A stretch of DNA of 64,000 nucleotides, taken from assembly GCF_018860505.1 (NCBI RefSeq), contig NZ_JAHKPU010000030.1, positions 62,001-126,000 on the forward strand. The letters run 5' to 3'. Origin of the DNA: Pacificibacter marinus (GTDB lineage: Bacteria > Pseudomonadota > Alphaproteobacteria > Rhodobacterales > Rhodobacteraceae). The notes under the pieces are model-generated. The model was not told the origin of the DNA. It saw only the letters and a list, made by a program, of their open reading frames with translations, and searched no databases. Positions 1 to 64,000 of the stretch are shown here, piece by piece (positions within the stretch are counted from its first letter, which is position 1; each line of letters opens with the position of its first letter). Position numbers and translations under genes: made by a program.

Positions 1-83
1 ACAAAGGCTAACCTTTCAACAATAATGATCTTTCACTGAATCGTCTCGCATCCTCCTAAATTGAATTTGTATCGAAGTAGCTA

Positions 84-1952
84 ATGACTGATCATATTTA
101 TAAATCTCCTCGACCCAAACCCCGTGAAACTCTTATATCCTTTCTATCACGGCTATCAGCGTCAAAAAGAGCAAGTGCGAAAGACTTTGCCTATGACATG
201 GGCGGGTCCTTCAAACGAATTCTGAACCTTGACGAGGAGGCGTTGTCCCTGCTTTGCCAGTGGGGCAATCTTTCCAACTCAGATTTGAACGAACTTCTGT
301 CGTGGACCGGTGAAGGCGTCGGTAACATCCGGATGCGGTTTCGCGGAGAGATCTTTGTCTCGCGGGCCTTGAGAAATCCAGTAATCCGAGGTTGTCCTGT
401 CTGCCTTAGGGAAGATGTTCAAACCTATGGGATAAGCCCTCTCGAAGCGATGGCAATGCGGGGCGATTGGTTGCTGCGGGAGGTGGTTATTTGTGTCAAA
501 CACGAACATCCTCTAGTGCCCCTCTGGCGGGCTGACAAGGTCACGGACCGGGACGACATCGGCGCACGCCTGATGGAAATCTTAGACGAAATTTTAAAAG
601 GTGGGTTTGACCGACCGAAAGAGAAAGCTTCGCCATATGACATATGGCTGGATGGGCGACTAGAGGACGGTCGGGATTCTACATGGTTGGTGGACCATTC
701 CCTTTATGCAGCGTCAACATTTTGCCGGCTCCTGGGTGCGGCCATGCTGGACTTAACAATAGCCGATATTTCAAATAACGCACGCAATCTACGGACTGCC
801 CAAGCGGAAGGATTCGAGATCGCAAGACAAGGAACACCACAAATTCGTGCTGCGCTAGATGCCCTTGTAGAACGAGCAACTGGAGTTCAGGATGGGCAGA
901 GAAAGGTCTTTGGTCAGCTGTTCGTAAAACTAAGCCAAGATTATCTGGAAGAAGATACTTTTGCGATATTTCGTAAGTGCTTGCGTGATTGCATCCTCGC
1001 GAACTGGCCGATTAGTCGCGGCGAAATTGTGCTTGGAGAACTCGTTCCAGAACGCCTACTGCATTCCCTGCATACAGCTGCGAAAGAAACTGGGGTAGGC
1101 TTCAAAGTTATAAATCAGTTCCTAACAGAAGCAGGTGCTTTTGAGGACGACGACCGACGGGCGCCAAGTAAAAAGACTTTCGACGCCGGGCGGTATGCTA
1201 CTCTTCTAGAAGAAATTCCGACATTGGTAGGTCCAATTGAGATGCAAACGTCCATGGGCGCAACCAGAGCAGAGTTCACTACACTTGAACGGGACGGTGT
1301 CCTTGCCCCCCGGACCCAAGTGTCAACGGTCAAATCGCCTTGGCGTTTGTCAGATGGATGCGCGCTGATTGAGGAACTTCAGTCTTTTGCAATTGGTGAA
1401 GTTATGGATGATTTACACTGGGAGAGTATCCAACAGTCCAGCAAACGAACCGGTAAGACTGTCGGCATGATTATTTCAGAAATCCGATCTAAAAATATCC
1501 AAGTCAGGCTCAAGAACAATATTCCTGGCTATCACGGAATTTGGATTCACAAGAGCGATGCGGGCAGCAGCCGCAGGTTGATGCTTGAGATGTCAGGCGA
1601 GTATACAACATCTCTTCGCGACACCATTTCGGCGTATGCTTTTGCGCGGTCAATAGGTTTAAGGGACAGAGGACTATTCAGGGCGTTCCTTGAAGAAGGG
1701 CACAGCCCGTCAATTCGAGTTCATAACCCCCGCAGCCAGTGTTCTCAGCTCCGGTTGACCGAGGACAATATTGCCACTTTCCATCGAAACTTCGTGACAT
1801 TGAATACGCTTCAGGCTGAACTGGGGTTACACCGAAATACGATCTTCAGACGCTTAAAAGCTATTGGTGTCCCACAGTTCGCATTTAATGGTAAAAAATT
1901 TGGAGCAATCTGGTCGCGCCATACGATCTCGCCATTGTTCAAAGATGTCTGA
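84..1952 (+). CDS. TniQ/TnsD-like transposon target-selection protein
   Basis: A 622-residue protein with the zinc-binding signature of the TniQ family: Cys104, Cys107, Cys137 and His140 around a conserved Trp129, followed by a leucine-rich stretch. TniQ/TnsD proteins bind a target DNA site and bring in the TnsC/TniB ATPase and TnsB/TniA transposase of Tn7- and Tn5053-like elements. The C-terminal part (about 575-600) looks like a helix-turn-helix, which fits site-specific DNA binding. At 622 residues it is closer to TnsD-size than to the short TniQ proteins. No transposase lies in the window; if present it would be to the left. The first 39 bases are open in frame 1 and end in TGA, and could be the tail of the preceding gene. 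Base composition is AT-richer than the core genes downstream, consistent with transfer. The family call is firm; the type of element is inferred. Confidence 0.8.
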   Translation: MTDHIYKSPRPKPRETLISFLSRLSASKRASAKDFAYDMGGSFKRILNLDEEALSLLCQWGNLSNSDLNELLSWTGEGVGNIRMRFRGEIFVSRALRNPVIRGCPVCLREDVQTYGISPLEAMAMRGDWLLREVVICVKHEHPLVPLWRADKVTDRDDIGARLMEILDEILKGGFDRPKEKASPYDIWLDGRLEDGRDSTWLVDHSLYAASTFCRLLGAAMLDLTIADISNNARNLRTAQAEGFEIARQGTPQIRAALDALVERATGVQDGQRKVFGQLFVKLSQDYLEEDTFAIFRKCLRDCILANWPISRGEIVLGELVPERLLHSLHTAAKETGVGFKVINQFLTEAGAFEDDDRRAPSKKTFDAGRYATLLEEIPTLVGPIEMQTSMGATRAEFTTLERDGVLAPRTQVSTVKSPWRLSDGCALIEELQSFAIGEVMDDLHWESIQQSSKRTGKTVGMIISEIRSKNIQVRLKNNIPGYHGIWIHKSDAGSSRRLMLEMSGEYTTSLRDTISAYAFARSIGLRDRGLFRAFLEEGHSPSIRVHNPRSQCSQLRLTEDNIATFHRNFVTLNTLQAELGLHRNTIFRRLKAIGVPQFAFNGKKFGAIWSRHTISPLFKDV

Positions 1953-2186
1953 CGTTTTCTAAAGTTCTCTGCGTATGGATGCAGTAGTCCCACTAATTCG
2001 GACAGTTTGCGGCTTAGCTATGATGTAATCTGGTTGGTTTCATGCTACTCTTTGAGTTAAGTCCACTTCTGATTTTGCTTTGCCGACGAACAACGTGGAG
2101 AACCCTCACCTAATTCTTATATGTAGACCGCTTCTATTCTCGATTTTTGAGATAAGAAATCAGAAGCAGTTAGGAGGGAATTCACC

Positions 2187-2243
2187 ATGAACTTAGACCT
2201 ATGTCTTGAGCTTCGGTCCCGCGAATGCAAGTCTCTCACTTAG
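2187..2243 (+). CDS. Possible 18-residue leader peptide
   Basis: An ATG at 2187 sits 8 bases after a very strong ribosome-binding site (TAGGAGGGA at 2171-2179) and opens a reading frame of 18 codons that stops at 2241-2243. The stop codon directly abuts the AGAGG that should serve as the ribosome-binding site of the following nuclease gene (TTG start at 2254). The layout suggests translational coupling or leader-peptide control of the SbcD-like gene. No codon run pointing to amino-acid attenuation is present. It could instead be chance, with the strong site left from a lost gene. Confidence 0.3.
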   Translation: MNLDLCLELRSRECKSLT

Positions 2244-2253
2244 AGGAATTCCA

Positions 2254-3489
2254 TTGATCCGTTTATTACACACCGCTGATATTCATTTAGATTCTCCATT
2301 AAGCTCCCTCGCGCTCAAGAATGAGGCGTTACGCGAAACAGTGGAAGCGGCCACGCGAGCGACCTTCTCGCGTCTGATCGATTTTGCCATCTCGGAGCAA
2401 GTGCTAGCTTTCCTGATTGCAGGAGATCTTTTTGATGGCAAGCAGCGCAGTGCCCGCACAGCTGCCTTTTTGACAGGCCAATTGGGTCGGCTCAGAGATG
2501 CGAAAATCCGTGTTTTCTACATCAAGGGCAACCATGATGCCGAAAACCCCATCACAGGGGCGATTGACCTGCCTGACAATGTCAAAGTGTTCGATGCTGG
2601 CGGCGGCAACGTGCAACTATCGGAGGATGTTTGGATACATGGCGTCAGCTTTGCAGATCGACATGCTCCGGAGAGTCTTCTTCCGAGATTTCCTAAACCT
2701 GTGTCAGGTGCCGTCAACATTGCCATGATGCACAGTTCGCTCGCCGGAACCTCAGGGCATGATGTATACGCCCCCTGTAGCGTCGCTGATATGGTTGGTA
2801 TGGGTTTCGATTATTGGGCGCTAGGTCACGTCCATAAACGGCAAGTCCATTCAAAAGCGCCATGGATCGTGATGCCTGGTATGCCGCAAGGCCGTGATAT
2901 CGGGGAAGCAGGTCCTAAATCTGCCAGTTTGCTGACGATTGAGAATGGTGAAATCACGGTTGAAGAAGTGCCTACCTCGGTCGTGGAATTTACCCAGACG
3001 TTGCTGGACGTAACAGGGGCAGACAGTGACGATACGTTGCGTAGCATCTTGCGGAATCATCTGGCGGAGGTTCAAACACAGAACACTGCTCCGACTGCCG
3101 TCTTACGTCTGACTCTTACTGGCCGCCCACCACGTTATTGGCAAATCCTGCGCGACAGAGATGTCTGGCAGGAACAGATCAATGACCTCGCGCAGATGGC
3201 CGGGGACCTTTGGATAGATAAACTTGTGTTCGATCTAGCGGCGCCTGTAGTCGAAACCGCCACGGCCAGTGCGACGGACGAGCTGGCGGCGACCATGTTG
3301 GATATCGTCACTGAGAGAGGTTTTACCTCTGTCGCACGGGCTGAGATTGACACCTTACTCCAAGACTTGCCGGTAGGCGTGCGTGCCCGGCTTATGCCGG
3401 ATGAGGTTGCTGCAGACGCTCTGTCACACCGCTTGGCGAAATCGGGGGCTTACCGCGTTCTTGCACGGATGAAGGGGGTGGAAACCTGA
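2254..3489 (+). CDS. SbcD/YhaO-like metallophosphoesterase, probable DNA nuclease
   Basis: A 411-residue protein of the calcineurin-like phosphoesterase superfamily. All metal-binding blocks are visible in order: DIH near residue 9, GDLFD, GNHD, a lone His in MMHSS, and GHVH. This is the arrangement of SbcD/Mre11 and YhaO nucleases, which cut DNA with two metal ions and work with an SMC-like ATPase partner. That partner follows immediately, the stop and start codons sharing one base (TGATG). The start chosen is TTG at 2254 because AGAGG lies 7 bases upstream and the family normally begins right at the IRLLHTADIH strand; a TTG at 2206 gives a 16-residue extension without support. The C-terminal part (from about 300) has no motif I recognise. 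Inferred role: nuclease of a two-subunit DNA repair or defence complex. Confidence 0.85.
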   Translation: MIRLLHTADIHLDSPLSSLALKNEALRETVEAATRATFSRLIDFAISEQVLAFLIAGDLFDGKQRSARTAAFLTGQLGRLRDAKIRVFYIKGNHDAENPITGAIDLPDNVKVFDAGGGNVQLSEDVWIHGVSFADRHAPESLLPRFPKPVSGAVNIAMMHSSLAGTSGHDVYAPCSVADMVGMGFDYWALGHVHKRQVHSKAPWIVMPGMPQGRDIGEAGPKSASLLTIENGEITVEEVPTSVVEFTQTLLDVTGADSDDTLRSILRNHLAEVQTQNTAPTAVLRLTLTGRPPRYWQILRDRDVWQEQINDLAQMAGDLWIDKLVFDLAAPVVETATASATDELAATMLDIVTERGFTSVARAEIDTLLQDLPVGVRARLMPDEVAADALSHRLAKSGAYRVLARMKGVET

Positions 3490-6400
3490 TGCGGATTAAA
3501 GAGCTTTCCCTTGACCGGTTCGGTCATTTCAATGACCGAAAGTTCGACTTTGGAACGTTGAGCGACAGGCCTGATTTTCATATTATTTATGGTCCAAACG
3601 AAGCGGGCAAGACCACAACAATGGAAGCGGTATTACGGCTTTTCTACGGATTTCCGAACAGGGAAGCGTTTGCATTCAAACATCAGCGCAACAACCTGCA
3701 AGTCTCAGCCAAGCTAAACATCGACGGGCAGTTGCGTGATTTTACGCGCCTTCCAAAGCGAAGCGGGGCCTTGGTGGATGCAAATGGCACAGCCCTGCCG
3801 GAGACTGCGCTGTCCGCCCATTTAGCGGGCTTGACCGAAGATGATTATCGCCAACTCCTATGTCTTGATGATGATACGATCGAACGCGGGGGCGAAGAAA
3901 TCGCACAAGCGAAGGGTGATATCGGACGATTGCTATTTTCTGCAGCGGCAGGTGTCGCGGATCTGAGCACGGTTTTGGATGGTGTCCGTGAACAGTCAGA
4001 CGGGATATGGAAGAAACGGGCGAGCAAAACCCGCATTGCGGAGCTGAAACGCGATCTTGCCGATGTAGAGAAAACTATCCGCGAGCGGGATATCTCGGCT
4101 AGCGCTTGGCGGTCCCTGAGAAAGGTGCTGTCAGAAGCGCAGGCGGCAGAGCGTATGGCTCGCGCAGCCCGTGATGCCCTGTTGATGAAAGCTTCCGAAG
4201 TTGACGCGCAGAAACGGGCGATTCCGATGATGGTTGAAGTAAACGGCCTCGAAGCCCAAATCGCTCCTTTTGCGGATTATCCGACGCGGCTGGATTTCGA
4301 TCCGGAACGACTTGTTCAATTGCGCATCGACGATGCGACAACGCGTCTGGAAGTAGAACGTCTAACGGGTGAAATCGACAAACTGTCATCGGCACGCGAT
4401 GGCATCACGCTTGACCCGAAACAGGAAAGTCTCGGCGGCAAACTGGATGCTTTGGAAGAATTGCGCATCCGTGATAGTGCGGCAGATATGGATTTGTCGC
4501 GCCGAGAAGATCAACAACGCAAGGCCGAAGAAGCCATGTCTTTCGCTGCACGCGATCTGGGTGTTCCGCCTAAAACAGACTTTAAATCCCTTGTTTTATC
4601 CCCCGTGGATATCATGCGTCTTGAAACTGCACGGGATGATCTGCGCAAAGCAGGTGATAGCGCGGTCGCAGAAGGCGAAGAGGTCGCGGCTTTGACTGAT
4701 CGCCTAAACGCGGCGCAAGGTGATTACGATGTTCTTTCGGTAAAAGGGGCTGAGACGCCGAATGTAGGTGAAATCCTGTCGCGTTTTGATGTCGACCTCT
4801 TGGCCCCAGCCTTGGCCTCGGCCCGGCAAGCGCTGACCACAGCAGCACAAAGCGCCCGTGCGCATCTGCGTGGGCTGGCCGTGGGGTCTGTTGTGTTTGA
4901 CAGCCTGCCAACCTGCCCCTCCAGCGTGATCAAAGCGCGGGACTGGGCGGAGCAGCATGCGGACCTGCGACATCAAATAATCAAAACAGCTGAGTCAAAG
5001 GCGGAGCATCGGGCGGAGCTGGCGGCGCGCGCAGCACAGGCTAAAGCGCTGACCATCAGCGGCACTCTCGTTTCCGATGCGACGACAGACGCCTTGCAAA
5101 TGGAACGGGACAGCCTCTGGCAAGTGCATGAGGTCAAGTTGACTGGCGATACAGCAAAGACTTTCGCCTCAGCCATGCACGCATTTGATGACGCACTGAA
5201 ATCCCGCGTTGCCCGCGCCAGAGATCTGGGCCAGTTGCGCCAGGTTGAGCAGGCTCGGGCAGAGGCACAGGCCCGCGCCGACCAGGCCGATACCCGTTTG
5301 AACGCGCTCCGCGACGATCTTGTCAAACTTGAGAACAGCGTGGACGCCGCGGCGTCCGGAGTAGGCCTTCCAAAGCCCATCACGCCGAGTGAGTGGCTGG
5401 ACTGGGTCGAACGCCATACCAACGCAACCGATGCAGCAGAAACGCTAATCGCCCTGCAAGAGACCCATCAACCGGTTTTGGATCGGGCGCAAAAGCTGTT
5501 GGATATGCTAAAACCGCGGTTGCCTCTCGAAGACCCAGATTTCGAGGATGCCATTGCCGCCGCGCGCATGTTGGCAAAGGAGGAACGCGAAAGATCGGCT
5601 CAGCGGACCAAAGTGCATGAGGCCTTCAAACATGCAGAAAACGACCTTGCCGAGCGCCAGGGCAAACATCAGGCCGCGATGCAGGCCAAAGCTCAGGCTA
5701 ATGGCGTATGGCAAGACTTGATACAGGATTTGCTGGGAGGTTCCATCGCATCGCACACAATGATGGCCTCGCTCGAACCTCTGCGCAACCTGCGCGAACA
5801 GGAGGAAAGGCGCGCCTCTGCGGCACAGCGTGTCGCAACCATGCAATCGGATCAACGTCGCTTCGCAGCAGAGGTTGTAACACTGGCGGCGACCCATGAG
5901 GTGACGCCGAAAGAGCCAGCAGCCACATGCTTTGAGGCCTTGCGCAGACTGTCGAGCGCAGCACAAGCAGCCCGTGAAAAACATGCTGAGGTGACCCAAT
6001 CCATTGAGGCCGCCCAAGCCAGCCTAAATTCCAATGAAAAAATGCTGGCCGGCATCGTGCAAGAAGTTGCATCCATTGCCGCGATCTTCCCGGAAAGCAC
6101 TCCGGTGGATAGCATCGACGCTATGCGCAGCGCGGCAGGGCAAGCGCAGCAAGTGATCACGGACCGCGCCGAAATCAACAAGCTGGAGCATAGGATATCA
6201 TCAGAGCTGGGTGTTGCGGATATGAATGCAGCTCGTGAGGTGTTGGAGGATTTGACGATTATCAACCTCGAAGCTGCCGGGGAAACCGTCAAATTTGATC
6301 TTGCAACCGCTGAAAACGGTCTCACCAGCGCGACCGAAGCACGTGTGACAGCGGAGCAAGGGCTTGCACAGGTGACAGGCGATGCAGACATCGCAACCTT

Positions 6401-6923
6401 GACCGAACGTAAAACCACGCTTGAATTACAGTTGGAGGAGGCAGCCCTCGAACATCTGGAACTGTCTCTGGGCCATCAGTTGGCCTCTGAGGCCATCCGG
6501 CGGTATCGTGACAGTCACCGAAACGGAATGATGACAGCAACCGAGCGGTGTTTTGCGTCGCTCACGCAGGGCGCTTATCCGAAACTAACAACCTTGCCTG
6601 ATGGGTCTGAGGAAATCTTACTCGCCGTTGATAGAGATGGCGCAACAAAGCGTGCGGCGGATATGTCCAAAGGCACTAGGTTCCAGCTCTATCTTGCGTT
6701 GCGCGCGGCTGCCCACGAGCAGCTGGTCACGCAAGGCACCTGTTTGCCGTTTTTCTGTGACGATATCTTTGAGACATTCGACGAAGAGAGGACCAGCGCG
6801 GCTTGCCGCATCATGGAGGATATTGGTCGGAAGGGGCAGGCGATTTACCTGACGCATCATCGCCATGTCGTCGAAATTGCAATGAAAGTCTGCGATACGC
6901 CACCGATACTACACGAAATATAA
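3489..6923 (+). CDS. SbcC/YhaN-like AAA ATPase with long coiled coil
   Basis: A 1,144-residue SMC/Rad50-type ATPase. The Walker A motif GPNEAGKT is at 35-42. The Walker B acidic pair (Asp1091, Asp1092, in FFCDDIF) is near the C-terminus, so the two ATPase halves are split by about 950 residues rich in Ala, Glu, Arg and Gln with heptad character, which should fold back as a coiled coil. YhaN (about 960 residues in Bacillus) is the closest type I recognise because the N-terminus has the RFGHF and GPNEAGKTT features of that group. I do not see a clear Rad50 zinc hook (CxxC). It is translationally coupled to the upstream nuclease, so the two should form a complex that loads on DNA ends or unusual structures. 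A 64-base gap separates it from the Gabija genes, which it probably shares transcription with. Confidence 0.85.
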   Translation: MRIKELSLDRFGHFNDRKFDFGTLSDRPDFHIIYGPNEAGKTTTMEAVLRLFYGFPNREAFAFKHQRNNLQVSAKLNIDGQLRDFTRLPKRSGALVDANGTALPETALSAHLAGLTEDDYRQLLCLDDDTIERGGEEIAQAKGDIGRLLFSAAAGVADLSTVLDGVREQSDGIWKKRASKTRIAELKRDLADVEKTIRERDISASAWRSLRKVLSEAQAAERMARAARDALLMKASEVDAQKRAIPMMVEVNGLEAQIAPFADYPTRLDFDPERLVQLRIDDATTRLEVERLTGEIDKLSSARDGITLDPKQESLGGKLDALEELRIRDSAADMDLSRREDQQRKAEEAMSFAARDLGVPPKTDFKSLVLSPVDIMRLETARDDLRKAGDSAVAEGEEVAALTDRLNAAQGDYDVLSVKGAETPNVGEILSRFDVDLLAPALASARQALTTAAQSARAHLRGLAVGSVVFDSLPTCPSSVIKARDWAEQHADLRHQIIKTAESKAEHRAELAARAAQAKALTISGTLVSDATTDALQMERDSLWQVHEVKLTGDTAKTFASAMHAFDDALKSRVARARDLGQLRQVEQARAEAQARADQADTRLNALRDDLVKLENSVDAAASGVGLPKPITPSEWLDWVERHTNATDAAETLIALQETHQPVLDRAQKLLDMLKPRLPLEDPDFEDAIAAARMLAKEERERSAQRTKVHEAFKHAENDLAERQGKHQAAMQAKAQANGVWQDLIQDLLGGSIASHTMMASLEPLRNLREQEERRASAAQRVATMQSDQRRFAAEVVTLAATHEVTPKEPAATCFEALRRLSSAAQAAREKHAEVTQSIEAAQASLNSNEKMLAGIVQEVASIAAIFPESTPVDSIDAMRSAAGQAQQVITDRAEINKLEHRISSELGVADMNAAREVLEDLTIINLEAAGETVKFDLATAENGLTSATEARVTAEQGLAQVTGDADIATLTERKTTLELQLEEAALEHLELSLGHQLASEAIRRYRDSHRNGMMTATERCFASLTQGAYPKLTTLPDGSEEILLAVDRDGATKRAADMSKGTRFQLYLALRAAAHEQLVTQGTCLPFFCDDIFETFDEERTSAACRIMEDIGRKGQAIYLTHHRHVVEIAMKVCDTPPILHEI

Positions 6924-6987
6924 TCAATTCTCTTGGAGGTTGTGAGCTCGAGAAAATTACGAAAAAATAGAATTTACGGGGAATTAA

Positions 6988-8928
6988 ATGCACCTAAAGA
7001 AAGTCTTTCTAAAGAATTTCCGGTCTTTTGACACTGGGGAAGTTGGGCTTCAAGAAGATCTAACGATTTTCGTCGGAGAGAATAACGGTGGCAAAAGCAA
7101 TGCGATTGATGCGATACGCCTTTTGACCCAGCCACTTGGGGGACGTCGCGAGATTTATTGCGAACCGACAGACGTGCGCTTCCAAAGCCCTAACGAAGGG
7201 TTCGAACTGGAGACCCTTTTCACTGGCCTAGACGCCGGGCAACAAGGGCGTTTGATAACAGCGGCAACCGATACCAGCATGACTGAAGCAAAGTTTGGGC
7301 TGCGGTTCAGCGGAACGATCGGAGATCGTCCTAGCCTCTGGGCTGGAAAGTTCGGTAACTCGCCAGAACCCGGATGCCACGACATGATCAAGCACGTGTA
7401 TCTACCGCCGCTTCGTGACGCAAAACGGGCCTTGGCCTCTGGCAACCCAACCCGCGTCATGATGCTGCTCAAGCACTTTGTCGATGATCTAGGTGCAGCC
7501 GACCTCGAAGAGAAACTTGCACGCCCCACTTCGCATCCAGTCCTCGACAAGGTTGATGAAGCTGTCTCGCAAGGCTTGTCAGCGCTCACAGGCGGTGTCC
7601 GTCCACAAGCGGCCTCCCTCGGTTTTGCTTCGCAAGGGAATCTGGCCGAAATTGCCCGTGATCTTCGTTTCAAGCTTGCGGATCATGGTATTCTTCCGGA
7701 AGATCTTCGTTACTCGGGACACGGTTACGCCAACCTCCTCTTCATGGCGACGATCGCGGTAGAGCTGGAGAAAGCCCATCGATCGGACTTGACCCTGTTC
7801 TTGGTCGAGGAGCCGGAGGCGCATTTGCATCCGCAGCTGCAGGCTGCTGTTCTGTCCTTCCTGAGTGAACAGGCTGCAAAGTCTCGGAAGAATAAGCCAA
7901 AGCAGGGACCAGCTGGTCAGGTGCAAATAATTGTCGCCAGTCACTCCCCGAATCTTGCGGCTTGGGTTGGTAGCAAGCATCTCGTGGTGTTTAAGTCAGT
8001 CAAAGCGGGGCTATCGACGGTCGAAACATCAGAGGGAAAAAAGTCTCAGAATGTTCCAATGCCGGAAGATTTAGACGGAGGAATAATGGAAACATATTCG
8101 GATGAAGAGGCCGACATATCGGAAGCACCGATGATCGAGGCTCTTTCTCCGTCCCCGATAGCGTTGGCAGAGCGGCGTTCGACACGTTGCATTCCGCTCG
8201 CAGGGATTATTCTTGTCGAAAAGGATCGTCGGAAGATTGATCGCTATCTGGATGTCACCAAGTCAGCGCTTCTGTTTGGCGGTCGAGTGCTGCTCGTTGA
8301 AGGCATCGCCGAAGCGCTGCTCCTTCCGGTCATTGCCAAGCATCACACGCTAAAGGATGATCCCGACAAATTGCAAAAATTCCGTTCGACCGTTTTTTTT
8401 CCGATCGATGGCGTCGATTTTCTACCATACGTTAATTTGCTGACGACACCTATGAACGGCGCGCGGATCGCTGATCGAGTGGTTGTCATGACTGACGGCG
8501 ACAAGGGTAAAGGCCAGAAAAATATCATTGAGACTGAGGTCACCGAAGACAAAGCAAATTCCTCGCTATTGCCAGGCGAGCTACGTAAGGCTGCGGTAGA
8601 CAAACTTGCAGCGAAAAATGGTGCCTCCGATTGCATTGCAGCAATATCGTCAACCTACACTTTGGAAGCGGAGTTGTTGGATGTGGGTAACGCAGAAATT
8701 CTCCGCGAGGCGTTCCTTACTCTTCATACGCGTTCTGAGAAGAAGTGGGACGCTATGGTCAAACTGCAAGGGGACGATCGCGCCAAGGAGCTTGCGAAGG
8801 TCTTCGATACTACACGCAAGGGTGAGTTTGCCCATGTCCTGGCGGATCTAATCGCCTCTAAGGACCCCCACTATCCCTTTACCGTTCCTACTTACATTAA
8901 TCGCGCGATTTTGGCGGTGGTCGAATGA
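6988..8928 (+). CDS. gajA: GajA-like OLD-family ATPase/TOPRIM endonuclease (Gabija)
   Basis: A 646-residue protein with an ABC-type ATPase followed by a TOPRIM nuclease. Walker A is GENNGGKS at 30-37, a signature-like YSGHGYANL precedes Walker B LVEEPEAHLHP (Glu274-Glu275), and the switch His lies in VASHSPN. The TOPRIM domain shows VEGIAE (Glu438) and TDGDKGKG (Asp503, Asp505), the metal ligands. OLD nucleases coupled to a UvrD-like helicase are class 2 OLD proteins, known as GajA of the Gabija anti-phage system, which cuts phage DNA when nucleotide pools fall. It overlaps the helicase gene by ATGA (8925-8928). It is longer than the reference GajA (about 580), with extra acidic, low-complexity sequence between the two domains (roughly 340-405). 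Assignment rests on domain order and gene pairing. Confidence 0.88.
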   Translation: MHLKKVFLKNFRSFDTGEVGLQEDLTIFVGENNGGKSNAIDAIRLLTQPLGGRREIYCEPTDVRFQSPNEGFELETLFTGLDAGQQGRLITAATDTSMTEAKFGLRFSGTIGDRPSLWAGKFGNSPEPGCHDMIKHVYLPPLRDAKRALASGNPTRVMMLLKHFVDDLGAADLEEKLARPTSHPVLDKVDEAVSQGLSALTGGVRPQAASLGFASQGNLAEIARDLRFKLADHGILPEDLRYSGHGYANLLFMATIAVELEKAHRSDLTLFLVEEPEAHLHPQLQAAVLSFLSEQAAKSRKNKPKQGPAGQVQIIVASHSPNLAAWVGSKHLVVFKSVKAGLSTVETSEGKKSQNVPMPEDLDGGIMETYSDEEADISEAPMIEALSPSPIALAERRSTRCIPLAGIILVEKDRRKIDRYLDVTKSALLFGGRVLLVEGIAEALLLPVIAKHHTLKDDPDKLQKFRSTVFFPIDGVDFLPYVNLLTTPMNGARIADRVVVMTDGDKGKGQKNIIETEVTEDKANSSLLPGELRKAAVDKLAAKNGASDCIAAISSTYTLEAELLDVGNAEILREAFLTLHTRSEKKWDAMVKLQGDDRAKELAKVFDTTRKGEFAHVLADLIASKDPHYPFTVPTYINRAILAVVE

Positions 8929-10667
8929 CAACATTGGCCTACGATCCGACGCCTGAGCAGATAGCGATCATCGAACATGAGGGCCATGCATTCGTGCGCG
9001 CTTGCCCAGGTGCTGGAAAAACGAGGACAATGGTTGAACGAGCGAGGGTCATGCGCGCTGACACATCTGATTTACGAAGCGTGGCGTTTTTGTCGTTCAC
9101 AAATGCTGCCGTCGACGAAATGAAAATGCGACTGGCAAAGTTCGGCGCTCTACCAGCCCCAATATTCCCGAATTATATCGGAACCTTTGACGGCTTCCTC
9201 TGGCAATTTCTCATCGGGCCATTTGGTATCGACGGGTGTCCGGAGCCACCTCAGCTTATTCCTGACAAAAAGGATTGGGTCGTCAAACCGCCATACGATG
9301 CTGCCCGAGAGCTGACGCTGGAATGTTTTGACCGCCAGACAGGTGCGCTAATCAAAAACAAAGCCGATAAATTTAAATTCGAACCGAAAAATGGCCCTGG
9401 CGCATGGGAAGAAGTTGCACGCAACATGATTGCCCGATCCCTTGAGAAGGGGCTCTTAGATTTTGAGGATGTGCGGGCAATTGTTAAAGGACGATTGGTG
9501 GACAAAATTTTCGCTGATCGCGCCGCCACAGCGCTCACAGGGCGATTTAAGGAGCTCGTGGTCGACGAGGCACAGGATTGCAATCCAGCGGATTTGGACA
9601 TTATCGACTGGCTTCGCCGATCAGGTCTAACCGTCAAGATAATCTGTGATCCCAATCAAGGAATATATGGTTTTCGCGGCGGTGCGACCAATGAGCTGGA
9701 GGCATTTTCCGCCAAGTTCGACAAAGCCGATCACCTACCAATGAGCGGCAACTTTCGCGCATCGCCGGCAATCTGTTCAGCAATCAGCCAGTTACGCCCT
9801 CCGACGACTCGGGGAGAGTTCGACCGAGCGGTAGGTCGCTACAAGAGCGAGGCGACGCCTGTTCATTTGCTTTCTTATGGCGGACAGGCCGTATCACCCC
9901 ATATTGGACCTGCCTTTCTGGCGTTAACCGACAAGCTCAATCTCGATCGAAAGGAGTTGCGAATCCTCGCCGCTACTTGGTCGAGCGCCAGTAATGGTGC
10001 AGGTCGTCGCACTGTTGACCCTAGAAATAATAAGACGCTGTTGTTGGCACAGGCTGTCATGGGCTTCCATAGCGCCTTCGCGGCCGGCAACCCGCGCCAT
10101 GCGCTCGGCAGCCTTCATCGTGCGGTATTAATGGTTCGGGGCCTGATCGCGACTGCTGGAGACTATGGCACGTATCTTGCTAAGCCCGAGATTGAAGATG
10201 GAGGTTGGCGGCCGGAGATCATTTCGATTGGGCAAGAGCTTCATCCAAATCCTGCAGAAGCAGCTGAACAGTGGCTGACCCGCGCCCGGAATCTTCTTGA
10301 CAAGGATCTCGTTGGTTCCGCCTCGATTGGCACGCGATTAAAGACAAACTCCAATCTTGGCGCACTCCTGTCGACGGTTCAAGTCACTGACCTGCCCGCC
10401 CGCTCCATCCACGATGTGAAAGGTTTGGAATTTCCCGCCGTGTGCGTTGTCTTGTCGCCGCAAACCGCCGGGAAGATTATCGATGTCCTGTCCGGCACAA
10501 ACGCTGGGCAAAAGGAGATCGAGGAAGCGCGCAAAATCTATGTAGCTGCATCCCGCGCTGAACGCCTTCTTGCCATCGCAACGCCTAAAAGCCGCGTCGA
10601 AGAACTCAAGGCAATTTTAGATGCTGGTGGACAGGCTGTCGTAGTTTCGCACGTTCCAACCGATTAG
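8925..10667 (+). CDS. gajB: GajB-like UvrD/Rep-family helicase (Gabija)
   Basis: A 580-residue superfamily 1A helicase. Motifs in order: Walker A ACPGAGKT (26-33), motif Ia around SFTNAAVDEM, motif II DEAQD (214-218), motif III around CDPNQGIYGFRGG, motif IV around GNFRASPAI, motif V HDVKGLEFPAV, and motif VI VAASRAERLL. It is shorter than UvrD or Rep (about 700 residues) but longer than the reference GajB (about 490), as expected for a helicase specialised for a partner. Its start overlaps the nuclease gene by four bases, showing co-translation. In Gabija, GajB is thought to sense DNA ends or single strands produced during infection and to activate GajA. It is the last gene before the island boundary at tRNA-Arg. 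Confidence 0.88.
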   Translation: MTTLAYDPTPEQIAIIEHEGHAFVRACPGAGKTRTMVERARVMRADTSDLRSVAFLSFTNAAVDEMKMRLAKFGALPAPIFPNYIGTFDGFLWQFLIGPFGIDGCPEPPQLIPDKKDWVVKPPYDAARELTLECFDRQTGALIKNKADKFKFEPKNGPGAWEEVARNMIARSLEKGLLDFEDVRAIVKGRLVDKIFADRAATALTGRFKELVVDEAQDCNPADLDIIDWLRRSGLTVKIICDPNQGIYGFRGGATNELEAFSAKFDKADHLPMSGNFRASPAICSAISQLRPPTTRGEFDRAVGRYKSEATPVHLLSYGGQAVSPHIGPAFLALTDKLNLDRKELRILAATWSSASNGAGRRTVDPRNNKTLLLAQAVMGFHSAFAAGNPRHALGSLHRAVLMVRGLIATAGDYGTYLAKPEIEDGGWRPEIISIGQELHPNPAEAAEQWLTRARNLLDKDLVGSASIGTRLKTNSNLGALLSTVQVTDLPARSIHDVKGLEFPAVCVVLSPQTAGKIIDVLSGTNAGQKEIEEARKIYVAASRAERLLAIATPKSRVEELKAILDAGGQAVVVSHVPTD

Positions 10668-10832
10668 AAAGCAGAGGCATCAATAGGAAACCTGTCAAAT
10701 CCGGGAAAACTGCATGCATCTGACAGCTGCAACCGGCTGAGATATGCTACATCTACGGCAATACCATCAATCTAGATTTTGCTTAATCACTACCAATGCA
10801 TCAAGTTCAACGGTCCGTTTCCATAAAAACCA

Positions 10833-10880
10833 ACTTTTGTCGAAAAGTCGGTCTTTCGATGTCGAACGACATCTACAACA
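10833..10880. repeat. Inverted repeats beside tRNA-Arg, possible mobile-element end
   Basis: Two adjacent inverted repeats: ACTTTT-gtcg-AAAAGT (10833-10848) and GATGTCG-aa-CGACATC (10858-10873). Read on the minus strand away from the tRNA, the stretch begins TGTTGTAGATG (from 10880) and contains two related blocks, TTCGACATCGAAAG and TTTCGACAAAAG, as in the repeated transposase sites at Tn7-like ends. It lies 10 bases from the tRNA 3' end. This could be the right end of the island; without the left end that is only inference. A role as tRNA terminator is less likely because no T-run follows. Confidence 0.4.
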
Positions 10881-10890
10881 AATGAAAAAC

Positions 10891-10967
10891 TGGCGATCCC
10901 TTGAGGACTCGAACCTCAAACCTGCTGCTTAGAAGGCAGCTGCTCTATCCAGTTGAGCTAAGGGACC
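10891..10967 (-). tRNA. tRNA-Arg (anticodon TCT)
   Basis: On the minus strand a 77-base cloverleaf begins GGTCCCT and closes with AGGGATC, discriminator G and an encoded CCA (10891-10893). The D arm, the anticodon stem GCTGC/GCAGC with loop CTTCTAA (anticodon at 10931-10933), and a T arm with TTCGAGT are all intact. It decodes AGA. Its 3' end faces the defence island, the usual geometry for integration next to a tRNA gene. Confidence 0.95.
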
Positions 10968-11104
10968 ACTGGGGGTGTTTTTGCGTGAGTGGCGGCGGAT
11001 TATCAAGTCAAAATCGCAACAATATACTACTCATCGAAGGCACAGAGGCATGCAGACGTGTAAGCTGTACATAAACGCCTCTATGCCTGCACGATTTCAA
11101 CAAC

Positions 11105-11135
11105 AAAAAAGGCCCTTTGAAAGCAAAGAGCCTTT
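11105..11135 (-). terminator. Rho-independent terminator of the complex I subunit gene
   Basis: On the minus strand AAAGGCTCTTTG and CAAAGGGCCTTT pair around a short loop and are followed by six T residues. It lies 20 bases after the stop codon of the NDUFS4-type gene and separates that gene from tRNA-Arg. Confidence 0.8.
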
Positions 11136-11154
11136 GACGTCAGGTCGACCAGTT

Positions 11155-11466
11155 TTAATGCGTCCAAACCGTGCGGCGTGCCGTTGCGAAATTTTCGCCG
11201 TAGCCACCTTTGCGGATTTTATGAGCGCGCTTTTGAGGCTCAGACACAGTAAAGGCCATACCTTTATCTTCAGCATAGGCAATCGCGGCCTCTTTGCTGT
11301 CAAACTTCATACGCACTTGGTTTTGTGTATCTGTGCTAGAGGTCCACCCCATCAGCGGATCAATATTGCGCGCACTGGCAGGCGCAAAATCCAAAACCCA
11401 GTCTTTGGTCTTGGCTTGACCGGACTGCATTGCATTGCGGGCTGGCTGATAAATACGGGCGCGCAT
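11155..11466 (-). CDS. ETC complex I subunit (NDUFS4-type)
   Basis: A 103-residue protein of the NDUFS4 family, an accessory subunit of respiratory complex I (NADH:ubiquinone oxidoreductase) that in alphaproteobacteria and mitochondria binds the peripheral arm near the electron-input module. The family hallmarks are visible: the N-terminal [13 protein letters not shown], a WTSSTDTQ block in the middle, and the C-terminal [16 protein letters not shown] followed by W. The start at 11466 is preceded by AAGGAG with good spacing; upstream in-frame codons lack support. Single gene with its own terminator. It marks the core-genome side of the island boundary. Confidence 0.92.
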
Positions 11467-11773
11467 GGGAGACTCCTTCATGTGTTGTATCAGGTTATCA
11501 CTGTTTCCGCGATGCATTTCAAGTCAAACCACGCATGTGGCAACGCGATAAACCCTCAACTCATACGATATGCGGGCCAAACTGGGCATGACAAAACCCA
11601 ATGGAGCAAGGGCGACTGCCCGACCTTGACTACGAAGCGAGGGATAGGGCTACATTCAAGCTCAGGCAGTCTATTTGCTGCTTGCAAGATCAAGCTAAGA
11701 TGCGACTCATTTCTCTGCAAGATAAAATATCGCATAGGTTGCATAAAAATTAAAAAAATCCGCCTAAAGTATA

Positions 11774-11809
11774 TTTGTAATTTCAACCAATTTTGTAATT
11801 TCAGCCAAT
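11774..11809. repeat. 18-bp tandem repeat, two copies
   Basis: TTTGTAATTTCAACCAAT at 11774-11791 is followed directly by a copy at 11792-11809 with a single A-to-G change. It lies in the AT-rich part of the uvrB upstream region, about 195 bases before the uvrB start. It may be a pair of binding sites for a dimeric regulator or a remnant of replication slippage. Confidence 0.6.
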
Positions 11810-11921
11810 ATCGCCCCTTCCACCAGAGACAACTTATATGACCCGACAACCTGCATCACTGTGATAAAATTTGGCAGCGAGCACCTGCACCGCACAGTTT
11901 CTTTGCACCTCGACACGCCTT

Positions 11922-11940
11922 ACTGACAATTCTTGTCAGT
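11922..11940. promoter_or_regulatory. Palindrome upstream of uvrB, possible operator
   Basis: ACTGACA-attct-TGTCAGT has perfect 7-bp arms and lies 64 bases before the uvrB start. It is placed where an operator or a 5'-UTR hairpin would be. It does not match the direct-repeat GTTC-N7-GTTC site described for LexA in many alphaproteobacteria, so SOS control is not shown. Confidence 0.35.
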
Positions 11941-12003
11941 CATAGCCTTGAACCTTTGCCGCCGGAGCGCAAGTATAAGGCAACCTCTAAAGGACTTTCC
12001 CGC

Positions 12004-14217
12004 ATGGCCTACGCCCACAATGACAAGCGCACCCTCGACGACAATGCGGTTTTGTCCAACCCTGCCCCAGATATCGCCGCGCGCCCCAAACTTGAGGGCG
12101 GCAAACGATTCATCATGCATTCCAATTTCGAACCCGCAGGCGACCAACCTGCGGCGATCAAGGAAATCTCTGCGGCGATCAACGCCGGCGAACACGATCA
12201 GGTGCTTTTGGGTGCGACAGGCACGGGTAAAACCTTCACCATGGCGAAAGTCATCGAGGAAACCCAACGCCCCGCCATCATATTAGCCCCCAACAAAACG
12301 CTGGCCGCCCAGCTTTACGGCGAATTCAAAGGCTTTTTCCCAGAGAATGCCGTCGAATATTTCGTGTCCTACTACGACTACTATCAGCCCGAAGCCTATG
12401 TCGCGCGCTCTGACACGTTCATCGAGAAAGAAAGCCAAATCAATGAGCAGATTGACCGCATGCGCCACTCGGCCACGCGGGCTTTGTTGGAACGCGATGA
12501 TGTGATCATCGTGGCCTCTGTGTCATGTATTTATGGTATCGGGTCTGCGGAAACCTACGGCGCGATGACGCAAGATTTAAGCGTGGGCGGCGAATACGAC
12601 CAGCGCCAAGTCATAGCGGATTTGATCGCGCAGCAATACAAACGCAACGATCACGGATTTCAACGCGGTACATTCCGTGTGCGTGGCGACAGTCTTGAAA
12701 TTTGGCCCGCCCACTTGGATGATCGCGCTTGGAAACTGTCGTTCTTTGGCGAAGAGCTGGAAAGCATCACCGAATTTGATCCGCTCACAGGCGAAAAAAC
12801 AGACACGTTCAAACAGGTGCGCGTCTATGCCAACTCGCATTATGTGACACCGCAAAAGACCATCAAACAAGCCATCGTGAGCATCAAGAAAGAGCTCAAG
12901 ATGCGGCTGGACCAATTCAACAACGAAGGCAAATTGCTAGAAGCGCAGCGCCTTGAGCAACGCACCAACTTTGACCTTGAGATGCTTGAGGCCACGGGGG
13001 TCTGCAACGGTATTGAAAACTATTCTCGCTACCTCACAGGCCGCGCACCTGGCGAGCCGCCCCCCACACTGTTCGAATTCATCCCTGATCGGGCGATTGT
13101 CTTTGCCGATGAATCCCATGTCTCTGTGCCGCAAATCGGCGGCATGTATAAAGGTGACTTTAGGCGCAAAACCACACTGGCCGAGCATGGCTTCCGCCTG
13201 CCCTCTTGCATGGACAACCGGCCTTTGAAATTTGAGGAATGGGACGCGATGCGCCCGCAATCGGTCTTTGTATCTGCCACGCCCAAAGATTGGGAACTGG
13301 AACTGACGGGTGGCGTGTTCACCGAACAAATCATTCGCCCGACGGGCCTTTTGGACCCCGTGGTGGAAATCCGTCCTGTGGACACGCAGGTTGATGATCT
13401 TCTGGACGAAGTGCGCAAGCAAGCCGCCAATGACAGCCGCGTTTTGGTGACCACATTGACCAAACGCATGTCCGAAGACCTCACGGAATACCTGCACGAA
13501 CAGGGCGTTCGGGTGCGCTATATGCATTCGGAAATTGACACAATTGAGCGGATCGAGATTTTGCGTGACCTTCGCTTGGGCGCTTTCGATGTGCTGATCG
13601 GGATCAACCTATTGCGCGAGGGTTTGGACATTCCCGAATGTGGATTGGTGGCGATTTTGGATGCCGATAAAGAAGGCTTCCTGCGCTCTGAAACCTCGTT
13701 GATCCAAACCATCGGCCGTGCTGCCCGCAATGCCGAAGGCCGCGTGATTTTGTACGCTGATAAAATCACCGGTTCGATGGAGCGCGCCATGGGCGAAACC
13801 GAACGCCGCCGCGCCAAACAGATGGCTTACAATGAAGAGCACGGCATCACGCCGATGACGGTGAAAAAGAACGTCGAAGATATTTTGGCGGGCCTTTACA
13901 AAGGCGACGTCGACATGAACCGCGTCACCGCCACCATCGACGCGCCGCTTGCAGGGGGCAATCTGGCGACAGTTCTAGAAGGCCTGCGCACCGACATGCG
14001 CAAAGCCGCTGAAAACCTAGAGTTTGAAGAAGCCGCCCGCCTACGCGACGAAGTGAAACGTCTGGAAGCGGTGGAGCTTGCCGTGGCCGATGACCCGCTG
14101 GCAAAACAAGCCGATGTTGAGAAGGCTGTTGTAGATGCCAAAACGGCTTCGGGAAGATCAACCGGAGGCCGTGGCGGAATGCGTGGTGGGAATGCTGGAC
14201 GGCGGGGGAAGAGGTAG
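12004..14217 (+). CDS. uvrB: Excinuclease ABC subunit B
   Basis: A 737-residue UvrB, the damage-verifying helicase-like subunit of nucleotide excision repair that receives DNA from UvrA and recruits UvrC for incision. Visible: Walker [12 protein letters not shown], the beta-hairpin region with [15 protein letters not shown]-like motif DESHV, the motif V/VI block around GLDIPE and QTIGRAARN, and a C-terminal UVR domain ([17 protein letters not shown]) that binds UvrC. An N-terminal extension of about 37 residues precedes the usual start of the domain. The start at 12004 is supported by AAAGGA; an in-frame ATG at 11956 has no such site. A Gly/Arg-rich tail of about 20 residues ends the protein. 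It ends two bases from the convergent nuclease gene. Confidence 0.97.
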
Positions 14218-14219
14218 GC

Positions 14220-15188
14220 CTAATAAACTTCTCTCATGTGCTTAAAGCGTATCTTTCGCTTCAAAGCACCCAAATCAGAAGGGTTGTCCATTTTGTGTAT
14301 CATTCGATGGCAACTGGGGCACAAAACTAAAAAGTCTTCAGGGACTCGATACCTCTTCGCTTCTCCCTCCGCCAATTCAAACAATGGCTTACTATGATGT
14401 ACATCAAGCGGGATTTGTTCAGGCCTGCCATCAAAGCTATAATCAATCTCCGGCATCAATCCGCAGGCTTCACATTTAGGGGGTTTGACAGCCAAAACTG
14501 CTCTACGAACTTTGGATGAACGTTCAATACGTTGTGATAGAACTAGCTTCCTTGTTTCTTCAATTGTTTGTCCTTGCACCTCACTTGCCATTACATCGCT
14601 AGGCGTCAATCCTCCACGGTTTACGAGTACCTCATAGATGTGAAGTATCTCTCGTAAATCCGTTAGGCATTCATCTTCAGAAAGCATGCTAGATGCATAT
14701 CGCTTCCCAAAAGCATGCCCAGCTTCGTAGCCAGCAGGCAAATCTTCGGTTGACCCTAAATCAATGGGATCCCTTGAAAATGATTGAATTAGGTCAGCGA
14801 CACGATCAGACATATCTATAGATCGACGCTTCATAACTTCTCGACCGCGCCGCCTTCCAAATTCTTCATAAACAGCTGTTGTGCCCTGGTTCATTGAAAG
14901 GAAAATCGAGTTATCTTGGGCATTAATCAGATAGACAACATAAAATCCTTTTGTCGCAGTTGTCGTTATCAAAGGATCAAAAAATGCCAACCACGGTACA
15001 GCGGCCCACTGCCCGTTCCCAACACTCGCCTTTAACTCTAAATCAAACGGCCAAAACGACAAATGCCTTTTGGCTTCCTGTACCAAATCCCGCCGAACGA
15101 AATTTCCGAAATCACTATTTGAAAACGGCTTCCCTCGTTCAAAAGCCATTTCGTTGGCAACACGGTTTAACATTTTTGAAAGAGACAT
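14220..15188 (-). CDS. McrB N-terminal domain/HNH endonuclease, putative type IV restriction enzyme
   Basis: A 322-residue two-domain protein. Residues about 30-130 resemble the McrB N-terminal DNA-binding domain (DUF3578): WPFDLELKASVG, PWLAFFDPLIT, GFYVVYLI and SLNQG-like SMNQGTT. The C-terminal 85 residues form a zinc-supported HNH nuclease: CxxC at 239/242, HH at 264-265, CPSCH at 290-294 and a final His near 298. Such fusions are modification-dependent (type IV-like) restriction enzymes that cut foreign methylated DNA; the specificity here is unknown. AAGGAT precedes the start. It is AT-richer than the flanking genes, stands alone, and abuts uvrB tail to tail, so it looks horizontally acquired. 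The nuclease fold is well supported, the modified-base specificity is inferred. Confidence 0.8.
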   Translation of the reverse strand: MSLSKMLNRVANEMAFERGKPFSNSDFGNFVRRDLVQEAKRHLSFWPFDLELKASVGNGQWAAVPWLAFFDPLITTTATKGFYVVYLINAQDNSIFLSMNQGTTAVYEEFGRRRGREVMKRRSIDMSDRVADLIQSFSRDPIDLGSTEDLPAGYEAGHAFGKRYASSMLSEDECLTDLREILHIYEVLVNRGGLTPSDVMASEVQGQTIEETRKLVLSQRIERSSKVRRAVLAVKPPKCEACGLMPEIDYSFDGRPEQIPLDVHHSKPLFELAEGEAKRYRVPEDFLVLCPSCHRMIHKMDNPSDLGALKRKIRFKHMREVY

Positions 15189-15239
15189 AGTCCATCCTTC
15201 TTGTAGTAATATAAACGAAACATCTAATATTTTCGTGAC

Positions 15240-15872
15240 CTACTCCGTCACCGTCAGCCCCAGCATACGCCAGACCTGCATGCCGCCGCGGTAGTAAGAA
15301 ATTTTCTCTGCGGGGAAACCGGCTTTGATCATGCGGCGGGCGGCGGTGGGGGATTGGCCGCACCACGGCCCGTTGCAATACAGCGCCACGGATTTGACCG
15401 CATCGCCGTCACAGATGAATCCATCGAAATCAAGTTCACAGCCCAGCTCGTCCAGACGATCCGCAGCTTGGGTATAGGGGATGTTCACAGCGCCTGGGAT
15501 TGCGCCTCCTTCAAAGTTGGCCTCAACACGGCTGTCGATCACCATTTGGCTCGGATCTTGCAGCATCGCGATCAATTCCAACTCGCCGATGGTAGTGACA
15601 CCCTCGGCTGGGCTCATCGGTTGGATGCAGAAATTCGGACAGGGGCGCGAGGTGCGGGCCCATTCGCCCGTGACCATATTGGCCTCGTCTTGAATGCGCG
15701 AAATGCTTTGGGGGCCTGTGTCCGTTGGCACATCAAACTGCATGATTTCTGGCGTGATACCGACCGAGCCTTCGATTGTGCCTTGGGCGTGGGCCACACT
15801 CATAGATGAGGCAAAAGATGCCGCAAGTCCAACGGCCATCAAGCAGGTCATACCCTTTGAAAGTCGTGTCAT
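15240..15872 (-). CDS. Exported rhodanese-like protein
   Basis: A 210-residue protein with a cleavable signal peptide (hydrophobic stretch, probable cut after VAHA near residue 29) and a single rhodanese domain in the second half. The active loop CNGPWCGQS contains the expected nucleophilic Cys followed by a second Cys, and IDSRVEANFEGGAIPGAVNIPY is the classic rhodanese beginning. It probably acts in the periplasm on sulfur transfer or thiosulfate/persulfide chemistry; the acceptor is unknown. An extra CPNFC motif lies in the N-terminal part. GGAGG is 8 bases before the start. A single gene between the nuclease and a divergent flavoprotein gene. Confidence 0.85.
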   Translation of the reverse strand: MTRLSKGMTCLMAVGLAASFASSMSVAHAQGTIEGSVGITPEIMQFDVPTDTGPQSISRIQDEANMVTGEWARTSRPCPNFCIQPMSPAEGVTTIGELELIAMLQDPSQMVIDSRVEANFEGGAIPGAVNIPYTQAADRLDELGCELDFDGFICDGDAVKSVALYCNGPWCGQSPTAARRMIKAGFPAEKISYYRGGMQVWRMLGLTVTE

Positions 15873-16160
15873 AGAAAGCTCCTCCCTGTTGTCGTGTCAT
15901 TCATTGTGAGCGACTGAGATGAGTATGCGACACATTTGAATGAAAAGCACTACGCGTCAGTTGAGGCCCATATGTACCGCCAGCGCCCCCGCGCTCGCGG
16001 AAACAAACGGATGATATTCACCATTATTTTCAGAGCACTACCTTAACGCACTTTCGAAATTGAGCCCTCGTGCAAAACCGCGCAACAATAGGTTTAACTG
16101 ATATAACGCACAGAAAATCCTGATCGTGACAGGGATAGCCGCGCAGAGTATGATCTGAGC

Positions 16161-16658
16161 ATGACAGACAAACGCCCTTCCCCGATCCGTGAAACCGACG
16201 ACACCGCGCGCAGAACAGCCCGCGAATTAATTGAGAATACACGTCACGCAGCGCTGGCCGTGTTGGATGAAACAGGCGCGCCATCTGTGACACGGATTGC
16301 ATTTGGGCAGTCAGGAAGCGGGCAATTGTTGTCGCTTGTCTCAGATTTATCAACACACTCAAAGCGCCTGAAAGCCGATCCTCGGTGCAGTCTGTTGATC
16401 GGTGATCCCCCTGCCAAAGGCGATCCGCTTGCCTTTGCACGCTTGTCCATCACGGCTGAGGCACAGTTTTTGTCGCGCGATGATCTTGACCATGCAAAGC
16501 GCCGCGCAGAATGGTTAACGACCCACCCGAAATCAGGTCTTTATGTTGATTTTACAGATTTCAATTTCGTGCGATTTACACCCTTACGCGCTGATTTGAA
16601 TGGCGGATTTGGCAAGGCCTATCAGTTAACTGCTGACGATCTCGCAATGGGCGTGTAA
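16161..16658 (+). CDS. HugZ-like FMN-binding pyridoxamine 5'-phosphate oxidase family protein
   Basis: A 165-residue protein with the split-barrel flavin-binding fold: an N-terminal helix (RRTARELIE), the strand pair LAVLDETGAPSVTRIAFG, the LLSLVSDLSTHSKRLKADPRCSLLIGD block typical of HugZ and related proteins, and a C-terminal FVRFTPLRADLNGGFGKAYQL. HugZ proteins degrade haem, but this one lacks the separate C-terminal haem-binding part, so it may instead be a general FMN-dependent oxidoreductase. Divergent from the rhodanese gene with a 288-base spacer in which I see no other gene. Ends in a strong terminator. Confidence 0.8.
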   Translation: MTDKRPSPIRETDDTARRTARELIENTRHAALAVLDETGAPSVTRIAFGQSGSGQLLSLVSDLSTHSKRLKADPRCSLLIGDPPAKGDPLAFARLSITAEAQFLSRDDLDHAKRRAEWLTTHPKSGLYVDFTDFNFVRFTPLRADLNGGFGKAYQLTADDLAMGV

Positions 16659-16661
16659 AAA

Positions 16662-16697
16662 CACCGAGACCCTTTCGCGCCTCGGTGCATTTTTTAT
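16662..16697 (+). terminator. Rho-independent terminator
   Basis: CACCGAG and CTCGGTG pair around a loop of about 13 bases and are followed by a run of T. It lies 3 bases after the HugZ-like gene and also faces the end of the convergent beta-helix gene. Confidence 0.85.
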
Positions 16698-16708
16698 ATC
16701 GACCGCAA

Positions 16709-19000
16709 TCAAATGGGCCGATCCATCCGCACGTTGATTTGAACAGCCCCTTTTGTCGCCTGCGGGAAACTCAATCGCACTTGGTTTGAATTGGTTCCGT
16801 AGTTGTTTGTGACATAGGGCATGGTGCTGACATTGTTGCCCGAATTATCGGTCAACTGCTCACTGAACACCACAGTTTCAACCGTACGCGCCCAGCCATC
16901 AAAGGGCAGATAAGCGCTCGGATCCAAGGTCCAATTGCTGGCCGTCGACGACTGCGTGAATTCAAGCGTCACAGGGTTAAAACAGGGTTCAGACACCGCA
17001 TTAAAGCTGTTGCCAGCAAATACGATATTGCGCATCCGCGAATTGTCCAGCGTGGCAAAGGTTGTGTCCACTTTCTCTGCCCGATTGATACTGCCGTTCA
17101 GTGACTTAAACGTATTGCCCTGCACTGAAAGACCTTGGATGAAGTGGCCGCTTCCATAAGGTTTTACGACGATCCAACTGAACCAATCCGCGCTGTCATT
17201 GACAGTAAAGATATTGCCAGTGATGGTCAGCCCACCAAAGGAATATTCAGACGCAAAATCTGGTTCGGCATCGTGTTCATTGGTCATTTCGATAAACGAG
17301 TTATCAATATAGTTGCCCGTGATGACGGATTTCACATTCGGATAGGTGAACACAAGGCCCGCCATACGTGGGCTATCTGTGTCAGTGTCGCCTTGGAACC
17401 AATGATTGCCGGTAAACAAGTGACCATTCCCGAATACGATGCCCGTATGACCAAACCGTTGGAAACGGTTGTCGCGTATTTTGGCGTCATTTGCATTCAC
17501 GTTGAATGCGATGGACTGACGCGTTTCGGCACGGATCGATTGTTCGCTAGAAACAAAGAAACAGCGATCAATGATCAAATCCTGACAGCCTGACCCCGAC
17601 GATGTGATGCCGCGATTAAGTGGTGATTTGAAATGACAATCTCGCATCTGAAAGACCGAGCCGGACAATCCAAGCATCACGCCAGATGCACGACCGTTAC
17701 ACAAGAACTCGACATCATCGATGATCAGCTGCGACAGTTTTGAGAAGCCGCTGAAATCGAAGATGTATTTATAACGAGTAAAGGTATAGGTTTGGTTGGC
17801 GCTTGCTCCATAAAGCGGTTGGCTTAGCTCCAATGTCTGCGCCCCGACATTCACCGACGTCACATAGACTTCACGCCCAACGCCGTTCCCCGTGACATGA
17901 CTGCCCGGTTGAATGTTGGCGATGTTAGACACATTGCTCAACTGGCGCTTGCTGGCAACGGAATAGGACGCGGAAGACGTCGAAACATCCAAATCCCAAT
18001 CCGTTGAGTCCTGACAATTCAATTGACCATTGCGGATCACGCGACGCACTTCTGACGTGGTTTTATTGTCCACCGCCGCCTGCATATCGATCGGACCGTA
18101 AAGCTCAATGCGACGACCACACAGATCAAGGCTGTCGTGATCGGAGAAATTCAAAAGAGCTTGAAACGCCTTTTTAAAGGCCAAGACTTCATCCCCGAAG
18201 GCATCGATATAGGAATTCAAATGAAATTCGCGACGCAAGGCCAGCCGTACGTTATCGGCCATGGTCATGGTGCCTTCAAAAATGGCCTCATGCACCAAGG
18301 TCACATTGCTGATCAGCAGATATGTACCTTCTGGAACAAGAATTTTGCGCCCGTTTGCCGCGGCATCAGCAGCCTCAAAGGCATCAGAACAATCCGTCGT
18401 GCCATCGCCAATCGCGCCGTAATCGCGCACATCAATAATACCGATACTGTCCGCCAAAAAGTATGACGACACATCTTCGATTCGAATGTCATCAATGCGA
18501 ATGGACCCACCATTTGCTCCCGTTAGATCAATACCGAAATGTCCATAAACGGCATCTAAACCCCAAGCCATATCGACGCCGCCGCGCGCCCCTGTGCCAA
18601 CAATAGCCGAGACCTCGACAACTTCGCCGTATGACGTCAACGTCACCTCGGGGCCCGTTTCGATTAAACCCGTCACATGATCCAGCGAAGCATCGCCAGC
18701 CCAGCCCGCAATCCGCACAGTTGGCAAATTGCCCGACACACATTTGACGCGCGCAGTGATCTGCAAATACATTCCGGGCTGCAAAGGTGTTTCGCCCATA
18801 TAGCGCAGTTTCGTCGTGGTGCTTTGTTTCACGATCTCAAGCGCACCGCCGAAATCGGCATCTGCCGCGACAAAGGCAGCGTTAGCAGCCCCGTCATAGG
18901 TTGCCGAGCCCGACGTCCCGTCTTCGCTGGACCATACGCCCAAACCGCTCGCAAACGCTGGTGGCATAAGCACCAGCCCTTCAGTAATGGCCTTGTTCAT
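16709..19000 (-). CDS. Pectate-lyase-3/GH28-related beta-helix protein
   Basis: A 763-residue protein. Residues about 190-280 carry the opening of the Pectate_lyase_3 (GH28-related) right-handed beta-helix: IIDVRDYGAIGDGTTDCSDAFEAA, the standard motif of this family. Parallel beta-helix coils follow (repeated ITGN, RDN and VQGNTF turns up to about 660). The N-terminal 170 residues look like a carbohydrate-binding jelly roll. No classical signal peptide is present, so it may leave by another secretion route or be part of a surface or tail-like structure. The start at 19000 follows AAGGGG by five bases. The substrate is unknown; marine polysaccharide is a reasonable guess. The fold call is well supported, an enzymatic role is not. 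Confidence 0.75.
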   Translation of the reverse strand: MNKAITEGLVLMPPAFASGLGVWSSEDGTSGSATYDGAANAAFVAADADFGGALEIVKQSTTTKLRYMGETPLQPGMYLQITARVKCVSGNLPTVRIAGWAGDASLDHVTGLIETGPEVTLTSYGEVVEVSAIVGTGARGGVDMAWGLDAVYGHFGIDLTGANGGSIRIDDIRIEDVSSYFLADSIGIIDVRDYGAIGDGTTDCSDAFEAADAAANGRKILVPEGTYLLISNVTLVHEAIFEGTMTMADNVRLALRREFHLNSYIDAFGDEVLAFKKAFQALLNFSDHDSLDLCGRRIELYGPIDMQAAVDNKTTSEVRRVIRNGQLNCQDSTDWDLDVSTSSASYSVASKRQLSNVSNIANIQPGSHVTGNGVGREVYVTSVNVGAQTLELSQPLYGASANQTYTFTRYKYIFDFSGFSKLSQLIIDDVEFLCNGRASGVMLGLSGSVFQMRDCHFKSPLNRGITSSGSGCQDLIIDRCFFVSSEQSIRAETRQSIAFNVNANDAKIRDNRFQRFGHTGIVFGNGHLFTGNHWFQGDTDTDSPRMAGLVFTYPNVKSVITGNYIDNSFIEMTNEHDAEPDFASEYSFGGLTITGNIFTVNDSADWFSWIVVKPYGSGHFIQGLSVQGNTFKSLNGSINRAEKVDTTFATLDNSRMRNIVFAGNSFNAVSEPCFNPVTLEFTQSSTASNWTLDPSAYLPFDGWARTVETVVFSEQLTDNSGNNVSTMPYVTNNYGTNSNQVRLSFPQATKGAVQINVRMDRPI

Positions 19001-19322
19001 CCGAACCCCTTTCACACATCTCATAGGTCACATGCGCAACTGGTCCGGCAAAACATTTGCCAGTCCAAGGAAATCACTCTCACTTTGAAAGCCGTGGCAG
19101 CGCATGCCCAGACACCAACAGTCTTACCGCAGGGGGATAACAGTGCGCTTAATGAGGCGTGCGCTTAAGCCCTTGTACACGCAACGCAAAGCCGTTCTGA
19201 CACCCGCAATCGGGTGCCCCGAGGCGAGACAGGCTTGACACAAATATAAAAACCTCCGGTGCGATGAGACAGTCTCATGCGCGCCGGAGGTTCATTTCAA
19301 ATCGACAGTTCTTATGCGTGGA
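19001..19322. other. Intergenic region between the beta-helix gene and lysK
   Basis: No gene seen. It contains the minus-strand promoter region of the beta-helix gene, a small hairpin CACCCG-caat-CGGGTG (19201-19216) and the lysK terminator on its right side. Confidence 0.6.
19251..19292 (-). terminator. Terminator hairpin after lysK
   Basis: AACCTCCGG at 19251-19259 pairs with CCGGAGGTT at 19284-19292, with an inner GATGAGAC/GTCTCAT stem. On the minus strand TTTTTATATTTG follows, giving a proper terminator 31 bases after the lysK stop. Confidence 0.8.
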
Positions 19323-20966
19323 TTAAATCAGTTCGCCACTCAGGCCTTGGTCTATCAATGCGATGCTTTCATCCACGCCATAAAGCGCCATAAAACCACC
19401 AAAACGCGGCCCTTGAGAGGCTCCCAAAAGCACCTCGTAAAGCGCCTTGAACCAGTCGCGCAGATTGTCAAAGCCGTGATTTTTACCAACAGCAAATACG
19501 ATGGATTGCAAAAAGTCGCCGTCAGTCATGTTGGCTTCAGGAAGCGCATCGTCATTCCCCATCATCGCGTTTTTCTTGGCGATTTGTTCAAGCGCCGCTT
19601 CGGGCGATGCCAAGGCTGCTTTCAAATCAACCAGCGCAGCACGTTCTTGATCAGATGGGGCGCGGAAGGTTTTTTCAGGCTTCACGAAATCGTTGTAATA
19701 AGCCACGGCATAGCCAACAGCCGCATCCAAACCAGGATGCGTTTCAGGCGAGGCATCAGGCGCATAGCGCTGCATAAAACCCCACATTTGATCTTTTTCT
19801 TCAGCATTGGCCACCGATGCCAAGTTGAGCAACATCGTAAACGGCACAACCATATCCGATGTTGGCACGTCTTTGCCATGGATGTGGAACACAGGGTTTG
19901 CAGCTTGCTGATCTGGCGTTTGTGTTGGGTAAGCGCGCAACTGCTGATGATATTCATCCATCGCACGCGGGATCACATCAAAATGCATCCGTTTTGCGGT
20001 CTTTGGCTTTTGGAACATGAAATAAGACAAGGATTCGGTCGAGGCATAGGTCAACCATTCATCAATCGTCAGACCATTGCCTTTGGACTTAGAAATTTTT
20101 TCGCCATTGGCATCCAAGAACAGCTCATAGCTAAAGTTCTCGGGGCGCTTGCCACCCAAGATGTCACAGATGCGGCCATAGATCGGCGCGTTGGTCGAAT
20201 GGTCTTTGCCAAACATTTCGAAATCCACGCCCAAAGCCGCCCAGCGCGCACCAAAGTCAGGCTTCCACTGCAATTTCACATTGCCGCCAGTGACAGGCAC
20301 GGTCCATTCCTTGCCGTCTTCATCGTCAAATGTGATGGTGTAATCGTCTTTGTTGACGGATTTCATTGGCACATACAAAACGCGACCCGTTTCAGGATGG
20401 ATCGGCAAGAAAATCGAATAGCTCGCCGCACGTTCCTCGCGCAAAGACTTGAGCATGACTTTCATCACGTCGTTATATTTGTCGACAGCTTTTTTCAAAA
20501 TTTCATCAAACTGGCCTGACTTATATTGCTCAGTCGCGGAATAAAATTCGTAGTCAAAGCCGAAGGTGTCCAAGAACCGGCGCAGCATGGCGTTGTTGTG
20601 ATCGCCAAAGCTGTCATGCGTGCCAAACGGATCGGGCACAGCCGTCAAAGGCAGCTGTTCAGCGGCTTTCATCATCTCTTGATTGGGTACATTTGATGGC
20701 ACCTTGCGCATGCCGTCCATATCGTCTGAGAAACAGATCAAACGGGTTGGAATGTCTGAGATCACTTCAAACGCACGACGGATCATCGTCGTACGCAGCA
20801 CTTCGCCAAAGGTACCAAGATGCGGCAGACCTGAGGGGCCATAGCCCGTTTCGAACAGCACATAGCCTTTTTTATCCTTGGATTGCTCATACCGTTTCAA
20901 AACCTTACGAGCCTCGTCAAAAGGCCAAGCTTTGGAAGTCATACCAGCGGTGCGCAGGTCAGTCAT
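19323..20966 (-). CDS. lysK: Lysyl-tRNA synthetase, class I
   Basis: A 547-residue class I (archaeal-type) lysyl-tRNA synthetase, which charges tRNA-Lys and replaces the class II enzyme in many alphaproteobacteria. The HIGH-equivalent is PSGLPHLGTF near residue 45 and the KMSKS-equivalent is ISKSKGNG near 290. Length is normal. AAGGA lies 8 bases before the ATG at 20966. It stands alone as a transcription unit with its own terminator. Confidence 0.95.
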   Translation of the reverse strand: MTDLRTAGMTSKAWPFDEARKVLKRYEQSKDKKGYVLFETGYGPSGLPHLGTFGEVLRTTMIRRAFEVISDIPTRLICFSDDMDGMRKVPSNVPNQEMMKAAEQLPLTAVPDPFGTHDSFGDHNNAMLRRFLDTFGFDYEFYSATEQYKSGQFDEILKKAVDKYNDVMKVMLKSLREERAASYSIFLPIHPETGRVLYVPMKSVNKDDYTITFDDEDGKEWTVPVTGGNVKLQWKPDFGARWAALGVDFEMFGKDHSTNAPIYGRICDILGGKRPENFSYELFLDANGEKISKSKGNGLTIDEWLTYASTESLSYFMFQKPKTAKRMHFDVIPRAMDEYHQQLRAYPTQTPDQQAANPVFHIHGKDVPTSDMVVPFTMLLNLASVANAEEKDQMWGFMQRYAPDASPETHPGLDAAVGYAVAYYNDFVKPEKTFRAPSDQERAALVDLKAALASPEAALEQIAKKNAMMGNDDALPEANMTDGDFLQSIVFAVGKNHGFDNLRDWFKALYEVLLGASQGPRFGGFMALYGVDESIALIDQGLSGELI

Positions 20967-21172
20967 GAGAGCAATCCTTGAATCGATTTTAAAAGGGGCA
21001 ATCAGAATATGCCCCGTGCAAGCCAGCTACCTATTGCGCAAGGCCCATGGGGTCAAGAAAATGCTCGCACAAAAGCAGTAAATCCGCCGCAATTCTACGG
21101 GGCAATACTTGTTCTTGGGACCGCTTGAGCCTAAGTTCAAACCTATCACAAGCCAACCGGAGCACCGTGACC

Positions 21173-21595
21173 ATGACCGACACCGCACATTCCCTATCCG
21201 CCCAAGATTGCCTCGTGGCTGTGATGATCGCTGTGTCGATGTCAGACGCCAATGTGCGCACCTCTGAACTGATGGCGATTGAAACATTCATCAATCACTT
21301 GCCTGTGTTTGTTGATTTTGACCCTGACCGGATCAAAACGGTCTCTGCCATCGTGATCGAATTGTTTTCTGAAGAAGACGGACTGGACGCACTCTTTGGC
21401 TTGATCCGCGATAACCTACCAGAACGGCTATTCGAAACAGCATATGCCTTGGCCTGTGATGTCGCCGCCTCGGATGGCACCATTCGCGAATCCGAGCTGC
21501 GCCTGCTCGAAGAGATCCGCTATGAACTGAACTTGGACCGCTTGCATGCTGCAGCGATTGAACGCGGCGCACGGGCCCATTACGTCACGCTCTGA
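21173..21595 (+). CDS. TerB-like protein
   Basis: A 140-residue all-helical protein related to the TerB/DjlA N-terminal domain: two helical halves each carry an acidic motif, MSDANVRTSELMAIE and AASDGTIRESELRLLEEI, which in TerB bind divalent metal. TerB-like proteins are linked to tellurite resistance and stress, but this small stand-alone form is of unknown function. The start at 21173 (MTDTAHSLS) is chosen because the 42 residues upstream are uncharacteristic and GGAG lies about 10 bases before. It runs towards dacB and ends 14 bases from it. Confidence 0.8.
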   Translation: MTDTAHSLSAQDCLVAVMIAVSMSDANVRTSELMAIETFINHLPVFVDFDPDRIKTVSAIVIELFSEEDGLDALFGLIRDNLPERLFETAYALACDVAASDGTIRESELRLLEEIRYELNLDRLHAAAIERGARAHYVTL

Positions 21596-21609
21596 AACGC
21601 GCCCCATAT

Positions 21610-23139
21610 TCAGCTGCCGTACACAACAGCCCAGCGCCGGATCATTGCCTGCTGCAATCGCTTAGCGCGCGCATTGAACGTTTTGGCCCCCTTCGGGACT
21701 TCGTTGCCCTGTGCCTTGGCCGCTCTGCGTGCGGGCAAATCAGCGGCAAATACCGCAAAGGTCAGCCTTTGCCCATCAGGTGCCGTCACATAGCCTGCAA
21801 GCGTTGACACAAAATCCAATGTACCTGTTTTGGCATGAATATCGATATCAGGAGATGTGATCACCTTGTAATCGCCGTCACGCGCAGCGATGGGTTTCAG
21901 CAAAGGCCCCAAAAGAGGCTCGATCCCTTTGACGGACAGCAAGCGCACCATGTCTGACGTTGAGACAACAGACGCACCGCCCAGCCCTGAGTGATCGACA
22001 AAGTCCAAGTGACGCGTGCCAAGGCGGTCTTTGGCCCAAGCCGACATCGCTTGGGCAGAACTGCTCAAATCCATCGGATCAAGCCCGCGTTTACGACTTG
22101 CAGCAAGCCCTATGACCTCTGCCGTAAGATTGGTCGAGTATTTCAACATATCGCGCACGATCTTGGTCAAATCGATACTTTGCAATTGCGCCAAACGCAT
22201 GACGTTTGCGGGCAAAACCTCTAGACGTTCTGGATTTGGCAAAGACACCCCCTGCCCGCGTGCGACAGCTGCAAAGACTTCCCCCGCATAAAGCGCAGGC
22301 AAACGCACAGGCAACCAACGCGCGCCGCCATTGCCCAGCGCAGATCGTGACACCGTCCAATCATCCCGCCCGACACCCGCCGTATGATCAAACACCGGCA
22401 AGCCGCGCTCTGCGATTTTCATCTGCGCGATACGTACCTTGGGCGCAAATCGTTTGGCCCGTGCATCCATCACCAAATCGAACGCATCGCCGCGTTTTTT
22501 CCATTCAAAATGCACACGGTTGTAATTGATGTTCAACCCTGTGATCGTCGGGTTATAGCCTGCGTATTCTGTTTGTTGATGATCGATATGCTCAATGCGC
22601 GGCAAGGCAGCGCCAAATACATAAAACTTGCCCGTGATACCTGTCACACCCATCGCTGCAAGCTGTCCTGCCAAATCGCCAAGACGATCTGTGTCGAGTG
22701 TCGGATCACCGCTGCCCGCCAAAATCACATCGCCTTGAATAACGCCATTTACAAGCGTCCCTGTCGCGAAAACATCCGTGGCAAAAGTGAAATCCCCGCC
22801 CAGATGCTCTAACGCGTAGATGGCCGTGATCACCTTGGCCACCGATGCAGGCGGCAAGCGCAGCACAGGTCCATGCGCCTCTAATATCTTGCCCGTCTCA
22901 TCGGCAACGGCATACGACACAGCACCAGAAACTTTGGATGCTTTGATCAAAGCCTCGCCCGATGGCACCGATAATTTATGCAGATCTTTCGGACGCGCAA
23001 TGGGATAGGGCGATGAGGTGACAACAGGCACGCCAGCGCTTTGCGCCATTGCCGCACCCGCAGCACCACCCAAAAGCAACCCAAGGGCTGCGCGGCGACT
23101 GTAGGACGGGGCTGAATGCGTACAAACTTTATCGGACAT
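21610..23139 (-). CDS. dacB: D-alanyl-D-alanine carboxypeptidase/endopeptidase (PBP4 type)
   Basis: A 509-residue class C penicillin-binding protein that trims or opens peptidoglycan cross-links in the periplasm. The three active-site motifs are SVAK (in PPASVAKVIT), STN (in YSTNLTAEV) and KTG (in HAKTGTLDF). The N-terminus has twin arginines (SRRAALGLLLGGAAGAAMA), a probable Tat-type signal ending near AMA. The start at 23139 (MSDKV) is preferred; an in-frame codon at 23163 adds eight residues. It lies 117 bases downstream of nadD on the same strand. Confidence 0.92.
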   Translation of the reverse strand: MSDKVCTHSAPSYSRRAALGLLLGGAAGAAMAQSAGVPVVTSSPYPIARPKDLHKLSVPSGEALIKASKVSGAVSYAVADETGKILEAHGPVLRLPPASVAKVITAIYALEHLGGDFTFATDVFATGTLVNGVIQGDVILAGSGDPTLDTDRLGDLAGQLAAMGVTGITGKFYVFGAALPRIEHIDHQQTEYAGYNPTITGLNINYNRVHFEWKKRGDAFDLVMDARAKRFAPKVRIAQMKIAERGLPVFDHTAGVGRDDWTVSRSALGNGGARWLPVRLPALYAGEVFAAVARGQGVSLPNPERLEVLPANVMRLAQLQSIDLTKIVRDMLKYSTNLTAEVIGLAASRKRGLDPMDLSSSAQAMSAWAKDRLGTRHLDFVDHSGLGGASVVSTSDMVRLLSVKGIEPLLGPLLKPIAARDGDYKVITSPDIDIHAKTGTLDFVSTLAGYVTAPDGQRLTFAVFAADLPARRAAKAQGNEVPKGAKTFNARAKRLQQAMIRRWAVVYGS

Positions 23140-23256
23140 ATGCGGAGTTAACCTTGATCTCAAGGCCTCTGCAAGTCGCAGGCGTGGCGAAATTGTGTAA
23201 TTCTTCGTGATCTACAGCAGGACACTCAGCGGGATCACCACAGGTCCGCAAAGGCC

Positions 23257-23862
23257 TCAATCGCGCTTCCACGCGCCTGCGTTGCGAATTTCCGTCGATG
23301 ACGCGTCATTCATCGGCACATTTACAAAACACCACGCCGGCGTACCGATGCGCCCCAATAGATGCGAAGCACGCGCAGGCACACGCGCGCGCTCGAAAAT
23401 ACTTGCCGCCACAGAGGTGCGCGCCGCAATCCGTTGACCGGGCCGTGCGATCACCCCGATGGGCGTGGTCGCCAATATGCCTTGCCAGTTTTGCCAATGA
23501 TGAAACTGCTTCAAGTTATCCGCGCCCATCAGCCACACGAACGTCACGCCGGGGTAGATTTTATGCAGCTTGTCCAGCATTTCAGCCGTATAGGTCGTGC
23601 CCAAATGCCGCTCAATATCTGTGACCTCGACGCGGGGATGCTGCATCACCTGACGCGCATGCTCCATCCGCTTTTCAATCGGCGCGGGGCCAACGGGTTT
23701 GAGCGGATTGGCAGGGCTGACCAGCCACCACACACGATCCAACCCGAACCGTTTCAGCGCCGCCTTGGTGATATGCACATGGCCTTCATGCGCAGGATCA
23801 AAAGATCCCCCGAGCAAACCGATCACCTGACCAGCACGAGCATATGGCAAAGCATGACGCAT
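23257..23862 (-). CDS. nadD: Nicotinate-nucleotide adenylyltransferase
   Basis: A 201-residue enzyme that joins nicotinate mononucleotide and ATP to make deamido-NAD. The nucleotidyltransferase motif [12 protein letters not shown] is near residue 18, MGADN is in the centre, and the C-terminal SSTEIRNAG completes the ATP site. It belongs to the same pathway as nadE at 44.1-45.8 kb. The translated start could also lie a few codons inside, at the second Met-like position, but the current one is near-normal length. Confidence 0.95.
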
Positions 23863-23957
23863 GAGCGCAGGTTGTGGTGGGGAAATGCTTTTGTGTCAAT
23901 TGGGTAAAGACACGCTTCGCGTGGTAATACGTGGGAGTAAGTAACACAGTTCACCCA

Positions 23958-24719
23958 TCACTCATTCAGAAAGAAGACTGGCAAGCTGGCCTCTGAATTT
24001 CGACCGACATACGCATTATCAATGTTATATTTCACATCTTTGGAAATGTCTTTTCCCAAAAATTCGATAAAAACGATTATAGCAGCGTGGTGGAACTCAG
24101 TAACGGCATCATTTGCAGCGCTAACCACCCAGTCGAGGAACGCATTATATTTTTCATCGTTTATCTCGTCATTCCCCCAATGTTCATTCAAGCATGCTGC
24201 AAAAACAAGATCGTCTGTGCATGAAAAATTCGAGTTTGCTTTTGTGGCATGGAATAGGAATCGGTCTTCTGCATTTTCTGGAATATGCGGCAACCACGCT
24301 TTGACCGATTGAGGCACTAGGTGACCACTGAGTTTATTCCTAATTTGTGTAGACAAAGAATTGTGAGGCGAAGATTTCATCTTGTTTTCGTAGGCATCAA
24401 GGCGCTCAAGCACCTTTGCTAATCCAGCCGAAGCCCTCATTTCTCTTCTTTTGAGCGTTCTTGGAAATTTCCGTGCAGCATACCTGAATTCATGTAACTT
24501 GTGATTCAGCATCCTGATCAAAAAGTTCGAACGACTACTTGATGACTTCATAAAAATGCTATCCCCAGACGGACGCCTAAGTGACATGATGAGTAAATGT
24601 TGAAGCTGCATTATCTCTTCAGCGTAAAATGCCATTGTTAAAAATACTGCGGTTAGATCGTCACCCAGAAGTTTACGATCTTCGGCAGTCAAACGGCATT
24701 CTGTAAATGAAATTTCCAT
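23958..24719 (-). CDS. Unknown helical protein, accessory
   Basis: A 253-residue protein I do not recognise. It is predicted to be largely alpha-helical, with a long basic stretch (about 75-115) and no signal peptide or membrane segment. It has GAGGG 8 bases before the ATG and codon use richer in A/T than its neighbours nadD and ettA. The N-terminal layout (paired helices, then a FLIRMLNHKLHEFRYA segment) reminds me of HEPN-like proteins, but I see no RxxxxH motif, so that is only a guess. It sits alone between two housekeeping genes, a typical position for a transferred gene. Confidence 0.65.
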   Translation of the reverse strand: MEISFTECRLTAEDRKLLGDDLTAVFLTMAFYAEEIMQLQHLLIMSLRRPSGDSIFMKSSSSRSNFLIRMLNHKLHEFRYAARKFPRTLKRREMRASAGLAKVLERLDAYENKMKSSPHNSLSTQIRNKLSGHLVPQSVKAWLPHIPENAEDRFLFHATKANSNFSCTDDLVFAACLNEHWGNDEINDEKYNAFLDWVVSAANDAVTEFHHAAIIVFIEFLGKDISKDVKYNIDNAYVGRNSEASLPVFFLNE

Positions 24720-24824
24720 TGATAAACCCTCTTTCGTAAAAACATAAGCAGACTAAAATTGCGCTCACCTCTGTAACAGGTTATCTGATTTTCAAAACCA
24801 TTTCCCTCCAAAGGAGCGTCTCCC

Positions 24825-26480
24825 ATGGCAGCTAATAAATTCGTTTACTTCATGGACGGCGTGTCCAAGTCCTACCCTGGCGGGAAAAAGGTGTTTGAAA
24901 ACATCCGTCTCAACTTCCTACCCGGTGTGAAAATCGGTGTGGTTGGTGTCAACGGCACGGGTAAGTCGTCCTTGATGCGCATCATGGCGGGTCAGGACAA
25001 AGAGTACCAAGGCGAAGCATGGCTGGCCGAGGGCGCAACTGTTGGCTATTTGCCGCAAGAACCCGTGCTCGACGAAACGCTCGACGTGCGCGGCAATGTG
25101 ATGCTGGGCGTTGCGGCGAAAAAGGCCATTCTGGATCGCTACAACGAGTTGGCGATGAACTATTCTGATGAGACCGCCGAAGAGATGGCGCAGCTGCAAG
25201 ACGAAATCGACGCGCAGAACCTGTGGGATTTGGACAGTCAGGTGGACGTGTCTTTGGAAGCGCTGCGCTGCCCGCCCGATACCTCTGGCGTTGCTGATCT
25301 GTCTGGTGGTGAAAAACGCCGCGTTGCTTTATGTAAACTGCTGCTAGAAGCGCCTGACATGTTGCTGCTCGATGAGCCGACCAACCACTTGGACGCCGAA
25401 ACAATCGCTTGGTTGCAACAGCATTTGATCGACTACAAAGGCACCATTCTGATCGTCACCCACGACCGCTATTTCCTTGACGACATCACAGGCTGGATTC
25501 TTGAACTGGATCGTGGCGCGGGCATTCCTTACGAGGGTAACTATTCAAGCTGGCTTGAGCAAAAGGCCAAACGTCTGGCGCAGGAATCCCGTGAGGACAA
25601 GTCCAAGCAAAAGACACTTGAGCGCGAACTTGAGTGGATGCGCCAAGGCCAGAAAGCCCGTCAGGCGAAACAAAAAGCGCGTATCAACGCCTATAATGAA
25701 CTCGCAGGTCAGTCTGAGCGCGACAAAGTGGGCCGCGCACAGATCGTCATTCCAAACGGTCCACGTCTTGGCAATAAGGTGATCGAAGTGAACGGCCTTA
25801 AGAAAGCCATGGGCGACAAGCTTTTGGTCGAAGGTCTCGAATTCTCATTGCCCCCTGGCGGTATCGTTGGCGTGATCGGCCCGAACGGCGCGGGTAAAAC
25901 CACCCTGTTCAAAATGCTCACTGGCCAAGTGCAACCCGATGAAGGCACAGTCGAATACGGCGACACGGTTAAACTGTCTTACGTTGATCAAAGCCGCGAC
26001 GACTTGGACCCGAACGCCAATGTGTTCGAAGCCATTTCTGACGGCCAAGACATCATCATGCTGGGCGACGCAGAAGTGAACGGACGCGCCTATTGTTCGA
26101 CGTTCAACTTCAAAGGTGGCGATCAGCAAAAGAAAGTCGGCGTTCTGTCTGGCGGTGAACGCAACCGTGTGCACATGGCGCGCTTGCTGCGTTCTGGCGG
26201 CAACGTGCTGCTGCTCGATGAGCCGACCAATGACTTGGACGTTGAGACACTTCGTGCCTTGGAAGACGCGCTGACGGATTTTGCAGGCTGCGCCGTGGTC
26301 ATCTCGCACGACCGCTTTTTCCTCGACCGCATCTGTACCCACATCCTAGCCTTTGAAGGCGATGCGCATGTGGAATGGTTCGAAGGCAATTTTGAAGACT
26401 ACGAGGAAGACAAAAAACGCCGCCTCGGCCCTGACGCCCTAGAACCAAAACGCCTAAAACATAAGAAATTTGCAAGGTAA
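24825..26480 (+). CDS. ettA: Energy-dependent translational throttle protein EttA (ABC-F)
   Basis: A 551-residue ABC-F protein with two ATPase domains in one chain and no membrane segment. Walker A motifs are GVNGTGKSS and GPNGAGKTT; signatures are LSGGEKRRV and LSGGERNRV; Walker B blocks are MLLLDEPTNHLD and VLLLDEPTNDLD. The linker between them is charged and helical, as expected for the P-site tRNA interaction motif. EttA binds the ribosomal E site and gates entry into elongation according to ADP/ATP ratio. AAGGAG lies 8 bases before the ATG. Its stop codon lies inside a 12-bp inverted repeat. Confidence 0.95.
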   Translation: MAANKFVYFMDGVSKSYPGGKKVFENIRLNFLPGVKIGVVGVNGTGKSSLMRIMAGQDKEYQGEAWLAEGATVGYLPQEPVLDETLDVRGNVMLGVAAKKAILDRYNELAMNYSDETAEEMAQLQDEIDAQNLWDLDSQVDVSLEALRCPPDTSGVADLSGGEKRRVALCKLLLEAPDMLLLDEPTNHLDAETIAWLQQHLIDYKGTILIVTHDRYFLDDITGWILELDRGAGIPYEGNYSSWLEQKAKRLAQESREDKSKQKTLERELEWMRQGQKARQAKQKARINAYNELAGQSERDKVGRAQIVIPNGPRLGNKVIEVNGLKKAMGDKLLVEGLEFSLPPGGIVGVIGPNGAGKTTLFKMLTGQVQPDEGTVEYGDTVKLSYVDQSRDDLDPNANVFEAISDGQDIIMLGDAEVNGRAYCSTFNFKGGDQQKKVGVLSGGERNRVHMARLLRSGGNVLLLDEPTNDLDVETLRALEDALTDFAGCAVVISHDRFFLDRICTHILAFEGDAHVEWFEGNFEDYEEDKKRRLGPDALEPKRLKHKKFAR

Positions 26481-26554
26481 CAAAACGCAAACGCGTTTTG
26501 TTACGGTGGATACGAGGCAGCTAGTTTTCAAAGAAAACTCGCGTTCGTATCCAC
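26477..26554. repeat. Two successive large inverted repeats at the ettA end
   Basis: First: GTAACAAAACGC (26477-26488), loop AAAC, GCGTTTTGTTAC (26493-26504), a perfect 12-bp stem that includes the ettA stop codon. Second: GTGGATACGA (26506-26515) pairs with TCGTATCCAC (26545-26554), enclosing an inner hairpin AGTTTTC/GAAAACT (26523-26539). There is no T-run, so these are poor terminators. They could be a recombination or insertion boundary, or protect the ettA mRNA 3' end. Confidence 0.7.
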
Positions 26555-26673
26555 TAAAGGTTCCAAACGTGACCCTTGCGTCAACCGACCTAAACAGCAA
26601 AGATAAAACGGCCCCGTCTATTTTAGCGGTTTTTTACATCATAATTTCTAAAACAGTTTCAAAGGTGCTCAAC

Positions 26674-27510
26674 GTGGCAAAAGAAGAAAAACCTAAGGTA
26701 TGTGGCATAGTGATGCCAATTTCCGAATGCGCCGGACTTGGCGACACTCATTGGCACGATGTTAAGTCAATAATTGAAGCTACGGCAACAGCAGCAGGGT
26801 TCGATGCGCGCCTAGTAAGCGAAACCTTTGAATCTAATTTAATTCATACTGAAATCCTTCAAAACATTTATGGTGACGACATCGTTATCTGCGATGTCAG
26901 CGGTCAAAATCCCAATGTTTTCTTCGAATTGGGAGTAAGAATGGCCACACAAAAACCCACTGTCATTATCAAAGACGATCAAACCAACTACCCATTCGAC
27001 ACAGGCCCCAACAGATACATCCAATATCCACGAGATTTGCGCCATCCCTTGATGGAAAAATTTAAAGCACAACTTAAAAATGCTTTAGAACAAACTATTG
27101 ATCAACCATCAGAGAAAAGCTTCATCGGCCAAATTGGAAAGTTCAAAGTTCCCGATGTTGAAAGTACGGAATTGCCCGCCCAAGAGTTCATTTTGGACAA
27201 GCTACAGAGCATCGAGCGAGAGCTAAAACGGAACGCTATGCCGCGCTCATCAATGCGCCGTCCGAAAAATATTAGATTCACATATTTGAATTCAGATAAC
27301 GTAAAAATATGCATACAAGGGTATGATATCGCGCAAGTAGAAAACGGCATAAAGGATTTTAGGAGCTTTTCAGACTACGATAAATTGAATGTTAACCTTG
27401 AACGCAGATCACCAACCCACACCCATGTAGAAATAACTGGTCGTCAGGTTGAGCGTAATAGTTTTGAACGCGATTTTGAAAATCACATTGACGAAGCCAT
27501 CCCATTCTAA
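26674..27510 (+). CDS. Nucleoside 2-deoxyribosyltransferase/TIR-like protein
   Basis: A 278-residue protein whose first 140 residues form a Rossmann-like domain: GIVMPIS at the first strand, VICDVSGQNPNVFFELGVRMATQKPTVII at the centre, where the Glu of FELG matches the nucleophile position of nucleoside deoxyribosyltransferases and the catalytic Glu of TIR NAD-hydrolases. This domain occurs in many bacterial defence proteins. The C-terminal 100 residues are unrecognised. The start is GTG at 26674 with AAAGG 8 bases before; an open frame reaching back to 26470 runs through the palindromes and is unlikely to be translated. AT-rich and flanked by palindromes, so probably acquired. A role in nucleotide cleavage is inferred. 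Confidence 0.65.
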   Translation: MAKEEKPKVCGIVMPISECAGLGDTHWHDVKSIIEATATAAGFDARLVSETFESNLIHTEILQNIYGDDIVICDVSGQNPNVFFELGVRMATQKPTVIIKDDQTNYPFDTGPNRYIQYPRDLRHPLMEKFKAQLKNALEQTIDQPSEKSFIGQIGKFKVPDVESTELPAQEFILDKLQSIERELKRNAMPRSSMRRPKNIRFTYLNSDNVKICIQGYDIAQVENGIKDFRSFSDYDKLNVNLERRSPTHTHVEITGRQVERNSFERDFENHIDEAIPF

Positions 27511-27514
27511 CCCC

Positions 27515-27650
27515 CGCGACTGACCCGAGGGTGGGAGCGTGAAACGCGCCCTCCCATGGGGGAGGGTCAGGCGCGTCAAAGATGCAAGCATCTTTGAAAA
27601 AGAGAAGTGGGACGACACCCGACATCGCGCTTCCCCCTCAAGTCAGGCGC
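27515..27650. repeat. Cluster of REP-like palindromes
   Basis: Four pieces of dyad symmetry follow the preceding gene: GACTGACCCGAGGGTGGG near 27518; a nested pair ACGCGCC/GGCGCGT (27544-27550 and 27570-27576) enclosing CTCCC/GGGAG; a perfect TCAAAGATGC-aa-GCATCTTTGA (27576-27597); and a diverged inverted copy TTCCCCCTCAAGTCAGGCGC near 27631-27650. The CTGAC plus G-rich block recurs in both orientations, as in repetitive extragenic palindromes. Confidence 0.5.
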
Positions 27651-27698
27651 AAAGTTTCCACATTACAAGTCGCCCACAAGGCACCTCAGACACAAAAA

Positions 27699-27737
27699 AG
27701 CGCCGAGAGCCATAAAACCCTCAGCGCCTTTTCAAAC
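27699..27737 (-). terminator. Terminator of the acidic-protein gene
   Basis: On the minus strand GCGCTGAG pairs with CTCGGCGC (one G-T pair) around a loop and is followed by TTTTTT. It lies about 20 bases after the stop codon at 27756. Confidence 0.75.
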
Positions 27738-27755
27738 ATCTTATCCGTTTATCTC

Positions 27756-28094
27756 TTAAGCCGTTGTCGCTTTCGTCTGCTCAACGACTTCGGCCTTGAC
27801 CTCTTCGCTCACGTCTTCCGCAGCAGCTTCCACGACGTCTTCGGCGGCCTCCTCAACCACTTCAATCTCTGGAACAGGCTCTGGCGCGGGCAAAGCCAGC
27901 GCTTCGTCAGGGAACTGCTCTGGCAGCGCAAAGCTGATCTCATTGGTCACAGGGGTCACCGTCACGGCAGGCATTTCGGGCAATGATGCGATGGCCTCGT
28001 TCAGTTCGCCCACAAGACGTTCAAAGGTTTGGCGCTGGGTCTCAATAACCGCTTCTGGTTTCTTGCCGCGACCGAATTTTAAAAACTTGAACAT
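27756..28094 (-). CDS. Small acidic protein of unknown function
   Basis: A 112-residue protein beginning with a short basic segment (MFKFLKFGRGKK), a helix with QRQTFERLVGELNEAIASLPEMPAVTV, and a long tail (from about 65) made almost only of Glu, Val, Ala, Pro and Asp. The tail looks disordered and may repeat EEAAEDV-like units. The start at 28094 has GAGG 6 bases before it; an upstream open frame of 25 residues lacks support. The function is unknown. It has its own terminator and is divergent from the membrane protein gene at 28248. Confidence 0.6.
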   Translation of the reverse strand: MFKFLKFGRGKKPEAVIETQRQTFERLVGELNEAIASLPEMPAVTVTPVTNEISFALPEQFPDEALALPAPEPVPEIEVVEEAAEDVVEAAAEDVSEEVKAEVVEQTKATTA

Positions 28095-28247
28095 CTTTTT
28101 CCTCACAGATTGTCGTTGGTAGATTCTCTTTGCATATGCAGCATTATGCAGAACCATCCGTTCACGCACGGTGAATTTCGCGTGACATCACTCAGTTTCA
28201 GATGCGCGGCGGGATTTCGCCGCCTAGAGATAGGGAAAGGAGACATC

Positions 28248-28631
28248 ATGCACATTATTTTAGCAACAGCACTGACAGCCCTCGTAGCCCTCATCGCGGG
28301 GATCACCGGCATCGCCACTCAACTGGGTGCACATCCATGGTGGGCGAGCCAAGTCGTCATGGTCGGCGCCCCCATCGGGATCGTTTTGGGGTTGGCGCTA
28401 TGGGCGCTGCGCCTCAATCGCGTGTTGCGCCTGTGTATTGCAGTGATCGCACTGGCCGCTGCCTTTGGTGTGGCGAAATACGGCCAGATCGGTTTCGCCA
28501 ATTCCTACGCAGAAGATCAATTGGCGGGCAAACTTTGGTACATGGGCTGGATCGCAACATCGGTGGCGGGCAGTGTGTTGCTGATGGCCGCCGCGCGATC
28601 ACGGACGCGGGTGTCTCGCGAGGCGTCATGA
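28248..28631 (+). CDS. Small integral membrane protein, unknown
   Basis: A 127-residue protein with about four hydrophobic spans (roughly residues 5-25, 33-53, 58-78 and 95-115). The start at 28248 is supported by AAAGGAG 6 bases before it. No conserved polar motif that would indicate transport is visible. It ends 24 bases from the convergent DUF2938 gene. Function not known. Confidence 0.7.
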   Translation: MHIILATALTALVALIAGITGIATQLGAHPWWASQVVMVGAPIGIVLGLALWALRLNRVLRLCIAVIALAAAFGVAKYGQIGFANSYAEDQLAGKLWYMGWIATSVAGSVLLMAAARSRTRVSREAS

Positions 28632-28655
28632 GGTTTCAGTCGAGGGACGTAGCGA

Positions 28656-29132
28656 TCAGATCACGAGCGCTGTGCCCCAAAGACCAATGCCAAAGACCGT
28701 ATGCGCCAGAAGGCCGAAACAACGGTTTTTCCACGGGGTCGGCGTTTTGGACAAGGCCCATCCCAAACCAAGGCCGGGATGCAACAAAAACCACCCCGCA
28801 CCGATGGTCACAATGGCAAAGACCCAAGCAGGGAAAAATGTCGGAGCGGCAAGCCAGCTTGCCCCTGCGATCATCACGAATATAACGCCGTAAACAAGGC
28901 CAACCATATAGTGAAACACCCAACCAATGGTGGTCTCGCGCGGCACGGGCGCAGCATTTGAAATCGCGCTGTGAAACACGGTGCCGTTGCGCAAATGGGC
29001 AACCCAACGCCCGACATTGCCCCAATTCGGCAAAGGCAACCCGAGCAACCGATTCAGAGCAAGCGCCCAAATATCCATCGCAATAGTACCGCCAAGCCCC
29101 ATCGCAAGCCCTGCAATCAATAACGCGCCCAT
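28656..29132 (-). CDS. DUF2938-family membrane protein
   Basis: A 158-residue membrane protein of the DUF2938 type, with about four transmembrane helices and the family's motifs: an N-terminal GLGGTIAMDIWALALNR block, NWGNVGRWVAHL in the first loop, and GWVFHYMVGLVYGVIF with its paired His and Tyr in the membrane. AGGAAAC precedes the ATG. Function is unknown. Confidence 0.8.
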   Translation of the reverse strand: MGALLIAGLAMGLGGTIAMDIWALALNRLLGLPLPNWGNVGRWVAHLRNGTVFHSAISNAAPVPRETTIGWVFHYMVGLVYGVIFVMIAGASWLAAPTFFPAWVFAIVTIGAGWFLLHPGLGLGWALSKTPTPWKNRCFGLLAHTVFGIGLWGTALVI

Positions 29133-29406
29133 GTTTCCTACCCTTCGAAACTCTATAAATAGTGGTCTATATCGCTGTTTTCACAAGATCATGCAAATCG
29201 CGCAAGATCCAATATACGCAATCTTGCTCATACGAGCTATGCATTCGAAATGTCTTTCCTTACGCGCGGATCTGTGATCTATAGGCGGTGCGACGTTATC
29301 TCTATCGACCCTTCTGTTTTCCCTTATCCGGCACTCAGTCTTCGATCAGACACCTGACACGCCGATCTGCCGCAATATCGTGGGCAGTGATTAAGGAGAA
29401 AATACA

Positions 29407-29613
29407 ATGGCTAATGGCACAGTAAAATGGTTCAATTCCACTAAAGGTTTCGGCTTCATCGAGCCAGAAGGTGGCAACAAAGACGTGTTCGTACACATCT
29501 CTGCTGTTGAGCGTTCCGGCCTTACAGGTCTTCGCGACGGTGCGAAAGTTACTTTCGACATCGAAGCTGGCCGTGACGGTCGCGAATCTGCGATTAACTT
29601 GACTGTAGAATAA
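29407..29613 (+). CDS. cspA: Cold-shock protein, CspA family
   Basis: A 68-residue single OB-fold protein with both RNA-binding motifs, KGFGFI and VFVHI. Such proteins bind single-stranded RNA and DNA and melt RNA structures in the cold or in stationary phase. Strong AAGGAG 7 bases before the ATG. A gap of 274 bases precedes it with no gene, so a long 5' leader as in other csp mRNAs is possible. It ends in a strong terminator. Confidence 0.96.
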   Translation: MANGTVKWFNSTKGFGFIEPEGGNKDVFVHISAVERSGLTGLRDGAKVTFDIEAGRDGRESAINLTVE

Positions 29614-29634
29614 TCTACACTCTCGTTTGAGATA

Positions 29635-29667
29635 ACGCTCGGTGCTTTGGCATCGGGCGTTTTTTTA
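29635..29667 (+). terminator. Rho-independent terminator of cspA
   Basis: ACGCTCGGTGC pairs with GCATCGGGCGT (11 bp with two G-T pairs) followed by seven T residues. Confidence 0.9.
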
Positions 29668-29690
29668 TGCTTGATCACTCTGATGATATA

Positions 29691-29720
29691 AAAATGGCGC
29701 GAAGTTTCCCTCGCGCCTTT
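29691..29720 (-). terminator. Terminator between cspA and the PhnA gene
   Basis: GGCGCGA (29696-29702) pairs with TCGCGCC (29711-29717); A-runs lie to the left and T-runs to the right, so it can act in both directions. It probably serves the minus-strand PhnA-type gene. Confidence 0.75.
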
Positions 29721-29757
29721 TGTATAGATCACTCGAAAATAGTCTGCTGTGACACCG

Positions 29758-30267
29758 TCACTTCTTTTTGACGAATTCTGTCAAAATCACGATACGCTGA
29801 CTTTCCACGCGTCCCTCGATATGCCCTGCATTATCTGCAACCAACGAAATACCACGCACAGCCGTGCCGCGCTTGGCGGTAAACCCACCGCCTTTGACGG
29901 GCAAATCCTTGATCAACACAACCGTGTCGCCCGCTGACAAAACAGCGCCGTTGCTGTCGCGGTGAATCACATCAGGCCCGCCAGATTTGGCCCATTCCTC
30001 GACCTCTGGTTCAAGGTAGAGCATATCCAGCGCGTCCGCAGCCCAAGCTTCTTCAGCAAAGCGCGTCAGTAAGCGGTAGGACAAAACTTTAACGGCATCA
30101 GATTCAGACCACATCGATCCGGTCAATGCGTTCCAATGCCCGTCTGGCACAGCTTCGCCTCTAAGGCCGCCTGCGCAGACGTCACACAGGGCCACAACAT
30201 CATGACGAGGTGCCACGGACACCTGGGTCAAAGTGCCTGTCGCACCGCAAATTTCACATTCAGACAT
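29758..30267 (-). CDS. phnA: PhnA/YjdM-type zinc-ribbon protein
   Basis: A 169-residue protein. Two CxxC pairs near the N-terminus (CEICG and CDVC) form a zinc ribbon, and the C-terminal 70 residues carry the SH3-like PhnA domain (GDTVVLIKDLPVKGGGFTAKRGTAVRGI). The name comes from alkylphosphonate genes, but this protein is not a phosphonate enzyme and its role is unknown. AAGGAG lies 6 bases before the ATG. Divergent from tamA. Confidence 0.88.
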   Translation of the reverse strand: MSECEICGATGTLTQVSVAPRHDVVALCDVCAGGLRGEAVPDGHWNALTGSMWSESDAVKVLSYRLLTRFAEEAWAADALDMLYLEPEVEEWAKSGGPDVIHRDSNGAVLSAGDTVVLIKDLPVKGGGFTAKRGTAVRGISLVADNAGHIEGRVESQRIVILTEFVKKK

Positions 30268-30416
30268 ATTGCTCTCCTTGATTTGGGCGAACCCTAGGCC
30301 TGCGCTCTAACCAGAGCAAGCAACAAACCGCCATTTTAGGCGCTTGGCACTGGAAACTGGCTCACAAACAGACCATATTAAGTGGGTGTTCCGCGCATCA
30401 AATTGGATCAAAACCT

Positions 30417-32198
30417 ATGACCCTTCACACCACACTGATCGCGGCAGCTTTATGCGCGACTGTGTCCACGCCCGCTTTCGCATTCAATGCCCGCTTGGAA
30501 GGCGACGCGACAGAAACCATGCGAGATCGGCTCTCATCCGCATCGGCTATTTTAGAGGCTGAGCGTGACGGAACCACCGAGCCATCCGACATCATCGCCG
30601 CCGTTCAATCAGACTATCGTACTTTGCTGGGAACACTCTATCGATCAGGGTATTACGCCCCCGTCATTCGCATTTTGGTCGATGGCCGCGAAGGCAGTAG
30701 ATTGTCGCTGATCACTTTACCAAACAGCGTGGAAGACATCGTTATATCCGTCAATACAGGCGATAAATTTACATTCAAGACAGCAACCGTCGCGCCACTC
30801 GCGCCGCAAACAGAGCTGCCCGCGGGATTTTCCACGGGACAGACTGCAAAGTCTGGCGAGATCGGTGCAGCCAAAGATAGCGCAATTGACGCATGGCGTG
30901 CGGCATCATACCCAAAAGCAGCCCTGTCCTCACAATCCATTGTCGCGGATCACAACACCAAAACCCTCGACGTTGCCCTTGGTATCGCACCAGGCCCCAG
31001 AGCTGTCTTTGGGCAATTGAGCTTTGCTGGCACCAAACGCGTATCGCAAGAGCGGCTGACGGAAATCACCGGCGAGATCGAAGGCAAAGCCTTCAATCCT
31101 GAGACGCTTGAAACCGCAGCGGCGCGTCTGCGTAAAACCGGCGCTTTTCGATCCGTTGCCATAAGTGAAGCGGAAACACTGAACGCCGACGGCAGCTTGG
31201 ACGTCACCGCAACCGTCACCGACGCCGCCCCGCGCCGCGTCGGATTTGGCGCAGAGATCAATTCCCTCGAAGGCGGCACGCTGTCGGCTTACTTCATGCA
31301 CAGAAACATTTCGGGCAATGCTGATCGCCTGAGGTTCGATGCCGAAGTTGCCGGACTTGGGTCTGATACAGGCATCGATTACACAGTTTCGACGACCTAC
31401 CGCAGACCCGCGACAACGCGTCCGGTCTTGGCGCTCGTCGCCGAAGCAGAACTGGCGCGTATAGATGAGCCAAGCTATCTGTCCACCTCGGCCACGGTGT
31501 CGGTCAGCGCCGAAGTGACTCTGTCTGACACAACCTATTTCATCGGCGGCATCGGATATCGTTACTCTGATGTCTCGGATGACCTTGGTGATCGTACATT
31601 TTCGCATTTCATCCTCCCCATTGAAGGCGCGCGCGACTCGCGCAACAATGCTCTCAACCCAACATCTGGCACATATTTTGCCGCCGAAATTATGCCGTTC
31701 ATCGGCTTTTCAGGGTCAGCAACCGGCGGACGCCTGTTTGCGGATATGCGCGGATACAAAGGGTTCGGAGACGACGACAGATTTGTGCTTGCGGGCCGCT
31801 TCATGGCCGGTTCTATCATCGGCAGCGATGTCACAGAAACACCACCTGACTTGCTGTTTTACTCAGGCGGCGGCGGCACCGTGCGCGGACAGCCCTATCA
31901 ATCGCTTGATGTCGATTTAGACGATGACACCTCGACGGGTGGAGCGAGCTTTATTGGCCTATCGACCGAATTGCGTGCAGGGATCACCGACAAGATATCG
32001 TTGGTTGGTTTCGCAGATGTCGGTGGTATTGGCGAGAATGCGACACCAGATGACGAAATGAGCTGGCACGCGGGCGCAGGGCTTGGGCTGCGTTATGATA
32101 CCGGATTTGGCCCTATTCGCCTCGACATCGCGGCCCCTATTTCGGGCTCGACAGGTGATGGCGTGCAATTTTATGTTGGAATTGGACAAGCGTTTTGA
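30417..32198 (+). CDS. tamA: Translocation and assembly module TamA (BamA family)
   Basis: A 593-residue outer-membrane protein: signal peptide (cut after AFA near residue 22), POTRA domains to about 290, and a BamA-type 16-strand barrel from about 295. It closes with the expected VQFYVGIGQAF ending, the final aromatic residue being the outer-membrane insertion signal. TamA works with TamB to insert outer-membrane proteins or move phospholipids across the periplasm. The ribosome-binding site is weak. Its stop overlaps the TTG start of tamB (TTGA). Confidence 0.9.
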   Translation: MTLHTTLIAAALCATVSTPAFAFNARLEGDATETMRDRLSSASAILEAERDGTTEPSDIIAAVQSDYRTLLGTLYRSGYYAPVIRILVDGREGSRLSLITLPNSVEDIVISVNTGDKFTFKTATVAPLAPQTELPAGFSTGQTAKSGEIGAAKDSAIDAWRAASYPKAALSSQSIVADHNTKTLDVALGIAPGPRAVFGQLSFAGTKRVSQERLTEITGEIEGKAFNPETLETAAARLRKTGAFRSVAISEAETLNADGSLDVTATVTDAAPRRVGFGAEINSLEGGTLSAYFMHRNISGNADRLRFDAEVAGLGSDTGIDYTVSTTYRRPATTRPVLALVAEAELARIDEPSYLSTSATVSVSAEVTLSDTTYFIGGIGYRYSDVSDDLGDRTFSHFILPIEGARDSRNNALNPTSGTYFAAEIMPFIGFSGSATGGRLFADMRGYKGFGDDDRFVLAGRFMAGSIIGSDVTETPPDLLFYSGGGGTVRGQPYQSLDVDLDDDTSTGGASFIGLSTELRAGITDKISLVGFADVGGIGENATPDDEMSWHAGAGLGLRYDTGFGPIRLDIAAPISGSTGDGVQFYVGIGQAF

Positions 32199-35100
32199 AC
32201 ACTCGTTTTGCACTCATAGCTATCGCGTCTTTGCCTTTGATGACGGCGGCGCAGGCTCAAGATACATCGGACGATACATCACGAGATCGGTCCTTGATTG
32301 TCGGTTTTCTCGAAGACAATCTGTCAGGCGCAGGCCGTGACATTCGGATTGATGGCTTCAAAGGTTTATTGTCTTCCACAGCTACGATGGACAATCTAAC
32401 CATATCCGATAGCGACGGCGTTTGGTTCACGTTGAACGATGCGGTGTTGGACTGGAACCGATCGGCTTTGTTGGCAGGTCGTCTGGAAATTGAACAGGTT
32501 TCAGCCGCCTCTATCGAAGTTCTCAGACGCCCCATATCAGAAGAGTCATCCGCCGCCCCCGAAGCCAGCGTTTTTTCTTTGCCTGAATTGCCTGTCAGTA
32601 TCGACATTGGTGAAATCACAGCCGAAAGCGTCAAGCTGGGCGCAGATATTTTGGGACTTGGCGAAGCAGTAGAGCTGTCGATTTTGGGCGCAGCCACGCT
32701 GAAAGATGGCGATGGGTCTGCCGAACTGGACATCCAAAAAAAATCTGGCACTGTTGGCGCATTCACTCTAAACGCCGCCTATAACAACGCAGACGCCTAT
32801 TTTGATCTCGACCTGTCGCTGACTGAAGGGCCAAACGGAATTATTTCAACGCTGATCGGCTTACCGGGTGCCCCCGATCTATCGCTGATCGCCAAGGGCT
32901 CAGGCCCGCTTGACACCTTTACCGCTGACATCGAATTGGCCACTTTGGGCCAGCCACGACTGTCTGGCACGATCGGGCTATCGACGGTGATTGAAGCCAC
33001 TGTGACAAATCAAACAGGATCACAAAGCGCGACCACAGACGACATAGAGGCGGTCCAACCCAAGGCCCGCGCCTTTTTCGCGGATATCAGCGGCGATGTT
33101 ACTCCCCTGTTCGATCCTGCTTATGCACCATTTTTTGGAGCCTCTTCCGCATTATCAGCAAAAGGGACGTCCTTTCCCGACGGGCGCTTAACGTTAGAAG
33201 CCTTCTCGCTTGCAACCGACACTCTATCGCTGGACGGTGCTGTGGCCATTGGCACAGATTCCCTGCCCACATCGTTTGACGTGTCAGGTGTGATTGCCAA
33301 CACATCTGGTGCCCCCACCCTATTGCCTATCGCTGGCGACAAACAGTATTTACAGCGCGCTGAAATCTCAGCCCAATACGACGCATCAAGAGGCGACACA
33401 TGGACTGCCACAGCGCGTGTGCTTGACTACACCCAACAAAATGTCGCCATCGGCGATGTGTCTTTGGACGCATCCGGCACTATTTCGCGCAGACCAAATC
33501 CTCAAGGATCGACCCTGTTGCGAGCCTTTGATGCCAGCCTCAAAATCATCGCGGACGGGATCGATCTAGATGACACCACCTTGATGTCGACCGTTGGGTC
33601 CACCGTGTCGGCACAAACAAAATTGGCATGGCGCGATGGGACTCCGTTGGCACTTGAAGCTGTCTCGATAAACGCAGGCGATGCATCCATGACCGCAGAT
33701 GGCACCATTTCCGGCTTGGACAGCGGCTTTACGTTCAAGGGAAACCTTGGTGTCGATGCAGCCCGCTTGTCACGATTTGCGGCCATTACAGGCCTGTCGT
33801 TACAAGGCAGTCTAAGCGGCGATGCCTCTGGGTCGTTCACACCGCTTGGCGGCAGTTTTGATGCCGAAATCACAACTCAAGCTCAAAACGCACGCATTGG
33901 CATTCCCAAAGTCGATGCGTTGTTAAGCGGGCAAAGCCAAGTGAGCCTGCGCGCACAACGCGATGAAACCGGCCTGACGCTTGAAGCATTTGATGTCGAA
34001 ACATCTGCGATAACCGCGCAAGGCTCTGGCGTCTTAACCAGCACGACAGCGGACTTGAACCTTACGGCACGATTGGATGATGTGGCCCGTCTCGACGCAG
34101 GTATCAGCGGCCCTTTGACGGCTGTCGCTAGCGTGTCAAAGGCAACCGAAAATGGAGCGTGGCAAACCTCTGCCACGATGACTGGACCTGGCGGATCTAC
34201 CGCACGCCTCTCTGGCGATATTGCCCAAAGCTTTGACACTGCTACGCTGCAAGTATCAGGCTCAGCCCCCCTTGGGCTTGCCAACAGCTTGACCACGGCG
34301 ACTTTGCTGCAAGGCACCGCCGACTTCGATTTGCGCCTCAACGGACCGTTGGCGTTAGAATCCTTGGCTGGAACGATATCTGCACGCACGGACACCCGTG
34401 CCGTTTTACCCGCAACAGGGCTTGCTTTGACATTCAACCAATTGCGCGCGACTTTGGCCAATGCAAATGCGGATATCTCGGCGAATGCGCGCGCAGACAC
34501 GGGCGGCAGTATTTCGGCCTCAGGGCGCGTTGGCTTAAGCTCTAATTTCGCGGCCGACATCAAGGTGATTTTAAACAACCTTGTCGTAACTGACCCTGAT
34601 CTTTACACCACATCGGTGAATGGCGACCTTGCACTGGTAGGCCCCGTGTTGAGCGGACCAAAAATCAGCGGCACGTTAAATCTGGGGCGCACAGATGTAC
34701 GCGTTGCAACTGTTGCAGTGGGTGCAGGTGGCGATATCCCTGCGATAACGCATAAATCCGAACCTGCATCTGTGCGCCGAACCCGCGCTCGCGCAGGGGT
34801 TTTGTCAGACGGACAAGCCTCTACAAGCAACGGCAGCAGCGCCATCGCCCTTGATATCACCGTGAACGCGGCCAATCAGGTGTATATTCGTGGTCGCGGC
34901 CTAGACGCGGAACTTGGGGGCAAACTGCGCCTGATTGGCACAACGGATAACATCATTCCTGTCGGGCAATTCTCCTTGGTCAGGGGACGTTTGAACTTGC
35001 TTGGGAAACGCATTGAAATGGAAGAGGGCCAGTTGGCCTTACAGGGCGATTTTGACCCTAGTTTTTCTCTTGTCGCCGCCACGACGACCGATGATTTGAC

Positions 35101-35533
35101 AATTACCATCACAACATCCGGTCAAGTGAGCGCGCCCAAAATCGAACTGTCCTCTTCACCAGAACTGCCTGAAGACGAAATATTGGCGCAGCTTTTGTTT
35201 GGCCGTGCGATCTCTGAAATCTCTGCGTTTCAGGCCGCACAAATGGCGGCAGCCGTTGCGACTTTGACGGGTGGCGGCAATGGAATCGTCGGGTCTATCC
35301 GTGACGAACTCGGCATAGATGATCTGGATGTGACCACATCCGATGAAGGGGAAGCCGCGCTGAAGGTTGGTAAATATTTGTCGGATGAAATCTACACCGA
35401 CGTGACCATCGACAGCTCAGGTCAGTCTGTCATCAACCTCAACTTGGATGCCTCTGATACGGTAACATTCAAAGGGTCTGCATCACCGGATGGGGCGACC
35501 AGCCTTGGGGTGTTTTTCGAAAAAGATTACTAA
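32195..35533 (+). CDS. tamB: Translocation and assembly module TamB
   Basis: A 1,112-residue AsmA/TamB-type protein. A signal-like N-terminus is followed by a very long beta-rich region, and the C-terminal TamB domain (about 830-1112) shows LNLLGKRIEMEEGQLALQGDFDPS and LPEDEILAQLLFGRAISEIS, the family's hallmark. TamB spans the periplasm as a groove between inner membrane and TamA. The start is TTG, and the N-terminus (AQAQD) looks cleavable rather than a typical signal anchor. Translationally coupled to tamA. Confidence 0.9.
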   Translation: MNTRFALIAIASLPLMTAAQAQDTSDDTSRDRSLIVGFLEDNLSGAGRDIRIDGFKGLLSSTATMDNLTISDSDGVWFTLNDAVLDWNRSALLAGRLEIEQVSAASIEVLRRPISEESSAAPEASVFSLPELPVSIDIGEITAESVKLGADILGLGEAVELSILGAATLKDGDGSAELDIQKKSGTVGAFTLNAAYNNADAYFDLDLSLTEGPNGIISTLIGLPGAPDLSLIAKGSGPLDTFTADIELATLGQPRLSGTIGLSTVIEATVTNQTGSQSATTDDIEAVQPKARAFFADISGDVTPLFDPAYAPFFGASSALSAKGTSFPDGRLTLEAFSLATDTLSLDGAVAIGTDSLPTSFDVSGVIANTSGAPTLLPIAGDKQYLQRAEISAQYDASRGDTWTATARVLDYTQQNVAIGDVSLDASGTISRRPNPQGSTLLRAFDASLKIIADGIDLDDTTLMSTVGSTVSAQTKLAWRDGTPLALEAVSINAGDASMTADGTISGLDSGFTFKGNLGVDAARLSRFAAITGLSLQGSLSGDASGSFTPLGGSFDAEITTQAQNARIGIPKVDALLSGQSQVSLRAQRDETGLTLEAFDVETSAITAQGSGVLTSTTADLNLTARLDDVARLDAGISGPLTAVASVSKATENGAWQTSATMTGPGGSTARLSGDIAQSFDTATLQVSGSAPLGLANSLTTATLLQGTADFDLRLNGPLALESLAGTISARTDTRAVLPATGLALTFNQLRATLANANADISANARADTGGSISASGRVGLSSNFAADIKVILNNLVVTDPDLYTTSVNGDLALVGPVLSGPKISGTLNLGRTDVRVATVAVGAGGDIPAITHKSEPASVRRTRARAGVLSDGQASTSNGSSAIALDITVNAANQVYIRGRGLDAELGGKLRLIGTTDNIIPVGQFSLVRGRLNLLGKRIEMEEGQLALQGDFDPSFSLVAATTTDDLTITITTSGQVSAPKIELSSSPELPEDEILAQLLFGRAISEISAFQAAQMAAAVATLTGGGNGIVGSIRDELGIDDLDVTTSDEGEAALKVGKYLSDEIYTDVTIDSSGQSVINLNLDASDTVTFKGSASPDGATSLGVFFEKDY

Positions 35534-35556
35534 AGCGAGCCTCAAATATCGCTTTA
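35531..35556. terminator. Convergent hairpin shared by tamB and trxC
   Basis: TAAAGCGA pairs with TCGCTTTA (8 bp, 10-base loop). The left arm begins with the tamB stop codon and the right arm ends with the trxC stop codon. A T-rich stretch follows on the plus strand after about 12 bases. Confidence 0.6.
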
Positions 35557-36000
35557 GGCTGGCTTTTTCGCATGTTTTTGCACAAATCCAACAATGTCAC
35601 GCGCGGGACGCGCCCCTGCCAATCGCGCAATTTCCTTGCCGCCTTGATACAAAATCAACGCTGGGATGCCACGGATATTGTTCTTTTGTGACACGATAGG
35701 AAAGTCTTGGGTGTTCACTTTGGCAAAGCGCGCGCGCCCTTTCAAAGCAATCGCAGCCTTGGCGAAATCAAGTGCCATCTGGCGACAAGGGCCACACCAC
35801 GGCGCCCAAAAATCGACAAGCAAAGGCATGTCATCTAGCTTGGCTGCCTTGGCCAATGACGTCGGGTTCAATTCGGCCACTTTGTCAGAAATCAAAGCCC
35901 CGCCACAGGTGCCACACTTGGGGCTCGAGGCCAGTTTTTCAGCGGGCACACGATTGGCCTGACCACATTTGAGACAGGCAAGTTTGACAGAATAGGTCAT
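35554..36000 (-). CDS. trxC: Thioredoxin 2 (TrxC)
   Basis: A 148-residue thioredoxin with an N-terminal zinc module (two CxxC: CLKCG and CGTCG) followed by a thioredoxin fold with the redox motif WCGPC. TrxC is a cytoplasmic disulfide reductase important in oxidative stress. The start at 36000 (MTYSVKLA) has GAGGGA 8 bases before it; an open extension of 18 residues has no support. Confidence 0.95.
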   Translation of the reverse strand: MTYSVKLACLKCGQANRVPAEKLASSPKCGTCGGALISDKVAELNPTSLAKAAKLDDMPLLVDFWAPWCGPCRQMALDFAKAAIALKGRARFAKVNTQDFPIVSQKNNIRGIPALILYQGGKEIARLAGARPARDIVGFVQKHAKKPA

Positions 36001-36061
36001 CGTGTGATCCCTCAATAAAGTCATTATACAGATTATATTTGTACCTAAGACCAAACAATCA

Positions 36062-36087
36062 AGGCCCCGATCTATGGATCAGGGCCT
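36062..36087 (-). terminator. Hairpin downstream of gcvP
   Basis: AGGCCC (36062-36067) and GGGCCT (36082-36087) enclose ATC/GAT. On the minus strand, T-rich sequence follows. It lies 8 bases after the gcvP stop. Confidence 0.6.
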
Positions 36088-36094
36088 ATGTGTT

Positions 36095-38941
36095 TTAGTC
36101 AAGTGCTTCAACATAGTTTTCAAGCGGTGGACATTGACAGATCAAATTGCGATCCCCGTGCGCGTTGTCAACACGTCCGACAGGCGGCCAATATTTATCA
36201 ACGCGGAAAGATCCAGGGGGGAAGCAACCTTGTTCGCGGCTGTAAGGCCGATCCCAATCCGCAACCAAATCATTGACCGTATGCGGCGCGAGTTTGAGCG
36301 GATTGTTGTCTTGCGGCAGTTGGCCACTTTCGATCTGAGCGATCTCGGTACGGATCGACAACATCGCCTCGATAAAGCGGTCCAACTCGGCTTTGGTTTC
36401 CGATTCAGTCGGCTCGATCATCAAAGTGCCACCGACAGGCCAAGACATTGTCGGAGCATGGAAGCCACTGTCCATCAAACGCTTGGCTATGTCTTCCACA
36501 GTCACATGCACACTTTCATCAAAGGCACGCGGATCGATAATACATTCATGCGCCACCCGCCCCTGCCTGCCACGGTACAGCACAGGAAAAGCGTCATTCA
36601 AACGGGCCGCGATGTAATTTGCATTCAAGATCGCAACCTTTGTGGCCTGCGTCAGACCTTGCCCGCCCATCAACATACAATAGGCCCATGAAATCGGCAG
36701 AATAGATGCAGAGCCATAAGGGGCCGCAGACACAGGGCCTGTTTCGCCACCGGTTTCAGGATGTCCCGGCAAGAACCGTTCAAGGTGTTTTTTCACCCCG
36801 ATCGGTCCCATGCCCGGACCACCACCGCCATGGGGGATACAAAAGGTTTTATGCAAGTTCAGATGGCTGACATCTGATCCGATCTCACCCGGTTTTGCCA
36901 AGCCAACCATGGCGTTCAAATTCGCACCGTCCAGATAGACCTGCCCGCCAAATTCATGGGTGATGGCGCAGACCTCTTTGACGGTTTCCTCAAACACGCC
37001 ATGGGTTGACGGATAGGTGATCATACAAGCGGACAGGCGATCACCAGCCGCTTCGGCTTTGGCGCGGAAATCGTCGATATCGATATCGCCATTCTCGGCA
37101 GAATTCACCACGACAACCTTCATGCCACACATCTGCGCCGAAGCCGGATTGGTGCCATGCGCGGACATAGGGATCAAGCAGATGTCACGCGCGCCTTGCC
37201 CGTTTGCACGATGATAGGCGGCGATGGCCAAAAGCCCCGCATATTCGCCCTGTGCACCAGAATTGGGCTGCATCGACATCGCGTCATAGCCGGTGATCTC
37301 GCACAGCTTCGCGGACAGATCGTCGATCATTTCCTGATAGCCGATGGATTGATCCACAGGCGCAAAAGGATGGATCGTATTAAACTCAGGCCATGTCACG
37401 GGCATCATTTCAACCGCGGCGTTCAGCTTCATCGTACACGACCCAAGCGGGATCATTGTGCGGTCCAGCGCCAAATCGCGATCTGCCAAACGACGCATAT
37501 AGCGCATCATTTCGCCCTCGGCACGGTTCATGCCAAAGATTGGATGGGTCAGATAGTCCGTGTCACGCACAAGGGTCTCGTCAAAGCCCAATGCCGTAGG
37601 TTCGCTGCCAGCTTCAGCGTCATGGCCAAAGGCACGCCAAACCTTTTCGATGACCTCAACGTCCACCATTTCATCGACAGAAATACCAATGCGATTTTTC
37701 CCAATGGCGCGCAGATTGATGCCTTCGGCCACAGCAGAGCGCAAGATCACCCCCTGCATCGCACCCACATCAACGGTGAAGGTGTCATAGAAATTCTCAG
37801 GTGCAATTTTAAAGCCGGAAGATTTCAGCCCTTCTGCCAAACGCACGGCGTTAAAGTGGATCTGCTCACCAATGGCGCGCAGCCCTTGGGGGCCGTGGAA
37901 GACCGCATAGAACGAGGCCATAACCGCAAGCAGCGCTTGCGCGGTACAGACATTCGAAGTGGCTTTTTCGCGGCGGATATGTTGCTCGCGGGTTTGCAAA
38001 GCCAAACGATATGCCCGCCCGCCATTGGCATCAATCGACACGCCAACAATACGCCCCGGCATGGCGCGTTTCATCGCGTCTTTGCACGACATAAACGCAG
38101 CATGAGGTCCGCCAAACCCGATGGGCACGCCAAACCGCTGCGCGGAACCGACAGCGATATCAGCATCCATCGCACCAGGATCTTTGAGCATCGTCAATGC
38201 CATAAGGTCTGTCGCCAAAATCGCCACAGCTTTGACCGCATGCAGCGCGGCAATATCAGTGCTGAAGTCGCGCAGATCACCATTGGTCCCAGGGTATTGA
38301 TAGATCGCGCCGAAAACCTTGCTTGGATCGATGTCTTTGGGGTCGCCGATGATCACATCAATGTCCAAAGGCGCGGCACGGGTTTTCATCACTTCGATGT
38401 TTTGCGGGTGGCAGTTTTCATCGATGAAAAAGCCCTTGGCTTTGGATTTTGACACGCGCTGCGCCATAGTCATCGCCTCGGCGCAGGCGGTGGCCTCGTC
38501 CAGCAGTGACGCGTTGGCAACGGGCAAGCCCGTCATATCCGACACCATGGTTTGAAAGTTCAACAGCGCTTCCAAACGACCTTGGGCGATTTCGGGCTGG
38601 TAGGGCGTATAGGCCGTGTACCACGCGGGATTTTCCAAGATATTGCGTTGGATCGCGGGCGGGGTCGCGGTGGCGTAATACCCCTGCCCGATCAAAGAGG
38701 TCATGATCTTGTTCTTGCCCGCGACTTTGCGCATCGCGCCCAAAACTTCGTGTTCTGTCATCGGCCCCCAAGAAAGAGGCTCAAGCTGACGGATGTTCAT
38801 AGGCACGGTTTGATCGATCAAACTATCCAAAGAAGAGGCCCCAATCACATCCAACATTTCGCGCATTTCATCAGGCGAAGGGCCAATATGACGGCGGTTG
38901 GCAAAGTCGTATGGATTGTATGTAGACGGAGTGTAGGCCAC
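36095..38941 (-). CDS. gcvP: Glycine dehydrogenase (aminomethyl-transferring), P protein
   Basis: A 948-residue P protein of the glycine cleavage system, a single chain with both halves. It decarboxylates glycine with pyridoxal phosphate and passes the aminomethyl group to the H protein. The cofactor Lys is in [17 protein letters not shown], and [16 protein letters not shown] marks the N-terminal half. Starts with GTG at 38941 with AAGGA 7 bases before; this gives normal length, while the open frame further upstream adds 25 residues without support. Third gene of gcvT-gcvH-gcvP, 87 bases after gcvH. Confidence 0.96.
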
Positions 38942-39028
38942 GAAAAGATCCTTTTGAACGATCAGGGAAAAGGCGCCACAGATGATGGGCGCGCATGAGG
39001 GCCAAGGCAGCGCCAAGGCCCTTTAAAG

Positions 39029-39388
39029 TTAGCCAACCAAGGCTTTGTATTCAGCTTCGTCCATGAAATCGTCGAGCACGGATAGATCATCGATTTTCAT
39101 TTTGAAAAACCAAGCATCGCCAATGGCGTCCTCATTCACTTTCGACGGATCATCGACCAAAGCCGAGTTCACTTCTACGATTTCGCCATCAAGCGGTGCC
39201 AAAATATCGGAGGCTGCCTTCACGCTTTCGATCACACAGACCTCTTCGTCCTTGGTCACGGTGATGCCTTCTTCCGGCAGTTCGATAAAAACAACATCGC
39301 CAAGTTGGGCGGCGGCGTGTTCGGTGATGCCGACCACAACAAGATCGTCTTCGACGCGCAGCCATTCGTGTTCTTCGGTGAATTTCAT
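39029..39388 (-). CDS. gcvH: Glycine cleavage system H protein
   Basis: A 119-residue lipoyl carrier that moves the aminomethyl arm between the P, T and L proteins. The lipoylated Lys is in ESVKAASDI near residue 59. AAGGAT precedes the ATG. It lies 20 bases after gcvT. Confidence 0.97.
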   Translation of the reverse strand: MKFTEEHEWLRVEDDLVVVGITEHAAAQLGDVVFIELPEEGITVTKDEEVCVIESVKAASDILAPLDGEIVEVNSALVDDPSKVNEDAIGDAWFFKMKIDDLSVLDDFMDEAEYKALVG

Positions 39389-39408
39389 AGATCTTATCCT
39401 TGGATATT

Positions 39409-40536
39409 TTAGCGTTTGTAAGTGGATGGACGAAACGGCATAGGCGCGACTGTCACAGGCAGGCGCTTGCCACGCAGCTCGGCGAAAATTTCGACGCCAT
39501 CGGCGGCAAAGTCAATGGGCAGATAGCCCATGGCAATGGGCCCCGCGACTGAGGGGCCAAAACCGCCCGAGGTGACGGCGCCAATTTGATCGGTGCTCTC
39601 AGCGGTGGCAAACAATGGCGTGCCTTCGCGCATCGGCGCACGACCTTGCGGCAACAATCCAACCCGCAGCTTGTCTGCACCTTTTTCTAATTCAGCCAAA
39701 ATACGTGCCGCACCAGGAAAACCACCAGCACGCGCGCCGCCCTTGCGCCGGATGCCTTGGATCGCCCAAGCGATATTGCCCTCAACGGGCGATGTGCTGG
39801 CATCGATGTCATGGCCATAGAGGCACAGCCCAGCCTCTAAGCGCAGGCTGTCGCGCGCGCCAAGGCCAATCAGTTCGACTTCGTCCATTGCGACCAATTG
39901 AGAGGCGACATTTTCAGAAATCTCAGCAGGAATCGAAATTTCAAACCCGTCTTCGCCTGTGTAACCAGAGCGCGAAATCCACCATTGGGCGCCATCCACA
40001 CTGACACGGTGGCTGTCCATAAATCGCATGGATGTGACATGCGGCACAATCCGCGCAAGGGCGGCTTCAGCTTTGGGGCCTTGCAGGGCAAGCAAGGCAC
40101 GATCGGTGATTTCCGTGACAGTGACATGATCCGGTAAATTGGCACGCAAATGGGCAATGTCTTGGGCTTTACAGGCAGCATTGACGACCAAAAACAAATG
40201 ATCGCCCGTGTTGGCAATCATCAGGTCATCCAAAATACCGCCGTCATCATTGGTGAAAATACCATAGCGTTGACGATCTGCTTTGAGGCCGACGACAGAG
40301 ACAGGCACCAAGGCTTCAAGCGCCAGCATGGCCGCCTCAAGACCCTGCGAGGATGTCAGCGCGACCTGCCCCATGTGCGACACGTCGAACAATCCAGCAG
40401 AGTTGCGCGTGTGCAGGTGTTCTTTCATCACCCCAAGTGGGTATTGAACGGGCATGGCATAACCGGCGAAAGGCACCATTTTGGCGCCATTTTCCACGTG
40501 AAAATCATAAAGGGCGGTACGTTTTTGATCCGTCAT
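39409..40536 (-). CDS. gcvT: Glycine cleavage system T protein (aminomethyltransferase)
   Basis: A 375-residue folate-dependent enzyme that releases ammonia from the H-protein intermediate and forms methylene-tetrahydrofolate. Family signatures: GLFDVSHMGQ near residue 48, YTGEDGFEI, and LGARDSLRLEAG. AAAGGAT precedes the ATG. First gene of the operon, directly behind the glycine riboswitch. Confidence 0.96.
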   Translation of the reverse strand: MTDQKRTALYDFHVENGAKMVPFAGYAMPVQYPLGVMKEHLHTRNSAGLFDVSHMGQVALTSSQGLEAAMLALEALVPVSVVGLKADRQRYGIFTNDDGGILDDLMIANTGDHLFLVVNAACKAQDIAHLRANLPDHVTVTEITDRALLALQGPKAEAALARIVPHVTSMRFMDSHRVSVDGAQWWISRSGYTGEDGFEISIPAEISENVASQLVAMDEVELIGLGARDSLRLEAGLCLYGHDIDASTSPVEGNIAWAIQGIRRKGGARAGGFPGAARILAELEKGADKLRVGLLPQGRAPMREGTPLFATAESTDQIGAVTSGGFGPSVAGPIAMGYLPIDFAADGVEIFAELRGKRLPVTVAPMPFRPSTYKR

Positions 40537-40619
40537 TTTATCCTTTCCAAGCGCATCACACGCTGAATATCAAAACCGGAACACATACCGGCATCACGAC
40601 AAAGCCATCCTTTGTCTGA

Positions 40620-40785
40620 TGCCCCCTCTGTCCTTAGCGCCTGAGATCGTTATCCCTTCGGCGGGCGCATCCACGCCTCTCTCCAGAGTTTTATGATCTT
40701 CGAAGGTCCGTTTGCCTGAGAGTTTACCGGGGCGGTTGCTCCTTCGGCACAGGTACACATACGATGCGCCCCGTTCTCCCAACGA
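40620..40785 (-). promoter_or_regulatory. Tandem glycine riboswitch upstream of gcvT
   Basis: On the minus strand two glycine aptamers follow one another. The first begins GGGAGAACG near 40780, has GCCGAAGGAGCAA, and closes with ACTCTCAGGCAAACGGACC. The second begins CTGGAGAGAG, has CGCCGAAGGGATAACG, and closes with ATCTCAGGCGCTAAGGACAG near 40625. These are the conserved core blocks of the gcvT-type element, which turns on gcvTHP when glycine is high. About 85 bases lie between its end and the gcvT start. Confidence 0.93.
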
Positions 40786-40858
40786 AGATGTTGCTTGATC
40801 ATTAGGCCAGCTGATCGATTCCAGCAAGAGGGGCTGTGCGAAAAAGCAATCCACGCAG

Positions 40859-40897
40859 AAATAAACCCGCCAAACGCATCAGCGTGGCGGGTTTTCA
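40859..40897 (-). terminator. Terminator of gltX
   Basis: On the minus strand AAAACCCGCCA pairs with TGGCGGGTTT around a 10-base loop, followed by ATTTC; 22 bases after the gltX stop and before the glycine riboswitch promoter. Confidence 0.75.
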
Positions 40898-40918
40898 AAC
40901 ACTCAATGTGCTTTGTGA

Positions 40919-42241
40919 TTACAGAGCAGGCGCTTTTTGCAACAACGGCATCACGTTGGACATATCGGGTCCGCGCTCCAAACCGGTGACTGCCTTGCGC
41001 AGCGGCATAAACAGGCCTTTGCCTTTGCGTCCCGTCGCCTCTTTCACGGCTGTGGTCCACTCTTTCCACGTCTCGCCAGTATAAGGCAAAGCGGGCATCA
41101 TAGCGAAGGCTTGGGCGACAAACTCTTTGTCTTCATCCGCCACCAGCGGCGTGGCACCATCGCGGAACAGATCCCACCAGCCCGCCATATCGGCCTTAAC
41201 CGTGATGTTTTCGCGCACGACATTCCAAAACAACTCGGCCTTGTCAGCAGGCACGCCCAAGGCTGCGATTTCATCTGCCACATCCGCAAAAGGACGCGCC
41301 AAGTTGACTTGTGCAGTCAGCGGGAACAGGTCTTGTTCGTCGAATTTCGTCGGCGCTGAGCCAAAGGTCGAAATATCAAAGCCCTCAATGAGGTCTTCCA
41401 TTTTGGACCGCACCTCAACAGGTTGCGATGATCCAGTGCGGGCCATCAAAGACATCAGCGCCATTGGCTCGATCCCTTGTGCGCGCAAATCACGCAACGA
41501 CAGCGTGCCCAAACGTTTCGACAGTGCTTCGCCTTGCGGGCCGGTCAACAAAGAATGGTGCGCAAAATTTGGCACGGCGCCGCCCAAGGCCTTGATGATT
41601 TGAATTTGAGTCGCGGTGTTTGTCACGTGATCAGACCCGCGCACAACATATGTCACGCCGTAATCAATGTCGTCACACACGGACGCGGGCGTGTACAAAA
41701 ACTGCCCGTCGGCTTTAACCAACACAGGATCAGACACAGAGCCACAATCGATAGAAATATCGCCCAAGATGCCGTCAGTCCATTCAACACGTTCAAGATC
41801 AAGCTTGAAACGCCAGTGACCATCGCCGCGCTCAGCGCGCAAGGCATCTTTTTCAGCGTCAGTCAGGTTCAGACCAGCCCGATCATAGACCGGCGGCTTG
41901 CCCATGTTCAGTTGCTTTTTACGTTTCAGATCAAGCTCAACTGGCGTCTCGAAACACTCGTACAAACGCCCCGCGGCTTTCAGCTCTTCCATCGCCGCCG
42001 TGTAGCGATCAAGCCGTGCAGATTGGCTTTCTGTGCGATCCCATGTGAGGCCAAGCCATGTCAGGTCCTCTTTCAACGCATCGATGTATTCTTGCTTTGA
42101 GCGCACAGGATCGGTGTCGTCGATGCGCAAAATAAATTGCCCACCCGCTTTACGCGTGATCAGGTAGTTGAAAAGCGCCGTGCGAAGGTTGCCGACGTGA
42201 ATATAGCCTGTGGGGCTTGGTGCAAAACGTGTGACGGTCAT
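40919..42241 (-). CDS. gltX: Glutamyl-tRNA synthetase
   Basis: A 440-residue class I synthetase with the HIGH-type motif PSPTGYIHVGN at the start and the KMSKS-type ALSKRLGT in the middle. At 440 residues it is of the shorter class; many alphaproteobacteria have two glutamyl-tRNA synthetases, one serving tRNA-Gln mischarging, and I cannot tell which this is. The start at 42241 (MTVTRF) has AGGAGA 6 bases before it. Single gene. Confidence 0.94.
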   Translation of the reverse strand: MTVTRFAPSPTGYIHVGNLRTALFNYLITRKAGGQFILRIDDTDPVRSKQEYIDALKEDLTWLGLTWDRTESQSARLDRYTAAMEELKAAGRLYECFETPVELDLKRKKQLNMGKPPVYDRAGLNLTDAEKDALRAERGDGHWRFKLDLERVEWTDGILGDISIDCGSVSDPVLVKADGQFLYTPASVCDDIDYGVTYVVRGSDHVTNTATQIQIIKALGGAVPNFAHHSLLTGPQGEALSKRLGTLSLRDLRAQGIEPMALMSLMARTGSSQPVEVRSKMEDLIEGFDISTFGSAPTKFDEQDLFPLTAQVNLARPFADVADEIAALGVPADKAELFWNVVRENITVKADMAGWWDLFRDGATPLVADEDKEFVAQAFAMMPALPYTGETWKEWTTAVKEATGRKGKGLFMPLRKAVTGLERGPDMSNVMPLLQKAPAL

Positions 42242-42350
42242 GGTGATCTCCTGTTGTGCTTGCTCTTTCATATTGCGCACAAAGAGTCCATATCTGTGCG
42301 CGTGCTTGCCTCAGATGTGAGTGCAAAACCTGCCCTATCTGGAGCCCCCC

Positions 42351-42764
42351 ATGTCCGATACACTTTTGAACGCCACTGCCCCTGATCTTGCGATGTTCGA
42401 ACAAATCGCCCGCGCCACGATTTCTGAACTGCCGCCTGCGTTCAAAGTTTTGGCAAGTTCCGTTGGCGTCACAGTGATGGATTTCATCCCTGAGGATTTG
42501 ATGGCTGAAATCGGCTTAGACGACCCCTTTGCGCTGACAGGGCTTTATACGGGCATCCCAATGACGGAAAAGTCCACAATGGATCAAGCCACAGCGCCTG
42601 ACACCATTTGGCTGTTTCGCAGGCCTATTTTGGACGAATGGTGCCTGCGCGGCGATGTGACGATCCAACAAATGGTCGCCCATGTCACAGTGCATGAATT
42701 GGCGCATCATTTTGGCTGGTCAGATGAAGATATCGCCAAAATCGACAAATGGTGGGACCACTAA
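42351..42764 (+). CDS. Zincin-like metallopeptidase
   Basis: A 137-residue protein of the small bacterial zincin family (PF06262 type). The zinc-binding HELAHHFG motif is near residue 117, with a preceding QMVAHVTV helix and an acidic tail WSDEDIAKID. It has no signal peptide. A proteolytic role is inferred. Starts at 42351 (MSDTLLN), as the upstream 10 residues are unlikely. Convergent with the Hsp70-type gene with 4 bases between. Confidence 0.88.
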   Translation: MSDTLLNATAPDLAMFEQIARATISELPPAFKVLASSVGVTVMDFIPEDLMAEIGLDDPFALTGLYTGIPMTEKSTMDQATAPDTIWLFRRPILDEWCLRGDVTIQQMVAHVTVHELAHHFGWSDEDIAKIDKWWDH

Positions 42765-42768
42765 CCCC

Positions 42769-44013
42769 TTAGGCGGCAATCGACCTTTGCCCTGCCGCAA
42801 TCGCCAAACCATCAACCACGGCAGTGAAGGCTTCGGACTTGATCGACCGTGCGTCTGGCACCACCGCTTTGATGGCGTCTGGCACGATGGACATCAAGCT
42901 GGTGCCGCCGACATAAACCACCGCGCCGATAGCATCGGGGGACACGCCCGCCAGCTTTAGAGTCTCGGCAGCGGCCTCCGTCAACTCGGCCTTGTAGCGT
43001 TCCAATGATGCGCTCATCCCCGTCTCATCCAACTGGGCACTCAGTCCTTTTTCAACCAATCCAAGCTCAATCACGCCCTGCCCGTCGGTGTTAACTGCGA
43101 TTTTGCCCGCTTCAACTGCAAAGGCGACATCATGGCCCAGCTCGGCCTCGATCACCTCATAGAGACGTGCCAATTTATCGGGCTCAACCGCATGACGTTG
43201 CAAGTCTTTGACCAAACGTTCGGTATCTTTGGTGTAAAGAAACGGGATTTTTTGCCATGTCGCCAAATCATTAAATAGCGTGGCAGGCACAGGCAAAAGC
43301 CCGTCAGCCAAAGCACGGCGCACCTTGGTGCCAGCGCCGAACAGCGGCATCACATGATCCAGCGATAAGGCGCGATCCAAATGGGTGCCACCCAAACGCA
43401 CACCGTAGGACGCCAAAATATCAGCCTTGCCGTCGGCTTTGCGAAACACGGTAAAATCCGATGTCCCGCCACCGATGTCCACGACCAAACCGATCTCGCC
43501 TGCGGCCAAATCTTGTGCGGCCAAAGCGGCGGCTTCGGGTTCGGGCAGGAAATCGATATGCTTAAAACCAGCCCGCTGGTAAGCCTCTGTTAAATCGACC
43601 AAAGCCTGCGCGTTGGCCGCATCATTGCTAGAATGAAACCGCACAGGGCGCCCTGAGACAACACCTGTCACAGGCTGGCGCACATGATCTTCTGTACGCT
43701 TGCGCAGCTCGGTCAGAAATTGCGTGATCACATTTAAAAGGCTTTGCCGTTTGGGGCCGATCATCCGTGTTTCGCGCAGCAAAGGCGTGCCCAAAACCGA
43801 TTTGAGCGCACGCATATAGCGCCCCTCATCGCCCGCGATCAGCGCGCGGTTGGCAGCAGAACCAAGACGCATATTGCCCCGCGCGTCAAAAAATACAGCC
43901 GTGGGCAAGGTTTTCGCGCCCTCTTCAATGTCCACCAACCAAGGCTGACCATTCACGGCCAAACCCACAGCCGAGTTGGAGGTTCCGAAATCGATTCCGA
44001 CAGTGAGTTCCAT
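42769..44013 (-). CDS. yegD: Hsp70-family protein, YegD type
   Basis: A 414-residue ATPase with the actin/Hsp70 fold: phosphate loops GIDFGTSNSAVGL at the N-terminus and [14 protein letters not shown] near 190, adenosine motif VVYVGGTSLM near 380. It lacks the DnaK substrate-binding domain, as is normal for YegD. Its client and role are unknown. Confidence 0.9.
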   Translation of the reverse strand: MELTVGIDFGTSNSAVGLAVNGQPWLVDIEEGAKTLPTAVFFDARGNMRLGSAANRALIAGDEGRYMRALKSVLGTPLLRETRMIGPKRQSLLNVITQFLTELRKRTEDHVRQPVTGVVSGRPVRFHSSNDAANAQALVDLTEAYQRAGFKHIDFLPEPEAAALAAQDLAAGEIGLVVDIGGGTSDFTVFRKADGKADILASYGVRLGGTHLDRALSLDHVMPLFGAGTKVRRALADGLLPVPATLFNDLATWQKIPFLYTKDTERLVKDLQRHAVEPDKLARLYEVIEAELGHDVAFAVEAGKIAVNTDGQGVIELGLVEKGLSAQLDETGMSASLERYKAELTEAAAETLKLAGVSPDAIGAVVYVGGTSLMSIVPDAIKAVVPDARSIKSEAFTAVVDGLAIAAGQRSIAA

Positions 44014-44133
44014 AGACGCGCGCTCTACCTAATACCGTAAAGAGCGTGGTGATACGGCATGAGTTGGGCGTGTTCAAGAGTACAAATCGGCGCAAGTCCA
44101 CTTGGCGGCGCCGACGATCTTTTATCCAGTGAT

Positions 44134-45792
44134 TTAGCCCTGATCCCGCCAGCGATTGGCAATCGGATACCGACGATCCAGCCAAAATGCGCGCGGCGTC
44201 AGACGCGTACCTGGGGCTGATTGGAACCGTTTATATTCAGAAATATAAAGAAGGTGTTCGACCCGCTTCACCACATCGCGGGCGTAGCCTTGTGCTTCGA
44301 TCTCGGCAACGCTGAGTTCGTGATCCACCAAGCCTTCAAGAATCGCATCCAGCACTTCATAGGGCGGCAAGCTATCGTCATCGCGCTGATCTGGGCGCAG
44401 CTCGGCTGAGGGGGGTTTGTCGATGATCGACACCGGAATGACCTCGCCCGCAGGACCAGCCATCCAAGGCCGGTGATTGGCATTGCGCCAGCGGCACTGT
44501 TCGAACACGCGTGTTTTGTACAGGTCTTTGATCGGGTTATACCCGCCGTTCATATCGCCATAAATCGTACAATAGCCCACGGCGACTTCGGATTTATTGC
44601 CCGTCGTCAGCAGCATTTCGCCAAATTTATTGGACAAGGCCATCAACAAAAGCCCACGCAAGCGCGATTGCACGTTTTCTTCGGTGGTGTCGGCCTCGCG
44701 CCCTTCAAATAGCGGCGCAAGCGTGTCGGTGATTGCATCACGCCCCGCTTTGATCGGCACAAAATCATAGTGACAGCCCAAGCGATTGGCGATGTCTTTG
44801 GCGTCATCCAGCGAGCTTTGCGATGTATATTCAGAAGGCAACATCACACAGCGCACGTTGTCAGCGCCAAGCGCATCAACAGCAATCGTGGCGACGATCG
44901 CGGAATCGATCCCGCCAGACAGCCCCAACAGAACCTTTTTGAAACCGGTTTTCCCCATGTAATCCCGAAGGGATTCAACCATGGTGCGGTAGTCTTGTTC
45001 CCATTCATCAGGATGTGTTGTGATCTCACCTTGCTCGGCCACCCAAGCCCCATCCGTTTGCACAAAATCGACGTGGCGCAAGGCTTCGTCGAACACAGGC
45101 AGTTGATGCGCGATTTTGCCGTGACGGTTGAGCACAAAAGAGCCGCCATCAAAGACTTGATCGTCCTGCCCACCGACCATATTGAGATAAATCAGCGGCA
45201 GATCGTTTTCGGTTACACGGGCCACCATATGGCCCAAACGACGATCAAATTTATTGCGGTAGTAAGGCGAGCCATTGGGCACCAACAGGATTTCTGCGCC
45301 TGTTTCGGCCAAAGCTTCGGACACATCTGCATGCCAAGCATCTTCGCAAATCGGTGTGCCGATGCGGATCGGACCAACACGGTACGGCCCATGCACATCA
45401 CCGCTTTCATACAGGCGCACTTCATCAAACACGGTCTCGTTGGGGCGGTGATGTTTCAGCACGACAGTTTGCACTTTGCCCTCAGACAAAATCCAATAAC
45501 CGTTGTACAGCTTGTCGCCATAAGCATAAGGCCCGCCGATGCCCATCGCAGGTCCATCAGCGGTCAAAGGGGCCAGTGCTTCAATCGCACGCATGGCGTG
45601 GCTGGTGAAAGCGGGCTTCATCACCAAATCTTGAGTTTGGTAACCGGTGATAAACATTTCCGTAAAGGCGATCATATCAGCGTTTGCAGATTTGGCCTGC
45701 GCGTAAGCCGCGCACGCGGCGTCAGCGTTGGCGTCAATCGCACCAAGCGACGGGTTCAATTGTGCCAACGTCAGGCGGAATTTATCGGTCAT
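44134..45792 (-). CDS. nadE: NAD+ synthetase, glutamine-hydrolysing
   Basis: A 552-residue two-domain enzyme. The N-terminal nitrilase-like glutaminase has the Glu (FTEMFI), Lys (LKHHRPN) and Cys (ICEDAWH) triad, and the C-terminal synthetase has the PP-loop LSGGIDSA near residue 290. It makes NAD from deamido-NAD with ammonia channelled from glutamine. Same pathway as nadD in this window. Confidence 0.96.
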   Translation of the reverse strand: MTDKFRLTLAQLNPSLGAIDANADAACAAYAQAKSANADMIAFTEMFITGYQTQDLVMKPAFTSHAMRAIEALAPLTADGPAMGIGGPYAYGDKLYNGYWILSEGKVQTVVLKHHRPNETVFDEVRLYESGDVHGPYRVGPIRIGTPICEDAWHADVSEALAETGAEILLVPNGSPYYRNKFDRRLGHMVARVTENDLPLIYLNMVGGQDDQVFDGGSFVLNRHGKIAHQLPVFDEALRHVDFVQTDGAWVAEQGEITTHPDEWEQDYRTMVESLRDYMGKTGFKKVLLGLSGGIDSAIVATIAVDALGADNVRCVMLPSEYTSQSSLDDAKDIANRLGCHYDFVPIKAGRDAITDTLAPLFEGREADTTEENVQSRLRGLLLMALSNKFGEMLLTTGNKSEVAVGYCTIYGDMNGGYNPIKDLYKTRVFEQCRWRNANHRPWMAGPAGEVIPVSIIDKPPSAELRPDQRDDDSLPPYEVLDAILEGLVDHELSVAEIEAQGYARDVVKRVEHLLYISEYKRFQSAPGTRLTPRAFWLDRRYPIANRWRDQG

Positions 45793-45988
45793 TTCACAGG
45801 CCTCTTACACTTTGAGACAGGTTTAGCAGACTGAGCGGCAAGGGAAAGCCGATGACGCCAAAAACATTTGCTCACAGCCGCCAGACTGCCTAGGTTAGCG
45901 GCAACACTTGGCCCGCCCTTGGGCCGTAAGTTCGACAAACGCGTTCGATTTGGACGCACCTGCCACAGACCGCAACGGGAAGACCAAA

Positions 45989-47464
45989 GTGACCAATATC
46001 AAACGCAGCCTTGCCATGCTCAGCCTCGCGACCGCTCTGGTCCTCCCCTCTGTCACCCTTGCGCAAGACGGTAAAGTGCAAACACGCCAATATGACGAAG
46101 GCGGATTGTATGAGGGCACGTTCCAAGACGGTCAACAACATGGCACGGGCACCTACCGTTTGCCCAATGGATTCGAATACACGGGCGATTGGGTCATGGG
46201 CGAAATCAAGGGCCAAGGCGTGGCGCGTTATCCTGACGGCGCGGTCTATGAGGGCGCCTTTGAGAAGGGCAAACAGCATGGGTTCGGCAAGATCACCTAT
46301 GCAGATGGCGGCACCTTTGAGGGCGATTGGGAAAACGGCGTGATCACCGGATCGGGCGTGGCCCATTACGCCAGCGGCATCACTTATGAAGGCGGTTTCT
46401 TGAACAACAACCACCACGGCCAAGGCCGTATGGAAAGCCCCACCGGCTATGTCTATGAGGGCGCATGGGTCAATGGCGTCAAAGAAGGGAAAGGTACGAT
46501 CACTTACCCCGAAGGCGCTGTTTACGTCGGCAACTTGTCTCTTGATGTACGGCATGGTTTGGGCGTTTTAACCCTGCCTGATGGCTTGAAACTGGATTGC
46601 CAATGGGTGGCAGGCCAATGCAACGGGGTCGGCACCATCAACCAACCCAACGGCGATGTTTACACTGGTATGCTTGTGGATGGAAAACGCCAAGGCGAAG
46701 GGCAAGTCACCTATGCCAATGGTGATCTGTATGTTGGCGATTTTGACGATGATAAACGCCACGGCACAGGCACATTCACGGGCACCGATGGCTATGTTTA
46801 CACTGGCGCATGGGTCCAAGGCCGCATCGAGGGCAAAGGCCAAGTCACTTACCCTGATGGCTCAGTCTATGTTGGCGATTTCTTAGACGATTTGGCGCAT
46901 GGCATGGGCAAAATCACTTACCCTGGCGGCACGACCTATGACGGCGCATGGCAATATGGCGTGATTGAAGGCATGGGGCGCGCAGAATACGCCAATGGGT
47001 TGATCTATGAAGGCATGTTCAAAAACGCCCAAAACCACGGCAAAGGCAAAATGACCTACACCGATGGGTTCGTTTATGACGGCGATTGGAACAATGGCGA
47101 ACGTTCAGGCAAAGGCATGGCCACATACGCGGATGGCACGACCTATGACGGCGATTTTCTGGGCGGCAAACGTGAAGGCACAGGCACGCTGACCATGACG
47201 ACAGGCTACACTTACGTGGGCGAATGGAAAGATGGCGAAATCAATGGGCACGGCACGGCAACTTATGCCAATGGTGATGTTTACGTTGGTCTGTTTGCGG
47301 GCGGCAAACGCCAAGGCAGCGGCACGATCACCTATGCTTCGGGCGAAATCGCTTCGGGCGAATGGGCAGACGGCGCGTTGATTACAACTGCTGAACCAGA
47401 GGCCCCAACGACACAGGCCCCAACAACACAGGTAGAGACGCCAACAGAAGCACCAGCGGAGTAA
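45989..47464 (+). CDS. Exported MORN-repeat protein
   Basis: A 491-residue protein: signal peptide (cut after TLA near residue 25), 18 full MORN repeats of 23 residues plus a part repeat (about 37-460), and a Thr/Pro/Glu-rich tail. MORN repeats form a long beta-strand rod that binds lipids or proteins. Repeats alternate in a two-unit pattern: one with Phe or Leu and HG, one with Trp and IEG/ING, so the real period is 46 residues; the pattern slips once between repeats 9 and 10. The start is GTG at 45989, where the signal peptide begins; upstream codons give a non-hydrophobic extension. No partner gene suggests a function. Confidence 0.85.
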   Translation: MTNIKRSLAMLSLATALVLPSVTLAQDGKVQTRQYDEGGLYEGTFQDGQQHGTGTYRLPNGFEYTGDWVMGEIKGQGVARYPDGAVYEGAFEKGKQHGFGKITYADGGTFEGDWENGVITGSGVAHYASGITYEGGFLNNNHHGQGRMESPTGYVYEGAWVNGVKEGKGTITYPEGAVYVGNLSLDVRHGLGVLTLPDGLKLDCQWVAGQCNGVGTINQPNGDVYTGMLVDGKRQGEGQVTYANGDLYVGDFDDDKRHGTGTFTGTDGYVYTGAWVQGRIEGKGQVTYPDGSVYVGDFLDDLAHGMGKITYPGGTTYDGAWQYGVIEGMGRAEYANGLIYEGMFKNAQNHGKGKMTYTDGFVYDGDWNNGERSGKGMATYADGTTYDGDFLGGKREGTGTLTMTTGYTYVGEWKDGEINGHGTATYANGDVYVGLFAGGKRQGSGTITYASGEIASGEWADGALITTAEPEAPTTQAPTTQVETPTEAPAE

Positions 47465-47556
47465 AGAGGCACCAGCGCAATAAAATGGCATAATCGCCAA
47501 AGAAATAATTCTCATTTTGGGGTTTTCTTTACCCGCCCTGTGATTATAGTCGCCCC

Positions 47557-47643
47557 ATGACGAACCAGACTCATATTTCAACCCAGTCCCTGCGCGACAG
47601 CGCAGCGCTTCGTCACGACCTACTTCTTCTTAGCTGCTTCTGA
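47557..47643 (+). CDS. leuL: leuA leader peptide
   Basis: A 28-codon open frame beginning ATG ACG AAC CAG and ending TTC TGA. Near its end it has four consecutive Leu codons (CTA CTT CTT CTT), the mark of a leader peptide whose translation senses charged tRNA-Leu. It ends 91 bases before leuA and its stop codon lies within the first arm of a strong hairpin. In a leader of this type, ribosome stalling on the Leu codons when leucine is scarce changes the RNA fold and favours leuA expression. The coding potential is clear; no proven homologue could be consulted. Confidence 0.85.
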   Translation: MTNQTHISTQSLRDSAALRHDLLLLSCF

Positions 47644-47687
47644 GCGTGCCTTTGGCGCGACCGCTCAGAAGTGAACAGCGCGCCAAA
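47637..47687 (+). promoter_or_regulatory. Attenuator region with two competing stems
   Basis: Stem A: CTTCTGAGCG (47637-47646) pairs with CGCTCAGAAG (47662-47671). Stem B: TTTGGCGCG (47651-47659) pairs with CGCGCCAAA (47679-47687). The left arm of B lies in the loop of A, so the two are mutually exclusive. Stem A covers the leader stop codon. No T-run follows either stem, so the mechanism of termination is open (Rho or leuA translation are options). Confidence 0.7.
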
Positions 47688-47734
47688 TCGAACACACCCA
47701 AAACAGAATAGCTAAGAACATCGAGAGACTTCAC

Positions 47735-49312
47735 ATGACATCTGTATCTGACAAGAACCAAGTATTGATTTTCGACACGACCCTGCGCGATGGCGAACAA
47801 TCCCCCGGCGCCACCATGAGCCATAACGAGAAACTGGAAATTGCCAGCTTGCTTGACGAAATGGGCGTCGATATTATCGAAGCGGGTTTTCCGATTGCCT
47901 CGCAAGGCGATTTTGACGCGGTTTCGGAGATTGCTAAGAACTCTAAAAATTCCGTGATCTGTGGTCTGGCGCGCGCCAGCATCGGCGATATTGATCGCTG
48001 CATGGAAGCGGTGAAACATGCCGCACGCCCACGCATTCACACCTTTATTGGCACCTCGCCTTTGCACCGCGACATCACGGCGCTCAACATGGATGAGATG
48101 GCGGATAAGATCCACGACACTGTCACCCACGCGCGCAATTTGTGTGACAATGTGCAGTGGTCACCGATGGATGCGATCCGTACAGAACATGATTACCTGT
48201 GCCGTGTGGTCGAAATTGCTATCAAAGCAGGTGCCACAACGATCAACATCCCCGACACTGTTGGCTATACCATTCCGCGCGAAAGCTCTGACATCATCAA
48301 GATGCTGTTGGAACGGGTGCCTGGCGCTGACGATATTATCTTTGCCACCCATTGCCACAACGATCTGGGGATGGCGACGGCCAACTCTTTGGCCGCAGTT
48401 GAGGCTGGCGCACGTCAAATCGAATGTACGATCAACGGCTTGGGTGAACGCGCGGGCAACACCGCGCTGGAAGAGGTCGTGATGGCGCTGAAAGTGCGCA
48501 ATGACATTATGCCTTACGCGACAAAAATCGACACCACAAAGATCATGAACATCTCGCGCCGTGTATCGCAGGTGTCTGGTTTTGTGGTCCAACCAAACAA
48601 AGCCATCGTTGGCAAAAATGCCTTCGCGCATGAATCTGGCATCCACCAAGACGGTATGCTGAAGAACGCCGAAACCTTTGAAATCATGCGCCCTGCCGAT
48701 GTGGGCCTGTCTGGCACATCTTTGCCTTTGGGCAAACATTCGGGTCGTGCTGCGTTGCGCGCAAAACTCGAAGAGTTGGGTTACGAGCTGGGCGACAACC
48801 AGTTGAAGGACGTGTTCGTGCGCTTCAAAGAACTGGCAGATCGCAAAAAAGAAGTGCTTGATGACGACGTCGTCGCTTTGATGCAAGACACTGGATCTGA
48901 GGGTCAAAACGAATTCATCAAGATCAAGAAACTGCGGGTAATCTGTGGTTCGGAAGCGCCACAAACCGCTGACATTATTTTGGAAATCGATGGCGAAGAA
49001 CAGCATTGCACAGCCGAAGGCGACGGCCCTGTGGATGCGACATTCAAAGCCATCAAAACGCTTTACCCGACCAAGGCGCGTTTGCAGATTTACCAAGTGA
49101 GCGCTGTGACCGAAGGCACCGATGCGCAAGCGACTGTCTCAGTGCGCTTGGAAGAAGACGGGCGCATTGCCACGGGCCAAAGCTCGCACACTGATACTGT
49201 GTTTGCCTCAGCCAAGGCGTATGTCAACGCGGTCAATCGCTTGATCGTGCGCCGCACAAAATCTGCGCCGGGGGCTGACACCAAAGAAGTCAAATACACC
49301 GACGCGGGTTAA
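47735..49312 (+). CDS. leuA: 2-isopropylmalate synthase
   Basis: A 525-residue enzyme for the first committed step of leucine biosynthesis: acetyl-CoA plus 2-oxoisovalerate. The TIM-barrel shows DTTLRDGEQSPGA at the N-terminus, the metal-binding HxH in THCHNDLGMATANS, and NGLGERAGN. The C-terminal third is the LeuA dimer domain for leucine feedback inhibition. Start at 47735 preceded by GAGAG. It is regulated by the leader peptide upstream and ended by a clear terminator. Confidence 0.96.
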   Translation: MTSVSDKNQVLIFDTTLRDGEQSPGATMSHNEKLEIASLLDEMGVDIIEAGFPIASQGDFDAVSEIAKNSKNSVICGLARASIGDIDRCMEAVKHAARPRIHTFIGTSPLHRDITALNMDEMADKIHDTVTHARNLCDNVQWSPMDAIRTEHDYLCRVVEIAIKAGATTINIPDTVGYTIPRESSDIIKMLLERVPGADDIIFATHCHNDLGMATANSLAAVEAGARQIECTINGLGERAGNTALEEVVMALKVRNDIMPYATKIDTTKIMNISRRVSQVSGFVVQPNKAIVGKNAFAHESGIHQDGMLKNAETFEIMRPADVGLSGTSLPLGKHSGRAALRAKLEELGYELGDNQLKDVFVRFKELADRKKEVLDDDVVALMQDTGSEGQNEFIKIKKLRVICGSEAPQTADIILEIDGEEQHCTAEGDGPVDATFKAIKTLYPTKARLQIYQVSAVTEGTDAQATVSVRLEEDGRIATGQSSHTDTVFASAKAYVNAVNRLIVRRTKSAPGADTKEVKYTDAG

Positions 49313-49333
49313 TCTGACTATAATCGAACCGTG

Positions 49334-49365
49334 AAAGGGCGTGTCATCTGGCACGCCCTTTTTTG
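49334..49365 (+). terminator. Rho-independent terminator of leuA
   Basis: GGGCGTG and CACGCCC pair around an 8-base loop and are followed by six T. Confidence 0.9.
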
Positions 49366-49493
49366 TTGAGCCACACGCCCAGTGCATGGACGATATGCAA
49401 TCGCATTTTTACCTTGCGTCACAGATGGATAGACCTTGAAAACGCACGCGCCATGAGCACATGCAAAGACAGATACACAAAAGGATTCCTGCT

Positions 49494-50471
49494 ATGAAAA
49501 GCGCTGCACACACCACCTTTGGCGACCCCGTTGATGTCATGACATCTGCCGATATGCCTTTGCCCGAACCCAAAGACGGCGAAGTGCGCATCCGCATGAT
49601 CTTGTCGCCTATTCACAATCACGATCTGTGGACGGTGCGCGGCGAGTATGGCTACAAACCAACACTGCCAGCCATCGGCGGGTCCGAGGCTGTGGGCACG
49701 GTTGAGGCCGTGGGCGCAGGCGTTGATGCAGCCATGATCGGCACGCGTGTGGCCGCAGCAGGCATCCACGGCACATGGGCCGAGTATTTCATCGCCCCCG
49801 CTGCAGGTGTGATCCCCCTGCCAGACTCAATCGCAGACGAGGCAGCGGCGCAGCTGATTGCAATGCCATTCTCGGCCATTTCATTGCTTGATTTCATCAA
49901 CGTATCCGAAGGCGATTGGGTTGTTCAAACCGCAGCCAATGGCGCTGTGGGCAAAATATTTGCACAGCTTGCCCGTGCCAAGGGCATTCACACTGTCAAC
50001 TTGGTACGCCGCAAAGCGGCCGTAGCAGAACTGGAAGACATGGGTCTTGAGAACGTGATTTCAACAGATCAGGACGGCTGGAAAGACAAGGCGCAAGCGT
50101 TGATCGGCGAAGCTGGCGCGAAAGCGGCGATAGATTCCGTGGGGGGCACAATGGGCGAAGACTTGGTTGACTTACTGGGGTGGCAAGGCGAGTTGATCAC
50201 CTTTGGTACCGCCACTGGCGCGCCTTTGACGCTCAATTCCGGCGCTTTGATTTTCAAACACATCACTGTGAAGGGCTTCTGGGGCTCCAAAGTATCTGAG
50301 ATGATGGAGCCAAGCAAACGCGTGGGTTTGATCACGGAACTTGTAACGCTGGCGGCCACTGGCAAATTAACACTGGACGAAGGCGGTGTCTTTGCCATTG
50401 ACGAGATTACCCAAGCGGTGAGTGCCGCGCAAACATCTGGACGCACGGGCAAAATTCTGATCCGTCCGTAA
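49494..50471 (+). CDS. Zinc-type alcohol dehydrogenase-like/quinone oxidoreductase
   Basis: A 325-residue medium-chain dehydrogenase/reductase. The N-terminal GroES-like part has PAIGGSEAVGTVEAVG and GTWAEYF; the nucleotide-binding part has VVQTAANGAVGKIFAQLARAKG. It lacks the catalytic-zinc ligands of true alcohol dehydrogenases, so it more likely belongs to the NADPH-dependent quinone or enoyl reductases. The substrate is unknown. Starts at 49494 with AAGGA about 7 bases before. Confidence 0.85.
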   Translation: MKSAAHTTFGDPVDVMTSADMPLPEPKDGEVRIRMILSPIHNHDLWTVRGEYGYKPTLPAIGGSEAVGTVEAVGAGVDAAMIGTRVAAAGIHGTWAEYFIAPAAGVIPLPDSIADEAAAQLIAMPFSAISLLDFINVSEGDWVVQTAANGAVGKIFAQLARAKGIHTVNLVRRKAAVAELEDMGLENVISTDQDGWKDKAQALIGEAGAKAAIDSVGGTMGEDLVDLLGWQGELITFGTATGAPLTLNSGALIFKHITVKGFWGSKVSEMMEPSKRVGLITELVTLAATGKLTLDEGGVFAIDEITQAVSAAQTSGRTGKILIRP

Positions 50472-50627
50472 TACGCGCGACCTAAGACTTTTATGATGCA
50501 AGCATGGTCATATTCTGTGCTTGCATCCCATAACAGCACATTTATCCACGGCAGCCTCGTCACAAAGGCGAGACTTTGCCTGAGGTGTGCATCCGCCCCT
50601 TTCCCAAGGACGCTCAGAGGCATATAA

Positions 50628-51719
<1,092 letters not shown>

Positions 51720-51785
51720 TCGCTGGCCACTTGGGTGCATCTTATGCGCTCATTGCCCGCGATCCTTTAAAGGTTCGAAGTAAAC

Positions 51786-52691
51786 GTGGCCAAAGACGCG
51801 CACACATCTGACGACTATATTCGACCTCTGCGCAGATTGCTGTCTGCGTTGTTTATTATTTTGCTGTTTGGCATTTTCATTTTGTGGCGCATCGACAGCC
51901 CTCGCGTCGAACGCGTCCGCGCGCAGCTTGTGGACCGTGTTGTTCCCTCTTTTGAATGGGCTTTGGTGCCTGTGACCAAGACTGTCGATATGGTCGAAAA
52001 CTTTCAAAGTTACAGTCGCATCTATGAACAAAACCAAGAGTTGCGCCGCGAGCTGCGTCAAATGCAAGCGTGGAAAGAAGCGGCATTGCAGCTGGAACAA
52101 AAGAACGCCAAGCTGCTTGATCTGAACAACGTCCAACTTGATCCCAAATACACCTATGTCACCGGTGTGGTGATGGCCGACAGCGGGTCACCGTTTCGTC
52201 AATCCGTACTGTTAAACGTCGGATCGCGAGACGGGATTTTGGACGGTTGGGCGACGATGGACGGGATCGGCCTTGTGGGGCGCATTTCGGGCTTGGGCGA
52301 AAACACAGCGCGGGTTGTGCTGCTCACCGACAGCAATTCGCGCTTACCAGTGACCATTCAACCCTCTGGCCAACGTGCGATTTTATCAGGCGACAATACC
52401 GCGCGCCCGCCACTTGAATTTATCGAGAGCCTCGAATTGGTGCGCCCCGGTGATCGGGTCGTATCCTCAGGCGATGGCGGGGTTTTCCCGTCAGGTTTGG
52501 TAATCGGTCAAGTCGCGCTTGGCGCGGATCGACGCTTGCGGGTTGTCTTGGCTGCCGATTACGAACGGCTCGATTATCTGCGCGTGCTGCGATCGCTTGA
52601 AGGCGAGCGCATCACCGACCCCGGATCATTGATTGTCCCCGAAGCACCACTTTCGGCCACAGCTGAACCTGCGGGGGCGTCCAATGGTTGA
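51786..52691 (+). CDS. mreC: Rod shape-determining protein MreC
   Basis: A 301-residue bitopic protein: one transmembrane helix (about 18-38), a periplasmic coiled coil (about 65-110), then the two beta-barrel MreC domains with GVVMADSGSPFRQSVLLNVG and GDRVVSSGDGGVFPSGLVIG. It links MreB to the wall-synthesis enzymes. The start is GTG. It overlaps mreD by 8 bases. Confidence 0.95.
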   Translation: MAKDAHTSDDYIRPLRRLLSALFIILLFGIFILWRIDSPRVERVRAQLVDRVVPSFEWALVPVTKTVDMVENFQSYSRIYEQNQELRRELRQMQAWKEAALQLEQKNAKLLDLNNVQLDPKYTYVTGVVMADSGSPFRQSVLLNVGSRDGILDGWATMDGIGLVGRISGLGENTARVVLLTDSNSRLPVTIQPSGQRAILSGDNTARPPLEFIESLELVRPGDRVVSSGDGGVFPSGLVIGQVALGADRRLRVVLAADYERLDYLRVLRSLEGERITDPGSLIVPEAPLSATAEPAGASNG

Positions 52692-53223
52692 ACCTTGGCT
52701 GATCAGACAGTGGATGTATCGCGGCGGTTTCGTATTGATCTGCACGATTGCACTGTTCTTTTGTATTCTACCGCTTGAGGTTGGTGCAGGGCGTTGGCCT
52801 GGTCCCGATTTAATGCTGGCTTTCGCTTTCGCTTGGGTGCTGCGCCGCCCTGCTTATGTGCCTATGGTCTTGGTGGGCCTTACGTTTTTAATCGGTGATT
52901 TTATCTTCATGCGCCCCCCCGGTCTTTGGGCCGCGCTTTGCGTCATTGCGGTCGAATTTTTACGTGGTCGCGAAGGCATGTCGCGCGATATGCCCTTTTT
53001 GATCGAATGGGCAACAGTCTCTGCGCTCTTACTTGGGCTTGCCGTGGTCTACCGTATCTGCCTGGGCATTTTCATCGTTGAACACACCTCGTTTGGCTTG
53101 GTAATCTTACAACAAATTTCGACATTATTGGTGTACCCCATCGTCGTGCTGATCTCCACTTTGCTGATGGGTGTGACGAAAATCACAGCAGCAGAAGCCG
53201 AACAGATCGGATACGCACGATGA
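52684..53223 (+). CDS. mreD: Rod shape-determining protein MreD
   Basis: A 179-residue integral membrane protein with about five to six transmembrane helices, lying between mreC and mrdA as usual. The start at 52684 (MVEPW) overlaps the mreC stop. The stop overlaps the mrdA start (ATGA). It is a partner of MreC in the elongasome. Confidence 0.93.
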   Translation: MVEPWLIRQWMYRGGFVLICTIALFFCILPLEVGAGRWPGPDLMLAFAFAWVLRRPAYVPMVLVGLTFLIGDFIFMRPPGLWAALCVIAVEFLRGREGMSRDMPFLIEWATVSALLLGLAVVYRICLGIFIVEHTSFGLVILQQISTLLVYPIVVLISTLLMGVTKITAAEAEQIGYAR

Positions 53224-55145
53224 GAAGATCCCCCGCAGATACCGCCGAAAGCGCTCGAAAAATATCACGACGCGCCCTGTTTTTGGGCGGCACACAGCTG
53301 GCCTTTATGGGGGTGCTTGGTCTGCGCATGAGATTCATGCAGGTGGAGCAAGCCGACGAGTTTCGCCTGCTCGCCGATGAAAACCGCCTCAAGGTGCGTC
53401 TTTTGCCCCCTGCCCGTGGGTTACTGTATGATCGCAACGGCGTGATTTTGGCCGAAAATGAACAGACCTTTCGGATCGTCATTCGCAAGGAAGACGCAGC
53501 CGATCTTGATATCGTTTTGGAAAAACTCGAAAAGCTGATTGGTTTGACGCCAGATGAGCAAGAGCGCGTACGCAAGACAGTCAAAAGCCGCGACACCGGC
53601 CCCTCTGTGCCCGTGACCATCGCAGATCGATTGACATGGGAAGCCTTTTCCACAGTCGCAGCCAACGGGCCAGCTTTGCCTGGCGTATCCCCCGAAGTGG
53701 GCCTGACGCGGTTTTACCCGTACCGCGATGATTTCGTACACACCGTCGGATATGTCCGCCCTGTGACCCGCGACAAGTTGGATCAGATGGAAGTCGTCGA
53801 CCCGATTTACCGTATCCCCGATTTCCAGATCGGTCTCACGGGCGTCGAAACCAAATTGGAAGATCTGCTCAAAGGGCGCGCGGGCACCTTGCGGGTTGAA
53901 CAAAATGTTCACGGGCGCACCATTCGCGAATTGGACCGCCAAGAAGGCGTAGCGGGCTCTAACATTCAATTGACCTTTGATCAAAAGGTTCAAAACTTCG
54001 TCCAAGCACGCCTAGATGGTGAAAGTGCCTCAGCGGTGATTATGGATGTGCGCACGGGCGATGTAATTGCTGCGGGATCCACCCCTGCCTTTGATCCCAA
54101 CAAATTTGTGCGCGGGATTTCCGGCGCGGATTACAAAGCGTTGCTGGAAAATATTTACCGCCCCTTACCGTCGAAGTCTGTTCAAGGCGCCTACCCGCCT
54201 GGATCGACCTTTAAAATGGTCACGGCACTTGCCGCGCTTGAGGCTGGGGTTGTGACCCCAGACGAGACCGTGCGCTGTACGGGCCACGTCGAGGTTGGCG
54301 GACGTCGGTTTCACTGCTGGAAACGCGCAGGACACGGTAACGTCAATCTTATCGGCTCGTTACGCCATTCGTGTGATGTCTACTATTATGAATTGGCACA
54401 GCGCGCTGGGATTGAAAAAATTGCCGACATGGGCCGCAAGCTTGGACTTGGCGACGACTATGGCTTGCCGCTTCCGGGCATGTCCACGGGGCTGATGCCT
54501 GACAAACAATGGAAACGCGAAAAGCGCGGCGCGGATTGGGTGATCGGCGACAGTTTGAATGCCGCCATTGGCCAAGGCTTTGTGCTGACGACTCCGATGC
54601 AACTGGCCGTGATGACATCGCGACTGGCCACGGGGCGCGCGATCACGCCACGCCTTGTCAAAACAATCGACGGTGTTGAACAACCGATCCAAGACGCCGG
54701 CCCATTGGATATCAACGAAAATATGCTGCGTGCTGTGCGCACAGGCATGTATGAGGTGTTGAACAGTTCACGCGGCACGGCTTACCGTTCGCGGATTGTG
54801 GAAGACGGTATGCAAATGGCGGGCAAGACCGGCACCAGCCAAACCCGCAACGTGGTTGTGAACAACAATAACGTGCCATGGGAAGAACGCGACCATGCGC
54901 TGTTTGTCGCCTTTGCGCCTTATGATGATCCCAAATACGCCGTCTCAGTCGTCGTCGAACACGGCGGTGGCGGATCGACGGCTGCTGCTCCGATTGCGCG
55001 CGATTTGATGCTATTTGCTTTGCATGGCGCTGTACCGCCTTTGGCCTCTTATCCACAATCTCAACGCGGGACGATTAAAAACCGTCTCGAGGCTTTGCCC
55101 CTACGCCCTGATGATGAAGACGCCAGCACAAGGAGCAACGCATGA
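53220..55145 (+). CDS. mrdA: Penicillin-binding protein 2
   Basis: A 641-residue class B transpeptidase that cross-links peptidoglycan in elongation. Active-site motifs: STFK (Ser329), SCD (Ser384) and KTGT (Lys536). The N-terminal part has one transmembrane helix (about 20-40) and the pedestal domain with PPARGLLYDRNG. RodA follows with overlap, as usual for this glycosyltransferase/transpeptidase pair. Confidence 0.96.
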   Translation: MRRSPADTAESARKISRRALFLGGTQLAFMGVLGLRMRFMQVEQADEFRLLADENRLKVRLLPPARGLLYDRNGVILAENEQTFRIVIRKEDAADLDIVLEKLEKLIGLTPDEQERVRKTVKSRDTGPSVPVTIADRLTWEAFSTVAANGPALPGVSPEVGLTRFYPYRDDFVHTVGYVRPVTRDKLDQMEVVDPIYRIPDFQIGLTGVETKLEDLLKGRAGTLRVEQNVHGRTIRELDRQEGVAGSNIQLTFDQKVQNFVQARLDGESASAVIMDVRTGDVIAAGSTPAFDPNKFVRGISGADYKALLENIYRPLPSKSVQGAYPPGSTFKMVTALAALEAGVVTPDETVRCTGHVEVGGRRFHCWKRAGHGNVNLIGSLRHSCDVYYYELAQRAGIEKIADMGRKLGLGDDYGLPLPGMSTGLMPDKQWKREKRGADWVIGDSLNAAIGQGFVLTTPMQLAVMTSRLATGRAITPRLVKTIDGVEQPIQDAGPLDINENMLRAVRTGMYEVLNSSRGTAYRSRIVEDGMQMAGKTGTSQTRNVVVNNNNVPWEERDHALFVAFAPYDDPKYAVSVVVEHGGGGSTAAAPIARDLMLFALHGAVPPLASYPQSQRGTIKNRLEALPLRPDDEDASTRSNA

Positions 55146-56290
55146 GTTATCTCGAGCAAAACCTCAAAACAGTGCCCACAGGCCTGTCCAAAATCCTTTA
55201 CGTCAATTGGGCTTTGGTGATTTTGCTTACGGCGGTAGCCAGTGTCGGGTTCATCATGCTCTATTCCAATGCAGGCGGATCGTTCTCGCCATGGGCGGAA
55301 CCGCAAATGAAACGGTTTGGCGTGGGCCTAGCGCTTATGTTAATGATCGCAATGGTCCCGATCTGGTTTTGGCGCAATGTGGCTGGCATCGGTTATCTGC
55401 TGTCTTTGATTTTACTGCTGGTCGTCGAATTTTTCGGCGATGTCGGCATGGGCGCGCAGCGTTGGATCGACCTTGGATTTATGCGATTGCAACCATCTGA
55501 ATTGATGAAGGTGACCTTGGTGATGTTGCTGGCTGGCTATTACGACTGGCTGGACATCAAAAAAGTCTCGCGCCCTCTCTGGGTCGCGATTCCTGTATTG
55601 TTGATTTTGGTGCCGACAGCATTGGTCCTAAAACAACCTGATCTTGGCACCTCGCTTTTGCTGGTTTTTGGCGGGGCGATCATCATGTTCGCAGCCGGCG
55701 TTAGTTGGTGGTATTTCGGTGCGGTGGCGGCCATGGGCGCAGCTTTGGTGACATCTGTGTTTTCATCGCGTGGCACGCCTTGGCAATTGCTCAAAGACTA
55801 TCAATACCGGCGCATCGATACGTTTTTGGACCCCTCATCTGACCCTTTGGGCGCGGGGTATCACATCACCCAATCCAAAATTGCCCTCGGCTCAGGCGGC
55901 TGGACGGGGCGCGGATTTATGCAAGGCACGCAATCGCGGCTGAACTTTTTGCCCGAAAAACACACCGATTTCATCTTCACCACCTTGGCCGAAGAATTCG
56001 GCTTTTTGGGCGGGTTTTCCCTGCTCATGCTCTATGCGGGCGTGATCGTGTTTTGCCTGATCTCGGCGATGAACAACAAAGACCGCTTTGGCGCGCTGGT
56101 GACCATCGGCATCGCCGCGACATTTTTCTTATTCTTCGCAGTGAATATGTCGATGGTTATGGGTCTTGCCCCTGTTGTGGGGGTGCCTTTGCCAATGGTA
56201 TCTTACGGCGGCTCTGCCATGCTGGTGTTGATGGCTGCCTTTGGCATCGTACAATCTGCGCATGTCCATCGTCCACGCAGTAAATCGTAA
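55142..56290 (+). CDS. rodA: Rod shape-determining protein RodA
   Basis: A 382-residue SEDS-family peptidoglycan glycosyltransferase with about ten transmembrane helices. The family block RIDTFLDPSSDPLGAGYH and the following ALGSGGWTGRGF and PEKHTDFIFTTLAEEFGF are present. It polymerises glycan strands with PBP2. Start overlaps mrdA by ATGA. Last gene of the cell-shape operon, though a dehydrogenase follows 18 bases later. Confidence 0.96.
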   Translation: MSYLEQNLKTVPTGLSKILYVNWALVILLTAVASVGFIMLYSNAGGSFSPWAEPQMKRFGVGLALMLMIAMVPIWFWRNVAGIGYLLSLILLLVVEFFGDVGMGAQRWIDLGFMRLQPSELMKVTLVMLLAGYYDWLDIKKVSRPLWVAIPVLLILVPTALVLKQPDLGTSLLLVFGGAIIMFAAGVSWWYFGAVAAMGAALVTSVFSSRGTPWQLLKDYQYRRIDTFLDPSSDPLGAGYHITQSKIALGSGGWTGRGFMQGTQSRLNFLPEKHTDFIFTTLAEEFGFLGGFSLLMLYAGVIVFCLISAMNNKDRFGALVTIGIAATFFLFFAVNMSMVMGLAPVVGVPLPMVSYGGSAMLVLMAAFGIVQSAHVHRPRSKS

Positions 56291-56308
56291 CAAACACCGA
56301 GGCGTGAC

Positions 56309-57241
56309 ATGACCGTAAATATTCTTTTTTCAGCACAAAACGGCCTATGGGATACCTATAAAGACGAACTGCCCGCAGCGCTGTCGGCGCAAGGTGTCAC
56401 TGCACAGATCAGCCCAAACATGCCCGCAGAGCAAACCGATTACATCGTCTATGCTCCTAACCCTGAACTTACAAACTTTGCCCCTTTCACGCGTACAAAA
56501 GCGGTTCTGAGCTTATGGGCGGGCGTGGAAACGATCGTCGGAAATGCCACTTTAACGCACCCTTTGTGCCGCATGGTGGACGAGGGATTAGAGCTTGGGA
56601 TGACCGAATGGGTTGTGGGTCATGTGATGCGCCACCATCTGGGGATGGATCCTCACATTCACGGATTGAACGGCCTTTGGGATCAAACCACACCGCCGCT
56701 GGCACGCGACAGACATGTCACTATTTTGGGGCTGGGTATGCTCGGTGGTGCTGCAGCCACGGCTCTGGCCTCACTTGGCTTTAACGTCACAGGCTGGTCA
56801 CGCAGCCCTAAAGACATCAAGGGTGTCACTTGTTTGCACGGTGTTGATGGGTTGAAACACGCCCTTCAGAGTGCTGAGATCTGCGTGCTGTTGTTGCCCA
56901 ATACAACCGAGACAGAAAACACTCTAAACGCTGAAACTCTGGCGATGATGCCACGCGGCGCTGTCATTTTAAACCCTGGGCGTGGGGTTTTGATTGATGA
57001 TAGCGCCTTGCTTTCAAGCCTTGAAAGCGGCCAAATTGGCCACGCCACATTGGATGTGTTTCGCGTCGAGCCCTTGCCCGAAACACATGTGTTTTGGCAG
57101 CACCCAAACATCACGGTAACACCGCATATCGCGGCAGACACGCGACCAAAGTCAGCGTCTCAGGTGATTGCAACCAACATCAAACGATCTGAAACGGGCC
57201 AGCCGTTGTTGCATCTTGTGGATCGCACAGCAGGTTACTAG
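56309..57241 (+). CDS. D-2-hydroxyacid dehydrogenase (glyoxylate/hydroxypyruvate reductase A-like)
   Basis: A 310-residue NAD(P)-dependent dehydrogenase of the GhrA type. The Rossmann motif is GLGMLGGAAATALASLGFNVTGWSRS, catalytic Arg is in NPGRGVLID, and the final catalytic His is in PHIAADTRP. It probably reduces glyoxylate or hydroxypyruvate. It begins 18 bases after rodA and may be co-transcribed with the cell-shape operon by chance of position. Confidence 0.88.
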   Translation: MTVNILFSAQNGLWDTYKDELPAALSAQGVTAQISPNMPAEQTDYIVYAPNPELTNFAPFTRTKAVLSLWAGVETIVGNATLTHPLCRMVDEGLELGMTEWVVGHVMRHHLGMDPHIHGLNGLWDQTTPPLARDRHVTILGLGMLGGAAATALASLGFNVTGWSRSPKDIKGVTCLHGVDGLKHALQSAEICVLLLPNTTETENTLNAETLAMMPRGAVILNPGRGVLIDDSALLSSLESGQIGHATLDVFRVEPLPETHVFWQHPNITVTPHIAADTRPKSASQVIATNIKRSETGQPLLHLVDRTAGY

Positions 57242-57271
57242 CACACAAGCAAACCATCTCGAAACTCGACC

Positions 57272-58075
57272 TTAACGCAAAATAGGCGGCTTGTTTGGGT
57301 CCATGCCGGGTGCAGATGGCCCCGTCGATTGCGGCTCTGGCTGCGGCAGATCAAAGCGCAACCCGTGACGTGCAAGAGCTGCACAAAGCGGGTCGCTGGG
57401 GGCAAAAAACGCAACATCCAAAGCGCCCGCCTCAATCCCTGAAAACGTCAAAGCCTCGGCCACCAATTGCGCCAACGCGCCTTCTGAGCCGGGCATGTGA
57501 TCGACATAGGCCAAAAGATGGGTTTTCGTGCCACCTTCATAAGTCACGCCCGCCAAATAAGCAACACGCGCCAAACCACCTGCAATCGCCAGTTTTGTAT
57601 CAAGCGCTGTGACCAGAGTTTCAGGCAGACCATGTGGCGGAGTAATTTCTTCCGGTTTGGCTTCGGCCTCGCTCGGGGCGTGGGCCAGCGTGTTTTTAAG
57701 CCAATCCATCGCCTCAGGCGGCAAAAGCATCTCAGACGGAGCGACTGTCAAATTCAACCCAAGACCAATACCCTGCCCCGCCAACATATCGGCCAAAACC
57801 CGTCCCGACAGAGCGGCATAGGGCGCTTCCCCTGCGAATTCTGCCAAGCGTTCTTCACGGTCAAACACCAAAACATAGCTTTGGTCTTCGACGGGAAACA
57901 CACGTGGCTCAATCGGGCCATCACCAATAGGTTCGGCATCCAGCAACAAAAACAACTCGCAATCGGCCAGCCGCTCAAAGAACCGCAACCGCAATGCGTC
58001 ATCGTTTTGGGCTGCCTCCATCGCAGCGTGGGCCACGTCAATTGGCGTAAGATCAGGCGTGGTTTGATCGGTCAT
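57272..58075 (-). CDS. SseB-family protein
   Basis: A 267-residue protein with the SseB N-terminal domain: LADCELFLLLDAEP, FPVEDQSYVLVFDREERLAEFAG, YAALSGRVLADMLAGQGIGLGLNL. The C-terminal part is less conserved. SseB-type proteins are of unclear function; the name comes from an E. coli serine-sensitivity gene. AGGAG lies 5 bases before the ATG. Confidence 0.8.
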   Translation of the reverse strand: MTDQTTPDLTPIDVAHAAMEAAQNDDALRLRFFERLADCELFLLLDAEPIGDGPIEPRVFPVEDQSYVLVFDREERLAEFAGEAPYAALSGRVLADMLAGQGIGLGLNLTVAPSEMLLPPEAMDWLKNTLAHAPSEAEAKPEEITPPHGLPETLVTALDTKLAIAGGLARVAYLAGVTYEGGTKTHLLAYVDHMPGSEGALAQLVAEALTFSGIEAGALDVAFFAPSDPLCAALARHGLRFDLPQPEPQSTGPSAPGMDPNKPPILR

Positions 58076-58539
58076 ACAAGCTCCTCTACCGACGCGAAAC
58101 TAGCCCATCACAACATAGGCCCAAACGGATCGGTTTGTTCGGTACAACCCGTATTGTTCTCAGGCCGAGGAGGCAAGCAAAACTGCATTCACATCGAGCA
58201 CGCAGATTCTATTGCTTAGAGCACACCAAAAAGTTACGAACGATCTGCACTTTTTCATGACAACCGCGTTTGCGATTATTTTGACAGATTGTATCCTTTA
58301 CAGACACAATGTGCCGCAATCGCGCTATGATTCTTCAGAATTATTTTTCAAGCGGTATCAAATTAACGCAAGCAGTATCAAATTAACGCAAGTTTACCCG
58401 CTTTATGACAAAGAATGATGTTCTGATGTGGATTAACCGCCTTTTGCGCGACATAATATGAACAAATTGAGTGCGTAAGACTCTCTTTAAGAAAAGTCCG
58501 TTAAGGATAAAATGAGCAAAGAAGTTTCGAGGCGTAACG
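58076..58539. other. 464-base AT-rich intergenic region upstream of kpsT
   Basis: No credible gene. It separates divergent SseB-type and kpsT genes. A TTGACA at 58281-58286 and a TATGAT at 58326-58331 lie in the plus direction but are not at standard spacing to each other. The 20-bp tandem repeat at 58351-58390 is the most striking element. The kpsT ribosome-binding site GAGG is near 58531. Confidence 0.55.
58351..58390. repeat. 20-bp tandem repeat upstream of kpsT, two copies
   Basis: AGCGGTATCAAATTAACGCA at 58351-58370 is followed directly by AGCAGTATCAAATTAACGCA at 58371-58390, one base different. It lies 150 bases before kpsT, just after a possible TATGAT, so it could be a repeated activator or repressor site (two turns of helix apart) or a slippage product. 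Confidence 0.65.
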
Positions 58540-59193
58540 ATGCTCGAGTTTGATAATGTCAGCAAGTCCTTTTGGACAGGCACACAGCGCAAGGTGATCC
58601 TTGATCGGGCCTCCTTTCGGGTAGAGCTTGGTAATTCACTTGGCATTTTGGCCCCCAATGGCACGGGCAAAACCACGATCATCAACATGATGAGCGGGTT
58701 GGAAAAGCCTGACGAGGGCGATATTCGCCGCGGCTGTCGCATTTCCTTTCCTTTGGGCTTCATGGGCGGACTGATCGGCAAACATACTGGGCGCGAAAAC
58801 GTCCGCTTTATTGCGCAGCTCTACGATCTTGACCCTGATTACGTCGAAGCCTTTTGCAGATGGCTATGTGACATAAACGAATATTTCGATATGCCTGTAG
58901 GCACCTATTCGTCTGGCATGCGCTCACGGCTGTCATTCGCGCTGCTGTTGGCACTCGACTTTGACATTTACCTGATCGACGAAGGCATGCCATCCACTGC
59001 GGATGTCAATTTCAACCGCAAAGCTGGCGCAATCTTGCGCGAGAGGCTAGAGAAAGCCACAATCATTGTGGTGTCTCACCAAGCCTCCACATTAGAAAAA
59101 TTCTGTCGATCCGCTGCAGTCCTACGCAAAGGAAAGTTGCATATGTTCGACACATTAGAAGAGGCAAAAGTGCTCTATGACTACGAAGCCTAA
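58540..59193 (+). CDS. kpsT: Capsule polysaccharide export ATPase (KpsT type)
   Basis: A 217-residue ABC ATPase of the polysaccharide-export branch. Walker A is APNGTGKTT near residue 45, the signature is YSSGMRSRLS, typical of KpsT/CtrD/BexA, and Walker B is DIYLIDEGM. It should power export of a lipid-linked polysaccharide through a KpsM-type permease. The permease is not in this window. GAGG lies about 7 bases before the ATG. It overlaps the following kpsE-type gene by 17 bases. Confidence 0.92.
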   Translation: MLEFDNVSKSFWTGTQRKVILDRASFRVELGNSLGILAPNGTGKTTIINMMSGLEKPDEGDIRRGCRISFPLGFMGGLIGKHTGRENVRFIAQLYDLDPDYVEAFCRWLCDINEYFDMPVGTYSSGMRSRLSFALLLALDFDIYLIDEGMPSTADVNFNRKAGAILRERLEKATIIVVSHQASTLEKFCRSAAVLRKGKLHMFDTLEEAKVLYDYEA

Positions 59194-60991
59194 AGCCCAA
59201 AAGTTTCGCGTCCGCAGGTCTCCGCGCGCAGTAAGCATGTCTGACGCAGCTGCACGCGTCGACGCGCCGCAAACTCCCGCAGCGGCACCAGCCAATGTAT
59301 CGACGCAACACCCAACAACAGCTGCTGCGCAAACGGCGCCGCCTCCCACGCCTCGCGCACCTGTTGATGACTCGCGACTGTTTGATAACGGTGGCGATGA
59401 TGATGGCTTTGGCAACGTCCCATTTCCGGGTGCAGCTGCCGCACAACCACGCCCTGCGGCCACGCAGCGCCGTACATCCCGCGGCGCTATTTCGGACGCT
59501 TTGGCCTCTAACGCACAAAAAACCGCCGCAGCCACTGGCGATGTCACACCTGCCGATGAAATGTCCGTGGACCAAGACATCGACACGATTAAACGCGAGG
59601 GTCTGACGGGGCGCCAGTTACGCATGGCGCGGCGCGTGGCGCAAAAGCATGGCCTTGCACCGACATCCGATTTCGATGCCGTGCGGTTGCTGCGCCAAAA
59701 GGGGATCGATCCCTTCCAACGCTCGGCCATGCTCGACATGGTCACCACCGAAGATGACGCAAATCTTCCCGCGACCACGGGTAACAAGCTGCCCAAAACC
59801 ATCGAAACCGCCCCGATGCCGTCCGCTGACGTTATGGAACGGTTATCGCGCGAAAGTGAAATTTCACAAATCCAGCTCGATATTGCGAAACGACGTCGCC
59901 GTAAAACGATGCTGCTTGTCTCTCGTCTGGCTGTATTTGTCGGCATTCCCACATTTTTGTCCGCGCTCTATTTTTACACGATCGCCACGCCGATGTACGC
60001 CACAAAATCAGCCTTTGTGATCCAACAAGCCGATTCTGCTTCGGCTGGTACTGGCGGTCTTTTTTCAGGATCACCTTTAGGTGGGTCGCAAGATTCCATT
60101 GCCGTTCAGGATTACCTTGAAAGTCGTGACGCCATGTTGCGTCTTGATGCCGACGTTGGTTTTAAAAGTCATTTCGCCTCAGAAGCCATCGATTCCATCC
60201 AGCGCCTGCCCGAGAACCCGACCAATGAGAAGGCCTATAAAGTCTACTCAAAACGCGTCAGCATTGGCTATGATCCGACCGAAGGTTTGCTGAAAATGGA
60301 AGTGGTCGCAGCAGATCCGAATGTGTCGAAACAGTTCAGTGACGCCTTGATCAAATACGCAGAGGAACGGGTGGACAATCTCACACAGCGCAAGCGCGAA
60401 GACCAAATGAAGGGAGCGCGCGAAAGCTTGGAAGACGCCGAACTCAAAATGGATGAAGCCCAAGAAAGCGTAGTGCTCTTGCAAGAACAACTGGGCATCA
60501 TTTCACCAGAGGCCGAAACCGGCGCGTTGATGGGACAGATTTCGACGTTTGAAACCCAGCTACAACAAAAGCAATTGCAACTGCAGCAACTTTTGGACAA
60601 CGCCCGCCCCAACCAAGCGCGCGTCGAAGGCGTCAGAGGCGACATTGGCCGATTGGAAGGCACCGTAGCCAATTTACGCGCGCAGATGACTGAGGCGACA
60701 GGTTCGTCAAGTTCTTTGGCCCGTATCTCGGCTGAGTTACGCATGGCAGAAGTTGATCTTCAAACCCGCCAAATGATGGCACAACAAGCCATTCAATCGC
60801 TCGAGGTGGCCCGTATCGAAGCCAACAGGCAAACACGTTACCTGTCGCTAAGCTCTAGCCCTGTAGCGCCAGATGAGCCCACCTATCCGCGCAAGTTTGA
60901 AAACACCATTTTGGCGTTCTTACTGTTCTCAGGCATCTATCTGCTGGCCTCTCTCACCGCTGCAGTGCTGCGTGAACAGGTTTCGGCGTAA
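59177..60991 (+). CDS. kpsE: Capsule polysaccharide export inner-membrane protein (KpsE type), N-terminally extended
   Basis: A 604-residue member of the KpsE/CtrB/BexC (PCP-3) family. The C-terminal 370 residues are standard: a transmembrane helix near 242-262, the periplasmic MYATKSAFVIQQ region, a coiled coil (about 400-540) and a final helix near 575-597. The N-terminal 235 residues are unusual: a Pro/Ala-rich, basic, probably disordered stretch, then a charged helical segment (REGLTGRQLRMARRVAQKHG with LLRQKGIDPFQR). That part is cytoplasmic and might interact with biosynthetic enzymes. It starts inside kpsT. Confidence 0.9.
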   Translation: MTTKPKAQKFRVRRSPRAVSMSDAAARVDAPQTPAAAPANVSTQHPTTAAAQTAPPPTPRAPVDDSRLFDNGGDDDGFGNVPFPGAAAAQPRPAATQRRTSRGAISDALASNAQKTAAATGDVTPADEMSVDQDIDTIKREGLTGRQLRMARRVAQKHGLAPTSDFDAVRLLRQKGIDPFQRSAMLDMVTTEDDANLPATTGNKLPKTIETAPMPSADVMERLSRESEISQIQLDIAKRRRRKTMLLVSRLAVFVGIPTFLSALYFYTIATPMYATKSAFVIQQADSASAGTGGLFSGSPLGGSQDSIAVQDYLESRDAMLRLDADVGFKSHFASEAIDSIQRLPENPTNEKAYKVYSKRVSIGYDPTEGLLKMEVVAADPNVSKQFSDALIKYAEERVDNLTQRKREDQMKGARESLEDAELKMDEAQESVVLLQEQLGIISPEAETGALMGQISTFETQLQQKQLQLQQLLDNARPNQARVEGVRGDIGRLEGTVANLRAQMTEATGSSSSLARISAELRMAEVDLQTRQMMAQQAIQSLEVARIEANRQTRYLSLSSSPVAPDEPTYPRKFENTILAFLLFSGIYLLASLTAAVLREQVSA

Positions 60992-61018
60992 ATCTAATAA
61001 ATTTTGATAATAAACATT

Positions 61019-61046
61019 TAAGGGCGCCCATCGTGGCGTCCTTTTT
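61019..61046 (+). terminator. Terminator of the kpsT-kpsE unit
   Basis: AAGGGCGCC pairs with GGCGTCCTT (one G-T pair), followed by six T. It lies 28 bases after the kpsE stop. Confidence 0.85.
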
Positions 61047-61238
61047 TATGGGGTATTGTTTTGCGAGCTGATTTATTTACAGCCCTCATTAGACGTCAAC
61101 GATCAACACATTCCGCCCTTACCCTTCTCACGTCTCAGAATTCGGTGCATTTTGGCGCGCCGAGGCCGCACAAAGCCGGTTCCATCGCCGCCTTTGAAAA
61201 TTTTCTTATTCGAGTTTCCAAATTTGTGCAAAAAGGGG

Positions 61239-61267
61239 TTGCACAGCCCGCAACGACAGACTAATCA
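61239..61267 (+). promoter_or_regulatory. Promoter of tRNA-Gln
   Basis: TTGCAC at 61239-61244 and TAATCA at 61262-61267, 17 bases apart, 11 bases before the tRNA 5' end. Fit to the sigma-70-type consensus is fair. Confidence 0.55.
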
Positions 61268-61278
61268 ACGCTCCAAGT

Positions 61279-61353
61279 TGGGGTGTAGCCAAGTGGTAAG
61301 GCAACGCTTTTTGGTAGCGTGTACCGTAGGTTCGAATCCTACCACCCCAGCCA
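61279..61353 (+). tRNA. tRNA-Gln (anticodon TTG)
   Basis: A 75-base cloverleaf beginning TGGGGTG and closing CACCCCA, G, CCA (61351-61353 encoded). Anticodon stem ACGCT/AGCGT has loop TTTTGGT, so the anticodon is TTG at 61311-61313, reading CAA. T loop TTCGAAT is intact. Confidence 0.95.
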
Positions 61354-61388
61354 TTTCCACCACGATAATATGGCATAGACCCCGCAGA

Positions 61389-61721
61389 CTAGCCTGCTGA
61401 GGAATGCCCCAGATTTATGCCCCTGTGGTCTGTTACTTCTTCTTCTACTAGGAGGGAGGGGGAATAGGTATAAGTAATGAAGTAGAACGGGTGTGTAGAG
61501 GGACTGATAGCTCCAGCATCCTCATCCAGCCCAATGAAGGCGTTCGAGGTCTTCAAGCAGGCACCAAGAGCCGCCTCAGATGCTAGGGCCATGGCCTGCT
61601 TCAGTTCACCGACACGGGTATCGTCAACGATGAAGCTATCATGCACAGACAAGACAGGAACACCCTGAGCCGTAAAATGACACTGATCCTCTGCCCCTCG
61701 TTCATGTATAGTCTGAACCAT
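61389..61721 (-). pseudogene. Truncated gene fragment behind tRNA-Gln, polymerase/replicase-like C-terminus
   Basis: A 110-codon frame on the minus strand. It contains PVLSVHDSFIVDD followed by a helix (LKQAMALASEAALG), which resembles the C-terminal His-Asp-Ser-Phe block of phage or plasmid replication proteins. There is no credible start: its left end (5') runs into the imuA start region on the other strand, so only the 3' part of a once larger gene remains. It points at the tRNA-Gln 3' end, 36 bases away, the typical location of an integrated element remnant. The identity of the parent protein is a tentative match by motif only. Confidence 0.5.
61700..61720 (+). promoter_or_regulatory. imuA promoter with GTTC/GAAC dyad, probably leaderless
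   Basis: TATAGT at 61707-61712 is a good -10 box and lies 7 bases before the imuA ATG at 61720, which would make the mRNA leaderless; no ribosome-binding site is present. GTTC (61700-61703) and GAAC (61715-61718) flank it in inverted orientation, 11 bases apart. A repressor bound there would cover the -10. This is not the GTTC-N7-GTTC direct repeat described for alphaproteobacterial LexA, so LexA control is only a possibility. Confidence 0.4.
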
Positions 61722-62298
61722 GACGGCCTTCGAATCTCACTTCCCCCCAATGCCTGCCCGCACCCATGAGGTTTGCGGCTCCTCGGCGCATGCCTTTGCC
61801 CTTGCCCTTGCGGGGCAAGTGTCGCGTGCCAAGGGGAGCTCGGTGGTTTGGGTGCGTGAGGCGTGGAATTCCGTGCAATTGAACCCCCTAGGGTTTGAGA
61901 CCTACCTCGACCCGCATCAGCTTTTGGTCGCGCAGGCACCGAGCCATATTGATGTTTTGGCGTCGGCGGAAGAAGCGCTGCGTTCGGGGCGTGTTGCCTT
62001 GGTGGTCATGGAATTGAGCAAATCCGTTGGCCTGACCGAAGGGCGGCGGTTGCAGCTTGCCGCGCAACAGGGCGGGTCGATGGGCCTGTGCCTTCTACCT
62101 GAGGGCATGGGCAGCAATGCAGCGCAAAGCCGCTGGCACTGCGCCCCGCTCTTTGATGCGACAAACACATCGGAGGACTCGACTCTTCAACGATGGAAAA
62201 TTATAAAGAACAAATCAGGAACATTAAGAGCGTGGAATGTGAAGTGGAATGCGCAAGCGCGTCGTATCAATGTGGTTTCAGAGGCTGCCCAGCGATAG
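61720..62298 (+). CDS. imuA: ImuA-family SOS mutagenesis protein
   Basis: A 192-residue RecA-like protein, degenerate and without a clear Walker A. Family features include EVCGSSAHAFALALAG at the beginning and LVVMELSKSVGLTEGRRLQLAAQQGGSMGLCLLP in the centre. ImuA works with ImuB and DnaE2 in damage-induced mutagenesis. The family call rests on position before imuB as well as on sequence. It overlaps imuB by 50 bases. Confidence 0.85.
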   Translation: MTAFESHFPPMPARTHEVCGSSAHAFALALAGQVSRAKGSSVVWVREAWNSVQLNPLGFETYLDPHQLLVAQAPSHIDVLASAEEALRSGRVALVVMELSKSVGLTEGRRLQLAAQQGGSMGLCLLPEGMGSNAAQSRWHCAPLFDATNTSEDSTLQRWKIIKNKSGTLRAWNVKWNAQARRINVVSEAAQR

Positions 62299-63712
62299 GG
62301 CTTTGCGCGCATGTGCGCAGGTCACAGCCAATGACAACCGTCCTTTTGTGCTCACGCATCACGAAAAAAACACTGACCGCATCTATTGCCTGAATCGCTC
62401 TGCCGAAGCGCAGGGATTGCATCGAGGCATGGGGTTTTCTGACGCGCGTGCCTATTGCCCCGAGCTACAAAGCCAGCCTGCAGATACCGTCGCCGATGCG
62501 CGTTTTTTGCAGATGCTCGCACGGTGGAGCAAGCGGTATTGCCCTTGGGTGGGCCTTGATGGCGCCGATGGGCTGGTGCTCAATATCGCGGGGTCGGCGC
62601 ATCTGTTTGGTGGAGAGGCGGCGATGCTTGATGACATGCGCCATCGCCTCGCCCGCGCAGGGTTAAACGCCCGCATCGCGGCGGCAAACACACGCGGCGC
62701 AGCCTGGGCGCTCACCCACTACGGGCGTGGCGCTGGGGATGATATCCGCACCCTGCCCGTCACAGCGCTGCGTCTTGATGCCAAAACCGACATCGCGTTA
62801 CAGCGTCTGGGGCTGCGTAGAATATCCGATCTTGTCGATCTACCCCGCGCCACGATTGCGCGTCGTTTTGGCCCTGATGTGGTGTTGCGTCTGGATCAGG
62901 CTATGGGGGCGCAAGACGAGGTCATCGCACCCTTGGGCGAGGTGCCACATTACGGTGTGCGACTGACATTTCCCGACCCGATCGGCTTAACGGAAGACGT
63001 GATGATGGGGACAAAGCGCCTCTTGGCGCGGTTGTGTGAAAAGCTCAAAGAGCAAGACATGGGCGCGCGCAAGTTGCAACTCACTCTGCGCCGTGTGGAT
63101 CAAAGCGCGCAACAGGTCGAGCTGCGTCTGGCCGCCCCCATGCGCGATGCCGCACGGGTTTTGCCCTTGTTCGAACGCGGGGTGAATGCGGTCGATGCGG
63201 GGTTCGGTATTGATCAACTCCGCCTTGAAGCCACACAGGTAGAGCCGCTTTTACCCGCGCAAATCACGACAACCACGGCGGCACGTCCCGATGGGCTGGA
63301 TGACTTGGTCACGCGCCTCGGCAACCGCATCGGGCTTGAGAATATCCAGCGGTTTTTACCAGCCGACAGCCATATTCCCGAGCGCAGTTTCCAGATCGCA
63401 CCGGCGGCCTATAGCGAAGCGCAAGGCACATGGGCGCGCCATCGTCCGCGCCCGCTGAAACTCTTCGTCCCCGAGCCGATTGCGGGCGTGGGATCGCAGC
63501 CCCCCGTTCGGTTCCGCTGGCGACGGATGACGCTCACAACTGGGCGCAGCACGGGCCCTGAACGCATCGCGCCACAGTGGTGGCTGCCTGATGAGGCGTG
63601 GCGGTCCGGCGTACGTGACTATTGGAAAGTTGACACCTGCGAAGGACGGCGATTGTGGCTGTTCTACACGCCGCAAACCCCTGGATGGTTTGTGCATGGG
63701 GAATTTGCATGA
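62249..63712 (+). CDS. imuB: ImuB, inactive Y-family polymerase
   Basis: A 487-residue protein of the Y-family polymerase fold. It has LPSDRALRA at the start, [22 protein letters not shown] in the palm/finger region, and a [14 protein letters not shown] block where active polymerases carry the catalytic acidic pair. ImuB proteins are thought to be non-catalytic hubs that bind the beta clamp and recruit DnaE2. The start at 62249 is chosen for length; MWFQRLP at 62270 is an alternative. It overlaps dnaE2 by ATGA. Confidence 0.9.
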
Positions 63713-64000
63713 GTGCTCGTAACCCATCCCTTAATCCCGGATATGCCGAGTTATGCTGCACGTCCAATTTCACCTTTCTGCACGGTGCATCACACCCCGA
63801 GGAGCTGATCTCCCGAGCAGCAAACCTTGGCCTTACCGCCATAGCTATCACAGATCACAACTCGTTGGCCGGCGTGGTGCGCGCGTATTCGGCGCTCAAG
63901 GAACTGCGCCGCGAGCACGGCGAGAATATCCCCCTGCCCAAGCTGATCATCGGCGCCCGCCTGATCTTGCGCGACAGCGATACGCATTGGATTGCCCTGC
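63709..64000 (+). CDS. dnaE2: Error-prone DNA polymerase DnaE2, 5' part
   Basis: The first 97 codons of a C-family polymerase: [21 protein letters not shown] is the opening of the PHP domain, followed by [19 protein letters not shown]. It is cut by the window's right edge. Its place after imuA-imuB with a four-base overlap identifies it as DnaE2 rather than the replicative DnaE. Confidence 0.93.

Follow-up and report, generated by a model that had tools for sequence, protein, structure and literature searches.

The right 10.9 kb of a cut-and-paste, Tn7-related transposon, E2, approximately its right-hand third, was found to occupy positions 1-10871 of the 64,000-nt stretch of DNA analysed here (the window; C34:62001-126000, where C34 denotes contig numbering). 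E2 is inserted directly behind a tRNA-Arg gene, at a place already taken by an older transposon of like kind, E1. It is very probably a Tn7-like element with separate TnsA, TnsB and TnsC proteins and a TnsD-size TniQ, the last of which would direct it to the tRNA gene.

Boundaries and gene content of E2

E2 spans C34:38996-72871 (33,876 bp) and therefore begins 23 kb to the left of the window, not at position 84 as a preliminary description had it. Its right terminal inverted repeat (10845-10871, minus strand; TGTCGTTCGACATCGAAAGACCGACTT read inward) has an inverted copy on the scanned contig stretch at C34:38996-39022, with 26 of 27 bp identical (E = 3e-4). In a paired scan for terminal inverted repeats (TIRs) and target site duplications (TSDs), these ends matched at 24/25 positions, compared to 9 and 7 for the other two TSD-matching pairs listed. 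They are flanked by the TSD TCTAC, with its left copy at C34:38991-38995 and its right copy at 10872-10876. The left end also contains a pair of 20-bp inner sites with a spacing of 21 bp, which are putative TnsB sites. With TIRs starting with TG, repeated inner sites and a 5-bp TSD, these are ends of the Tn7-like type.

An intact tRNA-Arg(TCT) gene was predicted with ARAGORN at 10891-10967 (minus strand), its 3′ end towards the element. The gap between it and the E2 terminus at 10871 is 19 bp (10872-10890), which replaces the earlier estimate of 10 bp. That estimate had taken TGTTGTAGATG as the terminus, a candidate rejected by the TIR and TSD scan, which places the end at 10871. Read from the tRNA, TGTTGTAGATG consists of one flank base, TGTAGA (a 6-bp stump of the older element) and the start of the real terminus, TGTCGTTCGACATC. 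A search for a matching end at the left boundary had been proposed earlier; the copy at C34:38996-39022 is that of the true terminus.

A minus-strand TnsA-TnsB-TnsC operon occupies C34:39215-43247, and 219 bp separate its end from the left end of E2. These genes were correctly expected to lie outside the window to the left, with a limit of about 10 kb set on the search for a transposase; their actual distance from the window start is 18.8-22.8 kb, so that a search confined to this limit would have wrongly dismissed the element. TnsA and TnsB are encoded by separate ORFs. A profile of five family TnsB sequences, in which residues D344, D401 and E442 are invariant, matched the TnsB of Tn6677 (E = 2e-24), PseTnsAB (E = 1e-24) and the TnsB of type V-K (E = 8e-16). 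The TnsC proteins of both E1 and E2 contain TniB and AAA_22 domains above cut-off, and a single-sequence search of the PDB with TnsC2 returned no match. TnsA of E1 scored 23.2 bits against Pfam TnsA_N, under the cut-off of 26.5, and was also under cut-off for the NCBIfam TnsA-like model. TnsA of E2 had no match in Pfam, NCBIfam or a PDB profile search; it shares 21% identity with that of E1 and is named as a putative TnsA from its position and this alignment.

Within the window, a TniQ of TnsD size and two nuclease/ATPase pairs follow each other on the plus strand, and Pfam, PADLOC and the coordinates agree with the preliminary description in this. The TniQ (84-1952, 622 aa) is a TnsD-like target selector with a Pfam TniQ domain (PF06527, 67.6 bits, above cut-off). 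The first pair consists of a SbcD/Mre11-like metallophosphoesterase (2206-3489; Pfam Metallophos, with the NCBIfam SbcD/Mre11 model under cut-off) and an overlapping SMC-like AAA_27 ATPase of 1144 aa (3489-6923; Pfam AAA_27, 214.8 bits), which together appear to be an unclassified Mre11/Rad50-like pair. The second is a Gabija system, with GajA, an OLD-like ATPase/TOPRIM nuclease (6988-8928; PADLOC, E = 2.5e-279), adjacent to GajB, a UvrD-like helicase (8925-10667; E = 1e-219), both at full length. It should also be noted that E1 carries a second Gabija, for which the best PADLOC models differ from those for the Gabija of the window. The other cargo of E2 includes an ABC transporter with a glycerophosphodiester phosphodiesterase, and ROK, GFA, HNH and HipA genes. 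The cargo is thus only partly defensive: the anti-phage role foreseen for it holds for Gabija, next to which transport and metabolic genes are found.

The stack of elements at tRNA-Arg(TCT)

A Tn7-like element beside tRNA-Arg(TCT) had been proposed earlier, and this is borne out by the left end, the TSD, the TnsABC genes and a junction lacking E2 in the genome of a sister species. The site was found to hold two elements and the right end of a third, however, rather than the single element supposed. E1 is an older Tn7-like element of 31.8 kb that encodes TnsABC, a TniQ and a Gabija of its own and is bounded by TIRs matching at 18/25 positions and the TSD ACAAA (left copy C34:7150-7154, right copy 10878-10882). 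The insertion point of E2 lies within the last 6 bp of E1, whose right terminus it severed, leaving a stump at 10872-10877 (minus strand; TGTAGA inward). The ends of E1 and E2 are unlike. E1 in turn adjoins the right end of the oldest element, E0, the two having like ends (96.6% identity over 320 bp). No left end of E0, for which the TSD AAAAC is predicted, was found up to the contig start, and chromosomal DNA on the left side of the stack is not part of the contig.

The junction obtained by excising E2 in silico was found in a sister species (G303) at 173/180 positions (96%), gap-free. The element-side match to the end of E1 is 66 bp only, so what this genome carries may be a different element of the E1 type and not E1. 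No native flank 3′ of the tRNA common to the genus was found, the stretches being shared by some congeners only, and a site devoid of the entire stack is therefore not demonstrable.

A second stack of such elements was detected in Pseudodonghicola, where an element at tRNA-Arg(TCT) has TIRs matching at 22/25 positions and the TSD CAATA. It may tentatively be proposed, with less than even confidence, that tRNA genes in Rhodobacterales, chiefly tRNA-Arg(TCT), act as docking ports at which unlike Tn7-like lineages, with differing ends and transposases and interchangeable tRNA-reading TniQs, become stacked. Newcomers would land at or on the terminal bases of the resident and might split its right end, fixing it as genomic cargo, and successive defence systems (two different Gabijas here) would build a growing island. 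On this reading, the likeness between the ends of the adjacent E0 and E1 would point to target immunity that is weak or missing.

TniQ and the choice of target

The TniQ of E2 comprises a TniQ core with C104, C107, C137 and H140, followed by winged-helix-like repeats. The fold of its predicted model was matched to TniQ and TnsD, likewise with winged-helix-like repeats, while a single-sequence search of the PDB with TniQ2 gave no match. Its relatives were investigated in 295 genomes of the family and 20 of the genus. They were often found in convergent orientation to a tRNA gene (Arg-TCT, Arg-CCT, Met or Gln), with others adjoining nrdJ or recN. A convergent tRNA gene lay within 400 bp at 15 of the 22 fetched loci whose best segment has at least 30% identity and at none of the seven below 30%; among the named loci this was the case for 7 of 12, eleven of which are in Rhodobacterales-type hosts and the remaining one in Martelella. 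Seven of the 22 closer relatives were without a tRNA gene within 400 bp. L038 and L039 adjoin nrdJ, TniQ is followed by a 455-aa ORF at L022, and a transposase-like ORF (L041) or a fragment of tRNA-Arg(CCT) (L035) was seen next by eye; for L034 and L036, also without a tRNA within 400 bp, no explanation was found.

From 28 chosen loci, 25 termini could be assigned, and in 24 of these the distance to the tRNA was 10-21 bp. Insertion at a near-fixed spacing with the gene left intact is thus found both in the relatives and in E2 (19 bp). A sister element at nrdJ has TIRs matching at 24/25 positions and the TSD ACAAC. Seven end pairs were scanned in this way, and no convincing pair of TIRs and TSDs was detected in three genomes (G067, G094 and G262, the left region of the last being 82 bp); in G300 the repeats are present with the TSD one base out of register, as judged by eye. 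The TnsABC genes of two further elements (G193 and G215) were not found with E1 and E2 queries in the approximately 57 kb upstream of each TniQ.

On the tree of TniQ proteins the targets are clustered, with 13 changes compared to 21.6 when shuffled, and none of 200 shuffles was as low. The Arg(CCT) elements are scattered on it (6 changes, 5.6 when shuffled). A comparison of tRNA genes from the elements' own genomes (32 matches, 30 loci fetched, 29 tRNA genes read) showed Arg(CCT) to be nearest to Arg(TCT), at 34/45 positions in the 3′ part, with Met and Gln not near it, so similarity between tRNAs explains only the switches among Arg targets. From this association across relatives, we infer that the TniQ of E2 probably recognises the tRNA-Arg gene. 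Its C-terminal winged-helix-like repeats may bind the tRNA gene, and TniQ would recruit TnsC, which in turn would bring TnsAB with the paired ends. The right end would then be joined at the nearly constant spacing from the tRNA (10-21 bp in relatives), and the cargo (Gabija, the Mre11/Rad50-like pair, transport and metabolic genes) carried along. Since every element of the family would measure from the same tRNA, a newcomer would land between it and the resident, and the site would grow into a stack in which the element next to the tRNA is the youngest.

An ordinary tRNA genomic island, integrated at the 3′ end of tRNA-Arg by a tyrosine recombinase with TniQ as mere cargo, is extremely improbable for E2, even though such islands do use this gene: the same tRNA-Arg(TCT) in the congener G306 has a 48-bp copy of its 3′ part at a distance of 7.9 kb, next to a phage-type integrase of 395 aa, and a comparable 45-bp copy is present in G305. 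In C34:4201-126000 the longest exact repeat of the tRNA or its flank is 13 bp, and the lack of a 3′ duplication led to rejection of this explanation here. No integrase was noticed on reading the ORF lists of E2 (profile scans covered part of the ORFs); TIRs, a 5-bp TSD and DDE transposase genes are found instead. It is also very unlikely that E2 is directed by some other factor, be it a CRISPR guide or a distinct DNA-binding protein, with TniQ serving only as adaptor. TniQ is an adaptor in CAST systems (described in PMC11406308), and TnsF acts together with TniQ in Tn6022-type elements (described in PMC10293859). Self-comparison of the stretch revealed no repeat array, however, and no Cas family was detected among the scanned ORFs, a part of all, the PADLOC TniQ model itself being labelled Cas-associated. 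Furthermore, a TniQ of 622 aa with winged-helix-like repeats has the layout given for protein-guided TnsD in PMC10293859, and targets track TniQ relatedness better than shuffles do.

A less remote, though still unlikely, alternative is that the Gabija/SbcCD-like block (2206-10667) entered separately into or beside an element that formerly ended after TniQ, the present boundaries being secondary. In its favour, 8.9 kb of genes separate TniQ from the right end of E2, compared to 100-350 bp between TniQ and the tRNA in the tRNA-associated relatives. Against it, a search allowing up to 3 mismatches detected no motif resembling an end between TniQ and the block, and the block falls inside the TIR and TSD boundaries. 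E1 too carries cargo between its TniQ and right end, and at L022 the 455-aa ORF comes after TniQ.

Comparison with known systems

What appeared to be a loose defence cluster is a delimited transposon for which ends, a TSD, a junction free of E2 and an apparently complete set of genes are now available, which makes homing to tRNA-Arg directly testable. With Arg (TCT and CCT), Met, Gln, nrdJ and recN as targets, one family offers a natural series for the study of how TniQ reads and changes its target, a question which bears on programmable insertion. An order of arrival can also be read from the stack, which illustrates one route by which defence islands behind tRNA genes might enlarge with no integrase involved.

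Tn7 homes to glmS using TnsABC and TnsD, inserting downstream of this conserved gene, which is kept intact, with a 5-bp TSD. E2 has in common with Tn7 and Tn7-like elements TnsB and TnsC, with a putative TnsA encoded separately, a selector of TnsD/TniQ type, ends with repeated putative TnsB sites, the 5-bp TSD and the intact target gene. It differs from Tn7 in that the target is a tRNA gene, TnsABC lie at the tRNA-distal end and TniQ has a location of its own closer to the tRNA; the site differs in holding stacked elements with two unlike end types. Its GajA and GajB have the arrangement of the known Gabija system, with no difference seen, and Gabija is a frequent cargo of Tn7-like elements, with 338 transposons in a table of PMC8649781.

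A literature search returned no account of this group from Rhodobacterales, although this does not prove that there is none. A further likeness is to the type I-B2 and I-D CASTs of cyanobacteria, which share with E2 a large TniQ/TnsD, a tRNA gene as target and insertion shortly downstream, this being at 30-33 nt for the cyanobacterial CyCAST (PMC10293859). These lineages are described as having a fused TnsAB and CRISPR-Cas (PMC11406308), whereas E2 encodes its putative TnsA and its TnsB in different ORFs, showed no CRISPR array and had no Cas protein among the scanned ORFs. The E2 family is further distinguished by its spacing of 10-21 bp, its mainly Rhodobacterales-type hosts among the named loci, and its targets, namely Arg, Met and Gln tRNAs with nrdJ and recN. 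Tn7-like elements homing to tRNA genes are already known, and E2 adds to them a well-delimited example, with stacking.

Structure and cargo of E2

Comparison of positions 4201-126000 of contig C34 (327 kb; window position plus 62000) with themselves gave an inverted match of 27 bp, 26 of them identical, between C34:38996-39022 and 72871-72845. In a scan for inverted ends starting with TG and flanked by an exact 5-bp duplication, the pair of the Tn7-like transposon E2 scored 24/25 with the target site duplication (TSD) TCTAC; scores for the other two pairs listed were 9 and 7. The end match and this score therefore place E2 at C34:38996-72871 (33,876 bp), with its right terminus at window 10871 and an intact tRNA-Arg(TCT) gene beyond it (window 10891-10967, minus strand). 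Two putative 20-bp TnsB sites, 21 bp apart, lie inside the left end.

The region left of the window was read from C34:4201 to 62000. The tnsABC genes predicted there by the preliminary description were present as an operon at C34:39215-43247, encoding TnsA (42459-43247), TnsB (40225-42477) and TnsC (39215-40225; TniB/AAA_22), all on the minus strand. TnsA was named from its position and 21% identity to the TnsA of the older element E1, whose own TnsA matches are weak. TnsB had no Pfam match and was named by a profile of five family TnsBs, which matched the solved TnsB of Tn6677 (E=2e-24), the PseTnsAB fusion (E=1e-24) and V-K TnsB (E=8e-16); D344, D401 and E442 are invariant in the five sequences.

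Within the window, TniQ (84-1952) and the two nuclease/ATPase pairs described behind it were all confirmed, on the plus strand. The first pair, an SbcD/Mre11-like metallophosphoesterase (2206-3489) and a 1144-aa SMC-like AAA_27 ATPase (3489-6923), was identified, like TniQ, by ORF and profile match and is SbcC/SbcD-like; the phosphoesterase had no PADLOC match and those of the ATPase were partial only, at most 27.9 bits. GajA (6988-8928; E=2.5e-279) and GajB (8925-10667; E=1e-219) matched PADLOC models along their full lengths, and the second pair is therefore Gabija. The remaining cargo encodes a TPR protein, an inositol-monophosphatase-family protein, GDPD, an ABC transporter, a ROK regulator, a GFA-family protein, an HNH nuclease, an IMS_C fragment and HipA. 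The reading of the island as defence cargo thus holds for the right third of E2 and fails for the rest, with its transport, metabolic and other genes. Just past uvrB, a minus-strand gene (window 14220-15188) encodes an MrcB_N-domain protein that weakly matches type IV restriction systems; it is a putative restriction-like gene lying outside E2.

Stacked elements at tRNA-Arg(TCT)

The own genome holds two more TniQ matches, one at C34:15009, 47 kb left of the window, and a weak remnant on contig C2. E2 is bordered on its left by the right end of E1, a Tn7-like element of 31.8 kb that starts at C34:7155 with TGTGGATAGACCATAAG and whose right end, read inward, is TGTAGATGGGGCATAAG. After removal of E2, the end pair of E1 scored 18/25 with the TSD ACAAA (next pair, 8). 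E1 carries TnsABC (C34:7363-11467), TniQ (14985-16859) and Gabija (34246-38156). The duplication TCTAC falls within the last 6 bp of the right end of E1, the outermost base of which therefore now lies beyond E2. The stump TCTACA and the TSD ACAAA of E1 (window 10872-10882) stand between E2 and the tRNA, which accounts for TGTTGTAGATG; this had been taken for an element end and consists of the E1 stump with the first bases of E2.

The right end of a third element, E0, adjoins E1 on the left and is 96.6% identical to the right end of E1 over 320 bp; its left end was not found on C34 leftward of E1. By nesting, the order of arrival was E0, E1 and E2. Distances from end to tRNA, counted by hand, are 16, 13 and 19 bp, respectively. 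The TSD of the newcomer overlaps the terminal bases of the resident in two of the three readable stack junctions, including the Pseudodonghicola one described below, and E1 landed 3 bp outside the end of E0.

A gene for a 474-aa protein is closely similar, by eye, in E0 (C34:1563-2987) and E1 (C34:26538-27962), so that these like-ended neighbours have cargo in common too. Direct repeats of 49 bp (90%) at C34:34144-34192 and 38284-38332 (window -27856 and -23716) closely bracket the Gabija pair of E1, which thereby resembles a cassette that recombination could exchange. E1 and E2 also share inverted repeats (C34:28034-28161/59497-59370, 91%; 31745-31899/57437-57283, 95%), which may be small mobile repeats that moved into each of them.

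For comparison with the tRNA-Arg loci of three congeners, E2 was excised in silico by joining its flanks with TCTAC kept once. The E2-free junction sought in related genomes was found in G303, with 173 of 180 bases identical, gap-free, across the join and tRNA (95% identity to the window over query positions 280-688). The match to the end of E1 (97%) is limited to the last 66 bp on the element side; G303 therefore carries an end of the E1 type at this position, and the element it terminates may be a different E1-type one and not E1. The two remaining loci, L107 and L116, aligned at 83-84% with small gaps. At these two (G295, by eye, and G260) and in G303 (L110), E1-type right ends adjoin tRNA-Arg(TCT) with no TniQ within the fetched flank, and they represent elements with a distant TniQ, or remnants. 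In G306 (L113:7642-15595) and G305 (L114), an island of roughly 8 kb follows the same tRNA gene, each with 45-48 bp of the tRNA 3' end duplicated; in G306 the duplication lies beside a phage-type integrase. tRNA-Arg(TCT) is thus one attachment gene serving two unrelated insertion mechanisms.

Pseudodonghicola xiamenensis (L014, L219) has a second stack, which opens with a frame-broken TniQ and an E2-type right end (by eye). Directly behind these comes an entire element of 12.7 kb that has E1-type ends (22/25, TSD CAATA) and its own TnsABC and TniQ, with tRNA-Arg(TCT) 19 bp beyond. As with E2 on E1, the TSD coincides with the final bases of the older terminus; the order of end types is reversed, the older being E2-type and the newer E1-type. 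Jannaschia formosa has a TniQ with an end-like sequence and a TnsC behind it (L018) and, on a separate contig, a TniQ that adjoins tRNA-Arg(CCT) (L019).

Targets and ends of TniQ relatives

Relatives of the E2 TniQ were found in 34 of 295 family genomes, the own genome included (43 matches at E<=1e-20), and 30 loci were fetched, one being the window's own. A convergent tRNA 3' end lay within 400 bp in 15 of the 22 loci whose best segment is at least 30% identical to the TniQ of E1 or E2, in none of the seven below 30%, and in 7/12 named loci. With 32 tRNA matches in the 3.65 Mb of the own genome, chance would give about 0.2% per locus by our reckoning. The tRNAs targeted are Arg(TCT), Arg(CCT), Met(CAT) and Gln(TTG). 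Other relatives adjoin nrdJ (L132 and L142, profile-confirmed; L135, L137 and L143, by eye), and one TniQ protein adjoins recN in two records (L017, a Celeribacter halophilus contig, confirmed; L140, DNA identical over the stretch compared). The TniQ and the adjoining downstream DNA of L017 are also identical to those read in G299, a congener of the own genome. The nrdJ 3' ends of L135, L142 and L143 contain a TTCGA- or TTAGA-like core some 31-35 bp from the element end, absent in L132; comparably, the tRNA T-arm core lies about 42 bp from the end of E2. By eye, this core is a possible shared recognition word.

Distances were taken from 28 chosen loci with a tRNA beside TniQ or a recognisable end, leaving aside L107, L108, L115 and further copies of a place already included. 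Motifs placed the terminus in 25 (all except L013, L033 and L037), and its distance to the tRNA was 10-21 bp in 24 of these (median 14), the value of 42 in L019 being a match to an inner repeat. TG starts 17 of the 19 termini placed via the inner E1-type motif and five of the six found via the E2-type terminus itself. The two end types, E1-like (GCATAAG..TGCAC) and E2-like (TGTCGTTCGACATC), both occur at Arg(TCT) and at Arg(CCT). About 260 bp beyond tRNA-Arg(ACG) on contig C2 of the own genome (43477-44011; L003, L008), a TniQ fragment oriented like the tRNA and containing one stop precedes a different end-like sequence, which may be left over from a third type of end.

A TniQ tree of 35 rows required 13 changes of target label, 'unknown' counted as one, against 21.6 when the labels were shuffled (0/200 as low); Arg(CCT) alone was unclustered (6 changes, shuffled 5.6). 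Targets are therefore partly inherited and switch often. At L031 an E2-type end (right end only) goes with a TniQ whose well-supported clade otherwise contains E1-type or unassigned members. This points to selectors having been combined anew with transposases.

Proposed mechanism and known elements

The sequence shows the ends, the TSD, the insertion site, the arrival order and the intact tRNA. In the proposed mechanism, TniQ would bind the tRNA gene and recruit TnsC, and TnsAB would join the right end to the target with an almost constant spacing from the tRNA. Because all members would measure from the same gene, a newcomer would come to lie on the tRNA side of the resident, and stacks should have their youngest element adjoining the tRNA. 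This shared ruler would also explain landing on the last bases of a resident with no extra mechanism, and such a landing probably disables the resident's right end.

TnsD-led tRNA homing of Tn7-like elements is known, chiefly for the I-B2 and I-D CASTs of cyanobacteria, in which TnsA and TnsB are fused, and tRNAs are named in a review as sites for diverse Tn7-like elements (PMC11406308, PMC10293859, PMC8649781); Gabija is likewise already known as frequent cargo (PMC8649781). Literature searches gave no description of this Rhodobacterales group. E2 belongs to this known kind of element; less expected are that targets switch inside a single TniQ family and that unlike elements form stacks.
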